DNA of 61,501 nt from Candidatus Cloacimonadota bacterium (GCA_030445745.1 JASUTE010000009.1:1-61501); one strand, 5' to 3'. Shown: positions 1 through 61,501, numbered from the stretch's first letter. A program made the numbers and translations. Notes: a model not told the origin generated them from the letters alone.

Positions 1-948
1 TGCCAAGTATCTGAACCATCTGGTAATCTACCATAAGAAACATCAGATGTTTGTTCACCAAAGGTTAATGAATCGATGATAGTTGTTCCATCAACATCTT
101 TTAGACCTATTTGCTCTCCATCACCAGATAATTTGACATCAGCCAGATGCAGAGCACCTTGTTCTGGTTCTTTATCTGCCCACAAAAGGAGAAAGCCTCC
201 TGGAGGAATCGTGGTAAGATCAGGATCATCTGCTGGAATTTGGCTGTTAGTTAGTTCTTCTAAATCATCAGTTAAGTACATTCCCGCTATATCTTTAGCA
301 ATATTACCGGCATTATAAATTTCGATCCAGTCATCATAATCGCCTTCGTCATCAGCGATTGTAGTCTCGTTGCTGGCCATGAATTCATTTATCAATAAAA
401 TTGCCTGGGGAGTGTCTCCACTTCCATTTGCAGAACCGGGAGTAGGCATTGTACCATAATCTGCACCAAAATATTCCCAGTTATCATCACCATCTGGTAA
501 TCTACCATAAGAAACATCAGATGTTTGTTCACCAAAGGTTAATGAATCGATGATAGTTGTTCCATCAACATCTGTTAGACCTATTTGCTCTCCATCACCA
601 GATAATTTTACATCAGCCAGATGCAGAGCACCTTGTTCTGGTTCTTTATCTGCCCAAATAACCAGATATCCACCAGCTTCAATTGTGGTTAGGATAGGAT
701 TATCAGCTGGAATTTGGCTGTTAGTAAGATCTGTAAGGTCATCTGTGAAGTACATACCACCGATATCTATTGCTTCATCACCAGCGTTGTAAATCTCTAT
801 CCAATCATCATGGTTTTCAAATTCATCTACAGGGCCAAAATCGTTACTAGCCATAAATTCGTTTATGACTAATCCCCGGTTGGGAATTTCTGGACCTGTA
901 CTGGAGTCATCATCGTCACTACAGCTTGCAAGTAGGAAAATTGCTACT
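1..948 (-). repeat. Tandem 474-bp internal repeat of the LTD coding region
   Basis: Bases 17 to about 170 recur almost unchanged from 491, an offset of 474 bases, and similarity continues at lower identity through each unit. Each unit encodes one LTD module plus linker. The near-identical part points to recent duplication or gene conversion inside the gene. Confidence 0.85.
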
Positions 949-980
949 GAAGCTGCAATTAATAACTTAAATAATTTCAT
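1..980 (-). CDS. Lamin-tail-domain (LTD) repeat lipoprotein, 3' end outside window
   Basis: The reading frame opens at an ATG ending at 980, preceded by AGGAG, and stays open to the window edge, so the C-terminus is missing. The N-terminus is a lipoprotein signal (hydrophobic stretch ending in lipobox LASC) followed by an Asp/Ser-rich linker. Then come at least two LTD-like units, each starting with an INEFMASN-type motif and carrying DDWIEIYN, GMYxTDDL and GRLPDG motifs. LTD domains are beta-sandwich modules found in secreted or surface proteins, sometimes attached to extracellular nucleases or phosphatases. It lies 14 bases after another LTD lipoprotein, at the end of the phosphate-type operon. 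An outer-membrane or surface location is inferred. An enzymatic domain could follow beyond the edge. Confidence 0.8.
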   Translation of the reverse strand, partial: MKLFKLLIAASVAIFLLASCSDDDDSSTGPEIPNRGLVINEFMASNDFGPVDEFENHDDWIEIYNAGDEAIDIGGMYFTDDLTDLTNSQIPADNPILTTIEAGGYLVIWADKEPEQGALHLADVKLSGDGEQIGLTDVDGTTIIDSLTFGEQTSDVSYGRLPDGDDNWEYFGADYGTMPTPGSANGSGDTPQAILLINEFMASNETTIADDEGDYDDWIEIYNAGNIAKDIAGMYLTDDLEELTNSQIPADDPDLTTIPPGGFLLLWADKEPEQGALHLADVKLSGDGEQIGLKDVDGTTIIDSLTFGEQTSDVSYGRLPDGSDTW

Positions 981-994
981 AATTACTCCTTTTT

Positions 995-1543
995 TTAATG
1001 GTTAGGGCCACCTGGAGTGGATGGATTTAATATCTGCCACTCATCATGACCATCAGGAACTCTTCCTTCCGATTGATCATCGGGGATTACGGTTGTATTA
1101 TGTTGATCGATAATAGTAGAGCCATCTTTGTCTACCAAAGCAAAATCTTCATCATCGCTTAATTTACAATCCAGATGAAGTGTACCAAGTTGTGGCTCAC
1201 CATCTGCTACTAAAACGAGATAACCGCCAGGTTGGATAGTAGTAAGCGCAGGATCATCATCACCAATCATAGATTGATCGAGTTCGCTCAGATCATCGGT
1301 GATATACATGCCACCAATATCAATTGCGGTATCTGTTCCATTATAAAGTTCTATCCAATCGGGGAAATCACCTGGTGCTTCGGGGATATCAACATTATTG
1401 TTATGACTCATAAATTCGTTTATGCAAAGCTTATTCAAAGGTTGTGGCCCCGGTTCAGGGCTGGTTGGAGTTTCTTCATCTAAACTACATCCTATAACTA
1501 CTAGTGCCAGTGTTATTATGCTTATTATTAATATTTTTTTCAT
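995..1543 (-). CDS. Single-domain LTD lipoprotein
   Basis: This 182-residue protein starts with a signal peptide ending in lipobox VIGC at about residue 19. A Pro/Glu-rich spacer follows, then one LTD module (INEFMSHN, DWIELYNG, GMYITDDL, GRVPDG motifs). It is homologous to the repeats in the next gene but has only one unit. It starts 12 bases after the porin stop and ends 14 bases before the next LTD gene, so it is co-transcribed. It probably sits in the outer membrane or on the cell surface. No catalytic motif is visible, and an adhesive or structural role is only a guess. Confidence 0.8.
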   Translation of the reverse strand: MKKILIISIITLALVVIGCSLDEETPTSPEPGPQPLNKLCINEFMSHNNNVDIPEAPGDFPDWIELYNGTDTAIDIGGMYITDDLSELDQSMIGDDDPALTTIQPGGYLVLVADGEPQLGTLHLDCKLSDDEDFALVDKDGSTIIDQHNTTVIPDDQSEGRVPDGHDEWQILNPSTPGGPNH

Positions 1544-1555
1544 CGTTTGCCCCCC

Positions 1556-2809
1556 TTACCAAAATACTACTGTCATAAATTGGAAGTAATTTGTATCATA
1601 ACCATCTTCACCAACATCATAGTCACCTTCAGAATCAGCATTCTGAGATTGGTCTACGATGGTATAGGAAGTTTGGAATTTAACGTTCGGATTAGGATAC
1701 CAATTCAAACCAAAAGTGATGTTATTAGCTGTACCACCATAAACTCCAGCATCGGCATCGTTAAGATCCAGATGGCTGTATCTTACAGCAACTTCCCAGG
1801 CACCCAATTTGTTATTTTTAGGAATTAATTGGCCAAATTCGCCATCATTCAAGTTCCAGGCTCTTCTTTCACCAGTAAGAGCCCAAGCTAGGAAAGCATA
1901 GCCACCTTCGAAAGAGGCATCTTCTAGGCTGGATTTATCCTGGCGAATTACATTGGCCATAATATATTCCGATTGGAAATGGAAGCTTCTGTATTGGAAA
2001 GCTCCTTCCAAACCATATCTTTGTACATGGTCAACTTCATCGATACCGCTTGTATCCAAAAATTCAACATCACCGTTTTTAGTTTCAGGTTCACTTTTAA
2101 ATTCTACTTCATGTGTTTCATCGAAAGGTAGCGAATAAACGCCAGCTACTCCCAGATGTACCAGCATATCTTTATTAATTTCTGGCGCAGCTACAAAGCG
2201 TAAAGCAGCTCCATTACCAGTTTCATCAACTTCTTTTTCATAATCGCTTTTACTTTCTATAGCTAGAGTTTGGGTAAAAATAGAAGTACGTAGATTGAAC
2301 GGAACTGTTCCCATTTTACCCCATTTAGAATATTCTAAACCAAATTGGCGGTCTGTTTGAAAAGCCAACATAGGATAAGCTCTTTCTGGGAATATTAAAT
2401 ATCTAGAAGAGGAAAGCTCTTCCATTCCTAATGCTTGCTTGAAATTACCAAATTTTAAATGACTATTTGCGAATCCATTATAACCAAGCCACATATCTTT
2501 TATCTCTACTAAATCGCCTTCAGCAACATCGATATCCCATTCTGATATCCAATATTTCCAAAGCCTAGTTTTAACGGCAAATCTTGCCTTTCTTAAGTTA
2601 GTTTGATTGCTAAGGATATTATCTGGATCATCGAACCAATAGGTTCCGTTGATATAAAAACGGGTATCTAAATAAGTTTGAAAATTCCCGTCTTCTGATT
2701 GCCATACTAAATGACCGGTGTTGTTCCAGCCGAGTTTTCCTTCGGATACTTCGGCTAACAAAGCACCAGCCAGAATAACAATCATAACCAATAACATTGC
2801 TCTTTTCAT
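1556..2809 (-). CDS. OprP/OprO-like phosphate-selective porin family protein
   Basis: The 417-residue protein has a signal peptide (about residues 1-20) and then alternating beta-strand sequence. It opens with the pattern typical of the Porin_O_P family: LxWRSxDG-like start, YLDTRFYINGTYW, and an RKARFAVKTRLWKYW strand. It ends in an aromatic residue (FW), as outer-membrane barrels do. Family members form trimeric channels for phosphate or polyphosphate. The gene follows PiT and the TctCBA genes in the same operon, which supports a solute-uptake role across the outer membrane. Phosphate selectivity is inferred from family and context; the basic channel residues were not mapped. A few OprP-family proteins have other or unknown specificity. 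Confidence 0.75.
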   Translation of the reverse strand: MKRAMLLVMIVILAGALLAEVSEGKLGWNNTGHLVWQSEDGNFQTYLDTRFYINGTYWFDDPDNILSNQTNLRKARFAVKTRLWKYWISEWDIDVAEGDLVEIKDMWLGYNGFANSHLKFGNFKQALGMEELSSSRYLIFPERAYPMLAFQTDRQFGLEYSKWGKMGTVPFNLRTSIFTQTLAIESKSDYEKEVDETGNGAALRFVAAPEINKDMLVHLGVAGVYSLPFDETHEVEFKSEPETKNGDVEFLDTSGIDEVDHVQRYGLEGAFQYRSFHFQSEYIMANVIRQDKSSLEDASFEGGYAFLAWALTGERRAWNLNDGEFGQLIPKNNKLGAWEVAVRYSHLDLNDADAGVYGGTANNITFGLNWYPNPNVKFQTSYTIVDQSQNADSEGDYDVGEDGYDTNYFQFMTVVFW

Positions 2810-2838
2810 TCTCTCCTCCTTTGTTTGCTATCTACTTT

Positions 2839-4329
2839 TTAATTTGACAGCTCTTTTTTATTATAAAGTTTATTTCTAAGAAGAGGCCAGCCGAACGAAA
2901 TTATAGCTAGGATCAATAATATCAGGCTAACCGGTCTGGCAAGGAAAATTTTATAACCGCCCATCATTACAGCCCGGCGGAAGTTTGTTTCTGCTATATT
3001 TCCTAATACAATTCCCAGTACAATGGGAGCTACCGGATAATTATTGCGGCGCAAAAGCCAACCAAAGATACCAAAACCAAGGCAAGCGATAATATCGAAG
3101 AAAGAATAGCGAACTGCGAAACTACCAATGATAGAGACAGTAAAGATCATAGGATAGAGGATTTTTTTCGGAACTACAGTAACTTTTACCCACAATTTAC
3201 TGCCAAAGAGTCCTAAAATAAGCAGCACTACATTTGCCAAAAGCAAGCTGGCAAAAATGCCATAAATTATTTCGGGATTATTGTTGAAAAGCTGGGGGCC
3301 TGGGGTAAGGTCGTGAATCATGAGTGCACCGATAAGTACAGCTGTGGAAGCACTACCGGGGATTCCTAATGTTAGCAATGGAACCAAAGCACCGCCTACC
3401 GAGCTGCTATTGGCTGCTTCAGCTGAGGCTACTCCCTCCAAGCTACCTTTACCAAATTTTTCCGGTTCTTTGCTGGTACGTTTGGAAACATCATATGAAA
3501 TAAAGGCAGCAATTGTAGCACCAGCACCGGGGAAAATTCCGATAATGGTTCCCAAAATACTGGAACGTAGTATAGTAAATTTCAGTTTCCAATATTCCAA
3601 GAATGATGGCCAGCGTGTTTTTCCTAAATCTATTTTTTTACTCTTGAAATTTTGTTCTTCAATCTGCTTGAAGACTTCGCTAAGCGCAAAAAGGCCTATT
3701 AAAGCTGGGATTAATGAAAAGCCATCGTAAAGATTAACAGAGCCAAAGGTAAATCGGCTAACACCCGAGATAGGGTCGATTCCAATTGTGTTTATGAGTA
3801 AGCCAAAGATTGCAGCGATGAAGGCTTTTAGCCAATTCCTACCTCCCAGTGTGGCTACTGTTGTTAAACCAAAAACTGCAAGGGCAAAATATTCAGCCGG
3901 GTGGAATTTTACGGCTATTTTGGCCAGTTGTACACTGAATAAAATTAGTATAATAGTACCAATAAAGCCACCAACGGTTGATGAAATCAAAGAAACCCCT
4001 AAACCCATGCCTGGTTTGTTTTGTTTGGTAAGCTCGTAGCCATCGAAAGATGTAACTACAGCCGAGGGAGTTCCTGGAGCATTTATCGTAACAGCTGTTA
4101 TCGAACCACCGTAATTAGCCGAAATATAGATAGAAATTAATAAAATTAGCGCTAACGTGGGAGACATAGCATAGGTAAACGGTACTAAAAGAGCAACACC
4201 CATCGAAGGTGATAACCCCGGCATAGCACCAGCTAAAATTCCCATTATTACACCTAATACTATGAAAAGTAGTGGTTGCCATCCCAATACAAAACTAAAT
4301 CCTTGTAATAAATTTGTTAAAATTTCCAT
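2839..4329 (-). CDS. tctA: TctA-family large membrane subunit of a tripartite tricarboxylate transporter
   Basis: This 496-residue polytopic protein has the TctA signatures: an N-terminal [17 protein letters not shown] segment, [17 protein letters not shown], a second copy-like [15 protein letters not shown] and the [16 protein letters not shown] loop. Length is normal for the family (about 500). TctA forms the ion-coupled translocation channel in the inner membrane and works with a small membrane subunit (TctB) and a binding protein (TctC), here fused in the preceding gene 9 bases away. The family transports citrate, tricarballylate, other carboxylates and some aromatic acids. The substrate here is unknown; the phosphate-gene context may hint at a phosphorylated or metal-chelating acid. 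Confidence 0.9.
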
Positions 4330-4338
4330 ATTTATCCT

Positions 4339-5859
4339 TTAAAGTAACATTTCTATTAATTTGCCTACTGGCAACGGTACGAAGAGTAATTTATAAAATA
4401 TGAAATAGGAAAACAGGAGCCAGCCAAGTGAGATGAAAAGTGTACTCCAGTATTTTCTGTAACCCAACATTAGAATACCTGCTGGCAAAAAGAAAAAAGT
4501 ACTGATAAAATAACCCAGATAATAGATGCCTAGTAGGTATAGTATTAACAAAAACATGAACTTGAAAACCATCTTAGAACTTACAGATGATTCTTTAACA
4601 ACCTGTTCTTTTTTGACATTTTTAATTAGCACAATAATATTTAAAGGGATTAGTAGAAATATCCATAAGCGGGGTACTACAGCTGAGCTAACTTCTTCTT
4701 TACTTGGAAAAGTAAACGAAAGCAGGAAGAATATAAGCGAGAGGATAATAAAAAATATTGGAATAAGTAAACTACCTATATTTCCTTGGAAAGAAGACGA
4801 TTTTATTACAATAGTAACTATTAGAAATACTAAAAGAGAAATGAGTAAAAGCAGGTTTTGATAAACAGGATTTTTTAGTTTAGAAACAAAATTGTCTTGT
4901 TCCTTGCTTAAAATACCAATTTTTTGCAGATAATGAGTAAACTCTTCTTTGTCCTGATGTACAATTTGAGTGAATTCATCTGACTTTTTATAGGTTACAT
5001 CAATAGCACCTTGTTTCCAATAATTTTGCCAATCAGGGTCATTGGTAACCTTATGAAATAAATCATCGTACCATGCTCTTATTTTAACAGGCGTACCTTT
5101 TTTATATACAAAACCACGCCACATATATTCATTATCCATACCTTCTATGCCCAATTCGGCAAAGGTGGGTGCCTGGGGGAATGGAGATAGTCTTTTTTCA
5201 CTTGAAACTGCAGCTATTTTCAAATTATCATTACCTAAAACATCTCGGGGATTACCCACATAAGCAACTCCTTGTTCACCCAGCAAGGCTGCAAGAGCTT
5301 TGCCTCCACTTTTAAAGGGTATCCATCGCGCTTCTATTCCTGCTTTTTCCCAAATTTTTAGAGCAGTAACATGGTCTAAGCCACCGTTTGCAGGACCTAC
5401 CCATAATTGTTTGCCATTTTTTTTGCGAGCATCTGCCAGCAGGTTAGGCCAACTATTTACTTTGTTTTGTTTATTTACGATTACGCATTCGGGGTCTGCC
5501 ATTAACATAGCTGCCCAGTTTATGGCATCAATATAAGCTTCACCGCCAGAGGAAACTATTTTGGAAATATTTGATTTTGTGCAGGCAAAGATAGTATAGC
5601 CATCTGCTGGCAACTGTAGCAGTCGCTTCATGGCTACTATTCCCCCCGAACCAGGTTTATTTTCTACCACAAAAGTGGCATCAGTGTACTTGGAAGCAAT
5701 AGCGACGAATTTACGTGCTGTGATATCAATCAGCCCACCTGGGCCAGTATATACGATTACTGTTATAGGCTTTTCTGGGAAGGAAAATTCTTGTTCCGAT
5801 TGTTTGCAGGCAGCTAAAATTATGATCATAATTAGCAAAAATAATAAGTTTTTTTTCAT
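4339..5859 (-). CDS. TctC-TctB fusion: lipid-anchored binding protein joined to small membrane subunit
   Basis: The start is placed at the ATG ending at 5859 because GAGGAAAT precedes it and a signal peptide follows at once; an upstream ATG at 5898 lies inside the PiT gene. The 506-residue product has a lipobox (LAAC), then a full TctC/Bug-type binding domain to about residue 315. Landmarks are PEKPITVIV, a Bug loop (GPGGLIDITAR), ENKPGSGG and PADGYT. The rest has four predicted transmembrane segments and matches the TctB size and layout. TctC and TctB are normally separate proteins, the first freely periplasmic. Here the binding domain would be tethered at both ends. No frameshift or internal stop separates the two parts. 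Confidence 0.85.
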   Translation of the reverse strand: MKKNLLFLLIMIIILAACKQSEQEFSFPEKPITVIVYTGPGGLIDITARKFVAIASKYTDATFVVENKPGSGGIVAMKRLLQLPADGYTIFACTKSNISKIVSSGGEAYIDAINWAAMLMADPECVIVNKQNKVNSWPNLLADARKKNGKQLWVGPANGGLDHVTALKIWEKAGIEARWIPFKSGGKALAALLGEQGVAYVGNPRDVLGNDNLKIAAVSSEKRLSPFPQAPTFAELGIEGMDNEYMWRGFVYKKGTPVKIRAWYDDLFHKVTNDPDWQNYWKQGAIDVTYKKSDEFTQIVHQDKEEFTHYLQKIGILSKEQDNFVSKLKNPVYQNLLLLISLLVFLIVTIVIKSSSFQGNIGSLLIPIFFIILSLIFFLLSFTFPSKEEVSSAVVPRLWIFLLIPLNIIVLIKNVKKEQVVKESSVSSKMVFKFMFLLILYLLGIYYLGYFISTFFFLPAGILMLGYRKYWSTLFISLGWLLFSYFIFYKLLFVPLPVGKLIEMLL

Positions 5860-5869
5860 ATTTCCTCGT

Positions 5870-6919
5870 TTAATGATATACATTTTGTAAGAAAACATTT
5901 TGCATAAAGAAGAGCGCGATGTAAGTCAAAATAGCAGATGCAATTGGTGTTACAACCCATCCTAAACTAATTTGACCTAACTTTTTGAAGTTCAAATTAC
6001 GTCCACCTTTGGCGATACTAATACCCATTACCGATCCAACCACTGCTTGCGAGCTGGATACAGGAACCAAAGGAAATGCAGGTAGATGATTGGAAGTTAA
6101 AAAATCGTGCAAACTCTGTGAAGCAAACAGGAATAGGGTAAGCGAACTGGCCAAAACTACTACCAAAGCTGTTACTGGAGAGAGTTTGAAAATTCCAGAA
6201 CCCACCGTTTGCATTACTTTTTTTGAATAAGAAATAACGCCTATTCCTATGGCTATACCACCTAAAAGAAACAGCTGCTGCACAGAGGTAAAAGTAAAAA
6301 TTCCAGCAACAGAGATATCTTGGAAAGGCGATGCATTAATGAAAACCCCCATAACATTACCAATATTGTTTGCTCCTAAACTATAAGAACCAAAAGCTCC
6401 TACTATTAATAAACCAATACGCGTGTAGGAATCTAACCGCAGTAAGTGGATATTGGAACTTTCTATGAGTTTTTTTATTAAATGAAACAGTAAAAAAGCA
6501 AAGAGCGCAGACAAAATAGGGGAAAAGACCCAGGTTCCCACAATCTTGCTTAACGAGCTTATACTAGTTGCTGTTCCCGAAAAAAAATTCCAACCAATTA
6601 TAGCGCCTACGATAGCCTGAGAGGTGGAAACAGGTAATCCAGCTTTGGTCATCCATAAAACGGTGAGTGCCGCTGCTAAAGCTACAATAAAAGCGCCAGC
6701 TAGCTCGTTCACTTCACCCAGTTTTCCTAAAGTATGGGAGGCCCCCGCACCACTAACCACAGCTCCAATAATCACAAATATACTGCAAATTATTGCCGCT
6801 GTTCTGAATTTTATCATTTTAGTGCTAACAGCTGTGCCAAATATATTGGCTGCGTCATTGGCACCTAAAGACCAGCCTAAAAATAATCCGCTAGATAGAA
6901 AAAATAAAACTGTTAACAT
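5870..6919 (-). CDS. pit: PiT-family low-affinity inorganic phosphate permease
   Basis: The 349-residue polytopic protein carries the paired PiT (PF01384) signatures. The first is GANDAANIFGTAVSTK near residue 20 and the second LGANNIGNVMGVF in the middle. It also has GLPVSTSQAIVGAIIG and the matching C-terminal VPVSSSQAVVGSVMGI. Family members move phosphate, often as a metal-phosphate complex, with protons or sodium across the inner membrane. Length is close to bacterial and archaeal single-unit Pit proteins. It is preceded 15 bases upstream by its usual partner DUF47. Arsenate could also enter by this route. Confidence 0.92.
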   Translation of the reverse strand: MLTVLFFLSSGLFLGWSLGANDAANIFGTAVSTKMIKFRTAAIICSIFVIIGAVVSGAGASHTLGKLGEVNELAGAFIVALAAALTVLWMTKAGLPVSTSQAIVGAIIGWNFFSGTATSISSLSKIVGTWVFSPILSALFAFLLFHLIKKLIESSNIHLLRLDSYTRIGLLIVGAFGSYSLGANNIGNVMGVFINASPFQDISVAGIFTFTSVQQLFLLGGIAIGIGVISYSKKVMQTVGSGIFKLSPVTALVVVLASSLTLFLFASQSLHDFLTSNHLPAFPLVPVSSSQAVVGSVMGISIAKGGRNLNFKKLGQISLGWVVTPIASAILTYIALFFMQNVFLQNVYH

Positions 6920-6934
6920 AATTTATACCTGAAG

Positions 6935-7588
6935 TTAGATTCTTCTTTTAATTGCATATACCGACAATCTTTCGCATACAGACTCAGCTACATCGGAAAC
7001 TGCAGCGATTTTTTCGGTGAAATAGCGCATATGTACTTTGTGACTAAATTTTTCTATTTCTGCACTGGCAAAAACTTTGCGTTTAAGCTGTTCTTCCACA
7101 TCATCAGCTTCGTGTTCATAGAAATGAACCTTGTTGACATAGTTGCTAACCATATTTACCTGTCTGAAAAAAACTTGAGTTCCTTTTACCAATTCTTCTA
7201 CCGATTTGGAAGATAATTCTGCTAATTTCAAGAAATCTGATTTCAAGAATTCGGGTATTTCAGGGGTTTCTATGGAAAATTGTTCCAAAACCTTCTCGCA
7301 GATATCTACTATATCATCGATGTTCTCCAGCAACCCCAAAACATCACCACGAGATTCCGGAATTAGCATATAGGTATACAATTTCTGTTTAATCTCACGC
7401 CGTTTTTCATCTGCTTCCGATTCTATATCAGAAATTTCTATATACTTTTTCTCAAAATACTCGGTTTTGCCCTCAATATAAGCCTTTATACCTTCCAAAA
7501 ATAATAAACCAGCTGTGTTTACTCTATCAAGATAACTATCTATTTCAGTTTCCAACTGCTTCGACTTACTACTAAAAATTTTAGGCAT
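6935..7588 (-). CDS. DUF47 family PhoU-like partner of PiT
   Basis: This 217-residue, highly charged, all-helical protein matches the DUF47/PhoU-like family (PF01865). It has an ISDIESEADEKRREI segment near residue 50 and a second FYEHEADDVEEQ metal-binding-like motif near residue 155. The repeated E-x-E-A-D pattern is the family hallmark. DUF47 proteins are usually encoded beside pit genes and are thought to regulate the permease. The gene ends 15 bases before pit here. The protein is cytoplasmic, with no membrane segment. Confidence 0.9.
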   Translation of the reverse strand: MPKIFSSKSKQLETEIDSYLDRVNTAGLLFLEGIKAYIEGKTEYFEKKYIEISDIESEADEKRREIKQKLYTYMLIPESRGDVLGLLENIDDIVDICEKVLEQFSIETPEIPEFLKSDFLKLAELSSKSVEELVKGTQVFFRQVNMVSNYVNKVHFYEHEADDVEEQLKRKVFASAEIEKFSHKVHMRYFTEKIAAVSDVAESVCERLSVYAIKRRI

Positions 7589-7604
7589 CTTGGTTCTCCT
7601 GGGG

Positions 7605-8516
7605 CTATTTTAAATATAAATCGAACATTAAGCCGTGTCGCAGACCTCTATCGCTTATGGTAAAACTATTTATCCTAAAAATATCCATGATGGTTTTTAC
7701 AATTGCAGCACCAGCCAAAATAACATCGGCACGCTTGGGCTGCAGGCCTGGGATTTGCTTCCTTTGTTCTATTGTTTTATTACGGAATAGTTCCATTAGC
7801 TCGTCTACCTCGTCTGCAGTTATTTTAGTTCCCTGAATAATTTGTGGATCGTATTTTACCATCTTGTGTTTTACTGCTCCCATGCTGGTAACTGTTCCGC
7901 CAATTCCTATTAAAATTTCGGGTCTACGAGAGTTCAGGTGGGGTTGAAAAAAATCTTTTATATAAGCCATCATTTTTTCTTGTTCTTGCTTGGTAACAGG
8001 ATCGGAAAGTAAGAATTTTTCGGTAGGATGTACTGCTCCCAGATTCAAACTAATGCGATTTTTAAGTTCGGTTCCTTCGCCAAAGATAAATTCGGTGCTA
8101 CCGCCGCCAGTATCGAACACGCAAAGGTCTTTATTGGTTTTGCCAATAGTAGAAAGCACTGCTAAATAGGAAAGGCGCGCTTCTTCTTCTCCTTTTATTA
8201 CTTCAATATCCAAATCCAACTCATTTTTTACCTTTTGTATAAATTCAGAACTGTTTTGCGCCGTGCGTAAACACATGGTGCCCACAGCGGTAATTTCTTC
8301 CACATTCAATTCTCTGGCTTTTTGTTGAAATTCGCGCAAAGCTGTAATATTGCGCTGCATAGCTGTGTTGGATATTTTCCCAGTTTGGGAAAGCCCTTCA
8401 CCCAACCTAGCTATATTATTTGTGTCCACCAAGGTTTTAGCTTTACCATTTTCTATAGAAAAGGCAAAGAATTTAATAGAATTAGTGCCAATATCTAAAA
8501 TTGCATAGTTACTCAT
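7605..8516 (-). CDS. ppx: Ppx/GppA-family exopolyphosphatase
   Basis: The 303-residue protein has the ASKHA-fold phosphate loops of Ppx/GppA: ILDIGTNSIKFF at the N-terminus, FDTGGGSTEF near residue 140, NLGAVHPTEKF and IGIGGTVTSM. The Glu of the EEARLSY segment near residue 122 matches the catalytic region. It is the short form (about 300 residues, no C-terminal HD or helical domains), as in many bacteria and in Aquifex. The expected reaction is release of phosphate from polyphosphate or hydrolysis of pppGpp to ppGpp. The surrounding phosphate-transport genes favour the polyphosphate role. Confidence 0.9.
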   Translation of the reverse strand: MSNYAILDIGTNSIKFFAFSIENGKAKTLVDTNNIARLGEGLSQTGKISNTAMQRNITALREFQQKARELNVEEITAVGTMCLRTAQNSSEFIQKVKNELDLDIEVIKGEEEARLSYLAVLSTIGKTNKDLCVFDTGGGSTEFIFGEGTELKNRISLNLGAVHPTEKFLLSDPVTKQEQEKMMAYIKDFFQPHLNSRRPEILIGIGGTVTSMGAVKHKMVKYDPQIIQGTKITADEVDELMELFRNKTIEQRKQIPGLQPKRADVILAGAAIVKTIMDIFRINSFTISDRGLRHGLMFDLYLK

Positions 8517-8530
8517 ATATCATCTCCCGA

Positions 8531-9124
8531 TTAGTACTTCATATCGAAGGTCTGCTTCATTGCTTTAATATAGTTTATATTCTCGAATTTTTCTAACCCT
8601 AACTTTTTTACGGTTTTAAGTACTAAGTCGGGATTTGTATGTTCTACGGCAACTGTTTTAATACTGATATCATCGAATTTAACCTCGGCAAATTCAACGA
8701 TTGCTGCATCTACCAAAAAACCATTTCGTTTTTTCTTCACATCCACCATGCGCAACTGTGGATTCGGTGCAATTAAATCGTTCAAATATTCCTGATAGGA
8801 ATATTCATCCTTTTCTAGATAGGGAAGTTTTAACCCAAAGGCTTTATAGACTAATGCTAAGTCGTTTATATGAATAGGGAAGTCGGATTTAGCCAATACC
8901 GTCCATTGTTCCAACTTTGTTTTTTTATCAAACCTAATTGGGGTTTTGATATCCATCAATTCATCTCGGATTTTAGTGTTATCGTTACTTTGGTTAGAAA
9001 GAATATAAATTTCTGAACTTGATTTTAGACGTGGACTTGTGCCAAATTCTTTGATTTTTTCAATGTTTTCGGTAAAATCTTCACCAAAGGTGCGCCATTC
9101 CCATCTTGGAATAATTTTCTCCAT
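8531..9124 (-). CDS. CYTH-like (triphosphate tunnel) domain protein, tentative
   Basis: The 197-residue protein is rich in charged beta-strand-like sequence. It starts with a PRWEWRTF motif, then KIRDELMDIKT, a DVKKKRNGF strand, an EFAEVKFD strand and a VAVEHTNPDLVLKTVKKLGL tail. The alternating E/K/R strands suit a triphosphate-tunnel fold, which binds triphosphate or polyphosphate. The canonical opening ExExK is not clear (EWR instead), so the assignment is tentative. It overlaps the arsR stop by one base (TAATG) and lies 14 bases before ppx, so translation is probably coupled and a role with short-chain polyphosphate fits. Function is inferred. Confidence 0.55.
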   Translation of the reverse strand: MEKIIPRWEWRTFGEDFTENIEKIKEFGTSPRLKSSSEIYILSNQSNDNTKIRDELMDIKTPIRFDKKTKLEQWTVLAKSDFPIHINDLALVYKAFGLKLPYLEKDEYSYQEYLNDLIAPNPQLRMVDVKKKRNGFLVDAAIVEFAEVKFDDISIKTVAVEHTNPDLVLKTVKKLGLEKFENINYIKAMKQTFDMKY

Positions 9125-9492
9125 TACTTAACTCCTTTATCTTGATTTATGGTTTCAATTTTTTTTGTGGCGTCTGCTATTTTCTCCCAATTACCTTCCC
9201 ACTTATTATAAAGAATTTTTGAACCTAACTCTAAAATTTCTTTTAATTTGGGTTCTTTTAAAGAGTAATATACTTTACGCCATTTTTGCTCTTTTACAAG
9301 GTAAGCCCCCTCATATAAAATTTTAAGATGGGCAGAAAGAGTATTTTGTGGTATATTAAGTTTCTCAGCAATTTCGGTAACTGTTAAAGAGTCATTTTCC
9401 ATAAGAATATAGATGATTTTGATGCGAATCTGATTTGAAATTACATTGAATAACTTCGATAATTTCGAAATCACAAATTCATCAAGCATCAT
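9124..9492 (-). CDS. ArsR-family winged-helix repressor heading the phosphate operon
   Basis: The 122-residue protein has an ArsR/SmtB winged helix. A helix with SNQIRIKIIYIL leads to the recognition region (VTEIAEKLNIPQNTLSAHLKIL), and a wing with KVYYSL follows. It contains no cysteine, so the classic thiol arsenic or metal sites of ArsR, SmtB and CadC are absent; the signal must be something else or a partner. It is the first gene of the minus-strand run and sits directly downstream of an inverted repeat (9505-9530). This suggests autoregulation and control of the whole operon. The start follows AGGAGG with a second in-frame Met next to it. Confidence 0.85.
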   Translation of the reverse strand: MMLDEFVISKLSKLFNVISNQIRIKIIYILMENDSLTVTEIAEKLNIPQNTLSAHLKILYEGAYLVKEQKWRKVYYSLKEPKLKEILELGSKILYNKWEGNWEKIADATKKIETINQDKGVK

Positions 9493-9504
9493 ATCCTCCT
9501 TATT

Positions 9505-9530
9505 ATCATATTACAATTTTCTGATATGAT
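9505..9530. promoter_or_regulatory. Putative ArsR operator
   Basis: ATCATAT (9505-9511) and ATATGAT (9524-9530) form a perfect 7-base inverted repeat with a 12-base spacer. It lies between the TTGACG box and the arsR start, where bound repressor would block transcription. Dyads of this size are typical for ArsR-family dimers. Confidence 0.5.
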
Positions 9531-9539
9531 GATATGAGG

Positions 9540-9545
9540 CGTCAA
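9540..9545 (-). promoter_or_regulatory. -35-like TTGACG box for the phosphate operon
   Basis: On the minus strand TTGACG ends 47 bases before the arsR ATG. No clear TATAAT follows at 16-18 bases. The same box-to-start distance recurs at other genes in the window. Confidence 0.45.
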
Positions 9546-9632
9546 GTATTTTTTGCTTTCTGACAAAAAATGTACGTTAATATAAAAAAAAGAGTGGTAA
9601 ATAGATGTTCTGCTAACTAAGTTTCAAACGTT

Positions 9633-12161
9633 TCAAACGACAATGGTGAATTTCACTCCGTCACCAATATTCTGAACTGCTATTTTCCCATTCATATTAT
9701 CTTCAATAATTGTTTTTGACATATACAGGCCAATGCCTGTGCCTTTACCTTGTTCTTTAGTAGAAAAATAGGGATCGAAGATTTTATCAATGATATTTGC
9801 AGGAATACCACCACCATTATCTTCTATGCTTACCACACTCTGTCCTTTTTCATTAATATTGGCAACTATATTTATCTTTCCAGGATTTATTTTGTTTTCC
9901 ACAATTGCATCTTTGGAATTATTCAAAATATTTAGAACAGTTTGTGAATACTCGTTTGGAAAGCCATTTATCGTGCTGTCTTGCTTTACTACTAAGTTTA
10001 TTTTTATATTGTGAAAGCTAAAGCTTTTTTCCACAAAATTTATAGTATCTTCCAATACTTTTTGCACACTGAAATCTTTCTTTTCCTTATTTGGTTTAAA
10101 GAAATTCCTGAAATCGTCGATAGTGCGCGACATATAGCTAAGTTGTTTCATAGTTTTTTCTACTGAACTATGCAAATATTCCTCTGTAAGTTCATCATAC
10201 TCATAGGCATCTTCGATATCTTGCACAATAGCTGCTACTGCACTAAGAGGCTGCCGCCATTGGTGAGCTATATTGCCAATCATTTCTCCCATAGCTGCTT
10301 GGCGTGATTGCTTAATAAGCAGGTGATCTTTGTTTCGTAGTTCCTGAACAGCAGCATTTACCTGTTTTTGCAAGTTTTCCTTAAGTTTATGTAGCTCTTT
10401 GTTTGTGGCCCGAAGCTGTTGTTCGCGTCTTTTTCTATCTTCGATATTATGAAGCACGGAAAGAATTCTTTTTTCCCCACTGGCAGTTTGGAAGGAGCCG
10501 GTGGTTACTTCCACAGCAATTCTTTTGCCTTTACGAGTCAATATTTCTGTTTCAAAGGTTTCACTTAAATCGGTAAAAGAGGCTGAATAAATTTTCCTGA
10601 TTCCTTTGGCTTGTATATCTTCTGGTTGAAATTCATAGCTGTGCTTAGTGATTAGTTCTTCATAAGGATAATCGAAAAGCTCGCAAGCAGCAGCATTGGC
10701 GTCCAATATTTCTTCTTCGGCATTCTCCAATATTATGGCGTCTCGAATCTCCTGATACAACATACGATAACGAACCTCGCTTTCCTTAATGCGGAGTTCA
10801 TTCCTTTTTGCTTTGGTTATATCTTCTGTTATTATTACAATGCTATCCACATTCTCCGATTCATCATTGATTGAATAGAACCGCTGAGATATCCAAGCAG
10901 CAGTAGCTCTTTTATTATTACGGATGTCAATTTCAGGTATCAGTAATTCACCACCAGTTTCATAGATCTTTTTTATTTTGTCTTTGTATTTTCCCAAATA
11001 ATTATCGCTGGCATCGAACTGAAGTTTTTGTCTTTTTTGGAATTGATGCTTAAATTCTTTGTCGGGAATACCCCAGATCTTTTTCCAAGCCTGATTTGCT
11101 AGTAATAAAGTTCCTGTTTTATCGCGTACAGAAATACCCAATGGAGATTGTTCAACCAAAGCATTTAGTAGTTTTAAACTGTGGCTTAAAGCTTCCTGTG
11201 CTTGTTTTCTCTCTGCAATCTCACTCTTCAAAAAGGTGTTAGCTTTACTTATTTCCAAAGTTCTGGCATGTACCTGTTTGCTTAATCTTCTATTCAAAAT
11301 AGCAAAAATTATAAGAGCTAAAATGATAATACTGATAAGAATAGTAATTAGCCGCCAATAAATAGAAAAAAAGTTTCCAGTCGTACTAATTATAGTACCC
11401 AGCCATTTTTGTTGCAGTTTATCGAAATATCCACTCCGCTGAGCACTTCTAATACCTTTATTCATTATTGAAATCAATGTTGTATTACCTTCCCAGCTTC
11501 CCAGGCAATCATCTGCTACATAAAGAGGTTTGCCAACCTTTTTTATCTTATCGGAGAGCTTTTTCTGATATAGATGATAAAAAATAACTGGTTCATCTCC
11601 CACTAATGCATCTGCTCGCTTCTGTGCTAATAAATCTACTGCTTCGGAATAATCTTTGGCAAACACCGCCTGAAAATCAAAGTTTTGTTGAATTAAATAA
11701 TCAACTGCGTAATCGCCGCGTTGCAAGGCAATGCGTTTGTTTTCTAAATGCGATATATTTTGAATATCTGTTCTGTCAGCTGGAATAAAAATATTGGCTG
11801 GAATTTGGTAAATAGGCAAGGTAAAGTCGAAAATCCGGTCTCGTTTTTTACTATAAAAAAAAGTTGAAATTAAGTCGAGTTCATGTTTATGAACTTTTTT
11901 TTGGGCTCCATCTATAGTTACTTTACTAAAGTGTACCCTAAAATTATATTGTGTAGAGATCCAATTAATAAGATCGATAGTAAGCCCGTGAAATTGGTTA
12001 GTTTCATCTGCATATTCAAAAGGCGGATAATTGGTAATGGCAAATTTTATTATGGGATTTTCTTGTAGGAACTGTTTTTCTTCCGAATTCAGCTCTATCT
12101 GTGCATAAGCGCTAAATGTAATTATTATTACTACAATACTGAGTAAAAATCTTTTCCCCAT
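9633..12161 (-). CDS. Orphan sensor histidine kinase with periplasmic binding-protein sensor and two PAS domains
   Basis: The 842-residue protein is organised as follows. A signal peptide (1-20) leads into a periplasmic SBP_bac_3-like domain (about 30-250). One membrane segment follows (about 265-290). Two PAS domains come next (about 335-450 and 465-575), then a coiled coil and a HisKA of the AHQWRQPL type with the phospho-accepting His near 633. The ATPase domain has N-box LNILNNSKDA, DNGGGIP and GTGIGLYMSK. Ligand binding outside would control autophosphorylation. No receiver domain or response-regulator gene lies nearby, so its partner is elsewhere. It is transcribed alone, with its own TTGACG box 43 bases upstream. 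The ligand may be an amino acid or similar small polar solute, inferred from the sensor family. Confidence 0.92.
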   Translation of the reverse strand: MGKRFLLSIVVIIITFSAYAQIELNSEEKQFLQENPIIKFAITNYPPFEYADETNQFHGLTIDLINWISTQYNFRVHFSKVTIDGAQKKVHKHELDLISTFFYSKKRDRIFDFTLPIYQIPANIFIPADRTDIQNISHLENKRIALQRGDYAVDYLIQQNFDFQAVFAKDYSEAVDLLAQKRADALVGDEPVIFYHLYQKKLSDKIKKVGKPLYVADDCLGSWEGNTTLISIMNKGIRSAQRSGYFDKLQQKWLGTIISTTGNFFSIYWRLITILISIIILALIIFAILNRRLSKQVHARTLEISKANTFLKSEIAERKQAQEALSHSLKLLNALVEQSPLGISVRDKTGTLLLANQAWKKIWGIPDKEFKHQFQKRQKLQFDASDNYLGKYKDKIKKIYETGGELLIPEIDIRNNKRATAAWISQRFYSINDESENVDSIVIITEDITKAKRNELRIKESEVRYRMLYQEIRDAIILENAEEEILDANAAACELFDYPYEELITKHSYEFQPEDIQAKGIRKIYSASFTDLSETFETEILTRKGKRIAVEVTTGSFQTASGEKRILSVLHNIEDRKRREQQLRATNKELHKLKENLQKQVNAAVQELRNKDHLLIKQSRQAAMGEMIGNIAHQWRQPLSAVAAIVQDIEDAYEYDELTEEYLHSSVEKTMKQLSYMSRTIDDFRNFFKPNKEKKDFSVQKVLEDTINFVEKSFSFHNIKINLVVKQDSTINGFPNEYSQTVLNILNNSKDAIVENKINPGKINIVANINEKGQSVVSIEDNGGGIPANIIDKIFDPYFSTKEQGKGTGIGLYMSKTIIEDNMNGKIAVQNIGDGVKFTIVV

Positions 12162-12204
12162 ATTATCTCCATTCCTTACAAAACAAATGTTAGGTGTGTT
12201 ATTA

Positions 12205-12210
12205 CGTCAA
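12205..12210 (-). promoter_or_regulatory. -35-like TTGACG box for the sensor kinase
   Basis: TTGACG on the minus strand ends 43 bases before the kinase ATG. An ATTTG follows about 17 bases downstream, and no TATAAT is seen. Confidence 0.4.
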
Positions 12211-12370
12211 TATTTTTAAACAAAAAAAATAAATAAGATGATGCTAACAAGTTAATCTAGTTCAAGAAAGTGTGTAAATTCCTCATAAAGGATTTAAGTA
12301 CTTTTCAGTTTTATCTCCTTTTCACTTTTTTTCTTATTATCATAGTATGCTTCCCTATTCTAAATATTTT

Positions 12371-12548
12371 CTACCGGTTATCCATTTTCATGATGTTATG
12401 TAGCAAAGCTCCAATTAATCTTAGCACAGAAGCTTCGTTCGGAAATATTCTTATTACTTTTTCCCTCCTTCTGATCTCTTCATTTAAACGTTCAATGCTA
12501 TTAGTTATTCGCAAGCTTCTCCGATAGTTTAAGGGAAGCTTCGCACCA
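12371..12548 (-). pseudogene. Remnant of an IS256 (Mutator)-family transposase C-terminus
   Basis: On the minus strand an open stretch ends in TAG at 12371 and encodes the conserved IS256-family C-terminal block: RRSLRITNSIERLNEEI, then RREKVIRIFPNEASVLRLI and a final helix. The TNSIERLN and IFPNEAS motifs are diagnostic. An in-frame stop lies just upstream and nothing transposase-like precedes it, so only about 55-60 residues of a protein of about 400 remain. No terminal inverted repeats were recognised. The flanking bases 12162-12370 hold only the kinase promoter box, and 12549-12808 shows nothing else. Confidence 0.75.
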
Positions 12549-12808
12549 GTTTAGTGGTGTGGCTCTTTTGGGGGAAATATAGCTGCTGATATAATTTATT
12601 CTAAAATCCATAAAACTGAAATTAACAGCATAAATCTGTGCTCTGTTTTAAGCAAAACCAGGTTAAACTTTGCTTTAATTTAATCACCTGTCCTCACAAC
12701 ATTTTTGAAAAAGATTAATTTTATTATTTCTGTCAAATAAAATTATTTTATTTCTATTGGGGAAATAGGACTTCCTTTATGAGATTTTTTAAATCGGGAA
12801 TTAAGGTA

Positions 12809-14161
12809 TTACTTTCCTACACAGAAATTTCTGAAAATGTTATTTAAAATGTCATCGTTAGTTATTTTGCCAATAATTTCTTCCAAGGCAATGCTGGCTT
12901 CTTTCAGATCGAAAGCTGTAAATTCGGCTCCCATATTTTGTTGGAAAGAGTCTATTGCTTTTTTCATAGCAGTAGCTGCCTTGTTGGCGGCTGCTATTTG
13001 GCGGGTATTGTTCAACAAGCCAGCATCTAGTTGAGCCGGTGTAATTTCTATTTCATCCAAAATAGCTTTTTTTATTTTTTGCAGACCGTTTTCTTTAATA
13101 GCAGAGCATTCTATATATCCCTTTTTCCTAAAATTTTCTTTAATTGAATCATCCAAAATATCGCTTTTATTCAGAACTTTAAGAATATGGCGAGGAGATA
13201 TGATTTTTTCTAGTTTTTGTAGCTCTGCTTTGTTTTCCTGGCCATCGATTATAAAAAGGACTTTATGGCTATTGCGAATAATTTGGTAAGAACGTTCTAT
13301 TCCGGCTTTTTCTGCTATGTTGTTTGTTTTTCTCAATCCAGCCGTATCATAGATTTTGATAAGATAACCTTGTAGAGAAATGGCTTCTTCCAGATAATCT
13401 CGCGTAGTGCCAGGTATTGGAGTTACTATTGCCCGCTCGCTTTCTAAAAAAGAATTAAAAATGCTAGATTTACCAACATTCGGTGCACCCACCAGGCAGA
13501 TGCGATAACCGTCCTTCAGTATAATCCCTTCTTCGCCAGTTTGAACCAGCTCTAGCAGGTTTTCATGCAGTTGCTGCATCTTTTTCAGGAAACTTTCCCG
13601 CTCCAGTTCTTCTATCCCTTGTTCCTGAAAATCTATTTCCAACTCTAGCTTAGTGCGCAGTGCTGTTAATTCCTTTAAAAAAATAGCAATTTTATTATGA
13701 AGCTTACCTTCCAGTTGCTGTAAAGCCGCTAAATGAGAGTATTTGGTTTTGGCATTAAGCAAATCGCCGACAGCTTCAGCTTGGGTTAATCCCATCTTAT
13801 CGTTTAAAAATGCACGCTTAGTAAATTCCCCTGGTTCTGCTAAACGACTTCTTTGCAAAAGTAGCTCTAATATTCTATGAGCAATGAAATTGTTGCCATG
13901 ACAAGATATCTCTACCACATCCTCGCCAGTGTAGCTGTGGGGAGCTCGGAAAATAGTCAACACCACCTCATCGATAATTTGATTATCTGCAACGATCTTG
14001 CCAAAAGTGGCTTTGTGACTGGGAAGGCTACTTATGTTTTTATCTTTAAAATATGGTTTTACAACTTCAATCGCCTTGGAACCACTTACGCGTAATACAG
14101 CAATACCCCCAATTCCGGTTGGTGTGGAGATAGCAGCTATGGTGTCAGTCTTGTATTTCAT
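12809..14161 (-). CDS. mnmE: tRNA modification GTPase MnmE
   Basis: The 450-residue protein has the MnmE layout. An N-terminal folate-binding domain ([11 protein letters not shown] start, HGNNF) comes first, then a helical domain interrupted by a G domain. The G domain has Walker [10 protein letters not shown] near residue 225, a TTRDYLEE switch and DTAGLRKT. The protein ends in the universal FCVGK, whose Cys acts in the modification reaction. With MnmG it makes 5-carboxymethylaminomethyl- or taurinomethyl-type uridine at tRNA wobble position 34. Its start overlaps the 3' end of dxs by 17 bases, so the genes are translationally coupled at the end of the queD-engB-dxs-mnmE operon. Confidence 0.97.
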
Positions 14162-16013
14162 TTAAAATTTGTTTGATTTGTTGATATATTTTGGGTGAAG
14201 TAAAGCCATAAGCTTCTTTCAGCTTAGCCGTACTGCCATGTGGTATGAATTTATCTGGTAAGCCGAAACTGTGAACTTTTACTTTTTGCCTAGCAAAGTA
14301 GGAAGCTACACTGCTTCCCAAGCCGCCGATAAGGCTGTTTTCTTCCAAAGTAAATATGTATTTATAATTATTTAAACTTTCCAAAAGCTGTTTATCAAGT
14401 GGTTTCAAAAAACGCATATTTATCACGGTGGGGGTTATTTTCGGAAAATCTTTTTGTAGCATTTCTGTTATTTCTAAAGCGTTTTGGCAAGTTGTCCCAG
14501 CAGCTAAAATAGCAAACTGCTCACCTTTTTGAATGACTTCTGCTTTTCCTAATTTTAGCTGTGTTTGTGGTAGCTCTAAGTTTACTGCTTTACCGCGGGG
14601 ATAGCGAATAGCAATAGGTCCATCTTGGTAATTTGCGGCAAATTCCAGCATCTGGATGAGTTCAGCAGCATCTTTAGGCATCATAATGGTCATATTGGGA
14701 ATAAAATTTAAATAGGAAAGGTCGAAAGCTCCATGATGTGTAGCTCCATCTTCGCCTACAATACCGGCTCTGTCCAAACACATCACAATTGGAAGCTTTT
14801 GCAAGGCGATATCGTGAATTACCTGATCTAAGGCGCGTTGCATGAAAGTAGAGTAAACAGCTACGAAAGGCTTTATTCCCTCGGTAGCTAAGCCGCCAGC
14901 AAAAGTTACTGAATGCTGTTCGGCAATTCCTACATCAAAAAATCTATCTGGGAATTTTTGAGCAAATTCAGTTAACCCAGTTCCATCGGTCATAGCTCCT
15001 GTTATGCCCACTATTTTATTATTTTCTTCGGCCAGTTTACACAAGGTATCACCGAATACTTTAGAATAGGAAATCCCCTTTTTTTTCACACATTTACCAG
15101 TTCTAATCTCATAGGGGCCTAAACCGTGAAAATTGGATGCATTTTTTTCTGCAAAATCGTAGCCCTTGCCTTTTTGGGTAACCACATGAATAAAAACTGG
15201 TCCAGTAAGATTGGTTTTAACTTTGTTAAAAATTCTAACCATGCGCGGGATATCATGGCCATCAATGGGACCTAAATATTTAAAACCAAGGTCTTCAAAA
15301 ATAATATTGGGTGCTAAGGTATTAATTATATTTTCCTCAAATTTTCGAGCACTTAATATAATTCTTCTTTTCACACGTGCTGGTGTATGTTGTACAAAAT
15401 CCCACACAAGATTACGTAAAGTGTTGTAGGAACGACTTACCAAAATGTTGGTAAGGTAGTTTTGCAGCGCACCCACGTTTTTGGAAATAGACATATTATT
15501 GTCGTTTAATATCACAACAAGATCTTTTTGCAAATTGCCAGCATGATTTAAAGCCTCGAATGCCATACCACCAGTGAGAGCGCCATCGCCAATAATAGCG
15601 ATAGTTTTTTCAGGATTTTTATTTATCTCTTTGGCAACTGTAATACCTAAAGCAGCTGAGATAGAAGTGCTGCTGTGGCCAACACCGAAAGCGTCGTATT
15701 TACTTTCTGAGCGATTGTTGAAACCACTTATTCCGCCGAACTGTCTTAGGGTGTCGAAACGGTCGTTACGCTCGGTAAGGATTTTGTAACTGTAAGATTG
15801 ATGTCCCACATCCCACACAATTCGTTCTTTAAGGGGATCGAAAACCTTGAGCAAGGCCACGGTAAGATCTGTGGCTCCTAAACTTGGGGCTACATGACCT
15901 CCTACTTTCGAGGTTACTTCAATAATACGTTTTCGCAGTTCTGCTGCTAATTTATTAAGTTCTGAAATAGATAATTTTTTTACATCCTGCGGATTTTTTA
16001 CTTTCTCTAACAT
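14145..16013 (-). CDS. dxs: 1-deoxy-D-xylulose-5-phosphate synthase
   Basis: The 622-residue protein is full length for Dxs. It shows the thiamine-diphosphate motif GDGALTGGMAFEALN with NDNNMSI, the entry segment WDVGHQSY, the transketolase pyrimidine domain (GIAEQHSVTFAGGLA), DRAGIVGEDGATHHGAFD and a C-terminal transketolase domain. It condenses pyruvate and glyceraldehyde 3-phosphate to start the MEP isoprenoid pathway, and the product also feeds thiamine and pyridoxal synthesis. It follows engB by 26 bases and overlaps mnmE at its 3' end. Confidence 0.97.
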   Translation of the reverse strand: MLEKVKNPQDVKKLSISELNKLAAELRKRIIEVTSKVGGHVAPSLGATDLTVALLKVFDPLKERIVWDVGHQSYSYKILTERNDRFDTLRQFGGISGFNNRSESKYDAFGVGHSSTSISAALGITVAKEINKNPEKTIAIIGDGALTGGMAFEALNHAGNLQKDLVVILNDNNMSISKNVGALQNYLTNILVSRSYNTLRNLVWDFVQHTPARVKRRIILSARKFEENIINTLAPNIIFEDLGFKYLGPIDGHDIPRMVRIFNKVKTNLTGPVFIHVVTQKGKGYDFAEKNASNFHGLGPYEIRTGKCVKKKGISYSKVFGDTLCKLAEENNKIVGITGAMTDGTGLTEFAQKFPDRFFDVGIAEQHSVTFAGGLATEGIKPFVAVYSTFMQRALDQVIHDIALQKLPIVMCLDRAGIVGEDGATHHGAFDLSYLNFIPNMTIMMPKDAAELIQMLEFAANYQDGPIAIRYPRGKAVNLELPQTQLKLGKAEVIQKGEQFAILAAGTTCQNALEITEMLQKDFPKITPTVINMRFLKPLDKQLLESLNNYKYIFTLEENSLIGGLGSSVASYFARQKVKVHSFGLPDKFIPHGSTAKLKEAYGFTSPKIYQQIKQILNEIQD

Positions 16014-16039
16014 AAATTACCTCACATGAATTAGGAAAT

Positions 16040-16669
16040 TCATAACTCTATCCTGGTGTCAAACAAATATTTTTCCAATATTGTGAGCAGATTCGATAAA
16101 CCTATTTTTTTTGTAGCTGAAAAGGGTAATATATAAGAAGCTGGTAATTGTAAACCAGAGGCTATATTTCTAATAGCTTTATCTCTTTTGGTTTTGGCAA
16201 TTTTATCTGCTTTGGTAGCAACTATCAGAAAACTCTGACCAGTTTGACGTAACATTTCCAGCATCATCATATCTTTAGGATCGGCTTTATGGCGAATATC
16301 AACTAAGATAACTACCAGACCCAAATTCAAGCGGTTTGTGAAATACTGCCGCATCATTTCATGCCAGCTATCACGTTCTTTTTTACTCACTTTGGCATAA
16401 CCATAACCGGGTAAATCAGCTAACATAAAGTAACCTTGCTGTTGTATTTGTTTTTGGCAAAAACGTACGCGGAAAAAATTGAGTAATCTGGTTTTACCCG
16501 GCGTGTTGCTTACTTTAGCGATAGCTTTCCTATTTAGAAGTGTATTTATCATGGAAGATTTTCCCACATTAGATTTTCCGGCAAAAGCAATTTCTACATA
16601 GGGTGTGGCCGGGTATTGTTGGGGATTAACGGCGCTTTTAACAAATTCGGAATTTAATATCTCAAGCAT
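16040..16669 (-). CDS. engB: Ribosome-assembly GTPase EngB (YsxC/YihA)
   Basis: The start is set at the ATG ending at 16669, which overlaps the queD stop by eight bases (ATGCTTGA) and gives the usual short N-terminus (MLEILNSEFVKSA). A longer frame to 16738 would run inside queD. The 209-residue protein has G1 FAGKSNVGKSS, a switch TPGKTRLLNFF, G3 DLPGYGYA and G4 ATKADK. EngB acts late in assembly of the large ribosomal subunit. Coupling to queD is suggested by the overlap. Confidence 0.93.
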   Translation of the reverse strand: MLEILNSEFVKSAVNPQQYPATPYVEIAFAGKSNVGKSSMINTLLNRKAIAKVSNTPGKTRLLNFFRVRFCQKQIQQQGYFMLADLPGYGYAKVSKKERDSWHEMMRQYFTNRLNLGLVVILVDIRHKADPKDMMMLEMLRQTGQSFLIVATKADKIAKTKRDKAIRNIASGLQLPASYILPFSATKKIGLSNLLTILEKYLFDTRIEL

Positions 16670-17036
16670 TTTCGAAATAGGTAATCGACGATTTTTCTGA
16701 TTCCCACACTTCAACATCGGCAACACAGCAATTATCATTATTCAAAGTTTTACTAATTTCTTTGTAAATAAATTTGGAGATATTTTCGGAAGTGGGATTG
16801 GTTTTATTAAAGTATTCTAATTCGTTCAGCATGGTATGATCTAATTTATTCATTATTTTGGCTAACTCGGCTTTTACAATGCCAAAGTCAATGGTAAGGC
16901 CAATTTCATCGGAATTTTTACACAAAATTCCTATCCGCACCTTCCAATTATGACCATGAATATTTCGACAGGGCCCATTGTATCCTACCAGTTTATGAGC
17001 TGCAGAAAAGTGGGAAGTTACATTCAATTTATACAT
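16662..17036 (-). CDS. queD: 6-carboxy-5,6,7,8-tetrahydropterin synthase family (QueD/PTPS)
   Basis: The 124-residue protein belongs to the 6-pyruvoyl-tetrahydropterin synthase family. It has the first zinc His in FSAAHKL, the paired zinc histidines in NIHGHNW, a DFGIVK strand, LDHTMLNE and the C-terminal E of EVWESE. QueD converts 7,8-dihydroneopterin triphosphate to carboxytetrahydropterin for queuosine; PTPS paralogues serve folate or biopterin. No other que gene is nearby, so the exact product is not certain. It is first in the operon, behind a TTTACA-17-TAATTA promoter candidate and a GGAGG site. Confidence 0.85.
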   Translation of the reverse strand: MYKLNVTSHFSAAHKLVGYNGPCRNIHGHNWKVRIGILCKNSDEIGLTIDFGIVKAELAKIMNKLDHTMLNELEYFNKTNPTSENISKFIYKEISKTLNNDNCCVADVEVWESEKSSITYFENA

Positions 17037-17061
17037 TTTTCCTCCAGATACACTATAAATC

Positions 17062-17090
17062 TAATTATTTTATCCTTTAAATATTGTAAA
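17062..17090 (-). promoter_or_regulatory. Promoter candidate for queD-engB-dxs-mnmE
   Basis: On the minus strand TTTACA (17085-17090) and TAATTA (17062-17067) are 17 bases apart, and the leader to the queD ATG is about 25 bases. This is the most sigma70-like spacing in the window. Confidence 0.45.
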
Positions 17091-17103
17091 GAACTTTAAA
17101 TAA

Positions 17104-17109
17104 TTGACA
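17104..17109 (+). promoter_or_regulatory. -35-like TTGACA box for the zinc-ribbon membrane protein
   Basis: TTGACA ends 46 bases before the ATG at 17156. No TATAAT follows; AATTTT starts at 17 bases. Confidence 0.4.
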
Positions 17110-17155
17110 AAAAAGAGGGATGCAGAATTTTCACCAAAAATAATTAGGAAAAATT

Positions 17156-17947
17156 ATGCGATGTAAAGGAAGGATTAAAGTTAAAGGGCCAGACGGGAAA
17201 AAAAGAAATAAGCTCTGTAATAATAAGCTGGATAGACATGCAATATTTTGTCCAGTTTGTGGTGAGCCTACAGGTGCTTTGAAAAACGAGCTTTCTGCCC
17301 GCAAAAATTGGCAGCAAAGCTGGCAAAAAGTAAAGGCAAATTTAGCAAAATATTTGCCCTTTGCTATTTTTTTTATATTCACTGCAATATTAATAAATGC
17401 AGCAGCTCTATATGTAACCTGGGGAAATTACTGGTTGCTGAATTTGGCAATGTTATTCACAGTTCCGCTATTATTGATCCCGTTAGCTATAACTAATTAC
17501 GAGTTTACCATTGCCAACTATTTAAAGAAACTAAGGTTTTATCATCAGTACTGGTTGTTTGTGTTAATCAACATCGCCTATTTCTTTTTATTAAAGGTAA
17601 TATGCACTGGTTTTTTAATAAATGTAGCTATCGATGCAATTTTGCACATTGTACGCTTAATAATGGTGTTGTATTGGTTAGCAATTATATTGCCTGCCCC
17701 TGTTTTAATTGCAGCTAAGAAGATGAATGCGCTAAAAGCGATCAAAATTAGTTATATTGCTAGTGCTGAAACCCGTTGGCAGCAATTTTTCTTGGAAATT
17801 TTCATCATGATAGGGATTATAATTGGGGCCGCTTTAGCTGGTTTGGGTTTACTGGTTGCAATACCACTTATGTTCCACGTAATTATTCGCTATTACTGGG
17901 CTTTAAATGAGTTTGAACTGTTTACTCCGAAGCGAGATGAAAATTAA
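17156..17947 (+). CDS. Membrane protein with N-terminal zinc ribbon
   Basis: The 263-residue protein has four cysteines in a zinc-ribbon-like arrangement: C3 and C21 near the start and a C-P-V-C pair at about residues 36-39. A basic linker follows, then about five or six hydrophobic segments from residue 68 to 245. The last ones resemble a DUF975 or glycerophosphodiester-type membrane region, but no family could be fixed. Orientation is likely ribbon inside. It lies 57 bases upstream of the CNNM gene, which has its own promoter candidate. Function is unknown. Confidence 0.75.
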   Translation: MRCKGRIKVKGPDGKKRNKLCNNKLDRHAIFCPVCGEPTGALKNELSARKNWQQSWQKVKANLAKYLPFAIFFIFTAILINAAALYVTWGNYWLLNLAMLFTVPLLLIPLAITNYEFTIANYLKKLRFYHQYWLFVLINIAYFFLLKVICTGFLINVAIDAILHIVRLIMVLYWLAIILPAPVLIAAKKMNALKAIKISYIASAETRWQQFFLEIFIMIGIIIGAALAGLGLLVAIPLMFHVIIRYYWALNEFELFTPKRDEN

Positions 17948-17966
17948 AAACTGATAATTTCAGAAA

Positions 17967-17994
17967 ATATTTGCTAAAAATTTACAAAATATAA
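17967..17994 (+). promoter_or_regulatory. Promoter candidate close to the CNNM start codon
   Basis: TATTTG (17967-17972) and TATAAT (17989-17994) are 16 bases apart. The TATAAT ends only 10 bases before the ATG at 18005, and no Shine-Dalgarno is visible. If used, the transcript would be leaderless or nearly so. Confidence 0.4.
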
Positions 17995-18004
17995 TCTTAG
18001 TACT

Positions 18005-19060
18005 ATGTTTTTATTAATAACTTATATCTTAATCGCCTTGATGTTTTCTTTTATGTGTTCAGTTGCTGAATCTGTGTTTTTAAGTATTAGCATTCCATTT
18101 ATAAAGTCAGTAGAAAAGAAAAATCTAAAGATGGGGAAAATGCTGAAAAATTTAAAACTGAACCCTAATCGACCTTTGGCTGCTATTTTATCTTTGAATA
18201 CAATCGCACATACTGTGGGAGCAGCTGGAGCTGGCGCTCAGGCTGCAATAGTTTTTGGCGATAAATATATAGGCTTAATTTCAGCTGTACTTACTTTTCT
18301 TATCTTAGTATTTTCGGAAATTATTCCCAAAACTATTGGTACAGTTTACTGGCGACAACTTTCTACCGTTACCGCTTATTTTATCAAATATTTAACCTTC
18401 ATTTTATATCCATTTGTTTTACTTTCCGAATTTGTTACTCGTAGTTTTTCTGGAAAGAACAAATCCGATTCTATTAGCAGAGAAGAGTTTGTGGCTATGG
18501 CTGAAACAGACGATAGTGAAAATCCTTTGTTTCCCGAAGAGAGCAAGATTTTGAAAAACTTGTTTAACTTGGAATTTTATAAAGCAGAAGATATAATGAC
18601 CCCACGCACGGTGTTGTTTACCCTGCCTGCATCTATGCAAATCTCTGAATTTAAGCACAAACACATGGATGCTCCCCATAGCAGAATTCCTATATATATT
18701 AAAAATCAGGATAACATTGTGGGCTTTGTTCTGAAAACGGATATTCTTACTGCTTTGGTGAAAAATAAAACCGATAATATCTTGGAAGACTTTAAAAGAG
18801 AGATAAAGGTATATCCTGAAAATGTGAGTCTGATTGATCTGTACAACTATATGGAAAAAAGCAAAAAACACATTGTACTTATTGTAGATGAATATGGTGG
18901 TACAACTGGCATAGTTACCATGGAGGATGTATTGGAAACATTGATCGGTTCCGAAATAATTGATGAGGAAGATAAAGATGTGGATATGCGGGCCGTGGCA
19001 CGTAGTTTATGGCAAAAAAGAGCAAGAAAATTGGGCTTAATTAAAAAAAGAGGTGAATAG
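18005..19060 (+). CDS. CNNM/CBS-domain membrane protein (HlyC/CorC-related)
   Basis: The 351-residue protein has an N-terminal DUF21/CNNM transmembrane domain (about residues 1-150, with AAILSLNTIAHTVGAAGAG and SEIIPKTIG motifs). Two CBS domains follow (MTPRTVLFTL near 198 and the GGTTGIVTMEDVLE block near 300). The C-terminal CorC_HlyC domain of longer relatives is missing, since the protein ends about 35 residues after CBS2. Family members move Mg2+ or Na+ or affect magnesium efflux. The stop is followed directly by the next ATG at 19061, so the genes form one unit. Confidence 0.88.
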   Translation: MFLLITYILIALMFSFMCSVAESVFLSISIPFIKSVEKKNLKMGKMLKNLKLNPNRPLAAILSLNTIAHTVGAAGAGAQAAIVFGDKYIGLISAVLTFLILVFSEIIPKTIGTVYWRQLSTVTAYFIKYLTFILYPFVLLSEFVTRSFSGKNKSDSISREEFVAMAETDDSENPLFPEESKILKNLFNLEFYKAEDIMTPRTVLFTLPASMQISEFKHKHMDAPHSRIPIYIKNQDNIVGFVLKTDILTALVKNKTDNILEDFKREIKVYPENVSLIDLYNYMEKSKKHIVLIVDEYGGTTGIVTMEDVLETLIGSEIIDEEDKDVDMRAVARSLWQKRARKLGLIKKRGE

Positions 19061-20989
19061 ATGAAGAGAATTATTATTTTACTGATGTTAAGTGTATGTG
19101 TACCACTATTAGCTATAATCGAAACAGATGAGGCTATAAAACTTTTGCAAAAAAGCGGATTACAGGAATTCCCCGCAGCCGATCAAATATCTGTAGAAAA
19201 TCAGCAGGTGGAACTGGACGAAAATTGTTTGGGAACAGTGGAATATGAAATTTTTAGCAAAATTCTAACAGACAAAGCTAAACAAGATAACAAAGTTAGC
19301 TTCTGGTACGATTCCAATTACACCGATTTGGAAGTGAATATTATAGAAATTATAAAACCAGATGGTAAAATAATTACTTTGAAACCAGAAAAAATACTGC
19401 AGAAAAATTTGAATCCTTATTCCAAAACGATGAATATCTATTCGGAAACCAGTTGGGTTCTCACTGGCGAACTACCAGATCTGAATATCGGTGATATTAT
19501 TCATACAAAACAGACCCGAAAATTACTAAAAGCCAGAATGGAGGGTAATTTCTTTGATCAGATCTCGGTTGATAATTATTCTCCCAAAATTTTACAAAAC
19601 TACCATTTAAAAATACCTTCCAATATTACATTATACGTGCATCATGTGAATAAAAAAGAGGGATATGTAACATTCAAAGAGACCCAAAAAGAAAATTTTA
19701 CTTTTTACAATTGGGAAATTACCAGTCCTCCCCAAATAGTTTATGAACCGGGTATGGAAAATCTGGATAGGTTTGGTTATAATATTATGCTTACAACCAT
19801 AAAAAAATGGGAAGAAGTATCTACTTGGTATTATGGTTTAGTGGAACCGCATTTGCAACCAAATAAAGCGATAGAAGCAAAAGTGACAGAACTGACAAGT
19901 ACAGCTGAAACAAAATTGCAGAAGATAAAAAATATTTTTTATTGGGTGGCTCAAAAGGTACGTTATTTGGGAGTAGATAAAGAAGAAAATAGACCTGGTT
20001 ATGAACCACATGATGTTACCTACACATTTTCCACTCGTGGCGGAGTTTGCCGCGATAAATCGGCTCTGTTAGTGGCTATGTTCCGTTTAGCTGGTATTCC
20101 AGCAGACCCAATTCTTATTTCCGTGGGAAATCAGTTATACAAAGAAGCCCCAGTGGTGTGGTTTAATCATGCTATTGTGGTGAGTTATGATGAAAATAGC
20201 AAGCCAGAATATTTCTTTGACCCAACAGATGAAAATACCAAGGATTTTTTGCCACAATATGAAGAAGATTGTTCTTACATCATTGCTTCGGAAGAGGGAG
20301 ATGTTTTGCGAGAGGTGCCTATTTCTTCTTCCGAAAGAAATAAAACTAAGATAGATTTAGACATTGAAGTGGATGAAAACTTCAACGCTAATTGCCAGTT
20401 ACACATTTCCTATACAGGTATGGCCGATAATGTTATGCGCAGTAGCATGATGCAGCTGACTCCGCAGAGAAAACAACAACTGATAGAAAATATGATGGCA
20501 GAAATTCATCCGCAAACTAAATTACAGGATTATTCAATTTCCGATCCCCAAAATCGAGAAGAAAACATGCATCTTAGCTCTATTTTTAGCATTCCAAGCT
20601 ACACCGATACCAGCGATAGCTACTTATTTATTCCCTTGGAAGCAGGAAAGTTTTCTATATCTTTTTTGCACAACTATATGCTGCGTGGTTTTAATTTAAG
20701 CAACCGCCAATACCCCTTTAAACTTCCTATGACCTACAGTGTTGAATTCACCGAAAACCTTCAGTTACCGTATAGCTTAGAAAATATGAGTTTCCCTCAG
20801 ATACCAGAGATAGATTTTAAAGGTTTTAAATTGGCAGCTTCACAGCAGGTAGAAGCTAATTCGGTAAAATTTACCTGCAAATTTATGATCGATAAAATCC
20901 ATTTTGGAAAAGAAGAGTATTTACCACTGAAAAGAGAGCTGAGTAAAATGAACAATCTGGATAAGTTGTTTCTTATCGGAGTAAAATAA
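19061..20989 (+). CDS. Secreted DUF3857/transglutaminase-like protein with intact triad
   Basis: The 642-residue protein has a signal peptide (about 1-19) and an N-terminal DUF3857-like beta domain. A transglutaminase-like papain-fold core follows, then a DUF2569-like or beta-rich tail. The catalytic triad is visible: Cys330 in GGVCRDKSALL, His370 in WFNHAIVV and Asp387 in FFDPTDEN. Such proteins occur across Bacteroidota and relatives in the periplasm; their substrate is unknown (protease, amidase or cross-linking activity are possible). The stop overlaps the next start by one base. Two genes later lies a paralogue that has lost the triad. Confidence 0.85.
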   Translation: MKRIIILLMLSVCVPLLAIIETDEAIKLLQKSGLQEFPAADQISVENQQVELDENCLGTVEYEIFSKILTDKAKQDNKVSFWYDSNYTDLEVNIIEIIKPDGKIITLKPEKILQKNLNPYSKTMNIYSETSWVLTGELPDLNIGDIIHTKQTRKLLKARMEGNFFDQISVDNYSPKILQNYHLKIPSNITLYVHHVNKKEGYVTFKETQKENFTFYNWEITSPPQIVYEPGMENLDRFGYNIMLTTIKKWEEVSTWYYGLVEPHLQPNKAIEAKVTELTSTAETKLQKIKNIFYWVAQKVRYLGVDKEENRPGYEPHDVTYTFSTRGGVCRDKSALLVAMFRLAGIPADPILISVGNQLYKEAPVVWFNHAIVVSYDENSKPEYFFDPTDENTKDFLPQYEEDCSYIIASEEGDVLREVPISSSERNKTKIDLDIEVDENFNANCQLHISYTGMADNVMRSSMMQLTPQRKQQLIENMMAEIHPQTKLQDYSISDPQNREENMHLSSIFSIPSYTDTSDSYLFIPLEAGKFSISFLHNYMLRGFNLSNRQYPFKLPMTYSVEFTENLQLPYSLENMSFPQIPEIDFKGFKLAASQQVEANSVKFTCKFMIDKIHFGKEEYLPLKRELSKMNNLDKLFLIGVK

Positions 20990-21657
20990 TGGCTGGGTTA
21001 ATAGTGATGTTAACTAAAGATGATAAAACTGTTGCCAATGCCTGCAATTTATTTAACCAAATAAAAACCTGCCCTTTGCACGGAGTGGGTTTCAAAGATA
21101 TAGGTTTGAGATATACCGAGATGCAAAAGTTGGCCACAGCAATAAAAAAGAGCGGGAAAAAATTCTATTTTGAAATTGTTAGTACCGAAGATGCTGAAAA
21201 ATCTGTACAAAAAGGCTTGAAGCTGGGAGCAGATGCTATTATGGGTGGTAAATTCAACGATGAAACCTTGCGAATTTTGCAAAAAACCAAGATTGAATAT
21301 TACCCTTATGCGGGTAAATTCAGCGAAAGACCTTGCCAGCTATTGGGCGATATACAGCAGATTATTGCTGAAGCCAAAGAAATTACTAAAAAAGGTGTTA
21401 GTGGAATTACTCTTTTAGCATATCGATACCCAGAAACGCAAAAACTTTTAGAAAATTTTATAAATCAAATTAATTCTAACTTAATTATAGCAGGAAATAT
21501 TGACGATACCCAAAAAATAAAAACTATGCAGCAGCTACCTGTGCAGGCCTTTACTATTGGCACTGCGTTAATAAACAACGAATTTCCTGCTAAAAATAAT
21601 ATTAGAGCACAGGTTGAATTTGTAATAAAAGAAATGAGAAAATGGGGTAAAAGATGA
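20989..21657 (+). CDS. Conserved TIM-barrel-like protein of unknown function
   Basis: The 222-residue cytoplasmic protein has repeated beta-alpha units: IVMLTKDD, GVGFKDIGL, FEIVSTEDAE, GADAIMGGKF, YYPYAGKF, GVSGITLLAYRYP, NLIIAGNID and AFTIGTALINNEF. The last two resemble the phosphate-gripping ends of HisA/HisF/NanE-type barrels. From memory, this matches an uncharacterised family also seen in Firmicutes and Thermotogae. Type I dehydroquinase motifs were looked for and are absent. It is wedged between two secreted transglutaminase-like paralogues with 1-base and 4-base overlaps, so it is translationally coupled to both, which is odd for a cytoplasmic barrel. Confidence 0.65.
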   Translation: MAGLIVMLTKDDKTVANACNLFNQIKTCPLHGVGFKDIGLRYTEMQKLATAIKKSGKKFYFEIVSTEDAEKSVQKGLKLGADAIMGGKFNDETLRILQKTKIEYYPYAGKFSERPCQLLGDIQQIIAEAKEITKKGVSGITLLAYRYPETQKLLENFINQINSNLIIAGNIDDTQKIKTMQQLPVQAFTIGTALINNEFPAKNNIRAQVEFVIKEMRKWGKR

Positions 21658-23525
21658 AAAGAATTTTAATTGTATTATTAACCATCCTTCCGATTTTGCT
21701 AATAGCTGAATTTAACTACCAAGATTATTTGGAAAATACACCTGGTTTGGCGGAATATCCTAATGCCTATGCTATAAACGTGTTTACAGATGTAGAAATT
21801 GAAATTGCTGCAGATGGTTCTTATGAAAAACACGTTTCCTATCTGAAAAAAATACTTACCTATAAAGGGAAAAAGATATATTCCGATATTAACATAGTTT
21901 ATAATGCTGATTTTGAAACAGTAGAGTTGGGCGAGTGCTTCACTATAGATAAGGAAGGCAACAAAATTGATCTGCCCCAAGAAGCAATCCACGATTCTGA
22001 ACACGAACTTACCGTAAAATCACCAGGATATGTAAACCTAAGAGAGACTATTATAAATATGCCGGCAATAGAACCCGGTTTTTCTGTGGTAGTAAACTAC
22101 GCCATCCACAATAAACGAAAAGATTATATTGGCGGAATAGAGCATATGATGGAGGAAAATCCCTATTTAGAAAAGAAATTCAAAGTGAAAGTACCGGCTA
22201 ACCAACCCTTATTTTATGATTTTCCCAGCGATGTGAAACAATTGAGATTCACAGAAAAAGAAAAAGATGGTAAGGATATATATTTATGGGAAATAGCGAA
22301 TTCAGACTTTATTTTACCCGAGAATAACTCGCCTTCATTACTAATTACAGGTTGTCCAATAGTGTATAGCACTGCTAAAAATTGGCAGGAACTGGGTAAC
22401 TATCTGCAAGAGAAATTTAAGAGCGGTTTAGAGCTTTCAGACGCAATCTCAAAGCAGACAGCAGCAGTTTTGCAAGGCTTAAAAACCGATAGGGAAAAAT
22501 TGTTAGCTCTATATAATTACCTGGCCGAAAATTATGTGATTGAACTTGCAAGTGTGCCTTATCAAAGTTTTATTCCACAAAAACCACAGAAAACTTTTGA
22601 ACAAAAATATGGTTCGGAACGAGATTTAATAGCGCTTTTTATAACCATGGCCAAAGCTGCTGAGATTAAAGGAATTTCACCAGCAGTAATTTTGGAAGAA
22701 AGTAGTCAGTTTAGCAATCTACAGGTAAATAATGCAATTCGCGATTTCTTTTCCAGTATGGCTGTTTATTGGAAAGGGGAACTTATGCGCATAGGTGATA
22801 ACAAAATGCCCTTTCTCTATGCGGGAGTGGAAAAGGCTAATGTGCTAGTGTTAGCTGAAGAATCTAAATTGGTTAATTATGAATTTGATAGCGGTTATCT
22901 GGTGGAGAAGGAGATAAATTGTAAATTACAGCAACATGGTATAGCCCAGATAGATTATGTCAATATCTATCGGGGCAGTAGCGACTATCGCTTTAGAAGG
23001 AATTTCAAAGATGAATCTGCTCAAAATAGGATGATATGGTTTGCCCAAAATATGCTGAATGAGTCTTCCTTTCTATTAAATGAACCACAGTTTTTGAATA
23101 TGGATAGATTAGACAAGCCCTTACAGATAATATACACTACCCAAAATTCCGATTTCTATATTCAGCAAGGTGATTTTCTCTATTTCAAGTTACCAGCAGC
23201 AGAATTACCCTTAAATACAAGTTTAAAGACCCGGTCAACACCTTATCAAAATTATGAGCTCTTTACTTTGAAAGAAAGATTCGTGATAGAAGGGTTACCA
23301 GAAAACTATAGCCTGCTGAAACCACATGACCTTACCAAAGTTCATGAGGATTTTAACTACAATGTTCAAATAGAACAAAATGCCGAACAATTGATAATTA
23401 CCAGAACAGTGCATTTCCCGCAATCCATAATTCCAATAGAAAATTACCCCAGCTTTAAGAATTTTATCAGCGAATTAAAACAACCTCTGAACTTAATGGT
23501 GTTCGTAAAAAAAATAAATTTATAA
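21654..23525 (+). CDS. Secreted DUF3857-like paralogue with degenerate transglutaminase site
   Basis: The 623-residue protein has a signal peptide (about 1-18) and the same overall layout as the gene at 19061. At the place of the catalytic Cys the sequence is GSERDLIALF, with Glu322 where the paralogue has Cys. The FNH motif is replaced by FFSSMAV, and no matching Asp motif is seen. It therefore keeps the fold but probably not the hydrolase or transferase activity. It starts with ATGA overlapping the barrel-protein stop. A binding or scaffold role beside its active paralogue is inferred. Confidence 0.75.
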   Translation: MKRILIVLLTILPILLIAEFNYQDYLENTPGLAEYPNAYAINVFTDVEIEIAADGSYEKHVSYLKKILTYKGKKIYSDINIVYNADFETVELGECFTIDKEGNKIDLPQEAIHDSEHELTVKSPGYVNLRETIINMPAIEPGFSVVVNYAIHNKRKDYIGGIEHMMEENPYLEKKFKVKVPANQPLFYDFPSDVKQLRFTEKEKDGKDIYLWEIANSDFILPENNSPSLLITGCPIVYSTAKNWQELGNYLQEKFKSGLELSDAISKQTAAVLQGLKTDREKLLALYNYLAENYVIELASVPYQSFIPQKPQKTFEQKYGSERDLIALFITMAKAAEIKGISPAVILEESSQFSNLQVNNAIRDFFSSMAVYWKGELMRIGDNKMPFLYAGVEKANVLVLAEESKLVNYEFDSGYLVEKEINCKLQQHGIAQIDYVNIYRGSSDYRFRRNFKDESAQNRMIWFAQNMLNESSFLLNEPQFLNMDRLDKPLQIIYTTQNSDFYIQQGDFLYFKLPAAELPLNTSLKTRSTPYQNYELFTLKERFVIEGLPENYSLLKPHDLTKVHEDFNYNVQIEQNAEQLIITRTVHFPQSIIPIENYPSFKNFISELKQPLNLMVFVKKINL

Positions 23526-23564
23526 AAGGCCCAGATTCTTGTTCAAATATTATAGGAGGTTAAA

Positions 23565-23942
23565 ATGAAAAAATTCAGAATGACAATCATGTGCAGAGAT
23601 ATTGAAGCATCGAAAAAGTTTTATCAGGATTTCGTTGGATTGAAACCATTCAGAGAATTTACAACTGGTGAAGGAACTCTGGGAGGGGCATCACTCTGCT
23701 TCTTGGAAGACGAGAGCGGTGAGATTGAAGTAGAACTGGTATGTGCTTCCAGAGGTGACAAGTGCACAACAAAAGGTCTGGTAGCCTGTTTCTTCACAGA
23801 TGAAGAAGGCATCGTTGCGAAACAGCAGCAGGCACTCGACATGGGTTACAATGCTACAGAGATCAGGAAACCCGATGAGAACAGTACCTATTTCTACGTA
23901 TATGACCCAGACATGTTATCAATTGAATTCAGAGTCAGATAA
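23565..23942 (+). CDS. VOC (glyoxalase/bleomycin resistance) superfamily protein
   Basis: The 125-residue protein has two beta-alpha-beta-beta-beta halves of the VOC fold. The first is FRMTIMCRDIEASKKFYQDFVGL and the second runs from VACFFTDEE to YVYDPDMLSIEFRVR, ending with the typical DP-x-(x)3-E metal-ligand strand. Members include lactoylglutathione lyase and dioxygenases, and the substrate cannot be told. The start has a strong AGGAGG. Codons look richer in C and G at third positions than the neighbours, which could mean high expression or transfer. Confidence 0.8.
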   Translation: MKKFRMTIMCRDIEASKKFYQDFVGLKPFREFTTGEGTLGGASLCFLEDESGEIEVELVCASRGDKCTTKGLVACFFTDEEGIVAKQQQALDMGYNATEIRKPDENSTYFYVYDPDMLSIEFRVR

Positions 23943-23966
23943 CAGCAGGTTAGTCGAAATAGAAGT

Positions 23967-23999
23967 AGCAGAGGCAGAAATTGATATTCTGCCTCTGCT
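23967..23999. terminator. Hairpin after the VOC gene, possible bidirectional terminator
   Basis: A perfect 13-base stem (AGCAGAGGCAGAA with its complement) encloses a 7-base loop, 24 bases after the VOC stop. No strong T-run follows on either strand, so it may be a weak terminator or an RNA-stabilising element. Confidence 0.5.
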
Positions 24000-24015
24000 T
24001 AATTGTAGTAAACTT

Positions 24016-24147
24016 TTAATAATCTTCTTCATCGAGATAGGTTATTGGATATTCTTCTGCCTCACCCTGGGATTTGTAAATGTATCTGTATTGTTCCAAC
24101 ATGATCATCGGGAGATACATAGATGCTACTGTAGGTATTGATGAATA
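24016..24147 (-). pseudogene. Possible protein-coding remnant, family unknown
   Basis: The minus-strand frame ending in TAA at 24016 encodes about 43 residues with a protein-like composition: VASMYLPMIMLEQYRYIY, then KSQGEAEEYP and an acidic end YLDEEDY. A stop lies just upstream in the same frame and no start with a ribosome site is seen. It may be the tail of a decayed gene. The rest of the gap up to 24695 contains no recognisable gene; a 114-codon open frame at 24268-24612 on the minus strand looks spurious. Confidence 0.25.
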
Positions 24148-24695
24148 CTAAAAAGGGTGATATAGAGTACATTTGCCGATTTATCTATTACCCAGAGCAG
24201 GACTTATCATCGGTATTCTAATATCCTTGATGAGTTCTGCATAATTGGCAAAAAACAGAGTAAAAATTTAAATAGTGGGATTAAAATAAACCTGAATATT
24301 AACTGAATGTAGATAAAATTTATTGGTTTTGTAAAAACCAGTAATATTTCTGATCTTTATAAGTAAATAAGTGATTTTGGCGTGTTTTGTGCTGGAGTTG
24401 ATTTTGATGCTGCAGAAAAGCATTTTCTCTTTCCACAGCTTGTCTTTTGGGATACAGTTTTTGATAGGTGAATGCTGTTGAACTTCCCCCGGGTAAGGTT
24501 TTCTAACTTGGAATGTTCTTGTGCATCCTTTTTTCAGAGGTTTTGAGATTGCTAAAAGGTTTGTGCTTTGGCCACCTAAAATCGAAAGGTAACTCATTTT
24601 GCGGGATAACATTTTTACAATTCAGCTTGACTCATTTTAATTTATTGTCTCGTAAGACATTAAGACATTTATTTGTCGATTAGGAGGTAGCCAAG

Positions 24696-24722
24696 ATGAT
24701 TTTTGTGAAATTAACTCATTAA
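24696..24722 (+). CDS. Possible 8-codon leader peptide upstream of mgtE
   Basis: AGGAGG (24682-24687) is followed after 8 bases by ATG and an eight-codon frame (MIFVKLTH, stop TAA). It ends inside the inverted repeat 24712-24736, 60 bases before mgtE. A ribosome on this peptide would cover the hairpin, as in leader-controlled Mg2+ transporter genes. The evidence is only positional. Confidence 0.3.
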   Translation: MIFVKLTH

Positions 24723-24736
24723 ATAACAATGAGTTA
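24712..24736. promoter_or_regulatory. 9-bp perfect inverted repeat before mgtE
   Basis: TAACTCATT and AATGAGTTA flank a 7-base loop. It overlaps the end of the possible leader peptide. It could be an RNA hairpin or an operator. Confidence 0.4.
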
Positions 24737-24782
24737 TGAAATATGAAAAAGATTTCAGAATTCTAAAGTGAGGAGGCATAAA

Positions 24783-26123
24783 ATGGTTAATATCGAAACA
24801 AACTACCGGGAACTAATTGAAAATAAGGATTGGAAAGCATTAAAAAATTCCCTTAATGAATTAGATGCAAATCTGATAGCCGAGTTAATTGAAGAAATTT
24901 CTGAAGAAGATGAAGTAATTTTCTTTAAACTTCTAAATAGAACCCAATCAAAAGAAGTTTTTCAGCTCCTGTCCTATGAGAAACAAGAGGAGATTATTGA
25001 CAACCTTGCCAATAATATACAAAGATTAACTAATCTGATAAATGATATTGAACCGGATGACAGAACGGCATTGTTTGAAAAATTACCCGGTAAGGTCAAG
25101 CAGCGATTAATTCAACTTCTTTCTCCTGAAGAAAGACAAATTACGGTTCAACTTTTAGGATACCCTGAAGATAGTGTTGGTCGGTTAATGACTCCTGAGT
25201 ACATTGCCGTTAAACCTTCTGATACAGTAGAACATACTTTACAACATATAAGAAAATATGGTAAAGATTCCGAAACCTTAAATGTTGTTTATATTGTAGA
25301 TAATGATTGGATGTTAATTGACGATATAAGAATCAAAGAAATAATCCTTGCATCTCCGCAACAAAAGATTGAGGAGCTCATGGACCATCGCTTTGTTTCC
25401 CTTAACGCAACGGATGACAGGGAAAAGGCCATTAAAGTATTTAAAGATTATGATAGGGTAGCATTACCTGTTATAGATGAAGAAGGGGTGTTGATCGGTA
25501 TAGTCACATTTGATGATATAATGGATGTTGTTGAAGAAGAAGCAACGGAAGATTTTCATAAATTTGGTTCATTTCAGGATGCAGTAACTAATCCTCTACA
25601 AGTAAGAATTTTCGATTTATATAAAAACAGAATTTTCTGGCTTCTCGCATTGGTCTTTATGAATGTTTTCTCCGGAGCTGCAATTTCAAATTTTGAAAGT
25701 GTTATTCAATCAGTAGTTTCGTTAGTTTTCTTTTTACCCCTTTTAATTGACAGTGGTGGAAATGCAGGGGCACAATCTGCAACCTTAATGATTCGGTCAT
25801 TAGCTATCGGGGATGTAAAACTTAGCGACTGGTATAGATTAATTGTAAAAGAATTGTTAGTTTCACTGCTATTAGGTATCACAATGGCTTTTGGCGTTGC
25901 AATTATTGCGAGTTTTAGAGCGCCTGATATTATAATAGTTGTTTCCATAGCTATGATTTTAACAGTTATGACTGGTAGTTTAATCGGTTTGCTCTTACCA
26001 TTCATCTTTACTAAATTAAAAATTGACCCGGCAACTGCAAGTGCACCTTTAATAACCTCAATAGCCGATATTAGCGGAGTGATAATTTATTTTTCAATAG
26101 CATCTTGGTTCTTTGGATTTTGA
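24783..26123 (+). CDS. mgtE: MgtE-family Mg2+ transporter (first copy)
   Basis: The start is set at ATG 24783 behind GGAGG at 24771; an in-frame ATG 15 bases earlier lies upstream of that site. The 446-residue protein has the MgtE layout. An N-terminal helical superhelix (about 1-130) comes first, then two CBS domains (RLMTPEYIAVKPSD and IGIVTFDDIMDV), and five membrane segments from about residue 285. The usual GGNxGTQ loop is SGGNAGAQSATLMI, and the TM5 Asp is kept (SIADISG). It is clearly divergent from the second copy at 45551. The attC-like hairpin starts 11 bases after its stop, so it may be a mobile cassette gene. Confidence 0.92.
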   Translation: MVNIETNYRELIENKDWKALKNSLNELDANLIAELIEEISEEDEVIFFKLLNRTQSKEVFQLLSYEKQEEIIDNLANNIQRLTNLINDIEPDDRTALFEKLPGKVKQRLIQLLSPEERQITVQLLGYPEDSVGRLMTPEYIAVKPSDTVEHTLQHIRKYGKDSETLNVVYIVDNDWMLIDDIRIKEIILASPQQKIEELMDHRFVSLNATDDREKAIKVFKDYDRVALPVIDEEGVLIGIVTFDDIMDVVEEEATEDFHKFGSFQDAVTNPLQVRIFDLYKNRIFWLLALVFMNVFSGAAISNFESVIQSVVSLVFFLPLLIDSGGNAGAQSATLMIRSLAIGDVKLSDWYRLIVKELLVSLLLGITMAFGVAIIASFRAPDIIIVVSIAMILTVMTGSLIGLLLPFIFTKLKIDPATASAPLITSIADISGVIIYFSIASWFFGF

Positions 26124-26134
26124 CAAAAAAGCCA

Positions 26135-26264
26135 GTGGCTAACACGCTGTAAATCCAGTAGCCGCCGTGGCTTTGTGGATAGGAACGCAGTGAATCGAAA
26201 ATTTCGTACTTTTATCGGGCGACAATGGAAGCGGCTACTGTATTTATAGCTATCCGTTAGTCGC
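26135..26264 (+). mobile_element. attC-like imperfect palindrome (possible integron cassette recombination site)
   Basis: GGCTAAC (26137-26143) pairs with GTTAGTC (26256-26262) with one G-T pair. A 2/5-base unpaired spacer follows, then GCTGTAAAT (26146-26154) pairs with ATTTATAGC (26242-26250), again with one G-T. After a single mismatch, CAGTAGCCGC (26156-26165) pairs perfectly with GCGGCTACTG (26231-26240). This gives outer 7-bp box, unpaired spacer, inner box and variable top, as in integron attC sites. The core GTTAGTC is one base off GTTRRRY. It follows the mgtE stop directly, in the orientation expected for a cassette. Confidence 0.5.
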
Positions 26265-26274
26265 AACATAAATC

Positions 26275-26280
26275 TTGACA
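26275..26280 (+). promoter_or_regulatory. -35-like TTGACA box for the Rrf2 gene
   Basis: TTGACA ends 47 bases before the ATG at 26328, just outside the attC-like hairpin. ACTTG follows at about 19 bases and no TATAAT is seen. Confidence 0.4.
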
Positions 26281-26327
26281 GCTAAATATACATTCAGGAA
26301 CTTGAATACCGAAATAAAGGAGATATT

Positions 26328-26732
26328 ATGAGTTTGGTCAATGTATCTGAAGGAGCATCGCTGGCTTTGCATGGCATGGCACTAATTGCCCGCCAGCAGC
26401 CGCAAAGGCTATCTGTTAAATATTTAGCAGAGAAATTGCATGCTTCCCAGGCACATTTAGCCAAGGTTTTTCAAAAACTAAGTAAGGCCAAATTGGTAAA
26501 ATCGGTGCGCGGACCTACAGGGGGATTCCAACTTAACAAACCAGCTGACCAGATCACTTTCTGGGATATTTTCCGAGTGATTGATGGTGATAAAGAGCTG
26601 GGCGGATGTCCTTTTGGTAAAGAGTATTGCGCTTTTCATACTTGTATTTTCAGTAAAGAATTGAACCGTATTTCCCAGGATATTTATGAAACTTTTAATA
26701 AGATGAAGTTAAGTGATTTTGTTGGCAGCTAA
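26328..26732 (+). CDS. Rrf2-family Fe-S type transcriptional regulator
   Basis: The 134-residue protein has the Rrf2 winged helix (SVKYLAEKLHASQAHLAKVFQKL, then VRGPTGGFQL). A C-terminal cysteine cluster follows (C-x6-C-x4-C in GGCPFGKEYCAFHTC). In IscR, NsrR and relatives, three cysteines in this loop hold an iron-sulfur cluster that senses iron-sulfur status, nitric oxide or redox; here the spacing differs slightly from both. The gene is followed by a cupin and an hcp remnant. Control of hybrid-cluster protein by Rrf2/NsrR-type regulators is common, so a nitrosative-stress role is inferred. AAGGAG precedes the start. Confidence 0.88.
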   Translation: MSLVNVSEGASLALHGMALIARQQPQRLSVKYLAEKLHASQAHLAKVFQKLSKAKLVKSVRGPTGGFQLNKPADQITFWDIFRVIDGDKELGGCPFGKEYCAFHTCIFSKELNRISQDIYETFNKMKLSDFVGS

Positions 26733-26781
26733 AAATTTTTTTGCCGGCAAATAGGTATTAGGGTACTTAAAAGGAGGTTTA

Positions 26782-27141
26782 GTGAAGGTTACTAATTTCC
26801 AAAATCAAAATAAGGTGAAAAACCCACACGGAATTACTTCACACAAAATGTACGATAGGCCGGAAGGGCTGATTATGCATTTACAGCTGGCTGCAGGCGA
26901 AAAACTGAAACCGCATATCACGCCTGTGAACGTAGCATTTTATGTATTAGAAGGAAATCCTACTATCATGGTGGGAGAAGAAAAAGTGAAGGTCAAGAAA
27001 GATGATATTGTAGAAAGTCCCAAAGATATTGTGCACTGCATCTATAATGAAACAGATAGGCCGGTACGAGTTTTAGCGATAAAAATGCCTAAACCTACCA
27101 CTAAAACTATCTTTGTTGAGGAAGAAGAGAGACATAATTAG
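26782..27141 (+). CDS. Small single-domain cupin protein
   Basis: The start codon is GTG at 26782 behind AAGGAGG. The 119-residue protein is a one-domain cupin: KPHITPVNVAFYVLEGNP for motif 1, VKKDDIVESPKDIVHCIYN for motif 2, and KMPKPT at the end. Metal-binding histidines are only partly canonical. It lies 49 bases after the Rrf2 gene and 36 bases before the hcp remnant, so it belongs to that regulon. The ligand is unknown. Confidence 0.8.
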   Translation: MKVTNFQNQNKVKNPHGITSHKMYDRPEGLIMHLQLAAGEKLKPHITPVNVAFYVLEGNPTIMVGEEKVKVKKDDIVESPKDIVHCIYNETDRPVRVLAIKMPKPTTKTIFVEEEERHN

Positions 27142-27177
27142 AATAGACGAGAGTAAATGTAATATAAGGAGGAATTT

Positions 27178-27620
27178 ATGAGTATGTTTTGTTATCAATG
27201 TCAGGAAACTTTGGGAAACAAGGGCTGTACCGTGAATGGAGTTTGTGGAAAGAAAGGTGATGTAGCCAATTTGCAGGATTTGCTTTTATACAGCATTAAG
27301 GGGCTAATGATCTGGCGGAAAGATGTACCTTTGGAAGTTAGAAAAAAGTATCACCAAGAATGCAGTCAATTCGATGAATTCATCGTAGCTAAGCTATTTT
27401 CAACTATTACCAACACAAATTTCAGCAGGGAATATTTTGAAGAAGCTATTTTAGCAACTTTGTACTGCTAGCATTACTTTACTTAGGGGTGAAGAATATT
27501 CACCTGGGACCGACCCTACCAGCTTTCTTATCGCCAAATGTTACCAAGGTTCTGGTAGAAAAATTCAATATTGCTGGAATATCCGATGTAGAAGAAGATA
27601 TGAAAGAGATGATAGGGTAG
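27178..27620 (+). pseudogene. hcp: Hybrid-cluster protein (hydroxylamine reductase) with large internal deletion and frameshift
   Basis: The first 97 codons encode an Hcp N-terminus with the Fe-S cysteines (MFCYQCQET, then C at GCTVNGVCG) and end at a TAG at 27469. From 27471, in a different frame, 49 codons encode the conserved Hcp C-terminus ([20 protein letters not shown], then SPNV, ending in TAG at 27618). About 390-400 residues that carry the hybrid-cluster ligands are missing, given the family length of about 540. A strong AAGGAGG precedes the start. The enzyme cannot be active; a misassembly is the only alternative. Confidence 0.9.
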
Positions 27621-27646
27621 AGAATGAAAAAAATGTCAGGTAGGAA

Positions 27647-28265
27647 TTACCTGCCTGGCGTTTTTTTAATTTTATCCAAGTTCTCAAATATTTTATGAAC
27701 ATTACATTTCGTATTACCAGATTGTTTTTGCAGCCACTTAGAGTTGTTAATGGCATCTTGCATATATGGTAGCAATTCTCTATAAATGTCATGATTGTTA
27801 AAAAAGGACCTTGATTTATCATAATCTTTGAAAATTGATGTTTTATTTAGATTTTTTAGCTCTTTAATCATTTCTTTACATTTATGAAATTCACCACTTT
27901 TCTTATCAAAATGTAATAAAAACCAGATTTCAAAGCAAGGATGTTGTTCCAAAATTACAATTTGTTTTTTAATTTTTTTAAAAATCTTATTTTTCTGATT
28001 TTGATATGCTCTATAAATTTTATCGTTACTCTGTATTACATCCAGTTCAATAAGACAAAATACAATATCATATTCATCTTTAATTAGATTTTCTGCTTTT
28101 TTTAAAAATATATTTATAGTTTGAATTCTTTGGTTTTTCAGGTTTAACTTTTAAATTGTAGCTTTCATTTTTTTTAACACTTTTAAAATAAAACCATTCG
28201 GAGCTACCTTCTCCTACAATTGCAACTGTTTTTCGGGTACTAAGCTTTTTAGGTCTTCTAGGCAT
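27647..28265 (-). pseudogene. rloB: RloB-like protein, single frameshift
   Basis: The first part (from 28265) has a basic N-terminus, then VAIVGEGSSEWFYFKSVKK, as in RloB. It runs out of frame near 28134-28138, an A5 run on the minus strand. Removing one A restores a continuous product of about 205 residues with NIFLKKAENLI, DEYDIVFCLIELDVI and the diagnostic HPCFEIWFLLHF. RloB is a Toprim-like protein paired with the RloA ATPase. It starts 2 bases after the rloA stop. The shift may be a true mutation, a phase-variable tract or an assembly error. Confidence 0.8.
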
Positions 28266-28267
28266 TG

Positions 28268-29566
28268 TTAATCCTTCTTTAAAAATATACTTCCAATGTT
28301 TGGTTTAGCCCCAAATTTTCCAGCTTTATAAGCTTTTAGATAGTCCATACCTTTGCGAATATCTGTAGATTTAAAATCTGCTAAAGAATAAAGTTCAGTA
28401 GCTCCGGCTTCATTTTTTTCAGTAAACCAAATTACATCTCTTCGTACTTCGTCAGGATCAGACATAAAATCTAAACTATGAGAAGTAATTATAAGCTGAG
28501 AAGCTGGCGAATTAGCTAAAAATGTGTTAATATAATAATTTATTAGGTCTGGATGCAAGCTTCGCTCAATTTCATCTATCAGTAAGATCCTATCATTGCT
28601 AATTATTTCATTTAGAGGCCCACCCAAACCGAAAAATCTTTTAGTACCTTCAGATTCTTTGTCAAAATTTAATGGTATTAAATTTTGCTTTTCCTCGTTG
28701 ATAATATCATGCATAAACAGAAGTTCTCTGCTTTTTAGAGTCTCCTCGGCTAAAATATCATTTTTTACTTTTTCAGGTATATTAGCGTCATCTGAAATAT
28801 ACTTTCTAAGATTGTCATCTACTTTTATTGTTTGTTCTTTTATTTCTAAATCGTTAATGTTAAAATCTGCCTTTTGTAGCAAATCAACTATTAAATTTTT
28901 ACAATTTATATTTTCCTCTATTTTATTCATTGTCCATATATCTAATCTTGTGTTATGTCTAATGATAGGTAACATCTGTTTCTTAAACCAATCAAAGACG
29001 TTATATAGTACTTCTGATTTTATGTTAGTAACTTGTAGTGCTGAAAGTAATGTCATAGAATTTACGGTATTAGTTTCTAAAGCATCTTTAAATTTCTTTT
29101 CTAATTTTACAGTTTTATGGGTACCAAATTTAATATTACCTAAATTCCTATGATATACTTCTACAGGTTGTCCGCTTGGATAATATTCAAGTATTTCTTC
29201 CTTAATTTGAAATCTACTTAATTTAACTAAGTAATGATGTTTTATCTTGTTATGAAAAAAGAAGATTTCAAATTCTCCAGGTTTTTTAGTTGTTTCTTCA
29301 TCAAATGCGAATGGTTCAAATCCTGTTTCATCTTCCATTTCTCTTGGTTTTATTGCTATATGTCGAAGAAAAGATAAAGCTCTTAAAATATTAGTTTTAC
29401 CAGAGGCATTTGATCCATACAAGATGGCAAATTTTAATAATTTAATCTTGGGTGTTAATTGATGGCAATAATATTCTTCATTTGTTGTGTCAGAAGTTGG
29501 CTCAAATGATAAAGTTTGTTTTTCTTTAAACGATCTATAATTCGAAACCGAGAATTCTAAAATCAT
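28268..29566 (-). CDS. rloA: RloA-like AAA ATPase (ABC/SMC-type, AAA_15/AAA_21)
   Basis: The start is set at the ATG ending at 29566 (MILEFSVSNYRSF), behind GGAGGA; the upstream in-frame ATG lies within that ribosome site. The 432-residue protein has the typical YRSFKE start, Walker A YGSNASGKTNIL near residue 50, a signature-like region, Walker B LLIDEIERSLHP and the switch ITSHSLDFM. RloA/RloB were first noted as ORFs linked to type I restriction loci and resemble OLD-type and abortive-infection ATPases. A phage-defence role is inferred. No restriction gene is in the window. Confidence 0.88.
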   Translation of the reverse strand: MILEFSVSNYRSFKEKQTLSFEPTSDTTNEEYYCHQLTPKIKLLKFAILYGSNASGKTNILRALSFLRHIAIKPREMEDETGFEPFAFDEETTKKPGEFEIFFFHNKIKHHYLVKLSRFQIKEEILEYYPSGQPVEVYHRNLGNIKFGTHKTVKLEKKFKDALETNTVNSMTLLSALQVTNIKSEVLYNVFDWFKKQMLPIIRHNTRLDIWTMNKIEENINCKNLIVDLLQKADFNINDLEIKEQTIKVDDNLRKYISDDANIPEKVKNDILAEETLKSRELLFMHDIINEEKQNLIPLNFDKESEGTKRFFGLGGPLNEIISNDRILLIDEIERSLHPDLINYYINTFLANSPASQLIITSHSLDFMSDPDEVRRDVIWFTEKNEAGATELYSLADFKSTDIRKGMDYLKAYKAGKFGAKPNIGSIFLKKD

Positions 29567-29583
29567 TATTTCCTCCATTATTA

Positions 29584-29609
29584 TTGCATTATTTGCAAAA
29601 ACAATGCAA
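29584..29609. promoter_or_regulatory. Inverted repeat upstream of rloA
   Basis: TTGCATT (29584-29590) and AATGCAA (29603-29609) form a perfect 7-base dyad with 12-base spacing, 17 bases before the rloA start. It could bind a dimeric regulator. Confidence 0.4.
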
Positions 29610-29631
29610 AAATGATGTTAAAAAGATATAT

Positions 29632-29637
29632 TGTCAA
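29632..29637 (-). promoter_or_regulatory. -35-like TTGACA box for rloAB
   Basis: TTGACA on the minus strand ends 65 bases before the rloA ATG, and the dyad 29584-29609 lies between. Confidence 0.35.
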
Positions 29638-29679
29638 GTTTATTATAATTTCTATTAAATATTATGGAGTTCAGACACG

Positions 29680-29710
29680 AAAAAAAGGGCTTCCAATTAC
29701 GGAAACCCTT
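29680..29710 (-). terminator. Rho-independent terminator of ppiC
   Basis: On the minus strand a GGGTTTCC stem pairs with GGAAGCCC (one mismatch position) around a 6-base loop. A run of seven T follows. It starts 16 bases after the ppiC stop. Confidence 0.8.
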
Positions 29711-29725
29711 CTATTTTTAAGATAT

Positions 29726-30466
29726 TTACATCTTTTCTACTTCGTATTTTTCTTTCAGTTCATTCACTTTTTGGGTGTAAACCTGGCGCTGTTTGGCAGA
29801 GAGCAGATCTTTTTGAACACGTTCTTTTACGTCTTCAAACTTAGCTTCTACAGCTTCTTTTTTGTCGTGCAGCTTAATGATGTGATAACCGAATTGAGTT
29901 TTCACAGGCTGGCTAATTGAGCCAACTTCCATATTGAAAACAGCGTTATCATATTCAGGAACCATCTGTCCGCGCGGATACATTCCCAATTTGCCGCCTT
30001 TTTGTTTGGAAGGGCATTTGGAATATTTTTGAGCTGCTTCGGCAAAATCGATCTCTTCTTTTTGCAGCATATCATAGATCTCTTGGCATTTTTCTTGATT
30101 GTCTACTAAGATATGGCTGGTATCGGCAGATTCTGCTGTTCCATACTTGTCTTTGTTTTCTTCGAAATATTTTTTCACTTCAGCTTCAGTTACATCTACC
30201 GCATACAGGGTTTTGTTAATGTTCATCTGGGTAAGCAGAATCTCTTTCATGCGCTGCATTTCATTTTTGAATTCCGGGGTGGTGTCCAAATCGCTGTTCT
30301 GGGCATCTGCTAGGAATAAATTTTGGTTGATAAGTTCATTCAAGATCTGTTTGCGGCCAGCTTCGTTATCGAATTGAGCAGCACGCTGTGGTCCTAAACT
30401 TTTAATAAATTGATCTACATGTTCTTTGGTTATTTCTTTTCCGTTTACTTTTGCTAAAACTTGCAT
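29726..30466 (-). CDS. Parvulin-type peptidyl-prolyl isomerase (PpiC/PrsA-like)
   Basis: The start is placed at the ATG ending at 30466 (MQVLAKVNGKEIT), behind TGGAG; the longer frame adds ten unlikely residues. The 246-residue protein has an N-terminal helical SurA/PrsA-like chaperone part and a rotamase domain from about residue 120. Rotamase motifs are SADTSHILVDNQEK, the GGKLGMYPRGQMVPEYDNAVF block and FGYHIIKLHDK. No signal peptide is seen, so it appears cytoplasmic, unlike PrsA or SurA. It is transcribed alone between a TTGACA box and a terminator. Confidence 0.9.
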   Translation of the reverse strand: MQVLAKVNGKEITKEHVDQFIKSLGPQRAAQFDNEAGRKQILNELINQNLFLADAQNSDLDTTPEFKNEMQRMKEILLTQMNINKTLYAVDVTEAEVKKYFEENKDKYGTAESADTSHILVDNQEKCQEIYDMLQKEEIDFAEAAQKYSKCPSKQKGGKLGMYPRGQMVPEYDNAVFNMEVGSISQPVKTQFGYHIIKLHDKKEAVEAKFEDVKERVQKDLLSAKQRQVYTQKVNELKEKYEVEKM

Positions 30467-30516
30467 TAAAACTCCATTTCTATTTTTATGTGACAAATAA
30501 ATGAGTACAGCAGATA

Positions 30517-30522
30517 TGTCAA
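30517..30522 (-). promoter_or_regulatory. -35-like TTGACA box for ppiC
   Basis: TTGACA on the minus strand ends 50 bases before the chosen ATG. TATTTG follows after exactly 17 bases. Confidence 0.45.
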
Positions 30523-30676
30523 ACGTAATTTATTTTAAAAAAATAAGTTAGATGTTTTGGGATTTGTTAGGAAGCAGACGCCGATTTTCCTACAAAGAGA
30601 TATTTTTGCTGTTTTTGGGAAAATTATCTTGTCAAACTTGGTTGACTACAGATTATTCTAGTTAGAATATGATAAA

Positions 30677-30868
30677 ATGAGTTGCAAACAAGATGAGATA
30701 AAAACCAAAAATTTGCTGGTTATGTTAAAAATTGGTGGCATGCGTGTTGGTTTGGTAGCCCTTGTTCACGATGCTTTACTCTACATGATAGTAGCTTTCA
30801 CCAATAATTTGAAAGCTTACAGCGGTGATGATATCGAAATTACTATTCGTGCTTCGCAGCAGAAATGA
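30677..30868 (+). CDS. Doubtful 63-residue ORF
   Basis: An ATG-initiated frame of 63 codons with a hydrophobic middle and a DDIEITIRASQQ end. No Shine-Dalgarno is seen and no family is recognised. It lies in the 460-base gap between ppiC and the ferredoxin gene, which otherwise holds only promoter-like boxes. It may be a decayed gene or chance. Confidence 0.2.
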   Translation: MSCKQDEIKTKNLLVMLKIGGMRVGLVALVHDALLYMIVAFTNNLKAYSGDDIEITIRASQQK

Positions 30869-30877
30869 AATTTTAAA

Positions 30878-30883
30878 TTGACA
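30878..30883 (+). promoter_or_regulatory. -35-like TTGACA box for the ferredoxin gene
   Basis: TTGACA ends 46 bases before the ferredoxin ATG. AAATTTT follows at 17 bases and no TATAAT is seen. Confidence 0.4.
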
Positions 30884-30929
30884 ATTATTGAGATATAGGC
30901 AAATTTTACTTTAAAAGAAGGAGGAAGCA

Positions 30930-31112
30930 ATGGCTCATGTAATAAAAAAAGATGAATGTATAAATTGTGCTGCCTGTGAAGGGGTGTGCCCAGTTGGTTG
31001 TATTTCTGAAGTAGATGAGAAACGGGTAATTGACTCAGAAGAATGTATAGATTGCGGAGCTTGCAAAGAGGTTTGTCCGGTTAATTGTATTTTAGCGCCA
31101 GACGAACAGTAG
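30930..31112 (+). CDS. 2[4Fe-4S] ferredoxin
   Basis: The 60-residue protein has two clostridial-type cluster motifs: CINCAACEGVCPVGCI near residues 11-26 and CIDCGACKEVCPVNCI near residues 39-54. Each gives C-x2-C-x2-C-x3-CP. It is a soluble low-potential electron carrier for fermentative enzymes and could supply or accept electrons for the transhydrogenase-like complex encoded next, on the other strand. A strong AGGAGG lies upstream. Confidence 0.95.
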   Translation: MAHVIKKDECINCAACEGVCPVGCISEVDEKRVIDSEECIDCGACKEVCPVNCILAPDEQ

Positions 31113-31184
31113 TTTTTTTAGCTAACTTTTCTTGCAATTTTTTCAAATCTGCTTACAGATATTTTTTACATTCTAAAAACAATG

Positions 31185-31213
31185 AAGCCGCTCGAGTATA
31201 ACCCGCGCGGCTT
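31185..31213. terminator. Bidirectional terminator between the ferredoxin gene and the redox operon
   Basis: AAGCCGC (31185-31191) pairs with GCGGCTT (31207-31213). T-rich sequence flanks both sides on the outgoing strands. It lies between two convergent genes and probably serves both. Confidence 0.65.
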
Positions 31214-31218
31214 TGTTT

Positions 31219-34200
31219 CTATTTCGATTTTATCCTATTTTTATAGTCGATCATCATTTTTTTCTGTAGATTATTTTGTTTCAACAATTCCAGTTTTACC
31301 TCTTCCACGCTGTACAGAAATTCATGAAGTTCTTCATTAGTAAGAGATTTTTTCTGGGGTTGTTGCTGCATTATTATTTCTGCTTGCTTTAGGTACTGAG
31401 ACAAAGAAGTATCTTTTTTCTTTAAAATTCCAGCTTTATAAAGCATATCAGCTGTCTTTTGTAATTTATGCGAATTTAAAGCATTCTTAAAATAAGTTAC
31501 TTGTCCATCATTGGCTATTGCAGTTCCTTCAACTTCCAAATAGGAAGGTATAGGAAGCAACATATTACTAATATCATAATCATCTTGATGGGTTTGCATA
31601 GAAACTATGAATTTACTGTGACTGATTAGTTTTTTTTGTTCTTCACAAGGCAGCTCACCATAAAGTAGCACAAAGTCATAAATAGCAGCTTTACCAGCAG
31701 GGATTCCCATTTTTTGCAATCCTTTCAAATTGGCAAAATGAGATGTAGGCAACACACCTGAACCAGCTTCGAAATTACACACTATACTGGCCAGAACCCA
31801 CAGATTCCAGATAGCCTCTTCAGTTATATGATCGCGGCTGTATAAAAACAAGGTTTTGGCGGGTAGATCCAGGTTGATTACCTCTTTTTCCTCTTCTTCT
31901 TCTTCATTATCGTAGTAATATTCCAAGATTTTTTCCAGCACATTCACGATCGGTTCGTCATCAAATAGTTCATCGGCAAATTCGTTGAAATCTTTATGTT
32001 CGTCAGTAATCATTATAAGTTTTTTTCCTTGGCGCTGCTGGGTGCGGATGAGGGTGCGCAAGGTCTGGCTTATTTTACCTACAATAACTATGTTTTCGGC
32101 TTCTTCTAAATCTTTGTAAGTCTTCTGTTCACTTGCCTGCAGCATATCGGCAAAACTATGTTTGTAGGAAAGAGAAGAGATAGTAGCGCCAATATTTTCG
32201 GCCGCTTTTTTCAGCATCAAGATTTCTTCATTACTGCTAGTGGGAGATACGTAAATATGTTTGCTTTTAGCTTCTTGCCATTTTTGTTTCATAGTGTGGG
32301 TTGCTTGGGAAGCTGGGATTGGTTGCCAATTTTGTTCTTGTCTCACATAAGTTTCATCTATACGGCTTTCGTCATCGTAGATTTGCCAGCCAAATTTACC
32401 GTAGAAACAGAGGTTACGACCATTGAAACCTGCATCGGTAGCTGGCCGGATTTGGGTTATGCGGTCTCCCTGTTTTTCAATTTCAATTTTGCAGCCAGTA
32501 CCGCATAAACCACAGTTTTGAGTAATGATTTCACTGGGATGAGGATTAAGCTTATAGTTTTGATTTTTGGGAAGTAAAGCACCAACCGGACATACTTCTA
32601 TACATTTTCCACAGGCTTCGCAGGTGGTTAAAGAAAGGCTTTCACCAAATTCTGGTGCTACATAACTGGCAAAACCACGATAAATATAACCTAATACTCC
32701 GGGTCCTTGTACTTCAGCACAAATGCGTACACATCTTCCGCATTTTATACATTTGTTGGCATCACGCCGAATGTAGGGATGAGAGTCATCAATAGGATGC
32801 TGATTTTTGGCACCAATGAACAAATCGACGTCTACCTGGTAATCCGTGGCAAATTTACGTAAATCACAAGTTTCATTTACCTGGCAGCCGCATTCCAAGC
32901 AACGTTTAGCTTCTTTTGGTGCTTCTTCTTTCTCGAAACCCAATTCAACCTCTTTAAAATTTGTAGCACGTTTTTTAGCAGCTAATTCTGGCATCTGTAG
33001 TCTGTTCTCTTTTTCATATTGTTCATATTGGGTAGGGTCAACATCAGCTAATTTTTTCTCTTTTACAGAATTAAATACTTTTACTGGATCCAGCATAATT
33101 TTGCCTTTTAAATAGCGATCGATTGCTGTAGCAGCTTTACGGCCATCGGCTATAGCTTCAATGGCTGTGGCTGGTCCCCTGCGGAAATCACCTCCAGCAA
33201 AGATGTTCTTCATGCCCAAATACATGGTGTATTCATCTGCTTGTGCTGTAGCCCAGCGAGTTAGTGGAATTTCTTTGCCATCGATATGATTTTCCTTTTC
33301 CGCCAAAAAATCTACATCGGGGCGCTGAGATATTGCAGCTATCACAGTATCAAATTTTTCTTCAAAAAATTTTCCCGTTGGTTCGGGACGTCTTCTGCCA
33401 CTATCGTCTGGTTTTCCCAGTTTCATTTTTTCAAATTTTATCTTGGTGAGCTGGCCTTTTGTATTACCGAAATTCTCTACCGGGTTGGTTAAGAAATAGA
33501 ATTTGACACCTTCTTCTTCGGCTGCATCTACTTCATAATCTTCTGCTGGCATCTCTTTGCGAGTACGGCGATAAGCCAGGGTTACCTCTGAACCCAATCT
33601 TACGGCAGTTCTAGCACAATCTATGGCTGTATTTCCACCTCCAATTATGGCGACTTTTTTCCCCAGTTTTGGTTTATTTCCTAAGGCGTGTTCTTTTAGG
33701 AAGTCAACGCCAAGCAAGCAACCTTCCAAATTGCTGCCTTTAGCACGCATGGGAACTGCTTTTTGGGCACCCAATGCCAAGAAAACAGCATCGTAGTCGT
33801 CGCTAAGTTGCGACAGGGTTATTTTTTCACCTACCGGAGTATTGGTCTTAATTTTCATGCCATTGGTACACATTAATTTTATCTCTTTATCCAATATTTT
33901 TTTGGGAAGGCGATATTCAGGGATTCCGTAGCGCAGCCAGCCGCCAGGTTCGGGCGCTGCTTCGAAAACGGTTACGTCGTGTCCATTGTTACTAAGATAA
34001 TACCCGCAGGTTAACCCAGCAGGACCTCCGCCTACAATTGCTACTTTTTTCCCACTAGCTTTGGCTTTTTCAGGAGTCCAAGTCCAGTCATTGTTCAAAT
34101 CGAAATCGGCGGCATATCTTTTTAACTGTCGGATGGCGATAGGTTCATCTACCAAAGTACGCCGGCATTCGTCTTCACAAAAAGCAGGGCAGACACGGCC

Positions 34201-34623
34201 AATTGAAAGGGGCATAGGCAGATTTTCCTTTATCACCTTCACCGCTTCGTGGTATTGTTCGTTAGCAATGTGCGAAACATAGGTTTGCACATCAACATTA
34301 TCGGGGCAAGTTAGCTTGCAAGGTGCTACGCAATCGGCATAATGATCAGAAAGCAACAATTCCAACGCCATTTTACGTGCTTGGTGTACTTCTTTAGAAT
34401 CGGTTATAATTTCCATGCCATCTGCAACATTGGTACCGCAGGAGGTTACAAATCCCTTTCTGCCTTTTACCTGTACAGCGCATACCCAGCAGGAGCCAAA
34501 AGGTTTAAGCTCGGAGTCGTGGCACAAAGTAGGTATTTCTATACCATTTTCATTGGCAACTTCTAATATGGTTTTTCCTTCATCGGTTTTTACTTCTTTA
34601 TTATTTAATTTTATAGTTATCAT
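31219..34623 (-). CDS. GltD/NfnB-NuoG fusion flavoprotein, StnC-like large subunit
   Basis: The 1134-residue protein combines several modules. An N-terminal [2Fe-2S] NuoG-type domain (C34, C45, C48, C62) comes first. A GltD/NfnB-type N-terminal Fe-S segment (about 95-155) follows. The flavin/NAD(P) oxidoreductase has GGGPAGL near 200 and GGGNTAID near 330. Then come two [4Fe-4S] motifs (about 625-678) and a molybdopterin-Fe4S4-like motif NCGLCGTGC near 703. A degenerate NuoG-like tail of about 420 residues ends the protein. No hydrogenase H-cluster motif and no clear molybdopterin ligand Cys or Sec is seen. With NuoF- and NuoE-like genes it resembles Sporomusa-type (Stn) electron-bifurcating transhydrogenases, expected to link NADH, NADPH and ferredoxin. 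It is last in the operon, 15 bases after its partner. Confidence 0.8.
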   Translation of the reverse strand: MITIKLNNKEVKTDEGKTILEVANENGIEIPTLCHDSELKPFGSCWVCAVQVKGRKGFVTSCGTNVADGMEIITDSKEVHQARKMALELLLSDHYADCVAPCKLTCPDNVDVQTYVSHIANEQYHEAVKVIKENLPMPLSIGRVCPAFCEDECRRTLVDEPIAIRQLKRYAADFDLNNDWTWTPEKAKASGKKVAIVGGGPAGLTCGYYLSNNGHDVTVFEAAPEPGGWLRYGIPEYRLPKKILDKEIKLMCTNGMKIKTNTPVGEKITLSQLSDDYDAVFLALGAQKAVPMRAKGSNLEGCLLGVDFLKEHALGNKPKLGKKVAIIGGGNTAIDCARTAVRLGSEVTLAYRRTRKEMPAEDYEVDAAEEEGVKFYFLTNPVENFGNTKGQLTKIKFEKMKLGKPDDSGRRRPEPTGKFFEEKFDTVIAAISQRPDVDFLAEKENHIDGKEIPLTRWATAQADEYTMYLGMKNIFAGGDFRRGPATAIEAIADGRKAATAIDRYLKGKIMLDPVKVFNSVKEKKLADVDPTQYEQYEKENRLQMPELAAKKRATNFKEVELGFEKEEAPKEAKRCLECGCQVNETCDLRKFATDYQVDVDLFIGAKNQHPIDDSHPYIRRDANKCIKCGRCVRICAEVQGPGVLGYIYRGFASYVAPEFGESLSLTTCEACGKCIEVCPVGALLPKNQNYKLNPHPSEIITQNCGLCGTGCKIEIEKQGDRITQIRPATDAGFNGRNLCFYGKFGWQIYDDESRIDETYVRQEQNWQPIPASQATHTMKQKWQEAKSKHIYVSPTSSNEEILMLKKAAENIGATISSLSYKHSFADMLQASEQKTYKDLEEAENIVIVGKISQTLRTLIRTQQRQGKKLIMITDEHKDFNEFADELFDDEPIVNVLEKILEYYYDNEEEEEEKEVINLDLPAKTLFLYSRDHITEEAIWNLWVLASIVCNFEAGSGVLPTSHFANLKGLQKMGIPAGKAAIYDFVLLYGELPCEEQKKLISHSKFIVSMQTHQDDYDISNMLLPIPSYLEVEGTAIANDGQVTYFKNALNSHKLQKTADMLYKAGILKKKDTSLSQYLKQAEIIMQQQPQKKSLTNEELHEFLYSVEEVKLELLKQNNLQKKMMIDYKNRIKSK

Positions 34624-34638
34624 ACAGGTCCATCCCCT

Positions 34639-36408
34639 TTATGATTTAGTTATTGCATCAAATTTACAAGCGTCATAGCAGCTGCCGCATTTAATACATT
34701 TATCTTGATCAATTTTATGAGGTTTTTTCACTTCTCCGCTTATGGCTTCTACCGGGCAAACTCGGGCGCAGGCAGTACAACCCACACATTTTTCTGGGGT
34801 TATTTCATATTTCAACAGTGCTGTACAAACACCAGCGGGACAGCGTTTATCTTTTATATGGGCGATGTATTCTTCTCGGAAGTATTTCAGGGTGGTAAGC
34901 ACCGGGTTAGGTGCTGTTTGACCTAATCCACAAAGTGAACCTTGGCTAATGTTTTCGGAAAGTTCTTCCAAGGTTTCCAAATCTTCCATAGTTCCTTTAC
35001 CTTCGGTGATTCTGGTTAGAATTTCCAACATACGTTTAGTTCCTACACGGCAGAAGGTACATTTTCCGCAGGATTCGTTTTGAGTAAAATTAAGAAAAAA
35101 TTTGGCTACGTCTACCATGCAAGTTGCTTCATCCATCACCACCATTCCACCAGAACCCATGATAGCTCCTGTTTTGGTGATGGAATCGTAGTCAACTATG
35201 GTATCTAAAAGTTCAGCAGGTACGCAACCACCAGAGGGGCCTCCTAACTGTACACCTTTGAAGGGTTTTTCGGTTTTCATGCCACCACCCACTTTGTAGA
35301 TAACATCTTTTAAAGGCATGCCCATGGGAACTTCGATGAGCCCACTATTCTTGATTTTACCGGCTAAGGCAAATACTTTTGTACCTTTGCTTTTTTCTGT
35401 ACCATATTTATTGTATTTCTGAGCACCATTTAAAATTATCCAAGCTACGTTAGCCAATGTTTCCACATTATTTATATTGGTAGGTTTTCCCCATAGCCCA
35501 GATTGAGCGGGGAAGGGTGGCCGAATACGAGGCATACCTCGCTCTCCTTCAATCGAAGCCATTAAAGCAGTTTCTTCTCCGCATACAAAAGCACCAGCTC
35601 CCTGCTTAATATGTAAATTGAAATTGAAATCAGTTCCCAAGATATTTTTTCCTAAATAACCAGCTTCTTTTGCATCTTTTATAGCTTTTTGCAAATGCTT
35701 AATGGCCAGAGGATATTCGGCACGACAGTAGATATAGCCTTCATCGGCACCTATAGCATAGGCACCTATAGTCATACCTTCGATAATGCTGTGCGGATCA
35801 CCTTCCAATACACTACGATCCATGAAAGCACCAGGATCTCCTTCATCGGCATTGCATATGAAATATTTTTTAGGTCCCGGTGTGTCGTAGGCAAATTGCC
35901 ATTTTAAACCGGTGGGAAATCCAGCTCCGCCTCGTCCTCTAAGTCCGGAATCTTTTATCTCTTGGATTATTTGAGTGCGCTCCATCTCCTTAAGAGCTTT
36001 TTCTAAGGCTTTATAACCATCGTTTTCTAAATAATCTTGCAAACTTTCAGGATCGATCCTGCCACAATTTCGCAGTACTATTCTGGTCTGATTTTTCAGA
36101 TTTTCATTTTCGCTTCCTTCCATTATATTGGAAAGGATAACTTTATCTTTATGGATTTTTCCCTCGAGGTAATCATTCAAGATAGTTTCGACCTCTTGAG
36201 GTTGGATGTCTCCATAGGTTAGTGAATTATTATCAGCATCGATAATCTCTACCAGAGGTTCGGCAAAACACATGCCAATACAAGCAGTGCTAGCCAGGTC
36301 TGCTTCCAATTTGCTATTTTCCAGATATTTTTGAATAGCTTGGTAAACATCTCGTGCACCGGCTGCTAGACCACAACTGGCCATTCCTACTTTGATCTTT
36401 AAGCTCAA
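34639..36408 (-). CDS. NuoF/HydB-like NADH-binding flavoprotein subunit
   Basis: The 589-residue protein has an N-terminal thioredoxin-like [2Fe-2S] domain (residues 1-85, C-containing MASCGLAAG and TACIGMC). The NuoF core follows, with FMN/NADH motifs RGRGGAGFPTG and CNADEGDPGAFMDR, then an SLBB segment. The cluster motif ESCGKCTFCRVG is near residue 445. The C-terminal 2[4Fe-4S] ferredoxin domain has CVGCTACARVCP and CIKCGSCYDAC. This four-part layout is that of HydB/StnB-type subunits rather than of complex I NuoF, which lacks both end domains. It is the site of NADH oxidation and probably of flavin-based bifurcation. Confidence 0.93.
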   Translation of the reverse strand: MSLKIKVGMASCGLAAGARDVYQAIQKYLENSKLEADLASTACIGMCFAEPLVEIIDADNNSLTYGDIQPQEVETILNDYLEGKIHKDKVILSNIMEGSENENLKNQTRIVLRNCGRIDPESLQDYLENDGYKALEKALKEMERTQIIQEIKDSGLRGRGGAGFPTGLKWQFAYDTPGPKKYFICNADEGDPGAFMDRSVLEGDPHSIIEGMTIGAYAIGADEGYIYCRAEYPLAIKHLQKAIKDAKEAGYLGKNILGTDFNFNLHIKQGAGAFVCGEETALMASIEGERGMPRIRPPFPAQSGLWGKPTNINNVETLANVAWIILNGAQKYNKYGTEKSKGTKVFALAGKIKNSGLIEVPMGMPLKDVIYKVGGGMKTEKPFKGVQLGGPSGGCVPAELLDTIVDYDSITKTGAIMGSGGMVVMDEATCMVDVAKFFLNFTQNESCGKCTFCRVGTKRMLEILTRITEGKGTMEDLETLEELSENISQGSLCGLGQTAPNPVLTTLKYFREEYIAHIKDKRCPAGVCTALLKYEITPEKCVGCTACARVCPVEAISGEVKKPHKIDQDKCIKCGSCYDACKFDAITKS

Positions 36409-36419
36409 AATGCCCTCCC

Positions 36420-36878
36420 TTATTTATATTTCTGCAAAAACTCTGTTACTTTTTCCGGTGTTAATTTCCCGTGCGTGTTGTCATCAACCATCATTACAGG
36501 TGATAAACTGCAACAACCCAGGCAGGCTACTTCCATAACTGTGAAAAGTCCATCATCGGTGGTATCTTCCAATTCACCTAGTTTCAATTCTTTTCTTATA
36601 GCCTTACCGATGTCTTCTGCGCCAGAAACATGGCAAGCAGTTCCCTTACAAACTCGAATAATGTGCTTGCCTTGGGGTTTTAGACGAAACATTGAGTAAA
36701 ATGTGGCAACACCGTAAATACGAGCTAATTTGATCTTCGTTTTTTGAGATAAATAGCGCAAGGTTTCTTTGGGAAGATATCCTTCTAACTTTTGGATTTC
36801 TTGTAACAAGGGAATTAACGAACCTTTTTTTCCGATAAAATTGCTGATTGTCAAATCGATCTCTTTTTTGTTTTTCAC
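36420..36878 (-). CDS. NuoE/HydC-like [2Fe-2S] subunit
   Basis: The 152-residue protein has a helical N-terminus and a thioredoxin-like [2Fe-2S] fold. Its four ligands are in the order C-x4-C (CKGTACHVSG) and C-x3-C (CLGCCS, with the spacing of NuoE). Typical family residues include YGVATFYSMF. It passes electrons between NuoF-type FMN and the rest of the complex. It is the first gene of the three-gene operon, with AAGGAG-type ribosome site and a TTGACA box 63 bases upstream. Confidence 0.92.
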   Translation of the reverse strand: MKNKKEIDLTISNFIGKKGSLIPLLQEIQKLEGYLPKETLRYLSQKTKIKLARIYGVATFYSMFRLKPQGKHIIRVCKGTACHVSGAEDIGKAIRKELKLGELEDTTDDGLFTVMEVACLGCCSLSPVMMVDDNTHGKLTPEKVTEFLQKYK

Positions 36879-36920
36879 CGGTTACTCCTTTTGTTAGATA
36901 GAGTTTTTAAAATTGGGAAA

Positions 36921-36947
36921 ATTCTAAAAATTATATGGCAGTGTCAA
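36921..36947 (-). promoter_or_regulatory. Promoter candidate for the redox operon
   Basis: On the minus strand TTGACA (36942-36947) is followed after 15 bases by TAGAAT (36921-36926). The 363-base gap 36879-37241 between this operon and the divergent four-gene unit otherwise shows only AT-rich sequence and the box at 37164. Confidence 0.45.
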
Positions 36948-37163
36948 TTGTTTTTTCTTGTTGTGAGAAGTTAAAATCGTATAAATTTAGCTAAATAAGT
37001 TCAAAATACTTTTACGGGATGTGTTAACTATTTGTTATTTCTCCACTTGAGAGATGATATAAAAAAATAGATAATTTTATATTTTTTTATGAAATTTGGC
37101 AATAAGTGGGTTAAAGAAAATCTCTGTGTAATATGAAGTTAAAAAAAGGTGCATAAAATATGG

Positions 37164-37169
37164 TTGACA
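37164..37169 (+). promoter_or_regulatory. -35-like TTGACA box for the four-gene membrane operon
   Basis: TTGACA lies 72 bases before the ATG at 37242. CTTTTG follows at about 19 bases and TAGAAT at 26. Confidence 0.4.
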
Positions 37170-37241
37170 ATAAACTTTCCCAAGATTTCTTTTGATAGAA
37201 TTTTTTAAAAGCAAAACTATAAATAAGAAAAGGAGAGCTTT

Positions 37242-40232
37242 ATGAGGGTAAGCCATTCATGTAGAAGCCTTTTTTTGGCTTTAATGGTACTCAGTTTCTT
37301 ACTTATACCACTCCTTTCTTTTGCTGCTGAATCTGAGCAAGAATATGTTGTTCAAGGTTTGAAAGTAGAAGATATTCCAGATGATGATGGAACGGGGTTG
37401 GTAATAAGTTGGAAACCTCTGCCAAAAGAAAAGAAGATCATTGAGTACCGTGTATATCGCGGGGTAACCACTGATTCTCTTTTTTATATTGGAAAGGTCG
37501 ATGTAAATGTGGAAACCGGAGTATCTGGCGACGTTATGTATTTCTACGATAAAGATTACAACTATTTTGTCGATCTGCAAGCTTCTGGTAGTTTGAAACG
37601 TGAAAAACAACAAGATGAGAACAGTCCACTATTTCGCCGATATCCACGCGATATTAACATTATCGGCCGCGAATTGAAAAATTATGATATTTTAGGGGTA
37701 ATTCCAGAGAAAGATTTTTACTACCGCAACAAAAAAGTGGAGGTGGAAAACGAAAATGGCGATAAAGAGATCTATGCTGGTTTCAAACTACATCATTTCG
37801 CTCAGATGGCAAAAAAACTGAAACCTGACCATAAATATTATTACACGGTTCTGGCTGTCAGTCAAGCTCGTCACTACTATCCACATGCCAAACCTCAGAT
37901 TGGAATTCCCAGAACAAATTCACCGGAAAAGATAAAACAGTTTTATCCCGTTTATGTTGAAGATAAACAAAGACTGCAATTCGAATGGGGATTACCACTT
38001 TTTGCTGATGACCATAACGACCACAATATCTATGCATTAAAAAAAGAAGACCTTCAGCAATTTCGCAATTATGTGGATGCCATAAAGAAAAAAGAAGCGA
38101 ACGATTTGGAACGGAAGATAGATCCAGAAACAGAAATTTACCAAGTGGATGTGGAAAATCCTGCTGAACTTATCTTTAACCGTTATTGTGGTTATCCCTA
38201 CACACCTTCCCAAATTGCTACTGTGCAATTGGAAAATGGTAAAGTGGTAGATGAGGAAAATGGGATTAATTACACATTCGATCTGGATAATATTGAAGAT
38301 TACTATTTTGTATTTTCCATAGATGATAGAGATGGTTACGAAACATTTACTGAAGCACATCCAGCTGAAATTATTCAATCGGAAACACTTCCTAAAATTC
38401 CTGAATTTAGCCAAAATTTTCTCTATAAGGTTATCGACCGTAAAGATGATAAAGGTGACTATAATAGAGTAATGTGGGGCAAACCAGTTGTTGCACTTAC
38501 CAATTCAACATACCTACGTGAAGATAAAACCAAGATTATGGTGAACTACGAAATGTATACAAACGAGTATTACAAGATTCACGATGTGTACTTTAAGGTA
38601 TACAATGAAGAGGGCAAGCTAATAGACGATATCAACGAATATTATCAAGACAGAAAGTTAAAAATCACTTTAGAAAAACCTTCCAACCGGCTTTCATTTG
38701 TGATGACCTTTAATACCAATCCTGATATACAAGGAGAATATCGCTTGGAGCAGGAATTAGTTTATGATACCCAATCAAAATCGTTGAAACCTAGTAAACT
38801 ATTTTTAGTTTCCAATGGATATTCAGAAATAGTAGATAATTATAAATACTCTGTTTATAAAAGAAATTACACAGATGAGGAATTCCGTCTTTCTAAAAGG
38901 GTTGCGGGAATGTTACGCGAATTAGATGATAACATTCCATATGAAAACGCGATCTTCAAAGGTATTTCCCAATGTGATATGGAAAAAGGTTTATACTATG
39001 CTTCCCCCAGTTTTGTAATACGAATGACAAACGATAAAAAAGATTATATTGTTGGCAATCTTTATCGCGAAGCAGCAGAACAAACTATCGTAGATTATCA
39101 AAATGAGATTGAAAAATACCAAGCTCTAATCGATACAGCTCTTACAGAACAAGCTAGGATGCAGGCTGAACAGGCGATAGAATATTATCAGAAGCAGATA
39201 GAACTAAACAAAGAAAATTATATTTTAAAAACAGCTGCTCAAATAAATGGTAAAGATAGTCGTACCAAATTTCTGGATAAGTCACGTCGTATTGCCAATC
39301 GTAGTTTTGAATATAAACTTGTAAAAAGTGACGGGAAAGGACATTTTGTAGAAAGTTCTATCTTCTTAACCGAAGACGGTAAGAAACCAGAGGAGATCAC
39401 CCAAAAATTTGCGGCTGGTTTCCCTACCTTGGGTAAAACCCATTACTATCCCAAACCAAATTGGTTCCAGAGCAACAAACTTCCAGCACTTATAGCTACC
39501 CTGATTTTTGGAACGCTGGTATTTGTTATGATCAATCGTGCTAAAAAAGGTTATGATCTCTACATTAGACCTATTGCTGGGATTGAAGAGATTGACAATG
39601 CAATTGGACGTGCTACCGAGATGGGCCGCCCGATTTTGTTCGTACCAGGACTTTCCAGTATCCAAGATGTTGCCACTCTGGCTGGACTCTCTATTTTGGG
39701 GCGGGTAGCCAAAAAGGCAGCTGAATACGATACCAAGCTGTTGTGTCCAGTACGTGACCCCATAGTATTGCCAATCGCGCAGGAAACTGTAAGAGAAGCG
39801 CACTATGAAGCTGGCCGTCCCGATACGTTCGACAAAAACAATGTTTTCTTTATCACTACAGCTCAATTCGCTTTTGTTGCCGGCGTGAATGGTGTTATGA
39901 TTCGTGAGAAAACAGCTACCAACTTCTATATGGGAATGTTCTGGGCTGAAGCTCTGATCATGACTGAAACTGGCGCTACAACTGGAGCTATTCAAATCGC
40001 TGGGACAGATGCTGTAACTCAGATCCCATTCTTTATTACCACATGTGACTACACGCTGATAGGGGAAGAGTTATATGCAGCTTCTGCTTACCTTGCCCAT
40101 GAACCGTTGATGATGGGTACACTTAAAGCCCAAGATTATACAAAATTCTTAATTATAATATTTATTATAGCAGGAACGATCTTATCGACTACGCATTTGA
40201 CATTCCTGATAAATGCATTTCCTGAAAAATAG
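37242..40232 (+). CDS. Large FN3/DUF6754-like membrane protein of unknown function
   Basis: The 996-residue protein has a signal peptide (about 1-29) and a long extracytoplasmic part (30-745). That part opens with a fibronectin-III-like module (ISWKPLPKEKKIIEYRVYRG) and includes a Gln/Glu-rich coiled-coil stretch near 625-660. A membrane segment at about 747-765 follows. Then a compact, highly conserved-looking domain (about 768-960: GRPILFVPGL, VRDPIVLPIAQE, TETGATTGAIQIAGT) leads to a last membrane segment (970-990). From memory, the C-terminal part resembles the Pfam family DUF6754; this could not be checked. AAGGAG precedes the start. The next gene follows after 8 bases. No enzymatic motif is recognised, so function is unknown. 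Confidence 0.75.
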   Translation: MRVSHSCRSLFLALMVLSFLLIPLLSFAAESEQEYVVQGLKVEDIPDDDGTGLVISWKPLPKEKKIIEYRVYRGVTTDSLFYIGKVDVNVETGVSGDVMYFYDKDYNYFVDLQASGSLKREKQQDENSPLFRRYPRDINIIGRELKNYDILGVIPEKDFYYRNKKVEVENENGDKEIYAGFKLHHFAQMAKKLKPDHKYYYTVLAVSQARHYYPHAKPQIGIPRTNSPEKIKQFYPVYVEDKQRLQFEWGLPLFADDHNDHNIYALKKEDLQQFRNYVDAIKKKEANDLERKIDPETEIYQVDVENPAELIFNRYCGYPYTPSQIATVQLENGKVVDEENGINYTFDLDNIEDYYFVFSIDDRDGYETFTEAHPAEIIQSETLPKIPEFSQNFLYKVIDRKDDKGDYNRVMWGKPVVALTNSTYLREDKTKIMVNYEMYTNEYYKIHDVYFKVYNEEGKLIDDINEYYQDRKLKITLEKPSNRLSFVMTFNTNPDIQGEYRLEQELVYDTQSKSLKPSKLFLVSNGYSEIVDNYKYSVYKRNYTDEEFRLSKRVAGMLRELDDNIPYENAIFKGISQCDMEKGLYYASPSFVIRMTNDKKDYIVGNLYREAAEQTIVDYQNEIEKYQALIDTALTEQARMQAEQAIEYYQKQIELNKENYILKTAAQINGKDSRTKFLDKSRRIANRSFEYKLVKSDGKGHFVESSIFLTEDGKKPEEITQKFAAGFPTLGKTHYYPKPNWFQSNKLPALIATLIFGTLVFVMINRAKKGYDLYIRPIAGIEEIDNAIGRATEMGRPILFVPGLSSIQDVATLAGLSILGRVAKKAAEYDTKLLCPVRDPIVLPIAQETVREAHYEAGRPDTFDKNNVFFITTAQFAFVAGVNGVMIREKTATNFYMGMFWAEALIMTETGATTGAIQIAGTDAVTQIPFFITTCDYTLIGEELYAASAYLAHEPLMMGTLKAQDYTKFLIIIFIIAGTILSTTHLTFLINAFPEK

Positions 40233-40240
40233 GAGGATTG

Positions 40241-40864
40241 ATGAAACGACAGATACCTTTAATGATTGTAATGATATTAGGGTTTTTGTTCGTGATCCAT
40301 ACATTTGTGCCTCATAAGATATCAGCCGATTTCTATGATTGGTGGCAGGAATGGGCTAAAGCTATCTCACCCTTTGCTGTTGTGCTCGGGGTTATTAGCT
40401 TAGGTATGGTTCACGGGACTAAGATATCTCGTAAAGCTCCGAACTGGCAATATAGTCTGGTTACAGTTTTGGCCTTAGTATTTACAGCTGCATCCGGATT
40501 TATCTGGGGGCGCCAGGAAGGTACGCCTTACATGTGGTTGTTTAAAAATGTACAAATGCCTATGAGTGCTACAATGTTCTCGCTGCTGGCATTTTATATA
40601 GCATCTGCTGCCTACAAAGCTTTCCGGGCTCGTTCAGCTGAGGCCACTGTGTTGCTTATCGCAGCTATTATTGTTATGCTGGGGCAAGTGCCCCTGGGTA
40701 TGCAGATCTCGCGCTGGATTCCCGATATTTCCACCTGGATCTTAAATGTTCCTAACATGGCAGCTAAACGTGCCATTATGATAGGTGTTGGTTTAGGAAT
40801 GGTGGCTACTTCCCTGAAGATATTGCTTGGAATAGAAAGAACATATCTGGGCGGAGGTGATTAA
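40241..40864 (+). CDS. Six-helix membrane protein of the four-gene operon
   Basis: The ATG at 40241 is chosen because AGGAGG ends four bases before it; a TTG three bases earlier is less likely. The 207-residue protein is almost all membrane, with about six hydrophobic segments. Short charged loops link them (HGTKISRKAPNW, WGRQEGTPYMW, YKAFRARSAE). A Gly-rich tail ends the protein. No family is recognised. It begins 8 bases after the large FN3-type gene and ends 1 base before the next start, so the products are made together. Confidence 0.75.
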   Translation: MKRQIPLMIVMILGFLFVIHTFVPHKISADFYDWWQEWAKAISPFAVVLGVISLGMVHGTKISRKAPNWQYSLVTVLALVFTAASGFIWGRQEGTPYMWLFKNVQMPMSATMFSLLAFYIASAAYKAFRARSAEATVLLIAAIIVMLGQVPLGMQISRWIPDISTWILNVPNMAAKRAIMIGVGLGMVATSLKILLGIERTYLGGGD

Positions 40865-40865
40865 T

Positions 40866-41885
40866 ATGGAAAAAAGAAAAATGACACTTGTGCAAAGAAT
40901 GCAACAATTGGATCGTCGTTATATCTACATTGTTATTGCAGTAGCCATTATTATTCCTTTGCTTATTCCTTTCAATACCAAAACATATGTAACTGAGCCC
41001 ACAGCCAATATTTATAAGAAAATAGATTCTTTTGCTGGCAGAGAGGATAAAGCTATCTTGATGTCTTTTAACCATGATGCTTCTACTATGCCAGAACTAT
41101 TTCCGATGGAAGTTTCTATCTTACGGCATTGCTTTGAAAGAGACGTGAAAGTGTTTACTTTATGTTTCATGCCACAAGCTGCTCCTTTGGTAGATTATGC
41201 TATCAATACTGCTAAAGAAGGTTACGATGTAACTTCAGGTGTAGATTATCTGAATTTTGGATATCGTCCTTTTGCCTTGCAGCTCCCTATTATTTTAGGA
41301 ATGGGTGAAGATATAAGTAATGCTTTGGAAACTGATTCCGAAGGTAGAAAAATAGAAAACATGGAGATTATGGAAAATATCCGCAATTACGATGATATGA
41401 ATTTGGTTATTGATTTCTCTGGATCAGCCAGTATTCAAACCTGGATTATCTATGCACGGGCAAAATTCGGAGCTAATATTGCCGCCGGTATTACAGCAGT
41501 AATGGTGGCAGACAATTACCCTTACCTGCAAACAGGACAGCTGGTGGGTATGTTGCGCGGGTTAAAAGGCGCTGCTGAATATGAGAAACTTGTTGATATT
41601 TTTGCGGCTTACGAAGATGAGGATTATCCGAATGGTAGACCCTATAGCCAGGAAATCCTAAAAGAAATTAATGTTCCAATAACTGCAGATAAAATTATTT
41701 ACGAGGTTACCAATGAGGATGGTTCAGTGGATAAAATCTCTACAAATGCCGAGATGAAGTATGAATACAAAAAAGCTCGTATTGGTATGAATGCACAATC
41801 TGTAGCTCATGTCATGATAATAGTTTTCATCATTGTGGGAAATATTGGCTATTTCCTTACTCGTAAAAATAAGAAGTTAGGTTAG
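40866..41885 (+). CDS. Membrane-anchored protein with a large soluble domain, four-gene operon
   Basis: The ATG at 40866 is chosen behind GGAGGTGA; a GTG at 40857 would fall inside that site. The 339-residue protein has a short basic N-terminus, one membrane segment (about 18-37) and a soluble alpha/beta domain (about 50-305). The latter has ILMSFNHDAS, RDVKVFTLCFMPQ, GYDVTSGVDYLNFGY, DMNLVIDFSGSA and GITAVMVADNYPYL. A C-terminal membrane segment (about 312-331) and a KKNKKLG-like basic end close it. The hydrophobic strand and loop pattern suggests a Rossmann-like fold outside the cytoplasm. No known motif fits. The next gene starts after 8 bases. Confidence 0.75.
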   Translation: MEKRKMTLVQRMQQLDRRYIYIVIAVAIIIPLLIPFNTKTYVTEPTANIYKKIDSFAGREDKAILMSFNHDASTMPELFPMEVSILRHCFERDVKVFTLCFMPQAAPLVDYAINTAKEGYDVTSGVDYLNFGYRPFALQLPIILGMGEDISNALETDSEGRKIENMEIMENIRNYDDMNLVIDFSGSASIQTWIIYARAKFGANIAAGITAVMVADNYPYLQTGQLVGMLRGLKGAAEYEKLVDIFAAYEDEDYPNGRPYSQEILKEINVPITADKIIYEVTNEDGSVDKISTNAEMKYEYKKARIGMNAQSVAHVMIIVFIIVGNIGYFLTRKNKKLG

Positions 41886-41893
41886 GAGGAATT

Positions 41894-42487
41894 ATGACTT
41901 TAAGCAATTTTGTAGCCGCATTCCTGACTTTATGTATATTCTCGTTTCTATACAAAGAAAATCCATTCTATAGATTTGGCGAACACCTCTTGGTTGGTGT
42001 GTCAATGGGATATGCTATTCCACTAATTTACGATACTGTCTTTATTCCCTATGTATATCGTCCGATCTTTCTGGATCATAATTACATAATTATTATTCCA
42101 GCAGTATTAGGTTTTCTGTATGTATTTCGTTATTCCAAAAACCTCAGTTGGCTAGCACGTTACCCTATCGTATTCGGAATGGGTATCGTGGGTATGAGTG
42201 TGCCTATGTCGATGCACTCTCAGGTTCTTGTGCAAATGAAAACTGCTATGCTACCGCTGGATAATATCAATACCATTCTTATCTTTATTGGTACAGTTAC
42301 TATTCTGCTCTATTTCTTCTTCTCGAAAGCACACAAAGGAGCTTATGGAAAAGTAACCAATATTGGGGTATGGTTCATGATGATAGGTTTCGGAGCTTCA
42401 TTTGGATACACTGTGATGGCCCGTATTTCTCTGTTAATTGGACGTATCCAATTCCTGTTAGGAGATTTTCTGGGTCTTATAAAGTAG
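41894..42487 (+). CDS. Multi-helix membrane protein closing the four-gene operon
   Basis: The 197-residue protein has about six hydrophobic segments. It includes GEHLLVGVSMGYAIP near the start, GMGIVGMSVPMSMHSQV in the middle and GFGASFGYTVMARISLLIGR near the end, the last two with polar residues inside helices. No family is recognised. AGGAGG precedes the start. It ends 23 bases before a strong terminator, so the operon is 37242-42487. Confidence 0.75.
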   Translation: MTLSNFVAAFLTLCIFSFLYKENPFYRFGEHLLVGVSMGYAIPLIYDTVFIPYVYRPIFLDHNYIIIIPAVLGFLYVFRYSKNLSWLARYPIVFGMGIVGMSVPMSMHSQVLVQMKTAMLPLDNINTILIFIGTVTILLYFFFSKAHKGAYGKVTNIGVWFMMIGFGASFGYTVMARISLLIGRIQFLLGDFLGLIK

Positions 42488-42510
42488 ATAAAGTCAGTTA
42501 AATATAAGCA

Positions 42511-42538
42511 GCCCGAGTTTTTGCTCGGGCTTTTTTTT
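42511..42538 (+). terminator. Rho-independent terminator of the four-gene operon
   Basis: GCCCGAG pairs with CTCGGGC around a loop of about six bases, followed by eight T. Its T-run touches the stop of the convergent glycosyltransferase gene. Confidence 0.9.
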
Positions 42539-43802
42539 ATTCTATTATGTCAATTAATTGCTTAGTCAAATTTCTGCGGCTGTATTTCAGGTAGGAAGCA
42601 GACGCAGACTGCCAAACCCGGTTATTTTGCCAATTTTCGTAAAGAGTGCGAATATATTGATAAATATTTTTTTTATCATCATAGGGAAACATCTTACCGC
42701 TTCCTGTTTCCTGTAATATTGCTGCTGCTTCGCCATCGGTTGGTCCCAAGCCCAAAATTGGAATTCTAGAGCCCAAATATTCAAAAATTTTACCGGTAAG
42801 TATGCCTTTGTTGTTCTTTAGCTTGTTTATTATAAGCAGCAGAAGCTGAGAATTAACCATCTTTACTAAGATCTGGGAGTGAGGTAAATAGCCATGAAAG
42901 TTAACAATCTTAAACTTATCTTTGGCTTGTATTTTAGCTTGCATTTCTGGTAAATAATTACCCCAGAAATTCATCTCAAACTTATTTTTGCCAGATTCTA
43001 TTAATTCATTTACTGTCGTTAGTACAATCAGCGGGTTAGTTTCATTTGTTAAGCTGCCAAAGTAGTTTATTTGGAATTTCTCTGACTTTTCATAGTAGAT
43101 ATCGGTAAAATCATCCTCATCGAAACCATTGTGCAGTACTTTAATCTTTTCCAAATTATTGAAATCTGCTTTTATCTTTTGGGAAACAACAGTAATTATA
43201 TCGCTTTGGCGCAGCACTTTTGCTTCCAACTTTTTATCGAAAAATTCAGTAATTGGCAGGCGGCCAGCAGTTTTTAGATAGCTCATCTCGCTCCAGGGAT
43301 CACGAAAATCTGCTAACCATTTTATCGAAAACTTTTTGGTCAGTTTAGCAGCTATAAGGTGGGTGGAATGGGGAGGGCCGGTGGAAACAAGTAGATCGTA
43401 ATTTTCTTTTTGCAACTCTGCTTTAGCTGCTTTGTAGGCATACCGATTCCATAGCTTGCGCAGGTCGGGTATTACAAAGTTCAGGCGAAGAAAGAACAGG
43501 ATCTTTTTCCTAATACTACTCTTTCTATCTGTTTGCAAAGATCCATAGGGCAGAGCAGCATTTCCAGAAACCTTTTTGAATATTCTTCCTATGTTGGGAG
43601 TGTAAGTTCTAATAACTTCAACGGTGTCTGGTACTTCTTTCAATAGGCTGGTATCTAAGGCGGGGTAATCTCCATCTCGGGTGGTTATCACGGTAGGCTG
43701 CCAACCAAATTCTGGTAGGAATTTTACAAACTTAAGCCATCTTTGCACCCCCGGCCCACCGCTGGGTGGCCAATAATAAGTTAACAAAAGCAATTTTTTC
43801 AT
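42537..43802 (-). CDS. Two-domain (GT-B, GT4-like) glycosyltransferase
   Basis: The start is set at the ATG ending at 43802 (MKKLLLLTYYWPPSGGPGVQ), behind AGAGGTGA; the longer frame adds 17 residues. The 421-residue protein has the N-terminal glycosyltransferase-4-like domain with YYWPPSGGPGVQRW. A Rossmann C-terminal domain carries a conserved nucleotide-sugar region (KIFEYLGSRIPILGLGP, DGEA). It likely adds sugars to surface polysaccharide, but no other surface-sugar gene is adjacent. No membrane segment is seen. Confidence 0.85.
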   Translation of the reverse strand: MKKLLLLTYYWPPSGGPGVQRWLKFVKFLPEFGWQPTVITTRDGDYPALDTSLLKEVPDTVEVIRTYTPNIGRIFKKVSGNAALPYGSLQTDRKSSIRKKILFFLRLNFVIPDLRKLWNRYAYKAAKAELQKENYDLLVSTGPPHSTHLIAAKLTKKFSIKWLADFRDPWSEMSYLKTAGRLPITEFFDKKLEAKVLRQSDIITVVSQKIKADFNNLEKIKVLHNGFDEDDFTDIYYEKSEKFQINYFGSLTNETNPLIVLTTVNELIESGKNKFEMNFWGNYLPEMQAKIQAKDKFKIVNFHGYLPHSQILVKMVNSQLLLLIINKLKNNKGILTGKIFEYLGSRIPILGLGPTDGEAAAILQETGSGKMFPYDDKKNIYQYIRTLYENWQNNRVWQSASASYLKYSRRNLTKQLIDIIE

Positions 43803-43818
43803 CTTCACCTCTAAATCT

Positions 43819-43824
43819 TTGACA
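43819..43824 (+). promoter_or_regulatory. -35-like TTGACA box for the 80-residue ORF
   Basis: TTGACA ends 51 bases before the ATG at 43876. ATTTG follows at about 18 bases. Confidence 0.4.
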
Positions 43825-43875
43825 ACTATCTTTATTTTATGAAATTTGTCCAAAAAAATATTAGGGAGAATATTT

Positions 43876-44118
43876 ATGAGACCTCTGGAATGGAAAATAT
43901 TTCAAAAATTACCCGATGAAAACATAAGTTTAGATAATGTTTTAGAGTTATTAGACGGGATTTCACGCACTGAAAAGAAGAAGAGTTTTCCCGATGACTG
44001 CCATTTCCAATCTGATAAATATTTTGCTAAGCAGATCTTGCAGGCTTTAGTTAGATATCGCTTACTGAAAAGAGATGGCAGCAAATACAGCAAGGTAAAG
44101 AAAGCAAAACCTAGCTAA
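43876..44118 (+). CDS. Small basic hypothetical protein
   Basis: The start at 43876 has GGGAGA before it; a frame to 43846 is less likely. The 80-residue product (MRPLEWKIFQKLPDENIS start, lysine-rich end) may form a short helical, winged-helix-like domain (QILQALVRYRLLKRDG). No family is recognised. Its last eight bases overlap the 3' end of the convergent methyltransferase gene. Confidence 0.55.
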   Translation: MRPLEWKIFQKLPDENISLDNVLELLDGISRTEKKKSFPDDCHFQSDKYFAKQILQALVRYRLLKRDGSKYSKVKKAKPS

Positions 44119-44884
44119 CGAAGCTCTTAGTTAATTCATAAAGAGCTATGGCGCTGCTAACACCCACGTTCAAGGAATTTTTCCAACCTCTAAGAGGAAT
44201 CGACAGAATTTTATCAGCCATTTTAAGATGATGCGGAGGAATTCCCAGCGCTTCATTTCCTAAAATAAGGGCAAAACTTTCGGCAGGGCTGAATTTATCT
44301 ATCGCAGTTGCTCCTTCCACCGTTTCCAAGGCATAAATAGGTATTTCTTGCTTTTTCAGGAAAGCGATGGCAGCGCTGGTTTGCTCAAAGTAGCGCCATT
44401 TCACCATCTTTTCTGTGCCCATGGCAGTTTTTTTTACTTTTGCATTATCAGGTGTAGCTGTATAACCACACAGCAAAATTTGCTTTAAACCAAAACATTC
44501 TGCTATGCGGAAGATAGAGCCAACATTAAAAGCAGAACGTAAATTATCTAAAATAAGGTAAACCGGTATTGTTTCGCTGGCTTTTTTAGTGTCTTTTCTA
44601 TAAATTAGGAAGTCGTGATCGCGTGGTTCACGCTGATATTTTTGTAAAATTGGTACGGCTACCAACCAGAAATCTTGTAGTGAATTAAAAGTGTTAGTTA
44701 ATACTTGGAATTGTGGCAATAACTCAGATGGTAACCAAAGAACACAATGGTGCAACTCGGTTAATTGTTCTTCTCTCTGCTTTTCATCTTGCCAAATTTG
44801 TTGTAAGTGTTCACAAATATCCAGAATAACTCTTATCTGTTTTTGGGTGTTGAACCCTGTAAATTTCTTTTTAGAAAATTTCAT
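44111..44884 (-). CDS. SpoU/TrmH-family RNA 2'-O-methyltransferase
   Basis: The 257-residue protein has an N-terminal helical extension (1-105) and a SPOUT knot domain. Motif 1 is NLRSAFNVGSIFRIAE, motif 2 LILGNEALGI and motif 3 IPLRGWKNSLNVGVSSAIAL. These hold the conserved Arg of motif 1 and the Asn of motif 3. SpoU enzymes methylate ribose in tRNA or rRNA with S-adenosylmethionine. The exact target is unknown. TAGGAG lies upstream, and a palindromic TTGACAA region at 44922 is shared with the divergent thioesterase gene. Confidence 0.88.
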   Translation of the reverse strand: MKFSKKKFTGFNTQKQIRVILDICEHLQQIWQDEKQREEQLTELHHCVLWLPSELLPQFQVLTNTFNSLQDFWLVAVPILQKYQREPRDHDFLIYRKDTKKASETIPVYLILDNLRSAFNVGSIFRIAECFGLKQILLCGYTATPDNAKVKKTAMGTEKMVKWRYFEQTSAAIAFLKKQEIPIYALETVEGATAIDKFSPAESFALILGNEALGIPPHHLKMADKILSIPLRGWKNSLNVGVSSAIALYELTKSFVS

Positions 44885-44921
44885 AAAAACTCCTAAAACC
44901 AGGCAAAAAAAAATTAGTTAC

Positions 44922-44927
44922 TTGACA
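44922..44927 (+). promoter_or_regulatory. -35-like TTGACA box for the thioesterase
   Basis: TTGACA ends 44 bases before the ATG at 44972. TCTAAAT follows at 17 bases. The reverse complement gives TTGTCA for the divergent methyltransferase gene. Confidence 0.4.
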
Positions 44928-44971
44928 ACTAAATAATAATATATTCTAAATAAAAAAAAATTGGAGGTATT

Positions 44972-45367
44972 ATGGAATATAAACGGAAAATATATGGTTA
45001 TCAGTGTGATATTTACGGGCATTTAAACAATGCTAACTATCTTATGATCTACGAAGAAGCGCGCTCGGAATTATTAATGAAATTGGGATATTCATTAGAA
45101 AAATTGAAGCAAATGGGTTTGCACATATATTTGACCAGAGTGGAATTAAAATTCAAAAATGCTGTTTTAATGGAAGATAATATTATCGTTAAAACAACCA
45201 TAGCAAAGATTAACAGATTGCACTCTACCTGGCAACAACAGATTTATAATTCTGTTGGAGAGTTATGCAATCAGGCTACAATAGAAGGCGTTTTTGTTAA
45301 AAATGGGAAGCCGCAGCGCATTTCCAAAGAAATTTTAGCGAAATTTACCTCTTTTATTGAGGAATAA
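44972..45367 (+). CDS. Hotdog-fold acyl-CoA thioesterase (YbgC/4HBT family)
   Basis: The 131-residue protein has the 4-hydroxybenzoyl-CoA thioesterase motif YQCDIYGHLNNANYL, with the catalytic Asp near residue 13. It continues with YEEARSELL and the strand pattern of a hotdog fold. It would hydrolyse acyl-CoA thioesters; many relatives act with the Tol-Pal system, but no tol gene is here. TTGGAGG precedes the start. Confidence 0.88.
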   Translation: MEYKRKIYGYQCDIYGHLNNANYLMIYEEARSELLMKLGYSLEKLKQMGLHIYLTRVELKFKNAVLMEDNIIVKTTIAKINRLHSTWQQQIYNSVGELCNQATIEGVFVKNGKPQRISKEILAKFTSFIEE

Positions 45368-45465
45368 ACTGTTCAGCTTTTGGGAATGGTAAGAAGGGTA
45401 AAAGTAAATAGGGAAAGCATCCGCAACAATCTTTACCAGACATTCCAATGGGATTTAAAGTTTAC

Positions 45466-45513
45466 GGTAAAGCAATCCAGAATGGTTTAGAAAGCCAGAG
45501 TGTTTGCTTTACC
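45466..45513. repeat. 10-bp perfect inverted repeat in a non-coding gap
   Basis: GGTAAAGCAA (45466-45475) and TTGCTTTACC (45504-45513) enclose 28 bases. The gap 45368-45550 between the convergent thioesterase and mgtE genes shows nothing else. Confidence 0.5.
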
Positions 45514-45550
45514 TGGGCAAAGTGGTTTCGCAACTGTATATTCGCTAGAC

Positions 45551-46894
45551 TTACGTAAGAAAAATAGTTGCGAATCCCAGAAAAGAAGCAAAACCACCAA
45601 TATCGGTTAACATAGTTATGATAACACTGGAAGCGAGAGCTGGATCTATTTTCAAAGATTTCATGATGATTGGAATAAGCGAACCCATTAAGCCGGCAAT
45701 AAACATGTTGCAGATCATAGCAGCTCCCAAAATTATTCCTAACATCAAATTGCCCTTTAAAAAATAGGCAATTACAGTGGCAAAGCTGCCAATGATGATG
45801 CCATTGATAACTCCTACCCCAATTTCTTTTAATATTGCCCGAAAAGTATTGTGAATGGTTAGCTCACCCAATGCTATCCCGCGGGTAATTACTGTAAGTG
45901 TCTGAGTCCCTGAGTTACCGCCTAATCCAGCAACAATTGGCATAAGTACAGCCAAAACCGATAACTGCTGGATCGTATTCTCGAAAATTCCTACTACAGA
46001 GGAAACTATCAAAGCAGTAAACAGATTTAAAGTTAGCCAAGGCAAGCGTTTTCTAACTGAGTTCAAAGGTTTGGTAAAAACTTTGTCCTCACTCTCCAAG
46101 CCTACCATTTTGTAAGCATCTTCCGAAGCTTCTTCATCAATTACATCGATAACATCGTCTACAGTAATTCTACCTAAAAGATGCCCTTGTTTATCGATAA
46201 CGGGCAAGATATAAAGATCGTATTTACGAAATAGATGTGCTACTTGTTCTTGATCCAATTCTACGTCAGCAGTGATGATATCAGTGTCCATAATATCTTT
46301 AGCACGAGCTTGTGCTGATTGCCATAGCAGTTTAGTTATATCCAATCTACCTAATAACTTATTTTTACTATCTATTACAAAAGCGTAGTGGATATTTTCT
46401 ACCTCATGCGCTTGAGATTTAATATATTCAACGATTTCATCTCTTTTCATATCCGGTTTAACAGCAATAACCTCCAGCTGCATAATACCACCGGCGGTAT
46501 CTTCTGGATATTTAATCAATTGGCGTATTTCGCTGGAATCTTCAAAATCAATTTTATCCAGTTTTTTCAGAAGGCTTTCGGTTCTAGAGTGCTCTAAATC
46601 TGCCAAAATATCAGTAGCTTCATCGGAATCCATCTCATCCAAAATTTTAAGAAAGCGTACCTCTTTGATTTTGTTAATAAGTTCATCTTTGATTTCATCA
46701 TAAAGTTCGGGGAGTACATCAGAGGCTGTTTCTGCAGAAAGAAGGCGAAAAGTAAGCAGGCGAAATTCTTCCGGTAGTTCATTTATGAGTTGGGCAATGT
46801 CAGCGGGATGCATATTCTGGAGTAATTGTTTAACTTCGGCAAATTTCTTCTGCTCTATCAGGTTACATACGTCTTCATAAATTTCTGGTAACAT
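45551..46894 (-). CDS. mgtE: MgtE-family Mg2+ transporter (second copy)
   Basis: The 447-residue protein has a helical N-terminal domain, two CBS domains (IDSKNKLLGRLDI and HLLGRITVDDVIDVIDEEASE) and five membrane segments. It carries the classical MgtE pore loop MPIVAGLGGNSGTQTLTV and the TM5 Asp in TMLTDIGGF. It is the more canonical of the two mgtE copies and lies outside the accessory region. It is convergent with the thioesterase gene and starts 107 bases from the rplQ stop, downstream of the ribosomal terminator on the same strand. Confidence 0.95.
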   Translation of the reverse strand: MLPEIYEDVCNLIEQKKFAEVKQLLQNMHPADIAQLINELPEEFRLLTFRLLSAETASDVLPELYDEIKDELINKIKEVRFLKILDEMDSDEATDILADLEHSRTESLLKKLDKIDFEDSSEIRQLIKYPEDTAGGIMQLEVIAVKPDMKRDEIVEYIKSQAHEVENIHYAFVIDSKNKLLGRLDITKLLWQSAQARAKDIMDTDIITADVELDQEQVAHLFRKYDLYILPVIDKQGHLLGRITVDDVIDVIDEEASEDAYKMVGLESEDKVFTKPLNSVRKRLPWLTLNLFTALIVSSVVGIFENTIQQLSVLAVLMPIVAGLGGNSGTQTLTVITRGIALGELTIHNTFRAILKEIGVGVINGIIIGSFATVIAYFLKGNLMLGIILGAAMICNMFIAGLMGSLIPIIMKSLKIDPALASSVIITMLTDIGGFASFLGFATIFLT

Positions 46895-46956
46895 AGCTTT
46901 CCTCTTTGCCAGTTTTTTACCGCAAAAATAAGTTATTATAAAAAGGCAATAAAAAA

Positions 46957-46982
46957 ACTGGTCTAAGCATACTCAGACCAGT
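46957..46982 (-). terminator. Rho-independent terminator of the ribosomal operon
   Basis: On the minus strand ACTGGTCT pairs with AGACCAGT around a 10-base loop, followed by seven T. It starts 18 bases after the rplQ stop and closes the S10-spc-alpha run. Confidence 0.9.
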
Positions 46983-47000
46983 AAAAATATTTTTTTATTA

Positions 47001-47408
47001 TTAGCTAATATCTTCTGCCTTGATATCATCTTTTTTAGTTTTTTTAGCAGTTGCTGTTTTTACAAATTCGATAATCGCCATAGGTGCGCTATCACCTTTG
47101 CGGTAGCCATTTTTCAGAACGCGAGTATAACCTCCGTTCCTCTCTTTGTATTTGGGTGCTAGTTCATCGAAAACCTTTTTCACCAGGTCGCGATTTCGCA
47201 GAATCTTGTAAGCAAGGCGGCGATGGTGAACAGAATCTTTTTTCCCATAAGTGATGATTCTTTCGGCTAAACTGCGTACCTCTTTAGCTTTTGCCTGCGT
47301 AGTGTTAATTCTGCCATGTTCTACTAAAGATTTTACCAAATTATTCAGCATTAATCTGCGAGTGTCATTTTCTCTACCAAATTTTCTGCCTCTTACTCTA
47401 TGTCTCAT
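47001..47408 (-). CDS. rplQ: 50S ribosomal protein L17
   Basis: The 135-residue protein has the L17 start MRHRVRGRKFGRENDTRRLM and YTRVLKNGYRKGDSAPMAI. It binds 23S rRNA near the exit tunnel. The tail is about 15 residues longer than in E. coli after the core (Lys-rich). It is the last gene of the alpha part, 3 bases after rpoA. Confidence 0.97.
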   Translation of the reverse strand: MRHRVRGRKFGRENDTRRLMLNNLVKSLVEHGRINTTQAKAKEVRSLAERIITYGKKDSVHHRRLAYKILRNRDLVKKVFDELAPKYKERNGGYTRVLKNGYRKGDSAPMAIIEFVKTATAKKTKKDDIKAEDIS

Positions 47409-47411
47409 AAT

Positions 47412-48431
47412 CTAATCCTTTTTCATGACATTTGTTTTGTTTTTTGCTTTTTCTATTTTATTAAAAATACCATCTACATCCATGCCCAAAGAAAGATCGT
47501 ATTTTTCCAATAAAGAGTTGATCTCTTCCAATGACTTCTTACCGAAATTTCTATATTTCAACATCTCATTTTCAGTTTTACTTACCAATTCACCGATAGT
47601 GTCTATCTTTGCTGCTGCCAAACAATTGCTGCAGCGTACCGAAAGTTCTAGTTCGTTCACATTGGTCTTCAGGATTTGTTCCAGTCTGTCTAATTCGGGA
47701 TCCATCTCTACTTCTTTAATATATTCAGGCTCTTGTTCAAATCCCACTAATTTATCGTAAAGATCGCGCAGAATCTTGGCTGAGAGGAAAAGAGCATTTT
47801 TAGGATCGATACTGCCATCTGATGAAATTTCCATGATTAATTTATCGAAATCCATCTTTTCACCTACACGTTGCTTTTCTACTAAGAAATTAACCTTGGT
47901 AATAGGCGAGTAAACAGAATCGATTGGAATTACACCAACTGGTTTATCTTCCAAATCGTGTTCATTGCTGGGAACATATCCGCGGCCAATTCCGATCCAA
48001 ATTTCCATTCTAAAATCAACATCTTCGGTCATCTCCAGAAGTTCCAGGTCTTTGTTCACTATCTCTACTTCGTTAGTATCTTGAATTTCTGCTGCGGTAA
48101 TTGTACCTTTACCCTTGTGTTCCAACACAAGTTTTTCTTCATTAATGGAATCTGTTTTCACTACCAGTTTTTTCAAGCGCAGAATTAGATCAATAAAGTC
48201 GGAATCTGATCCTGGAATGGGAGTAAATTCATGATGTAGACCTTCGATCTTTACAAAACGTACAGCTGCGCCTTGTATGGAAGATAAAAGAACTCTTCGA
48301 AGAGTATTTCCAATAGTTGTGCCAAACCCTGGTTCTAGGGGGCCGATCTCAAATTTTCCATACGTAGAGCTATAAGATTCTCTGTCTACGTCGATATTTT
48401 CTGGTAATTGAATAGGTTCTAGGAACATCAT
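47412..48431 (-). CDS. rpoA: RNA polymerase alpha subunit
   Basis: The 339-residue protein has an N-terminal dimerisation domain (EPGFGTTIGNTLRRVLLSS; VKIEGLHHEF) and a C-terminal helix-hairpin-helix domain. The latter has LELSVRCSNCLAAAKI and FGKKSLEEINSLLEKY. The C-terminal domain contacts UP elements and activators. Length is normal. Two Met codons start it. It sits between rpsD and rplQ, as in most bacteria. Confidence 0.98.
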   Translation of the reverse strand: MMFLEPIQLPENIDVDRESYSSTYGKFEIGPLEPGFGTTIGNTLRRVLLSSIQGAAVRFVKIEGLHHEFTPIPGSDSDFIDLILRLKKLVVKTDSINEEKLVLEHKGKGTITAAEIQDTNEVEIVNKDLELLEMTEDVDFRMEIWIGIGRGYVPSNEHDLEDKPVGVIPIDSVYSPITKVNFLVEKQRVGEKMDFDKLIMEISSDGSIDPKNALFLSAKILRDLYDKLVGFEQEPEYIKEVEMDPELDRLEQILKTNVNELELSVRCSNCLAAAKIDTIGELVSKTENEMLKYRNFGKKSLEEINSLLEKYDLSLGMDVDGIFNKIEKAKNKTNVMKKD

Positions 48432-48448
48432 AAATTATCTCCTATCTG

Positions 48449-49084
48449 CTACTTAGAATAATACTCAACAATAAGACGTTCATCTACGTCTAATGGAATC
48501 TGGTCTCGAGTAGGCAAAGATAGCACTTTGCCAGTGAAATTATCTTTATTAACCTCGAACCATTCGAAGCTCTCTAATTCAGTTGTAGCTTCAATTGCTT
48601 CTTGTACCAGGTTCAGCTGTCTACTTTTCTCTTTAATAACGATCTCATCTTCCGCACTCACATTAAAAGAAGGGATATTTACCTTGCGGCCGTTGACCAA
48701 AATATGACCATGGCGCACAAGCTGTCTGGCAGCTTTACGAGAAGGAGCAAACCCCATTCTGTAAACTACGTTATCCAATCTTGTTTCCAGAAGTTGTAAC
48801 AAGTTATCGCCAGTTACACCGCTTCTACTGGCAGCCATTTTAAAGTATTTACGGAATTGTTTTTCCAAAATTCCATAAATTCGGCGTACTTTTTGTTTTT
48901 CACGGAGATGTATACCATAATCACTCATTCTTTTACGGAAACCACGGGCACTACCGTGTTCGCCGGGTATGTAGGCACGACGTTCGAATGAGCATTTATC
49001 GGAATTACAACGAGCACCTTTTAAGTATAATTTCGTGCCTTCACGTCTACACAATTTACATGATGATCCAGTATATCTTGCCAT
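48449..49084 (-). CDS. rpsD: 30S ribosomal protein S4, zinc-binding form
   Basis: The 211-residue protein keeps the zinc-type cysteines near the N-terminus (C-x2-C at SCKLCRR, then C26 and C31 in ARCNSDKC). It carries the S4 RNA-binding domain [21 protein letters not shown]4 nucleates 16S folding and can repress its operon. It lies 13 bases after rpsK. Confidence 0.98.
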
Positions 49085-49097
49085 AATCTATTTTCCT

Positions 49098-49499
49098 TTA
49101 TATTCTTCTTACTTTACGTGGTCGGCAGCCATTGTGAGGAATAGGAGTAGTATCGGTTATCATAGTTACGGTAAGGCCATTAGCATCCAAGGAGCGAATG
49201 GCGGATTCCCGGCCACTGCCAGGTCCTTTAACCACGACTTGTACCTTATTGATTCCTATTTCCAAAGCTGCTTTTGCTACTTCTTCTGCTGCCAACTGTG
49301 CAGCAAATGGGGTACTTTTACGAGATCCTTTATATCCAATTTTGCCACCACTAGACCAGGTAATCATATTTCCGGTTTTATCTGTGAGGCTTACAATTGT
49401 ATTATTGAAGGTAGCATGGATATGAACTACACCTTCATTGAAAGATACGCGTACACGTTTCTTTTTGGTTCTTGTTCTTTTAGTAGATCTTTTAGCCAC
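49098..49499 (-). CDS. rpsK: 30S ribosomal protein S11
   Basis: The 133-residue protein has a basic N-terminus, the [17 protein letters not shown] motif and the C-terminal THxGCRPxK-like end ([15 protein letters not shown]). It lines the mRNA path on the platform of the small subunit. It starts 9 bases after rpsM. Confidence 0.98.
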
Positions 49500-49508
49500 A
49501 AATCCTCC

Positions 49509-49877
49509 CTATCTTCTTTTTGCTCCAGAACCAGCTTTACGACCTTTTCTGGTTCTAGCATTTGTATGCGTACGTTGTCCTCGTACCGGGAGACCTTTTT
49601 TGTGTCTTAAACCACGGTAGCAACCAATTTCCATTAAACGTTTTATATCCATAGCCCTTTGAGTTCTAAGCTCACCTTCCACAATGTAATCGTTTTGGAT
49701 AATATCTCTGAGTTTCTTTTCTTGTTCTACGGAAAGGTCTTTTACACGAATATTTTCATCGATTCCAGCCTTGCCAAGTATTTCTTGGGATTTGGAGCGA
49801 CCAATTCCGAAAATATAGGTTAGTCCAATTATAACTCGTTTATCTTTGGGTAATTCAACACCTGCTATATGAGCCAA
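49509..49877 (-). CDS. rpsM: 30S ribosomal protein S13
   Basis: The 122-residue protein starts [15 protein letters not shown], with [15 protein letters not shown] and the C-terminal [13 protein letters not shown]. It sits at the subunit head and contacts tRNA. It is 21 bases after rpmJ, behind AGGAGG. Confidence 0.98.
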
Positions 49878-49898
49878 TTTAAAACCTCCTGTTAATTA

Positions 49899-50015
49899 TT
49901 AACCTTGGCGCTGTTTGTGTTTAGGATTACTTGGACAAATAACTCTAATAACGCCGTTGCGTTTTATGATCTTACAATCTTTACAAATTTTTTTAACTGA
50001 AGCTTGCACTTTCAT
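49899..50015 (-). CDS. rpmJ: 50S ribosomal protein L36, zinc-binding (C+) form
   Basis: This 38-codon gene encodes [19 protein letters not shown], ending in [11 protein letters not shown]. Three Cys and one His (C11, C14, C27, H33) form the zinc ribbon. It lies 11 bases after infA and 21 before rpsM, its standard place. The C+ form implies zinc is normally available. Confidence 0.95.
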
Positions 50016-50026
50016 TTTTTTTCTCC

Positions 50027-50245
50027 CTATTTATAGCGATACACTATTCTACCACGATTCAGATCGTATGGTGAAAGTTCAATTTTAACTTTATCACCAG
50101 GTAAAATGCGAATATAGTGCATGCGCATTTTACCTGAGCTGTGCGCTAGAATTTCATGTCCGTTTTCTAGCTCTACCTTAAAAGTAGTATTGGGTAAAGC
50201 TTCTTTAACTATACCTTCAACTTCAATTACACCTTCTTTAGCCAT
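50027..50245 (-). CDS. infA: Translation initiation factor IF-1
   Basis: The 72-residue OB-fold protein has [19 protein letters not shown] and the [19 protein letters not shown]-type end (here [10 protein letters not shown]). It occupies the ribosomal A site during initiation. It is 3 bases after map. Confidence 0.98.
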
Positions 50246-50248
50246 AAA

Positions 50249-51019
50249 TTAACCTTTCTGTTTCACTAGGGTTAATATTTCAGCTTTTCCATCACGAATT
50301 AAAATCGTGTTCTCAAAATGAGCTGAAAGTGAACCATCTGCAACTTTAAATACCCAGCCTTGCTCATCAACACGATTAGTTCCGATATTCACCATAGGTT
50401 CTATCGCAATTGTCATTCCCTCTTTCAGCCGCGGTCCTAAACCTTTTCTTCCGATATTGGGAATGCTGGGTTCTTCATGTAGTTGCCTCCCGATTCCATG
50501 ACCGGTGAGGTTGTCTGCAACGTAATAACCCTGGCTGGCTACAAATTTACCAATAGCATGCGATATATCACCTACTCTGGCACCAGCTCTGGCTTGTGCT
50601 ATTCCTCTGTCAAGTGCTTCTTGGGTTACCTGCATTAATTTTTTTGCTGTATCGGAAATCTCGCCAACAGCATAAGTTCTGGCAGCATCTCCATAGAAAC
50701 CATCTTTATAAACCCCTACATCAATACCGATGATATCTCCTTCTTGTAAAATTACTTTTTTAGAGGGTATACCGTGTACAACGTATTCATTTACAGAGGC
50801 ACAAATTGCACCAGGAAATGGCTTTAACCCCGGTATCCTGTAACCTTTGAAGGCTGGTTTTCCACCTTGAGAACTAATATATTTATCAGCAAACTTATCT
50901 AACTCATAGGTAGAAACACCGGGCTTTACTTTTTCGTACATTTTTTGTAGCAATATACCCACAATGCGGTTACTTTCTCGCATTTTCTCAATTTCGTAAC
51001 TGTTTTTTATTTGAATCAT
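50249..51019 (-). CDS. map: Type I methionine aminopeptidase
   Basis: The 256-residue protein has the five metal ligands of MetAP. Asp is in GIDVGVYKDGFYGDAART (two Asp), His in TGHGIGRQLHEEP, and Glu in IEPMVNIG and HFENTILI. HGIPS holds the substrate His. It removes N-terminal Met from new proteins. It is 16 bases after secY; the usual adk gene between them is absent. Confidence 0.97.
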   Translation of the reverse strand: MIQIKNSYEIEKMRESNRIVGILLQKMYEKVKPGVSTYELDKFADKYISSQGGKPAFKGYRIPGLKPFPGAICASVNEYVVHGIPSKKVILQEGDIIGIDVGVYKDGFYGDAARTYAVGEISDTAKKLMQVTQEALDRGIAQARAGARVGDISHAIGKFVASQGYYVADNLTGHGIGRQLHEEPSIPNIGRKGLGPRLKEGMTIAIEPMVNIGTNRVDEQGWVFKVADGSLSAHFENTILIRDGKAEILTLVKQKG

Positions 51020-51035
51020 GCTACTTTTCCTTTCA

Positions 51036-52355
51036 CTAGCCGCGGCGCCCTCTGAGTTTACCTTTTTTCATAAAACCTTCGTAATGACGCATTACCAAAT
51101 GAGATTCGATCTGTTGCAGTGTGTCAAGTGCAACGCCAACAATGATGATGAGGCCAGTTCCGCCAAAATAGAAAGGTAGATTAGCCCATTTTTGCATAAA
51201 TTGTGGCAATACTGCTACAAAAGCAAAGAAAGTTGCGCCAGGTAGTGTAATTCTAACTAAAACATTATTAATATAATCTGAAGTACTTTTTCCTGGTTTA
51301 CGGCCTGGAATGAATCCTCCGTATTTCTTCATATTTTCTGCCATTTCTACCGGATTTAATACCATCGCTGTGTAGAAGTAGGCAAAGAAAATGATAAGGC
51401 CAATATAAAGGACTGTGTACAAAAATGCTCCTGGAGACAACCATTGCACTACTGCTGTCATAAATTGACTATCTTTAAAGAAGGTAGCAATGGTGCGAGG
51501 GAACATTAATATGGACTGAGCGAATATGATGGGAATTACGCCGGCTGTATTCACTTTCAATGGAATATGTGTACTCTGCCCGCCATACACTTTTCGTCCA
51601 ATAATTCTTTTAGCATACTGTACTGGTATTTTTCTTTCACCTTCAGTAACTAAAACCACAGCAGCTGTTACAGCTACCATAACAACCAGCACTACTACAG
51701 CCATAAAGATAGACATAGCGCCTACTCTTACCATATTGAACATATCAATAAATCCTCTGGGATAACGGGCAATAATACCTGCAAAAATAATTAGCGAGAT
51801 ACCATTTCCTATCCCATGATCGGTTATTTGTTCTCCCAGCCACATAATAAACATAACACCAGTCACCATAGTGATAACACTGGTAAGCATGAATAAAAAG
51901 CCGGGGTTGGAAACAGCTGCTCCGCTTTGACCTTCCAGATTCATTAAGAAAATACTAAAACCAATGGCTTGGAATGCAGCAACGATAACAGTTCCATAGC
52001 GGGTGTATTGATTGATCTTTTTCTGGCCTTCAGCACCTTCTTTTCTAAGTCTTTCAAAGAAAGGAAGTACTCCTCCCAATAGTTGAATAACAATAGAGGT
52101 GGTGATGTATGGCATAATACCCAGAGCAAAAACCGAAGCCCTACCAAAATTACCGCCTACAAAAAGGTCGAACATTCCAAAAAGATTATTTCCGGAACTA
52201 GCACCACCTTGTAAAAATTCTTTTAGTATTGAAGCATTGATGCCCGGAACTGGAATAAAGCTTCCTAACCTGTATATAACAAGTATGAAGGCTGTGATCA
52301 GTACTTTTTTCTTCAGATCTGGTATTTTAAAAATATTTGTAATACTTTTTAACAC
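51036..52355 (-). CDS. secY: Protein translocase subunit SecY
   Basis: The 439-residue protein has ten membrane segments, the plug region after TM1 (RLGSFIPVPGIN), the GIMPYITTSIVIQLL segment and the large cytoplasmic loops with QYAKRIIGRK and GFIPGRKPGK. It forms the channel for secretion and membrane insertion. Its start abuts the rplO stop with no gap, so translation is probably coupled. Confidence 0.98.
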   Translation of the reverse strand: MLKSITNIFKIPDLKKKVLITAFILVIYRLGSFIPVPGINASILKEFLQGGASSGNNLFGMFDLFVGGNFGRASVFALGIMPYITTSIVIQLLGGVLPFFERLRKEGAEGQKKINQYTRYGTVIVAAFQAIGFSIFLMNLEGQSGAAVSNPGFLFMLTSVITMVTGVMFIMWLGEQITDHGIGNGISLIIFAGIIARYPRGFIDMFNMVRVGAMSIFMAVVVLVVMVAVTAAVVLVTEGERKIPVQYAKRIIGRKVYGGQSTHIPLKVNTAGVIPIIFAQSILMFPRTIATFFKDSQFMTAVVQWLSPGAFLYTVLYIGLIIFFAYFYTAMVLNPVEMAENMKKYGGFIPGRKPGKSTSDYINNVLVRITLPGATFFAFVAVLPQFMQKWANLPFYFGGTGLIIIVGVALDTLQQIESHLVMRHYEGFMKKGKLRGRRG

Positions 52356-52808
52356 TTAAACTACCTCCGCAGTACCGCCTAATTCCTCGATTCTGCTTTT
52401 TGCTGTTTTCGAGAAAGCATTTGCTTTGATAGTGATCTTTTTATCAAATTTGTCGGCATCTTTGCCTAAGATCTTCACTGGTGCAGCATTATTACCCTTG
52501 GCTTTCCTTATCAAATTCAATTTTTCCAATTTTTTGATATCAAAATCTGTTTCTTCCACAGATTGCAATTTGTTTAAATTCAGGGTACGATATTTAATTT
52601 TGAAGATATTGGTGAAACCACGCTTGGGCAGACGTCTTTGCAAAGGCATTTGTCCACCTTCAAACCAGATAGGAACTTTTCCGCCGGAACGAGATTTCTG
52701 ACCCTTGTGTCCGCGCCCAGCTGTTTTACCAGTACCAGAACCTACACCTTTACCTAGGCGTTTTCTATGCTTCTTAATCTTAGGTCTTTCGATTTTATGA
52801 AGATCCAT
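52356..52808 (-). CDS. rplO: 50S ribosomal protein L15
   Basis: The ATG ending at 52808 (MDLHKIERPKIKKHRKRLG) is chosen behind AAGGAG; a TTG two codons upstream is unlikely. The 150-residue protein has the Gly/Lys-rich GVGSGTGKTAGRGHKGQKSR segment typical of L15. It binds 23S rRNA late in assembly. Confidence 0.96.
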   Translation of the reverse strand: MDLHKIERPKIKKHRKRLGKGVGSGTGKTAGRGHKGQKSRSGGKVPIWFEGGQMPLQRRLPKRGFTNIFKIKYRTLNLNKLQSVEETDFDIKKLEKLNLIRKAKGNNAAPVKILGKDADKFDKKITIKANAFSKTAKSRIEELGGTAEVV

Positions 52809-52831
52809 TCTCAATCTCCTTGTGCGAAGCT

Positions 52832-53032
52832 CTAGCTCGCTGTTTTTTGTTTTTCTACTTCTTCTACTTTCACTAAATGACTTACTTTATTTATCATTCC
52901 GCGGATAACGGGATTATCATCGTGGATTTTGCTGCGGCCTATTTTTCCTAAACCTAAAGCTTTCACTGTGTCTTTTTGTTTTTGCTTTCTGTTTATGGTG
53001 CTGCGAATTTGGGTTACCTTAAGCTTCTGCAT
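52832..53032 (-). CDS. rpmD: 50S ribosomal protein L30
   Basis: The ATG ending at 53032 ([13 protein letters not shown]) is chosen. It lies inside the rpsE 3' end, giving a 14-base overlap in another frame, and matches the usual L30 start. A longer frame adds 16 residues from within rpsE. The 66-residue protein is of bacterial L30 size. Confidence 0.93.
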
Positions 53033-53561
53033 CGGTAGCCTCCTGTTGCTTACCAGTAAGTTCTTCAATAGTTTTACCACGGAGTTTAGCTATATCGCCA
53101 ATGGTACGCAGGGACTGCAGACCCTGAACAGTAGCTTTTACCACATTAGATGGCGTATTGGAACCCAAAGATTTGGTTAATATATTTTCGATGCCTACAG
53201 CTTCCAGAATAGCACGAGCTGGACCACCAGCGATAATTCCAGTACCTGGTGAAGCTGGTTTTAGCATGATGCGACTGGCACCAAAACGGCCTATAAGTTC
53301 GTGAGGAATAGTTCCGTTTACTATTGGAACGCTGAACATTGCTTTGCCTGCTTTATCTTTGGCTTTACGAATGGCATCTACTATCTCGTTCGCTTTACCG
53401 GTTCCTACACCTACTCTTCCTTCTTTGTCACCAACTACCACAGTGGCGTTAAAACTGAAGTTTCTACCACCCTTTACCACCTTGGCTACTCGGTTTGTGT
53501 CCACAATTTTTTCTACTGCAAATTGAGGTTGGTTCCTAGGATTATTTTTTTTAGGTTTCAA
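53019..53561 (-). CDS. rpsE: 30S ribosomal protein S5
   Basis: The 180-residue protein has the S5 RNA-binding part ([17 protein letters not shown]) and [17 protein letters not shown], ending in a Gly-rich domain ([19 protein letters not shown]). It helps decode accurately. Its 3' end contains the rpmD start. Confidence 0.98.
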
Positions 53562-53573
53562 TCTATTCCTCCC

Positions 53574-53951
53574 TTAGAGTATTAAACCGGCTTTTCTAGC
53601 GCCTTCTGCCAGCTTTTTTACTCGGCCGTGGTAACGATAGCCGTTTCTGTCGAAACGAACTGATTTAATACCATTTTCCAGCGCTTTTTCGCCTAACTTT
53701 TGTCCGATTTCAAAACTTATTTCTGTTTTCTTTTTAGAACTATCTATCTCAAAGTCTTTGTTTACCGTTGAAGCAGAAATCAGCGTGTGTCCTTTGGTAT
53801 CATCAATTATCTGAGCACTGATATTTTTCAGGCTACGATAAACTACCAAACGTGGTCTATCGGCAGTACCAAAGATCTTTTTTTTAATCGCTAATTTTCT
53901 GTGACGGCGAGCTTGAGTTTTGCGATATGTTTTTGATTGCTTCTTTGTCAT
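53574..53951 (-). CDS. rplR: 50S ribosomal protein L18
   Basis: The 125-residue protein has [20 protein letters not shown], the ISAQIIDD strand and the [20 protein letters not shown] end. L18 binds 5S rRNA with L5. It is 12 bases upstream of rpsE. Confidence 0.97.
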
Positions 53952-53969
53952 AAGGTTGACTCCTTAAAT

Positions 53970-54545
53970 CTATGCTGTAGCACCAGCTTTGCCAGGTTTG
54001 ATGCGGACATATTCACCTTCATAGCGAATACCTTTGCCCTTGTAGTTTTCTGGCAAACGGCAGCGTCTTATCTCAGCTGCAAATTTTCCCACATCTTCTT
54101 TATCGATACCGGTAACCTTGATAACAGCTTGCACGCCTAATCTTCCTTGTTCTCTTCTGGAAACGGCTGTTGCTGTTACTTCAAGTCCTTCCGGTACTTC
54201 CATCAATATATCGTGAGCATAGCCCAGATTGAGTCTCAACCAGGGTCCCACTGTTTCTGCTGTGAAACCGGTACCAATAACTTGCAGAGTTTTAGTATAA
54301 CCTTCGGTAACACCGGTAACCATGTTTTGCAACAGGGCGCGGGTTAAACCGTGCAGACTTTTTTGTTCTCTGCTGTCATTACTGCGTTCCACTACTAGGG
54401 TTTCTTCTTCTTGTTTCACAGTAATACCGGGATTTATCGTATAATGTAATTCACCTTTTTTACCTTTAATGCTTACATCGCTGCCTTTCAGCTTAACTGC
54501 AACATCTTTGGGTAATTTTATAGGAAGTTTACCAATTCTTGACAC
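53970..54545 (-). CDS. rplF: 50S ribosomal protein L6, GTG start
   Basis: GTG ending at 54545 (VSRIGKLPIKLPKD) is chosen because GGGAGG ends five bases upstream and the product matches the canonical L6 N-terminus. A TTG at 54563 would overlap rpsH. The 191-residue protein has two L6 folds and the PENYKGKGIRY motif near the end. It sits near the factor-binding site. Confidence 0.93.
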   Translation of the reverse strand: MSRIGKLPIKLPKDVAVKLKGSDVSIKGKKGELHYTINPGITVKQEEETLVVERSNDSREQKSLHGLTRALLQNMVTGVTEGYTKTLQVIGTGFTAETVGPWLRLNLGYAHDILMEVPEGLEVTATAVSRREQGRLGVQAVIKVTGIDKEDVGKFAAEIRRCRLPENYKGKGIRYEGEYVRIKPGKAGATA

Positions 54546-54556
54546 AGTGCCTCCCT

Positions 54557-54970
54557 TTACCAAACTTTACAGATATATTCGCCGCCGATATTGTTCTTGC
54601 GAGCATCTCGATCTACCATTACTCCACGATTGGTGGAGATAATAGCGCAACCAGTATTGTTGTATACAGAGGGTATGTTGTTGGCATTAACATAATTTCT
54701 TAAGCCGGGACGACTAACTCTCTGAATATTTTTCATAACCGGTTCACCGCTGTTGGTATAACGGAGGTTAATGTATATCTGCTTTCTGTATATTTTTTTC
54801 TCTGTATCTCTATCAATCAGTTCATAGCTGTTGATAAAGTTTTCTTCTGCCAAAATCTTCACAAGCGCTTCTACCAGGTTGCTATGATGTACCATCACGG
54901 TTTTATGCTCGGCAGCGCATGCATTTCTAATTTTAGTTATTGCATCAGAGATAGGATCTGTCACACTCAT
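54557..54970 (-). CDS. rpsH: 30S ribosomal protein S8
   Basis: The ATG ending at 54970 (MSVTDPISDAITKIRNA) is chosen behind AAGGAG; a longer frame of six residues is unlikely. The 137-residue protein ends with the GCAIISTNRGVMVDRDARK and GGEYICKVW motifs. S8 binds 16S rRNA and is a known translational repressor of the spc operon in E. coli. Confidence 0.95.
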   Translation of the reverse strand: MSVTDPISDAITKIRNACAAEHKTVMVHHSNLVEALVKILAEENFINSYELIDRDTEKKIYRKQIYINLRYTNSGEPVMKNIQRVSRPGLRNYVNANNIPSVYNNTGCAIISTNRGVMVDRDARKNNIGGEYICKVW

Positions 54971-54981
54971 TTTTTCTCCTT

Positions 54982-55167
54982 TTACCAACTAGCCTTTTTC
55001 ACGCCCGGAATTTGGCCTTCAGAAGCCAATTTCCTAAAACATAAACGGCACATGCCAAAATCTCGCATGTAAGCTCTGGAACGCCCACAAATTTTGCAGC
55101 GGGAATATTTCCTTGATGAAAATTTAGGCTCTTTCTTTTGTTTAACTATCCATGATTTCTTAGCCAA
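54982..55167 (-). CDS. rpsN: 30S ribosomal protein S14, type Z (zinc)
   Basis: The 61-residue protein has C-x2-C (CKIC) and C-x2-C (CRLC) zinc motifs around YMRDFGM and ends KKASW. This is the short zinc-containing S14, not the 100-residue zinc-free form. It lies between rplE and rpsH. Confidence 0.96.
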
Positions 55168-55185
55168 AATAACTCCTTATCTGAC

Positions 55186-55728
55186 TTATTGTTTTTTGAA
55201 AGGCATACCTAAGAAACGCAGCAATTCTCTGCCTTCTTCATCGGTTGCCGCTGTAGTAATTATATTGATCGATAAACCACGTATTGCATCTACTTTATCG
55301 TATTCTATTTCGGGAAATACTGTCTGCTCTTTTATGCCTAGCGAATAATTGCCGCGACCATCAAAAGCCTTTTGGGAAACTCCGCGAAAGTCACGAATAC
55401 GGGGCATTACAATACTAATCAATCTATCCAGAAATTCATACATTATTTCTCCGCGAAGTGTTACCATACATCCGATCGGCATTCCCTGTCTTAACTTGAA
55501 GTTAGAAATAGATTTTTTGGCTTTCGTAATTACAGGTTTACGACCGGTGATATCGGTTAAATCTTTCACGGCATTATCTAATATAGCTTTATTCTGAGTA
55601 GCTTGGCCTACTCCCATATTGACTGATATTTTCACCAGCTTGGGCACCTGATTTACATTTTTGTAACTAAAATGCTTCATCAAGCTAGGAATAGTCTCTT
55701 TGTTATATTTTTCATGCAGTCGATTCAT
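55186..55728 (-). CDS. rplE: 50S ribosomal protein L5
   Basis: The 180-residue protein has [16 protein letters not shown], the [20 protein letters not shown] segment and a C-terminal IDIIxTTA-like tail ([13 protein letters not shown]). L5 binds 5S rRNA and contacts P-site tRNA. It is 11 bases after rplX. Confidence 0.98.
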
Positions 55729-55739
55729 TACCTACTCCT

Positions 55740-56087
55740 TTATATCTCGTCACCAGTTTTTTGACAAACGCGAATTCTTTTATCACCAATTTTTTTGTAA
55801 ACAGCTCTGGTGACATCGCCAATCTTTTCGTTATAAAGCTTTACCTTGGAAACATTGATAGGTGCTTCCATTTCGAGGATACCACCTTGAGGATTTTTCT
55901 GGGTAGGACGTTCGTGTTTCTTGATGAAGTTCACCCTCTCTACAATCACTTGATTCTTTTTAGGAAAGGCTTTCAGAACTTCTCCCTTTACACCTTTGTA
56001 TTGTCCAGAAATCACCACTACAGTGTCTCCCTTTTTAATTCGCATTTTTCGTTCTTGCTGATTTTTATTACTATTTCTTTTTATCAT
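55740..56087 (-). CDS. rplX: 50S ribosomal protein L24 with short N-terminal extension
   Basis: The first ATG (56087) has AGGAG at good spacing, while the internal Met before RIKKGDTVVVISG has none. The 115-residue product therefore carries a 14-residue basic extension. The KOW motif is GDTVVVISGQYKGVKGEVL. L24 starts 50S assembly. Confidence 0.93.
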   Translation of the reverse strand: MIKRNSNKNQQERKMRIKKGDTVVVISGQYKGVKGEVLKAFPKKNQVIVERVNFIKKHERPTQKNPQGGILEMEAPINVSKVKLYNEKIGDVTRAVYKKIGDKRIRVCQKTGDEI

Positions 56088-56098
56088 AACTAAATCTC

Positions 56099-56467
56099 CT
56101 AGAGTACCTCAGGTGCCAGTGAGATAATTTTAGTAAAATGTTTTTCACGCAATTCACGCGCTACCGGACCAAAAATACGTGTAGCAAGTGGTTCTCCACG
56201 TTCATCTACGATTACTGCTGCATTATCCTGAAAACGAATAAAAGAACCGTCTGGACGCCTTTTTTCTTTGTGAGTACGTACTATTACAGCTTGTTGAATA
56301 CTGCCTTTTTTCACCTTTCCATTGGGAGAAGCAGATTTTACAGCTACAACCACTATATCGCCTATTCCAGCATATTTACGTTTGGAACCGCCTAGCACTT
56401 TTATGCACATTGCCTTTCTGGCTCCAGAATTATCTGCTATATTTAACATTGTCTGAGCTTGAATCAT
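56099..56467 (-). CDS. rplN: 50S ribosomal protein L14
   Basis: The 122-residue protein has [20 protein letters not shown], the [20 protein letters not shown] segment and the EVL end. It forms an intersubunit bridge. It is 10 bases after rpsQ. Confidence 0.98.
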
Positions 56468-56477
56468 TTCAGACTCC

Positions 56478-56729
56478 TTACTTGCTTCTTTCGATTATTT
56501 TGTCTAAAGTCCAGCGTTTGTGTCGACTAAGTGGACGAGATTCGGCTATGCGAACCACATCGCCCATCTTACATTCGTTGTTTTCATCATGAGCTTTAAA
56601 CTTTTTGTGCTTACGTACTATCTTTTTATAAAGTGGGTGCTTGAATTGTCTTACGATTCTAACTACAATGGTTTTATCCATCTTGTCGCTAACAACCACA
56701 CCTGTTTTAGTTACTTTTCTTTCACTCAT
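56478..56729 (-). CDS. rpsQ: 30S ribosomal protein S17
   Basis: The 83-residue OB-fold protein has [19 protein letters not shown] and [18 protein letters not shown]. It binds the 5' domain of 16S rRNA. It starts 2 bases after rpmC. Confidence 0.97.
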
Positions 56730-56731
56730 AA

Positions 56732-56935
56732 TTACCTCTTATCGCCCTGCATTTTTATCTCGGTTAGCAAGGTGTTTATTCTGGCAACCTCTTTTTTAAC
56801 AATTCTGATTTGATTAGAATTTTCCAACCGATTCGAAGCTTTTTGGAAACGGAGATTGAAGAGTTCCTCTTTCAGGTCTTCCAGCCTGGTTTCCAGTTCC
56901 TGTTTGGTTAGTTCGCGGAGTTCATTCATTTTCAT
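56732..56935 (-). CDS. rpmC: 50S ribosomal protein L29
   Basis: The 67-residue two-helix protein has [24 protein letters not shown] with the family LFNLRFQ motif. It sits at the tunnel exit. It overlaps the rplP stop by four bases (ATGA). Confidence 0.97.
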
Positions 56936-57351
56936 ATCTCCACTCCTTCACGTGCGATTAGTTTGGTTTTAATCGGTAATTTGTGACCTACTAATCGGGC
57001 AGCTTCTTTTGCCACACTGGGTGCTACTCCCTCAAATTCGAACAGGATGCGGCCTGGTTTAATAACCGCTACCCAATATTCGGGAGCACCTTTTCCTTTA
57101 CCCATACGGGTTTCGGCAGGTTTTTTGGTAATTGGTTTATCCGGGAAAATTCTTATCCATAACTTTCCGGTTCTTTTCATCTGACGGGTAATAACAACAC
57201 GACTAGCCTCAATTTGGCGGCTATTTATCCAACCAGGGGATTGAGCGACGATCCCGTAGTCGCCAAAACTAACTGTGCTGCCACGATGCGCTAAGCCTTT
57301 GGTGCGTCCTTTTTGACGCTTTCTATATTTAACTTTTTGTGGGGCTAACAT
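56932..57351 (-). CDS. rplP: 50S ribosomal protein L16
   Basis: The 139-residue protein starts [16 protein letters not shown] and has the [17 protein letters not shown] segment. It supports the A-site tRNA and peptidyl-transferase region. It is 12 bases after rpsC. Confidence 0.98.
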
Positions 57352-57363
57352 TTAAAAAACTCC

Positions 57364-58011
57364 TTATTTTAAGATATCGCCGTTGTAGATCCAAACCTTG
57401 ATTCCGATGATACCATAGGTAGTGTTTACTTTGGTAAGGGCATAATCAATATCGGCACGTAAGGTATGAAGCGGAGTTCTGCCTTCCTGATATCTTTCGG
57501 TACGTGCCATTTCAGCTCCACCTAAACGGCCGGAACACTGGATTTTGATACCCTGAGCACCATTGCGCATGGCATTGCGGATTGCAAATTTCATTGCTCT
57601 TCGGAAGGAAACTCGGTTTTGTAGCTGTCTGCCTATCTCGATTCCAACCAATTTAGCATCAGTCCATGGAATCTTAACCTCTTGTACGTTCACAAATACC
57701 GTCAGATTGCTTTTTCTGTGTTTGTTGACCAAAACGGTGAGTTCGTTACGTAATTTTTCTATTTCGGAACCTTGACGGCCAATTACCTGACCGGGTCTAG
57801 CTGTGTAAATATCTACTGTGAGTGATTTAGTTTTTCTGGCGATTCTTATGTCAGAAACCATAGCATCACTCAGACGATTGCGTATATATTTCTTAATTTT
57901 CAGGTCTTCATGCAGATTATCTATATATTCTTGACCTGAAGCAAACCAAATTGAATCTGTTTGCTTGTTTATGCCAATTCTAAAACCTATTGGATTAGTC
58001 TTTTGTCCCAA
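57364..58011 (-). CDS. rpsC: 30S ribosomal protein S3
   Basis: The 215-residue protein has the MGQKTNPIGFRIGI start, a KH domain with GRQGSEIEKLR and the C-terminal GRLGGAEMARTE domain. It forms part of the mRNA entry helicase site. It is 9 bases after rplV. Confidence 0.98.
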   Translation of the reverse strand: MGQKTNPIGFRIGINKQTDSIWFASGQEYIDNLHEDLKIKKYIRNRLSDAMVSDIRIARKTKSLTVDIYTARPGQVIGRQGSEIEKLRNELTVLVNKHRKSNLTVFVNVQEVKIPWTDAKLVGIEIGRQLQNRVSFRRAMKFAIRNAMRNGAQGIKIQCSGRLGGAEMARTERYQEGRTPLHTLRADIDYALTKVNTTYGIIGIKVWIYNGDILK

Positions 58012-58020
58012 AGTTTCCCC

Positions 58021-58365
58021 CTATTCCTTTTCTCTGTCCATTATTTCAAGAGTAATATGACATGTTCTTCTGCGAATGATGGTTGCTCTTCCTTGGGCAC
58101 GAGGACGATAACGTCTCATAATTGGACCGTCATCTGCAAAGGCAGTACTCACAAACATATTCTCAGTATCAAATTTTCCTTCTTTATGTTCCGCATTTGC
58201 TAATGCAGAATTAAGGAGTTTTGCCACATCGGCTGCAACTCTTTTCTTAGAGAAAAACAAGATTTTTTGAGCTTCAGGGACAGATTTGCCACGAATCAAG
58301 TCTAACACTAATCTTGCCTTTCGTGCTGAGCCTCTTAAATTGCGTACTCTGGCTTTTGCTTCCAT
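58021..58365 (-). CDS. rplV: 50S ribosomal protein L22
   Basis: The 114-residue protein has the ARKARLVLDLIRGK segment and the tunnel-lining loop RYRPRAQGRATIIRRRTCHI. This loop is where macrolide contacts occur in the family. It is 24 bases after rpsS. Confidence 0.97.
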   Translation of the reverse strand: MEAKARVRNLRGSARKARLVLDLIRGKSVPEAQKILFFSKKRVAADVAKLLNSALANAEHKEGKFDTENMFVSTAFADDGPIMRRYRPRAQGRATIIRRRTCHITLEIMDREKE

Positions 58366-58389
58366 TAGATAACTCCCTTAGCTATATCT

Positions 58390-58650
58390 CTATTTTACTT
58401 TATGTCCACGGTAAGTACGAGTAGGAGAAAATTCTCCCAGTTTATGACCAACCATGTTTTCAGTTATATATACTGGTACGAATCTTTTGCCATTGTGTAC
58501 AGCAAAAGTATGACCTATGAATTCAGGTAATACTGTTGAACGGCGAGACCAAGTTTTAATAACCTGTTTCTTATTATTAGCATTCAACTTTTCCACTTTT
58601 TTCACTAAATATTCATCAACAAAAGGTCCTTTTTTAATTGAACGAGCCAT
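58390..58650 (-). CDS. rpsS: 30S ribosomal protein S19
   Basis: The 86-residue protein starts [15 protein letters not shown] and has [19 protein letters not shown] and [18 protein letters not shown]. It sits in the head with S13. It is 14 bases after rplB. Confidence 0.98.
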
Positions 58651-58664
58651 GTTTCACCCTTTTC

Positions 58665-59489
58665 CTATTTTTTGCTTTTTATTATGTATTTATCAGAATA
58701 TTTATGACGTTTACGGGTTTTCCCACCTTTAGAAAGAACACCCCAAGGAGATACTGGATGCCCACCACCAGAAGTTTTGGCTTCACCACCACCCATCGGG
58801 TGATCTACGGGATTCATTACCACGCCACGTACTGTTGGTCTTCTGCCTTTCCAGCGATTTCGACCTGCTTTTCCAATAACTAAGGTACTGTGTTCCAAAT
58901 TACCCACCTGGCCAATAGTAGCTCGACATTCTTTTCTAAGAAGATGAACATTGCCAGAGGGCATGCGAACATGCACGTAATTGCCTTCTTTAGCCACGAT
59001 CTGTCCATAACTACCAGCACTGCGTGCTATCTGGCCTCCACGACCTGTCTTGAATTCAATATTATGTATTATAGCGCCCAGAGGAATATTCATTAAAGGT
59101 AGAGCATTGCCTACTTTAATTTCTGTTTTTTCACCAGATTTTACTGTATCTCCTACCTTTAAACCTATCGGAGCTAAGATATAGCGTTTTTCGCCATCTG
59201 CATAGTGCAATAAAGCGATACGGGCAGAACGATTCGGATCATATTCTATCGTTGCTACCTTAGCAGGTATTTCAAGTTTATTGCGTTTGAAATCGATGAT
59301 GCGATAATGACGTTTATGTCCTCCTCCGCGATGGCGGGAGGTTATTCTACCCTGATTGTTTCTTCCGGATTTTTGGGGTAAAGGTCTTATCAGAGATTTT
59401 TCAGGTTTCCCTTTGGTGATTTCATTAAAGGTAAAACCTGTTTTATATCTCATTGTCGGAGTTATAGGTTTATAGTTTTTAATTCCCAT
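58665..59489 (-). CDS. rplB: 50S ribosomal protein L2
   Basis: The 274-residue protein has the [16 protein letters not shown] segment and the peptidyl-transferase-associated [11 protein letters not shown] motif. It is required for subunit joining and peptide bond formation. It is 14 bases after rplW. Confidence 0.98.
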
Positions 59490-59503
59490 TTTCAGTTCCT
59501 TTC

Positions 59504-59791
59504 CTATACCTCAAAATCTGCAATAGTTTCGCCTGGTTGCAGCTTCACAACTGCCTTTTTCCAATCAGCGCGTTTACCGCTGTAGCGACCCATTCGTTTG
59601 ATCTTTCCACGCTGTCTCATGGTGTTTACCGAGATTACGTTTACATCAAAAATCTTTTCTATTGCTTTTTTGATCTCTATCTTATTTGCATTCAAGCTCA
59701 CTTTAAATGTATAACTATTGTTTATATTGTGCAATGCTGTGGTTTTTTCTGTCATCATCGGAGCTATGATTATTTCTCTTAGATGTTTCAT
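59504..59791 (-). CDS. rplW: 50S ribosomal protein L23
   Basis: The 95-residue protein has the [14 protein letters not shown] start and the [19 protein letters not shown] segment. It is a docking point for trigger factor and SRP. Its start overlaps the rplD stop by four bases. Confidence 0.97.
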
Positions 59792-60423
59792 TTGTTAAAT
59801 ACCTCCTCAATCTTTTGCAGCGCTTCTTCGGTGAGGATAAGTTTATCGCAGTTGAGGATTTCATAGGCAAATAACCCATCCGCACGATCCATCTTTACAT
59901 TGGGCAGGTTACTAAACGATTTAATAATATTCTTATCGCTGTCACCTATTACCAATAGATTTTTGCGGCTTTGTTGGGAAATTTTATCTATTAGAACTCT
60001 TGCTTTTTTAGTTTCTGGTTTTTCGAATTCCAGGTTCTCTACTACAATAACCTGATTATTTTTTGCTCTTTGTGTCAGCGCTAACTTCAGAGCTAATCTT
60101 TTTTTCTTTTTAGGAATAGAACGGTGCCAGTTTTTGGGCTTAGGTCCAAATGCAGCTCCGCCACCAACTCGGACTGGAGTTCTAAGATTCCCAGCGCGGG
60201 CATTTCCAGTACCTTTTTGGCGATAAAGCTTACGACCACTACCGTTTACTTCCGAACGTCCTTTAACCTTAGAAGTTCCCTGACGTTGGTTGGTTAAATA
60301 CATATTAATTACTTCATATAACAAAGCCTGGGGATTTTTGCTTTCCACAGAGAACAAAGTGTCAGGAAGTTCTACTTTTCCAACTTCTTCGCCTTTTCTA
60401 CTGTATTTTATTACTTGCATCAT
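59788..60423 (-). CDS. rplD: 50S ribosomal protein L4
   Basis: The 211-residue protein has the extended loop with [18 protein letters not shown] and [13 protein letters not shown] and a C-terminal domain. The loop reaches into the exit tunnel. In E. coli L4 also represses the S10 operon. It is 10 bases after rplC. Confidence 0.97.
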
Positions 60424-60433
60424 TACTAAACTC

Positions 60434-61057
60434 CTACAGCTCTTTTCTAAGGGTTACAATACTGTTTCTGTGTCCGGGAACTGCACCTTTTACCATTACC
60501 AGGTTCTTTTCAGTATCGACCTTTACCACTTTCAGGTTTTTAACTGTTACCTTTTCGTCTCCTACATGACCAGGTAGCTTGGATCCTTTAAATACACGAG
60601 CAGGAGTAGCACACTGGCCTATAGAACCGGGGCCACGGAAAGATTCATGTACACCATGCGATTGTTCGAACCCACTAAAGTTATGACGTTTCATTACACC
60701 AGCAAATCCTTTTCCTTTGGAAGTACCCGAGATCATCAAGATCTCATTTTCGGTGAACATGCTAACATCGAAAACTTCACCTTCTTCGATATCGGTATAC
60801 ATTTTCAAGCGAAATTCTCGCAAATATTTGTAATATGGACTTCCATGTTTTTCAAATTGCCCAGCTACTGGTTTAGGTAAATGTTCCTTACTGGTTTCCT
60901 CGTAACTAAGCTGAACAGCGTTGTAGCCGTGTTTTTCTTCTGTTTTGCGATGAATAACTCGGCAGGGACCGGCCTGAATTACCGTTACAGGCACCAGATC
61001 TCCTTTCTCGTCGAACAGCTGGGTCATTCCTATTTTTCTTCCTATTAATCCTATCAT
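60434..61057 (-). CDS. rplC: 50S ribosomal protein L3
   Basis: The 207-residue protein starts MIGLIGRKIGMTQLFDEKG and has the GTSKGKGFAGVMKRHNFSG segment with THGxH-like and RGPGSIGQCATP motifs. It is an early 23S-binding protein. It is 11 bases after rpsJ. Confidence 0.98.
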   Translation of the reverse strand: MIGLIGRKIGMTQLFDEKGDLVPVTVIQAGPCRVIHRKTEEKHGYNAVQLSYEETSKEHLPKPVAGQFEKHGSPYYKYLREFRLKMYTDIEEGEVFDVSMFTENEILMISGTSKGKGFAGVMKRHNFSGFEQSHGVHESFRGPGSIGQCATPARVFKGSKLPGHVGDEKVTVKNLKVVKVDTEKNLVMVKGAVPGHRNSIVTLRKEL

Positions 61058-61068
61058 CTCGATCTCCT

Positions 61069-61386
61069 TTATGTTTTAATTTCGACGTGAACACCGGCTG
61101 GAAGACTAAGTTTCTTCAGTGCACCGGTTGTTTGTGGAGTCGGATTAACTATATCAACAAGTCTTTTATGTATCAACATTTCAAACTGATCCTGTGCTTT
61201 TTTATTCACATGGGGAGATTTGAGCACAGTGTACAGGGTTCTTTCGGTAGGAAGCGGAATTGGGCCTACTATTTTAGCGCCTGTATTGCGTGTATTTTTC
61301 ACGATTTCCTGAACCGATTTATCGAGTAAGCGATAATCGTATGCTTTCAGTTTTATTCTAATTTTATTTTCTGCTTTTTTAGCCAC
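61069..61386 (-). CDS. rpsJ: 30S ribosomal protein S10
   Basis: The 105-residue protein has the [20 protein letters not shown] start, [16 protein letters not shown] and [18 protein letters not shown]. It belongs to the head of the small subunit and doubles as NusE in antitermination. It is 15 bases after the tuf stop. Confidence 0.98.
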
Positions 61387-61401
61387 TATTTCCTCCGGAG
61401 A

Positions 61402-61501
61402 TTATTCAATAATATCGCTAACCACGCCAGCGCCGATAGTTCTTCCACCTTCGCGCATAGCATAGCGAAGTCCTTTTTCCATAGCAATCGGGGTAATTAA
61501 T
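61402..61501 (-). CDS. tuf: Elongation factor Tu, C-terminal end only
   Basis: The frame on the minus strand encodes the end of EF-Tu: [20 protein letters not shown], then AGVVSDIIE and stop TAA at 61402. The remainder lies beyond the window. Placement before rpsJ is the common bacterial fus-tuf-rpsJ order. Confidence 0.93.

Follow-up and report, generated by a model that had tools for sequence, protein, structure and literature searches.

A conserved DUF6754 gene quartet from Cloacimonadota as the candidate membrane half of a trans-envelope machine

Four adjacent genes (g1 to g4) of a bacterium belonging to the Cloacimonadota are proposed to encode an inner-membrane complex that would supply the membrane half of a trans-envelope machine coupled to ATP, which would be driven or switched by a MutL/GlmL-family ATPase (MutL) through a partner protein, BSH. 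This reading is given a probability of about 0.4. Its observed basis is the gene order, the partner genes, an A/B duplication of the quartet and intact ATPase motifs, to which predicted topology and folds are added. The genes occupy positions 37242-42487 of the window, i.e. the whole 61,501-nucleotide stretch of DNA that was analyzed; the genome from which it derives is referred to as the source genome.

Operon layout and family membership

The four genes are tightly packed on the + strand and end in a strong terminator. The features of the region are as follows:

37164-37169, + strand: TTGACA box (sequence), no good -10 box behind it, putative promoter only
37231-37237, + strand: ribosome-binding stretch of g1, AAGGAGA (sequence)
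37242-40232, + strand: g1 (type A), 996 aa, conserved in 38 of 40 relatives; from N to C terminus a signal peptide, an extracytoplasmic arm of about 700 residues (FN3-like parts, helical stretch), a TM helix, a predicted cytoplasmic DUF6754 Rossmann-like domain and a TM helix
39453-40214, + strand: DUF6754 domain (PF20539) of g1, from the Pfam profile, with a genome-wide match at the same coordinates
40241-40864, + strand: g2, 207 aa from ATG, six-TM protein, predicted N-in/C-in, without Pfam family
40866-41885, + strand: g3, 339 aa from ATG; a TM helix, a predicted extracytoplasmic Rossmann-like domain and a TM helix, without Pfam family
41894-42487, + strand: g4, 197 aa, six-TM protein, predicted N-out, without Pfam family
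42510-42539, + strand: intrinsic terminator, hairpin 42510-42531 plus T-run

The initial annotation had described four closely spaced genes with strong ribosome sites and gaps of 1-8 bases, and the layout bears this out. The stop-to-ATG gaps of g1/g2, g2/g3 and g3/g4 are 8, 1 and 8 bases, and a good Shine-Dalgarno stretch precedes each gene (AAGGAG, TAGGAGG, GGAGG and TAGGAGG, respectively). The strong terminator was also recovered, with a hairpin stability of -16.9 kcal/mol (z -3.9) that was equalled in 0 of 200 shuffles; it is common to the operon and the convergent gene at 42537-43853. Only part of the suggested TTGACA promoter stood, as the hexamer is present but a matching -10 box is absent at a spacing of 16-18 bases. 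For this reason, and because promoter-like sites in the region are at chance level (22 found versus 21.0 expected from shuffles), the operon promoter is regarded as putative. RNA elements in the region yielded no Rfam match at gathering scores. Conservation across phyla excludes the possibility that g1 to g4 are chance open reading frames.

Profile searches of the four products placed DUF6754 in g1 and left g2, g3 and g4 without a family. The C-terminal domain of g1, initially suggested to be DUF6754-like, scored 396.7 bits against a Pfam cut-off of 27 over residues 738-991, while g2, g3 and g4 gave nothing above cut-off in Pfam, NCBIfam, PHROGs or PADLOC. No operon product matched a known transporter, secretion, defence or protease family, in agreement with the earlier remark that no transporter, secretion system or protease motif was visible. 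A defence or phage origin of the operon was rejected, with no match to the PADLOC anti-phage defence models for six proteins and none to the PHROGs phage protein families. Sequence searches of the PDB with profiles of g1 to g4, BSH and MutL returned nothing convincing.

The g1 proteins of the window operon and of a second operon in the source genome are both members of PF20539, far above cut-off. The Pfam entry is presumably that of a domain of unknown function only; descriptions of the partner genes, fold, A/B duplication and system did not turn up in the literature searched. Literature searches with DUF6754, PF20539, GlmL and candidate-phylum terms, which had subscription journals mostly outside their coverage, found nothing relevant. 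DUF6754 is already catalogued, and the four-gene system itself is undescribed in the searched literature.

Predicted folds and topology of the quartet

The earlier reading of g2 and g4 as six-helix membrane proteins, and of g3 as a soluble alpha/beta domain between two anchors, was sustained. Hydropathy fits six helices in g2, and in g4 the six helices were placed by eye, the automatic scan being less clear. For g3, hydropathy and the AlphaFold2 model (mean pLDDT 94) agree on a domain at about 40974-41795 between two anchors. The DUF6754 region, with an alpha/beta part at about 39534-40145 between its two TM helices, was modelled at a mean pLDDT of 90. Both models share one order of elements, i.e. 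TM, helix, six strand-helix units, TM. Applied over the alignments, the positive-inside rule predicts a cytoplasmic DUF6754, a g3 domain outside, g2 with its N terminus in and g4 with its N terminus out. These models suggest an antiparallel core with Rossmann-like domains on opposite faces of the membrane and two oppositely oriented six-helix proteins.

The pseudo-symmetry of g1 and g3 may be convergent, since sequence homology between them was not detectable: profile comparison did no better than shuffled columns, and the fold resemblance remains. Homology of g2 with g4 was also rejected (hhalign probability 1.9%). Foldseek searches with the g1 and g3 models gave no match at E <= 0.001, with weak resemblances of both domains to nucleotide-binding Rossmann-like folds such as SIS, Moco-carrier and RCK. 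Unlike the SIS, SLOG (LOG/Moco-carrier) and RCK domains, to which the likeness is one of fold with no sequence link and no Foldseek E below 1e-3, the g1 and g3 domains are anchored between two TM helices. An ILEI-like match was seen in 4 of 62 g3 members at E about 0.001.

DUF6754 is invariant at dozens of positions and has a single highly conserved cysteine (C209); the g2, g3 and g4 alignments have none. Invariant polar or charged residues lie in or beside the TM helices, namely R177 and R184 of g4 (in and after the last helix), Q311, H315 and N326 of g3, and K242 of g1 (modelled-stretch numbering). Such residues would also suit a new solute or ion transporter, as would two six-helix proteins of opposite orientation and the weak fold similarity of the Rossmann-like domains to SIS, RCK and Moco-carrier or nucleotide-binding proteins. 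In this reading g2 and g4 would form the path, g3 would catch the substrate, DUF6754 would gate and MutL-BSH would regulate or power transport. However, no transporter family was matched, no metabolic gene is fixed beside the quartet in all phyla, and transporters do not usually have a large arm that can be replaced. A transporter is considered rather unlikely.

The outer arm of g1 varies in length, ranging from about 700 residues (type A Cloacimonadota) through about 110 (short forms) to 0 in some planctomycetes. The FN3-like start initially attributed to g1 is weak in the window protein, where PF00041 matches are sub-threshold (E 0.007-0.017), and better in its relatives (5 of 12, best 2.5e-5). 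In planctomycete loci L151, L152 and L158, g1 is armless and g2 carries an insert of about 150-600 residues in the outside loop between TM3 and TM4. This exchange between g1 and g2 points to the arm being an interchangeable addition to a fixed core. The large outer part of the initial annotation does exist, but as a variable element outside the core, and the conserved DUF6754 domain is predicted to be cytoplasmic.

Conservation, duplication and partner proteins

A scan of GTDB species genomes yielded hundreds of relatives, with at least 11 phyla among the best 80: Cloacimonadota, Fermentibacterota, Edwardsbacteria, WOR-3 and Stahlbacteria, Zixibacteria, Latescibacterota, Coatesbacteria, CSSED10-310, Effluviviaceae, Mcinerneyibacteriota and Planctomycetota. 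Further phyla may carry the set. Of 125 Cloacimonadota genomes, 122 encode DUF6754; for the good ones the figure is 69 of 71. Synteny was surveyed across phyla in related genomes chosen for carrying DUF6754 or BSH; among 138 distinct DUF6754 genes with enough sequence behind them, 118 head a set in the order g1-g2-g3-g4, almost always spaced within 60 bases, and median gaps in conserved quartets are 11, -1 and 4.5 bp. Pairwise identities of the subunits correlate across g1 to g4 (Spearman 0.64-0.77), a sign of co-evolution. The co-occurrence sought beyond the source genome was thus found, in the same order in at least 11 phyla. Synteny and the lack of a known family support the earlier suggestion of an undescribed inner-membrane complex, whose formation as such we infer.

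The source genome holds a second, diverged and complete copy of the quartet (type B) at G000:C6 (locus L013, 6908-10183), with a short g1 of 367 aa. A tree built from the four concatenated core proteins resolved A and B as separate clades, both present in the source genome. The window operon (type A) grouped with long-armed Cloacimonadota, Coatesbacteria, Fermentibacterota and others, and the second copy (type B) with two of three tandem Zixibacteria sets and others. Tandem sets of two or three quartets occur in 17 loci, most of which hold A and B. The separate clades and the tandem A and B loci suggest that the duplication is old and that A and B probably belong together.

Directly upstream of g1, many loci carry MutL (about 600 residues) and BSH (about 375 residues), sometimes fused. 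Such loci occur in Planctomycetota, CSSED10-310, Effluviviaceae, some WOR-3 and some Zixibacteria, and in phyla other than Cloacimonadota A and B stand in tandem behind MutL and BSH. In the source genome, G000:C33 carries MutL and BSH (about 50792-53803), and G000:C27 carries a MutL-BSH fusion (about 26956-29862). The operon had been called self-contained; it is the type A half only, because the type B copy, the ATPase and BSH, which lie elsewhere in this genome, stand together with quartets in other phyla. BSH was present in 24 of 25 tested mixed-phylum genomes (source genome included), 59 of 60 Zixibacteria and 55 of 60 WOR-3 genomes. Among 149 Planctomycetota genomes, 41 encode DUF6754, 37 BSH and 36 both (Fisher p = 6e-28, uncorrected for kinship). 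Several candidate phyla carry the DUF6754/BSH set almost without exception, and in Planctomycetota its distribution is patchy.

The ATPase is a member of the MutL/GlmL family (PF13941; methylaspartate mutase accessory GlmL; Or-4), scoring 431 bits (L103) and 330.6 bits (the fused copy of the source genome), above cut-off. Its ASKHA phosphate-1, phosphate-2 and adenosine motifs (DCGSTTTK, DIGGATTD and SGG) are intact, being invariant or nearly so in 23 MutL sequences, and mean column identity across phyla is 62%. Scores against the NCBIfam equivalogs fell below cut-offs (GlmL 233.8 of 475 bits, Or-4 218 of 600). In contrast to GlmL and Or-4, the partner is about 600 residues long, has an additional C-terminal region and pairs with BSH and a membrane complex rather than a mutase. 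Relatives in the MutL/GlmL family are found alongside B12- and PLP-dependent amino-acid mutases, as the established annotation of GlmL and Or-4 has it, and in Cloacimonadota the partners are mostly unlinked to g1-g4. Both points are consistent with MutL-BSH being merely a chaperone or reactivase for amino-acid enzymes or membrane proteins, the quartet then being a separate, passive structure. Against such a division stand the close linkage in operons and the joint occurrence observed in other phyla; it is the least probable of the explanations weighed.

BSH combines a weak barrel-sandwich hybrid (RnfC_N, Biotin_lipoyl), a Rossmann-like part (read by eye) and a KOW-like part. Weak barrel-sandwich matches to RnfC_N and NqrA_N were found in 17 and 6 of 29 members, respectively (best 5.4e-6), and the one member detailed was just below cut-off. 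The gene gcvPB lies upstream of MutL in 7 loci and a lipoate-ligase-like gene, read by eye, near MutL-BSH in two, suggesting a lipoyl carrier; the candidacy of BSH as a lipoyl or biotin carrier was rejected, as 29 BSH sequences have no invariant acceptor lysine.

The same matches and neighbours are consistent with a redox- or C1-linked ion pump of Rnf/Nqr-like design, in which a BSH-plus-Rossmann subunit would lie at the periphery of two six-TM subunits and the pump would be coupled to glycine cleavage. The six-TM subunits of Rnf/Nqr have about 200 residues, a size shared by g2 and g4. Against this, g2 and g4 gave no Rnf/Nqr match at E up to 1, highly conserved cysteines are limited to the one in DUF6754, and the lysine expected for lipoate or biotin is not invariant in BSH. 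The likeness to Rnf and Na+-NQR is at most that of a putative barrel-sandwich peripheral subunit and a pair of six-TM subunits; the quartet differs in having no family match or conserved cofactor cysteines, and in having an FN3-like arm behind a signal peptide and two TM-anchored subunits with Rossmann-like domains. Such a pump is judged highly improbable.

Proposed mechanism and relation to known systems

In the proposed trans-envelope machine, g1 and g3 would each contribute a Rossmann-like domain between two TM helices, that of g1 (DUF6754) cytoplasmic and that of g3 outside, and the oppositely oriented g2 and g4 would complete an antiparallel quartet core. The soluble MutL/GlmL-like ASKHA ATPase and BSH would dock on the cytoplasmic side, with the DUF6754 domain as the probable site. 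ATP binding or hydrolysis by MutL would switch the core, and the conformational change would run through g2 and g4 to g3 and the optional outer arm, which would act in the periplasm. In most lineages the full machine would probably include one quartet of each type, A and B. Beyond complex formation, we infer the docking site, the ATP coupling, the direction of signal or work and the target acted upon.

Several observations stand against this machine. MutL and BSH in Cloacimonadota are usually on contigs other than those of g1-g4; one genome (G201) has BSH only and five planctomycetes have DUF6754 only, bearing in mind that draft genomes lose genes. GlmL-group ASKHA proteins may act as chaperones or reactivases instead of motors. 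Furthermore, in some phyla the neighbours of MutL-BSH are glycine-cleavage or Tol-Pal genes, a setting that may indicate another role.

A role in sensing the envelope state or controlling the cell wall, in which the arm and g3 would read or direct periplasmic events and MutL-BSH would be the cytoplasmic switch, draws on a further set of neighbours. In 14 Cloacimonadota loci, type A g1 is preceded on its own strand by an M23 murein-endopeptidase-like gene that resembles ShyC/MepM below cut-offs, Tol-Pal-like genes stand beside MutL-BSH in Zixibacteria, and the arm is swapped between g1 and g2. FtsEX, which steers M23 endopeptidase activators, provides the analogy. The M23 gene is, however, absent beside both the window operon and the type B operon of the source genome, and the Tol-Pal linkage was observed in a single phylum, leaving this role unlikely.

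The trans-envelope machine shares with FtsEX and other ATPase-coupled envelope switches the idea of a cytoplasmic ATPase moving a periplasmic arm, and the M23 neighbour in some Cloacimonadota adds to the likeness. In contrast to FtsEX, the ATPase here is ASKHA, not ABC, and the membrane subunits are without a known family. By their defining tests, the system falls outside Rnf/Nqr, the GlmL equivalogs, lipoyl carriers and defence systems. A bolder interpretation, tentative and on balance doubtful, is that the set represents a hitherto unrecognised class of trans-envelope machine. Its motor would be an ASKHA ATPase rather than an ABC, AAA or ion-driven one, its antiparallel membrane core would bear one Rossmann-like domain per face, and its paired A and B quartets would stem from an ancient duplication.

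The strong conservation of the set, its near-universal presence in Cloacimonadota and that of BSH in Zixibacteria and WOR-3 suggest that it probably does something basic. The predicted topology and partner set make this putative, widespread bacterial machine testable gene by gene, and culturable planctomycetes, if confirmed as carriers, could serve for single-gene tests. For one genome the parts list comprises two quartets, a MutL and BSH pair and a MutL-BSH fusion. In many loci a small protein of about 120 residues, belonging to no family, is encoded directly upstream of MutL.

Small protein and other neighbours of MutL and BSH

Immediately 5' of the gene for MutL, the MutL/GlmL-family ATPase partner, a protein of ~120-150 residues is encoded that is kept across phyla, matches no Pfam family and is probably a further component of the system. 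Examples (L-numbers denote loci) are:
L186, 7416-7778
L195, 11405-11809
L074, 4272-4727

In several phyla, gcvPB (glycine dehydrogenase subunit 2) lies immediately 5' of the small protein gene and the genes for MutL and BSH, the barrel-sandwich/Rossmann-like partner (L070, L073, L074, L085, L195, L232, L239, L240). Lipoate-ligase-like genes, identified by eye, were found nearby in L232 and L192. In Zixibacteria (L210 10324-14872, L213), a gene for a secreted protein of ~260 residues separates MutL from BSH, which is directly followed by Tol-Pal-like genes (TolQ, TolR, TonB/TolA, TolB, Pal; identified by eye).

Additional g1 genes and M23 neighbours

The same genome carries a second, complete g1-g4 operon of the diverged type B (contig G000:C6, locus L013 6908-10183), with a g1 of 367 residues. 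Some Cloacimonadota families encode an additional long-armed g1 downstream of g4, without a second g2-g4:
L014, 8287-11229
L015, 8693-11482
L016, 1633-4467

No M23-like gene adjoins the window operon. At 14 Cloacimonadota loci, type A g1 is preceded on the same strand, mostly at <=180 bases, by an M23 murein-endopeptidase-like gene (L004, L006, L008, L010, L011, L014, L026, L027, L030, L032, L034, L035, L037, L038).

Other genes in the window

2839-4329, TctA-type transporter, near the following kinase
9633-12161, histidine kinase with SBP_bac_3 solute-binding sensor and PAS domains
19061-20989 and 21654-23525, two DUF3857 proteins encoded near each other; a transglutaminase core is present in the first
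24768-26123 and 45551-46894, two MgtE-type magnesium transporters
31219-36878, electron-bifurcating-hydrogenase-like or NADH-dehydrogenase-like three-gene set, divergent from g1-g4 (1134-aa Fer2/Pyr_redox/molybdopterin-type fusion, NuoF-like and NuoE-like proteins)
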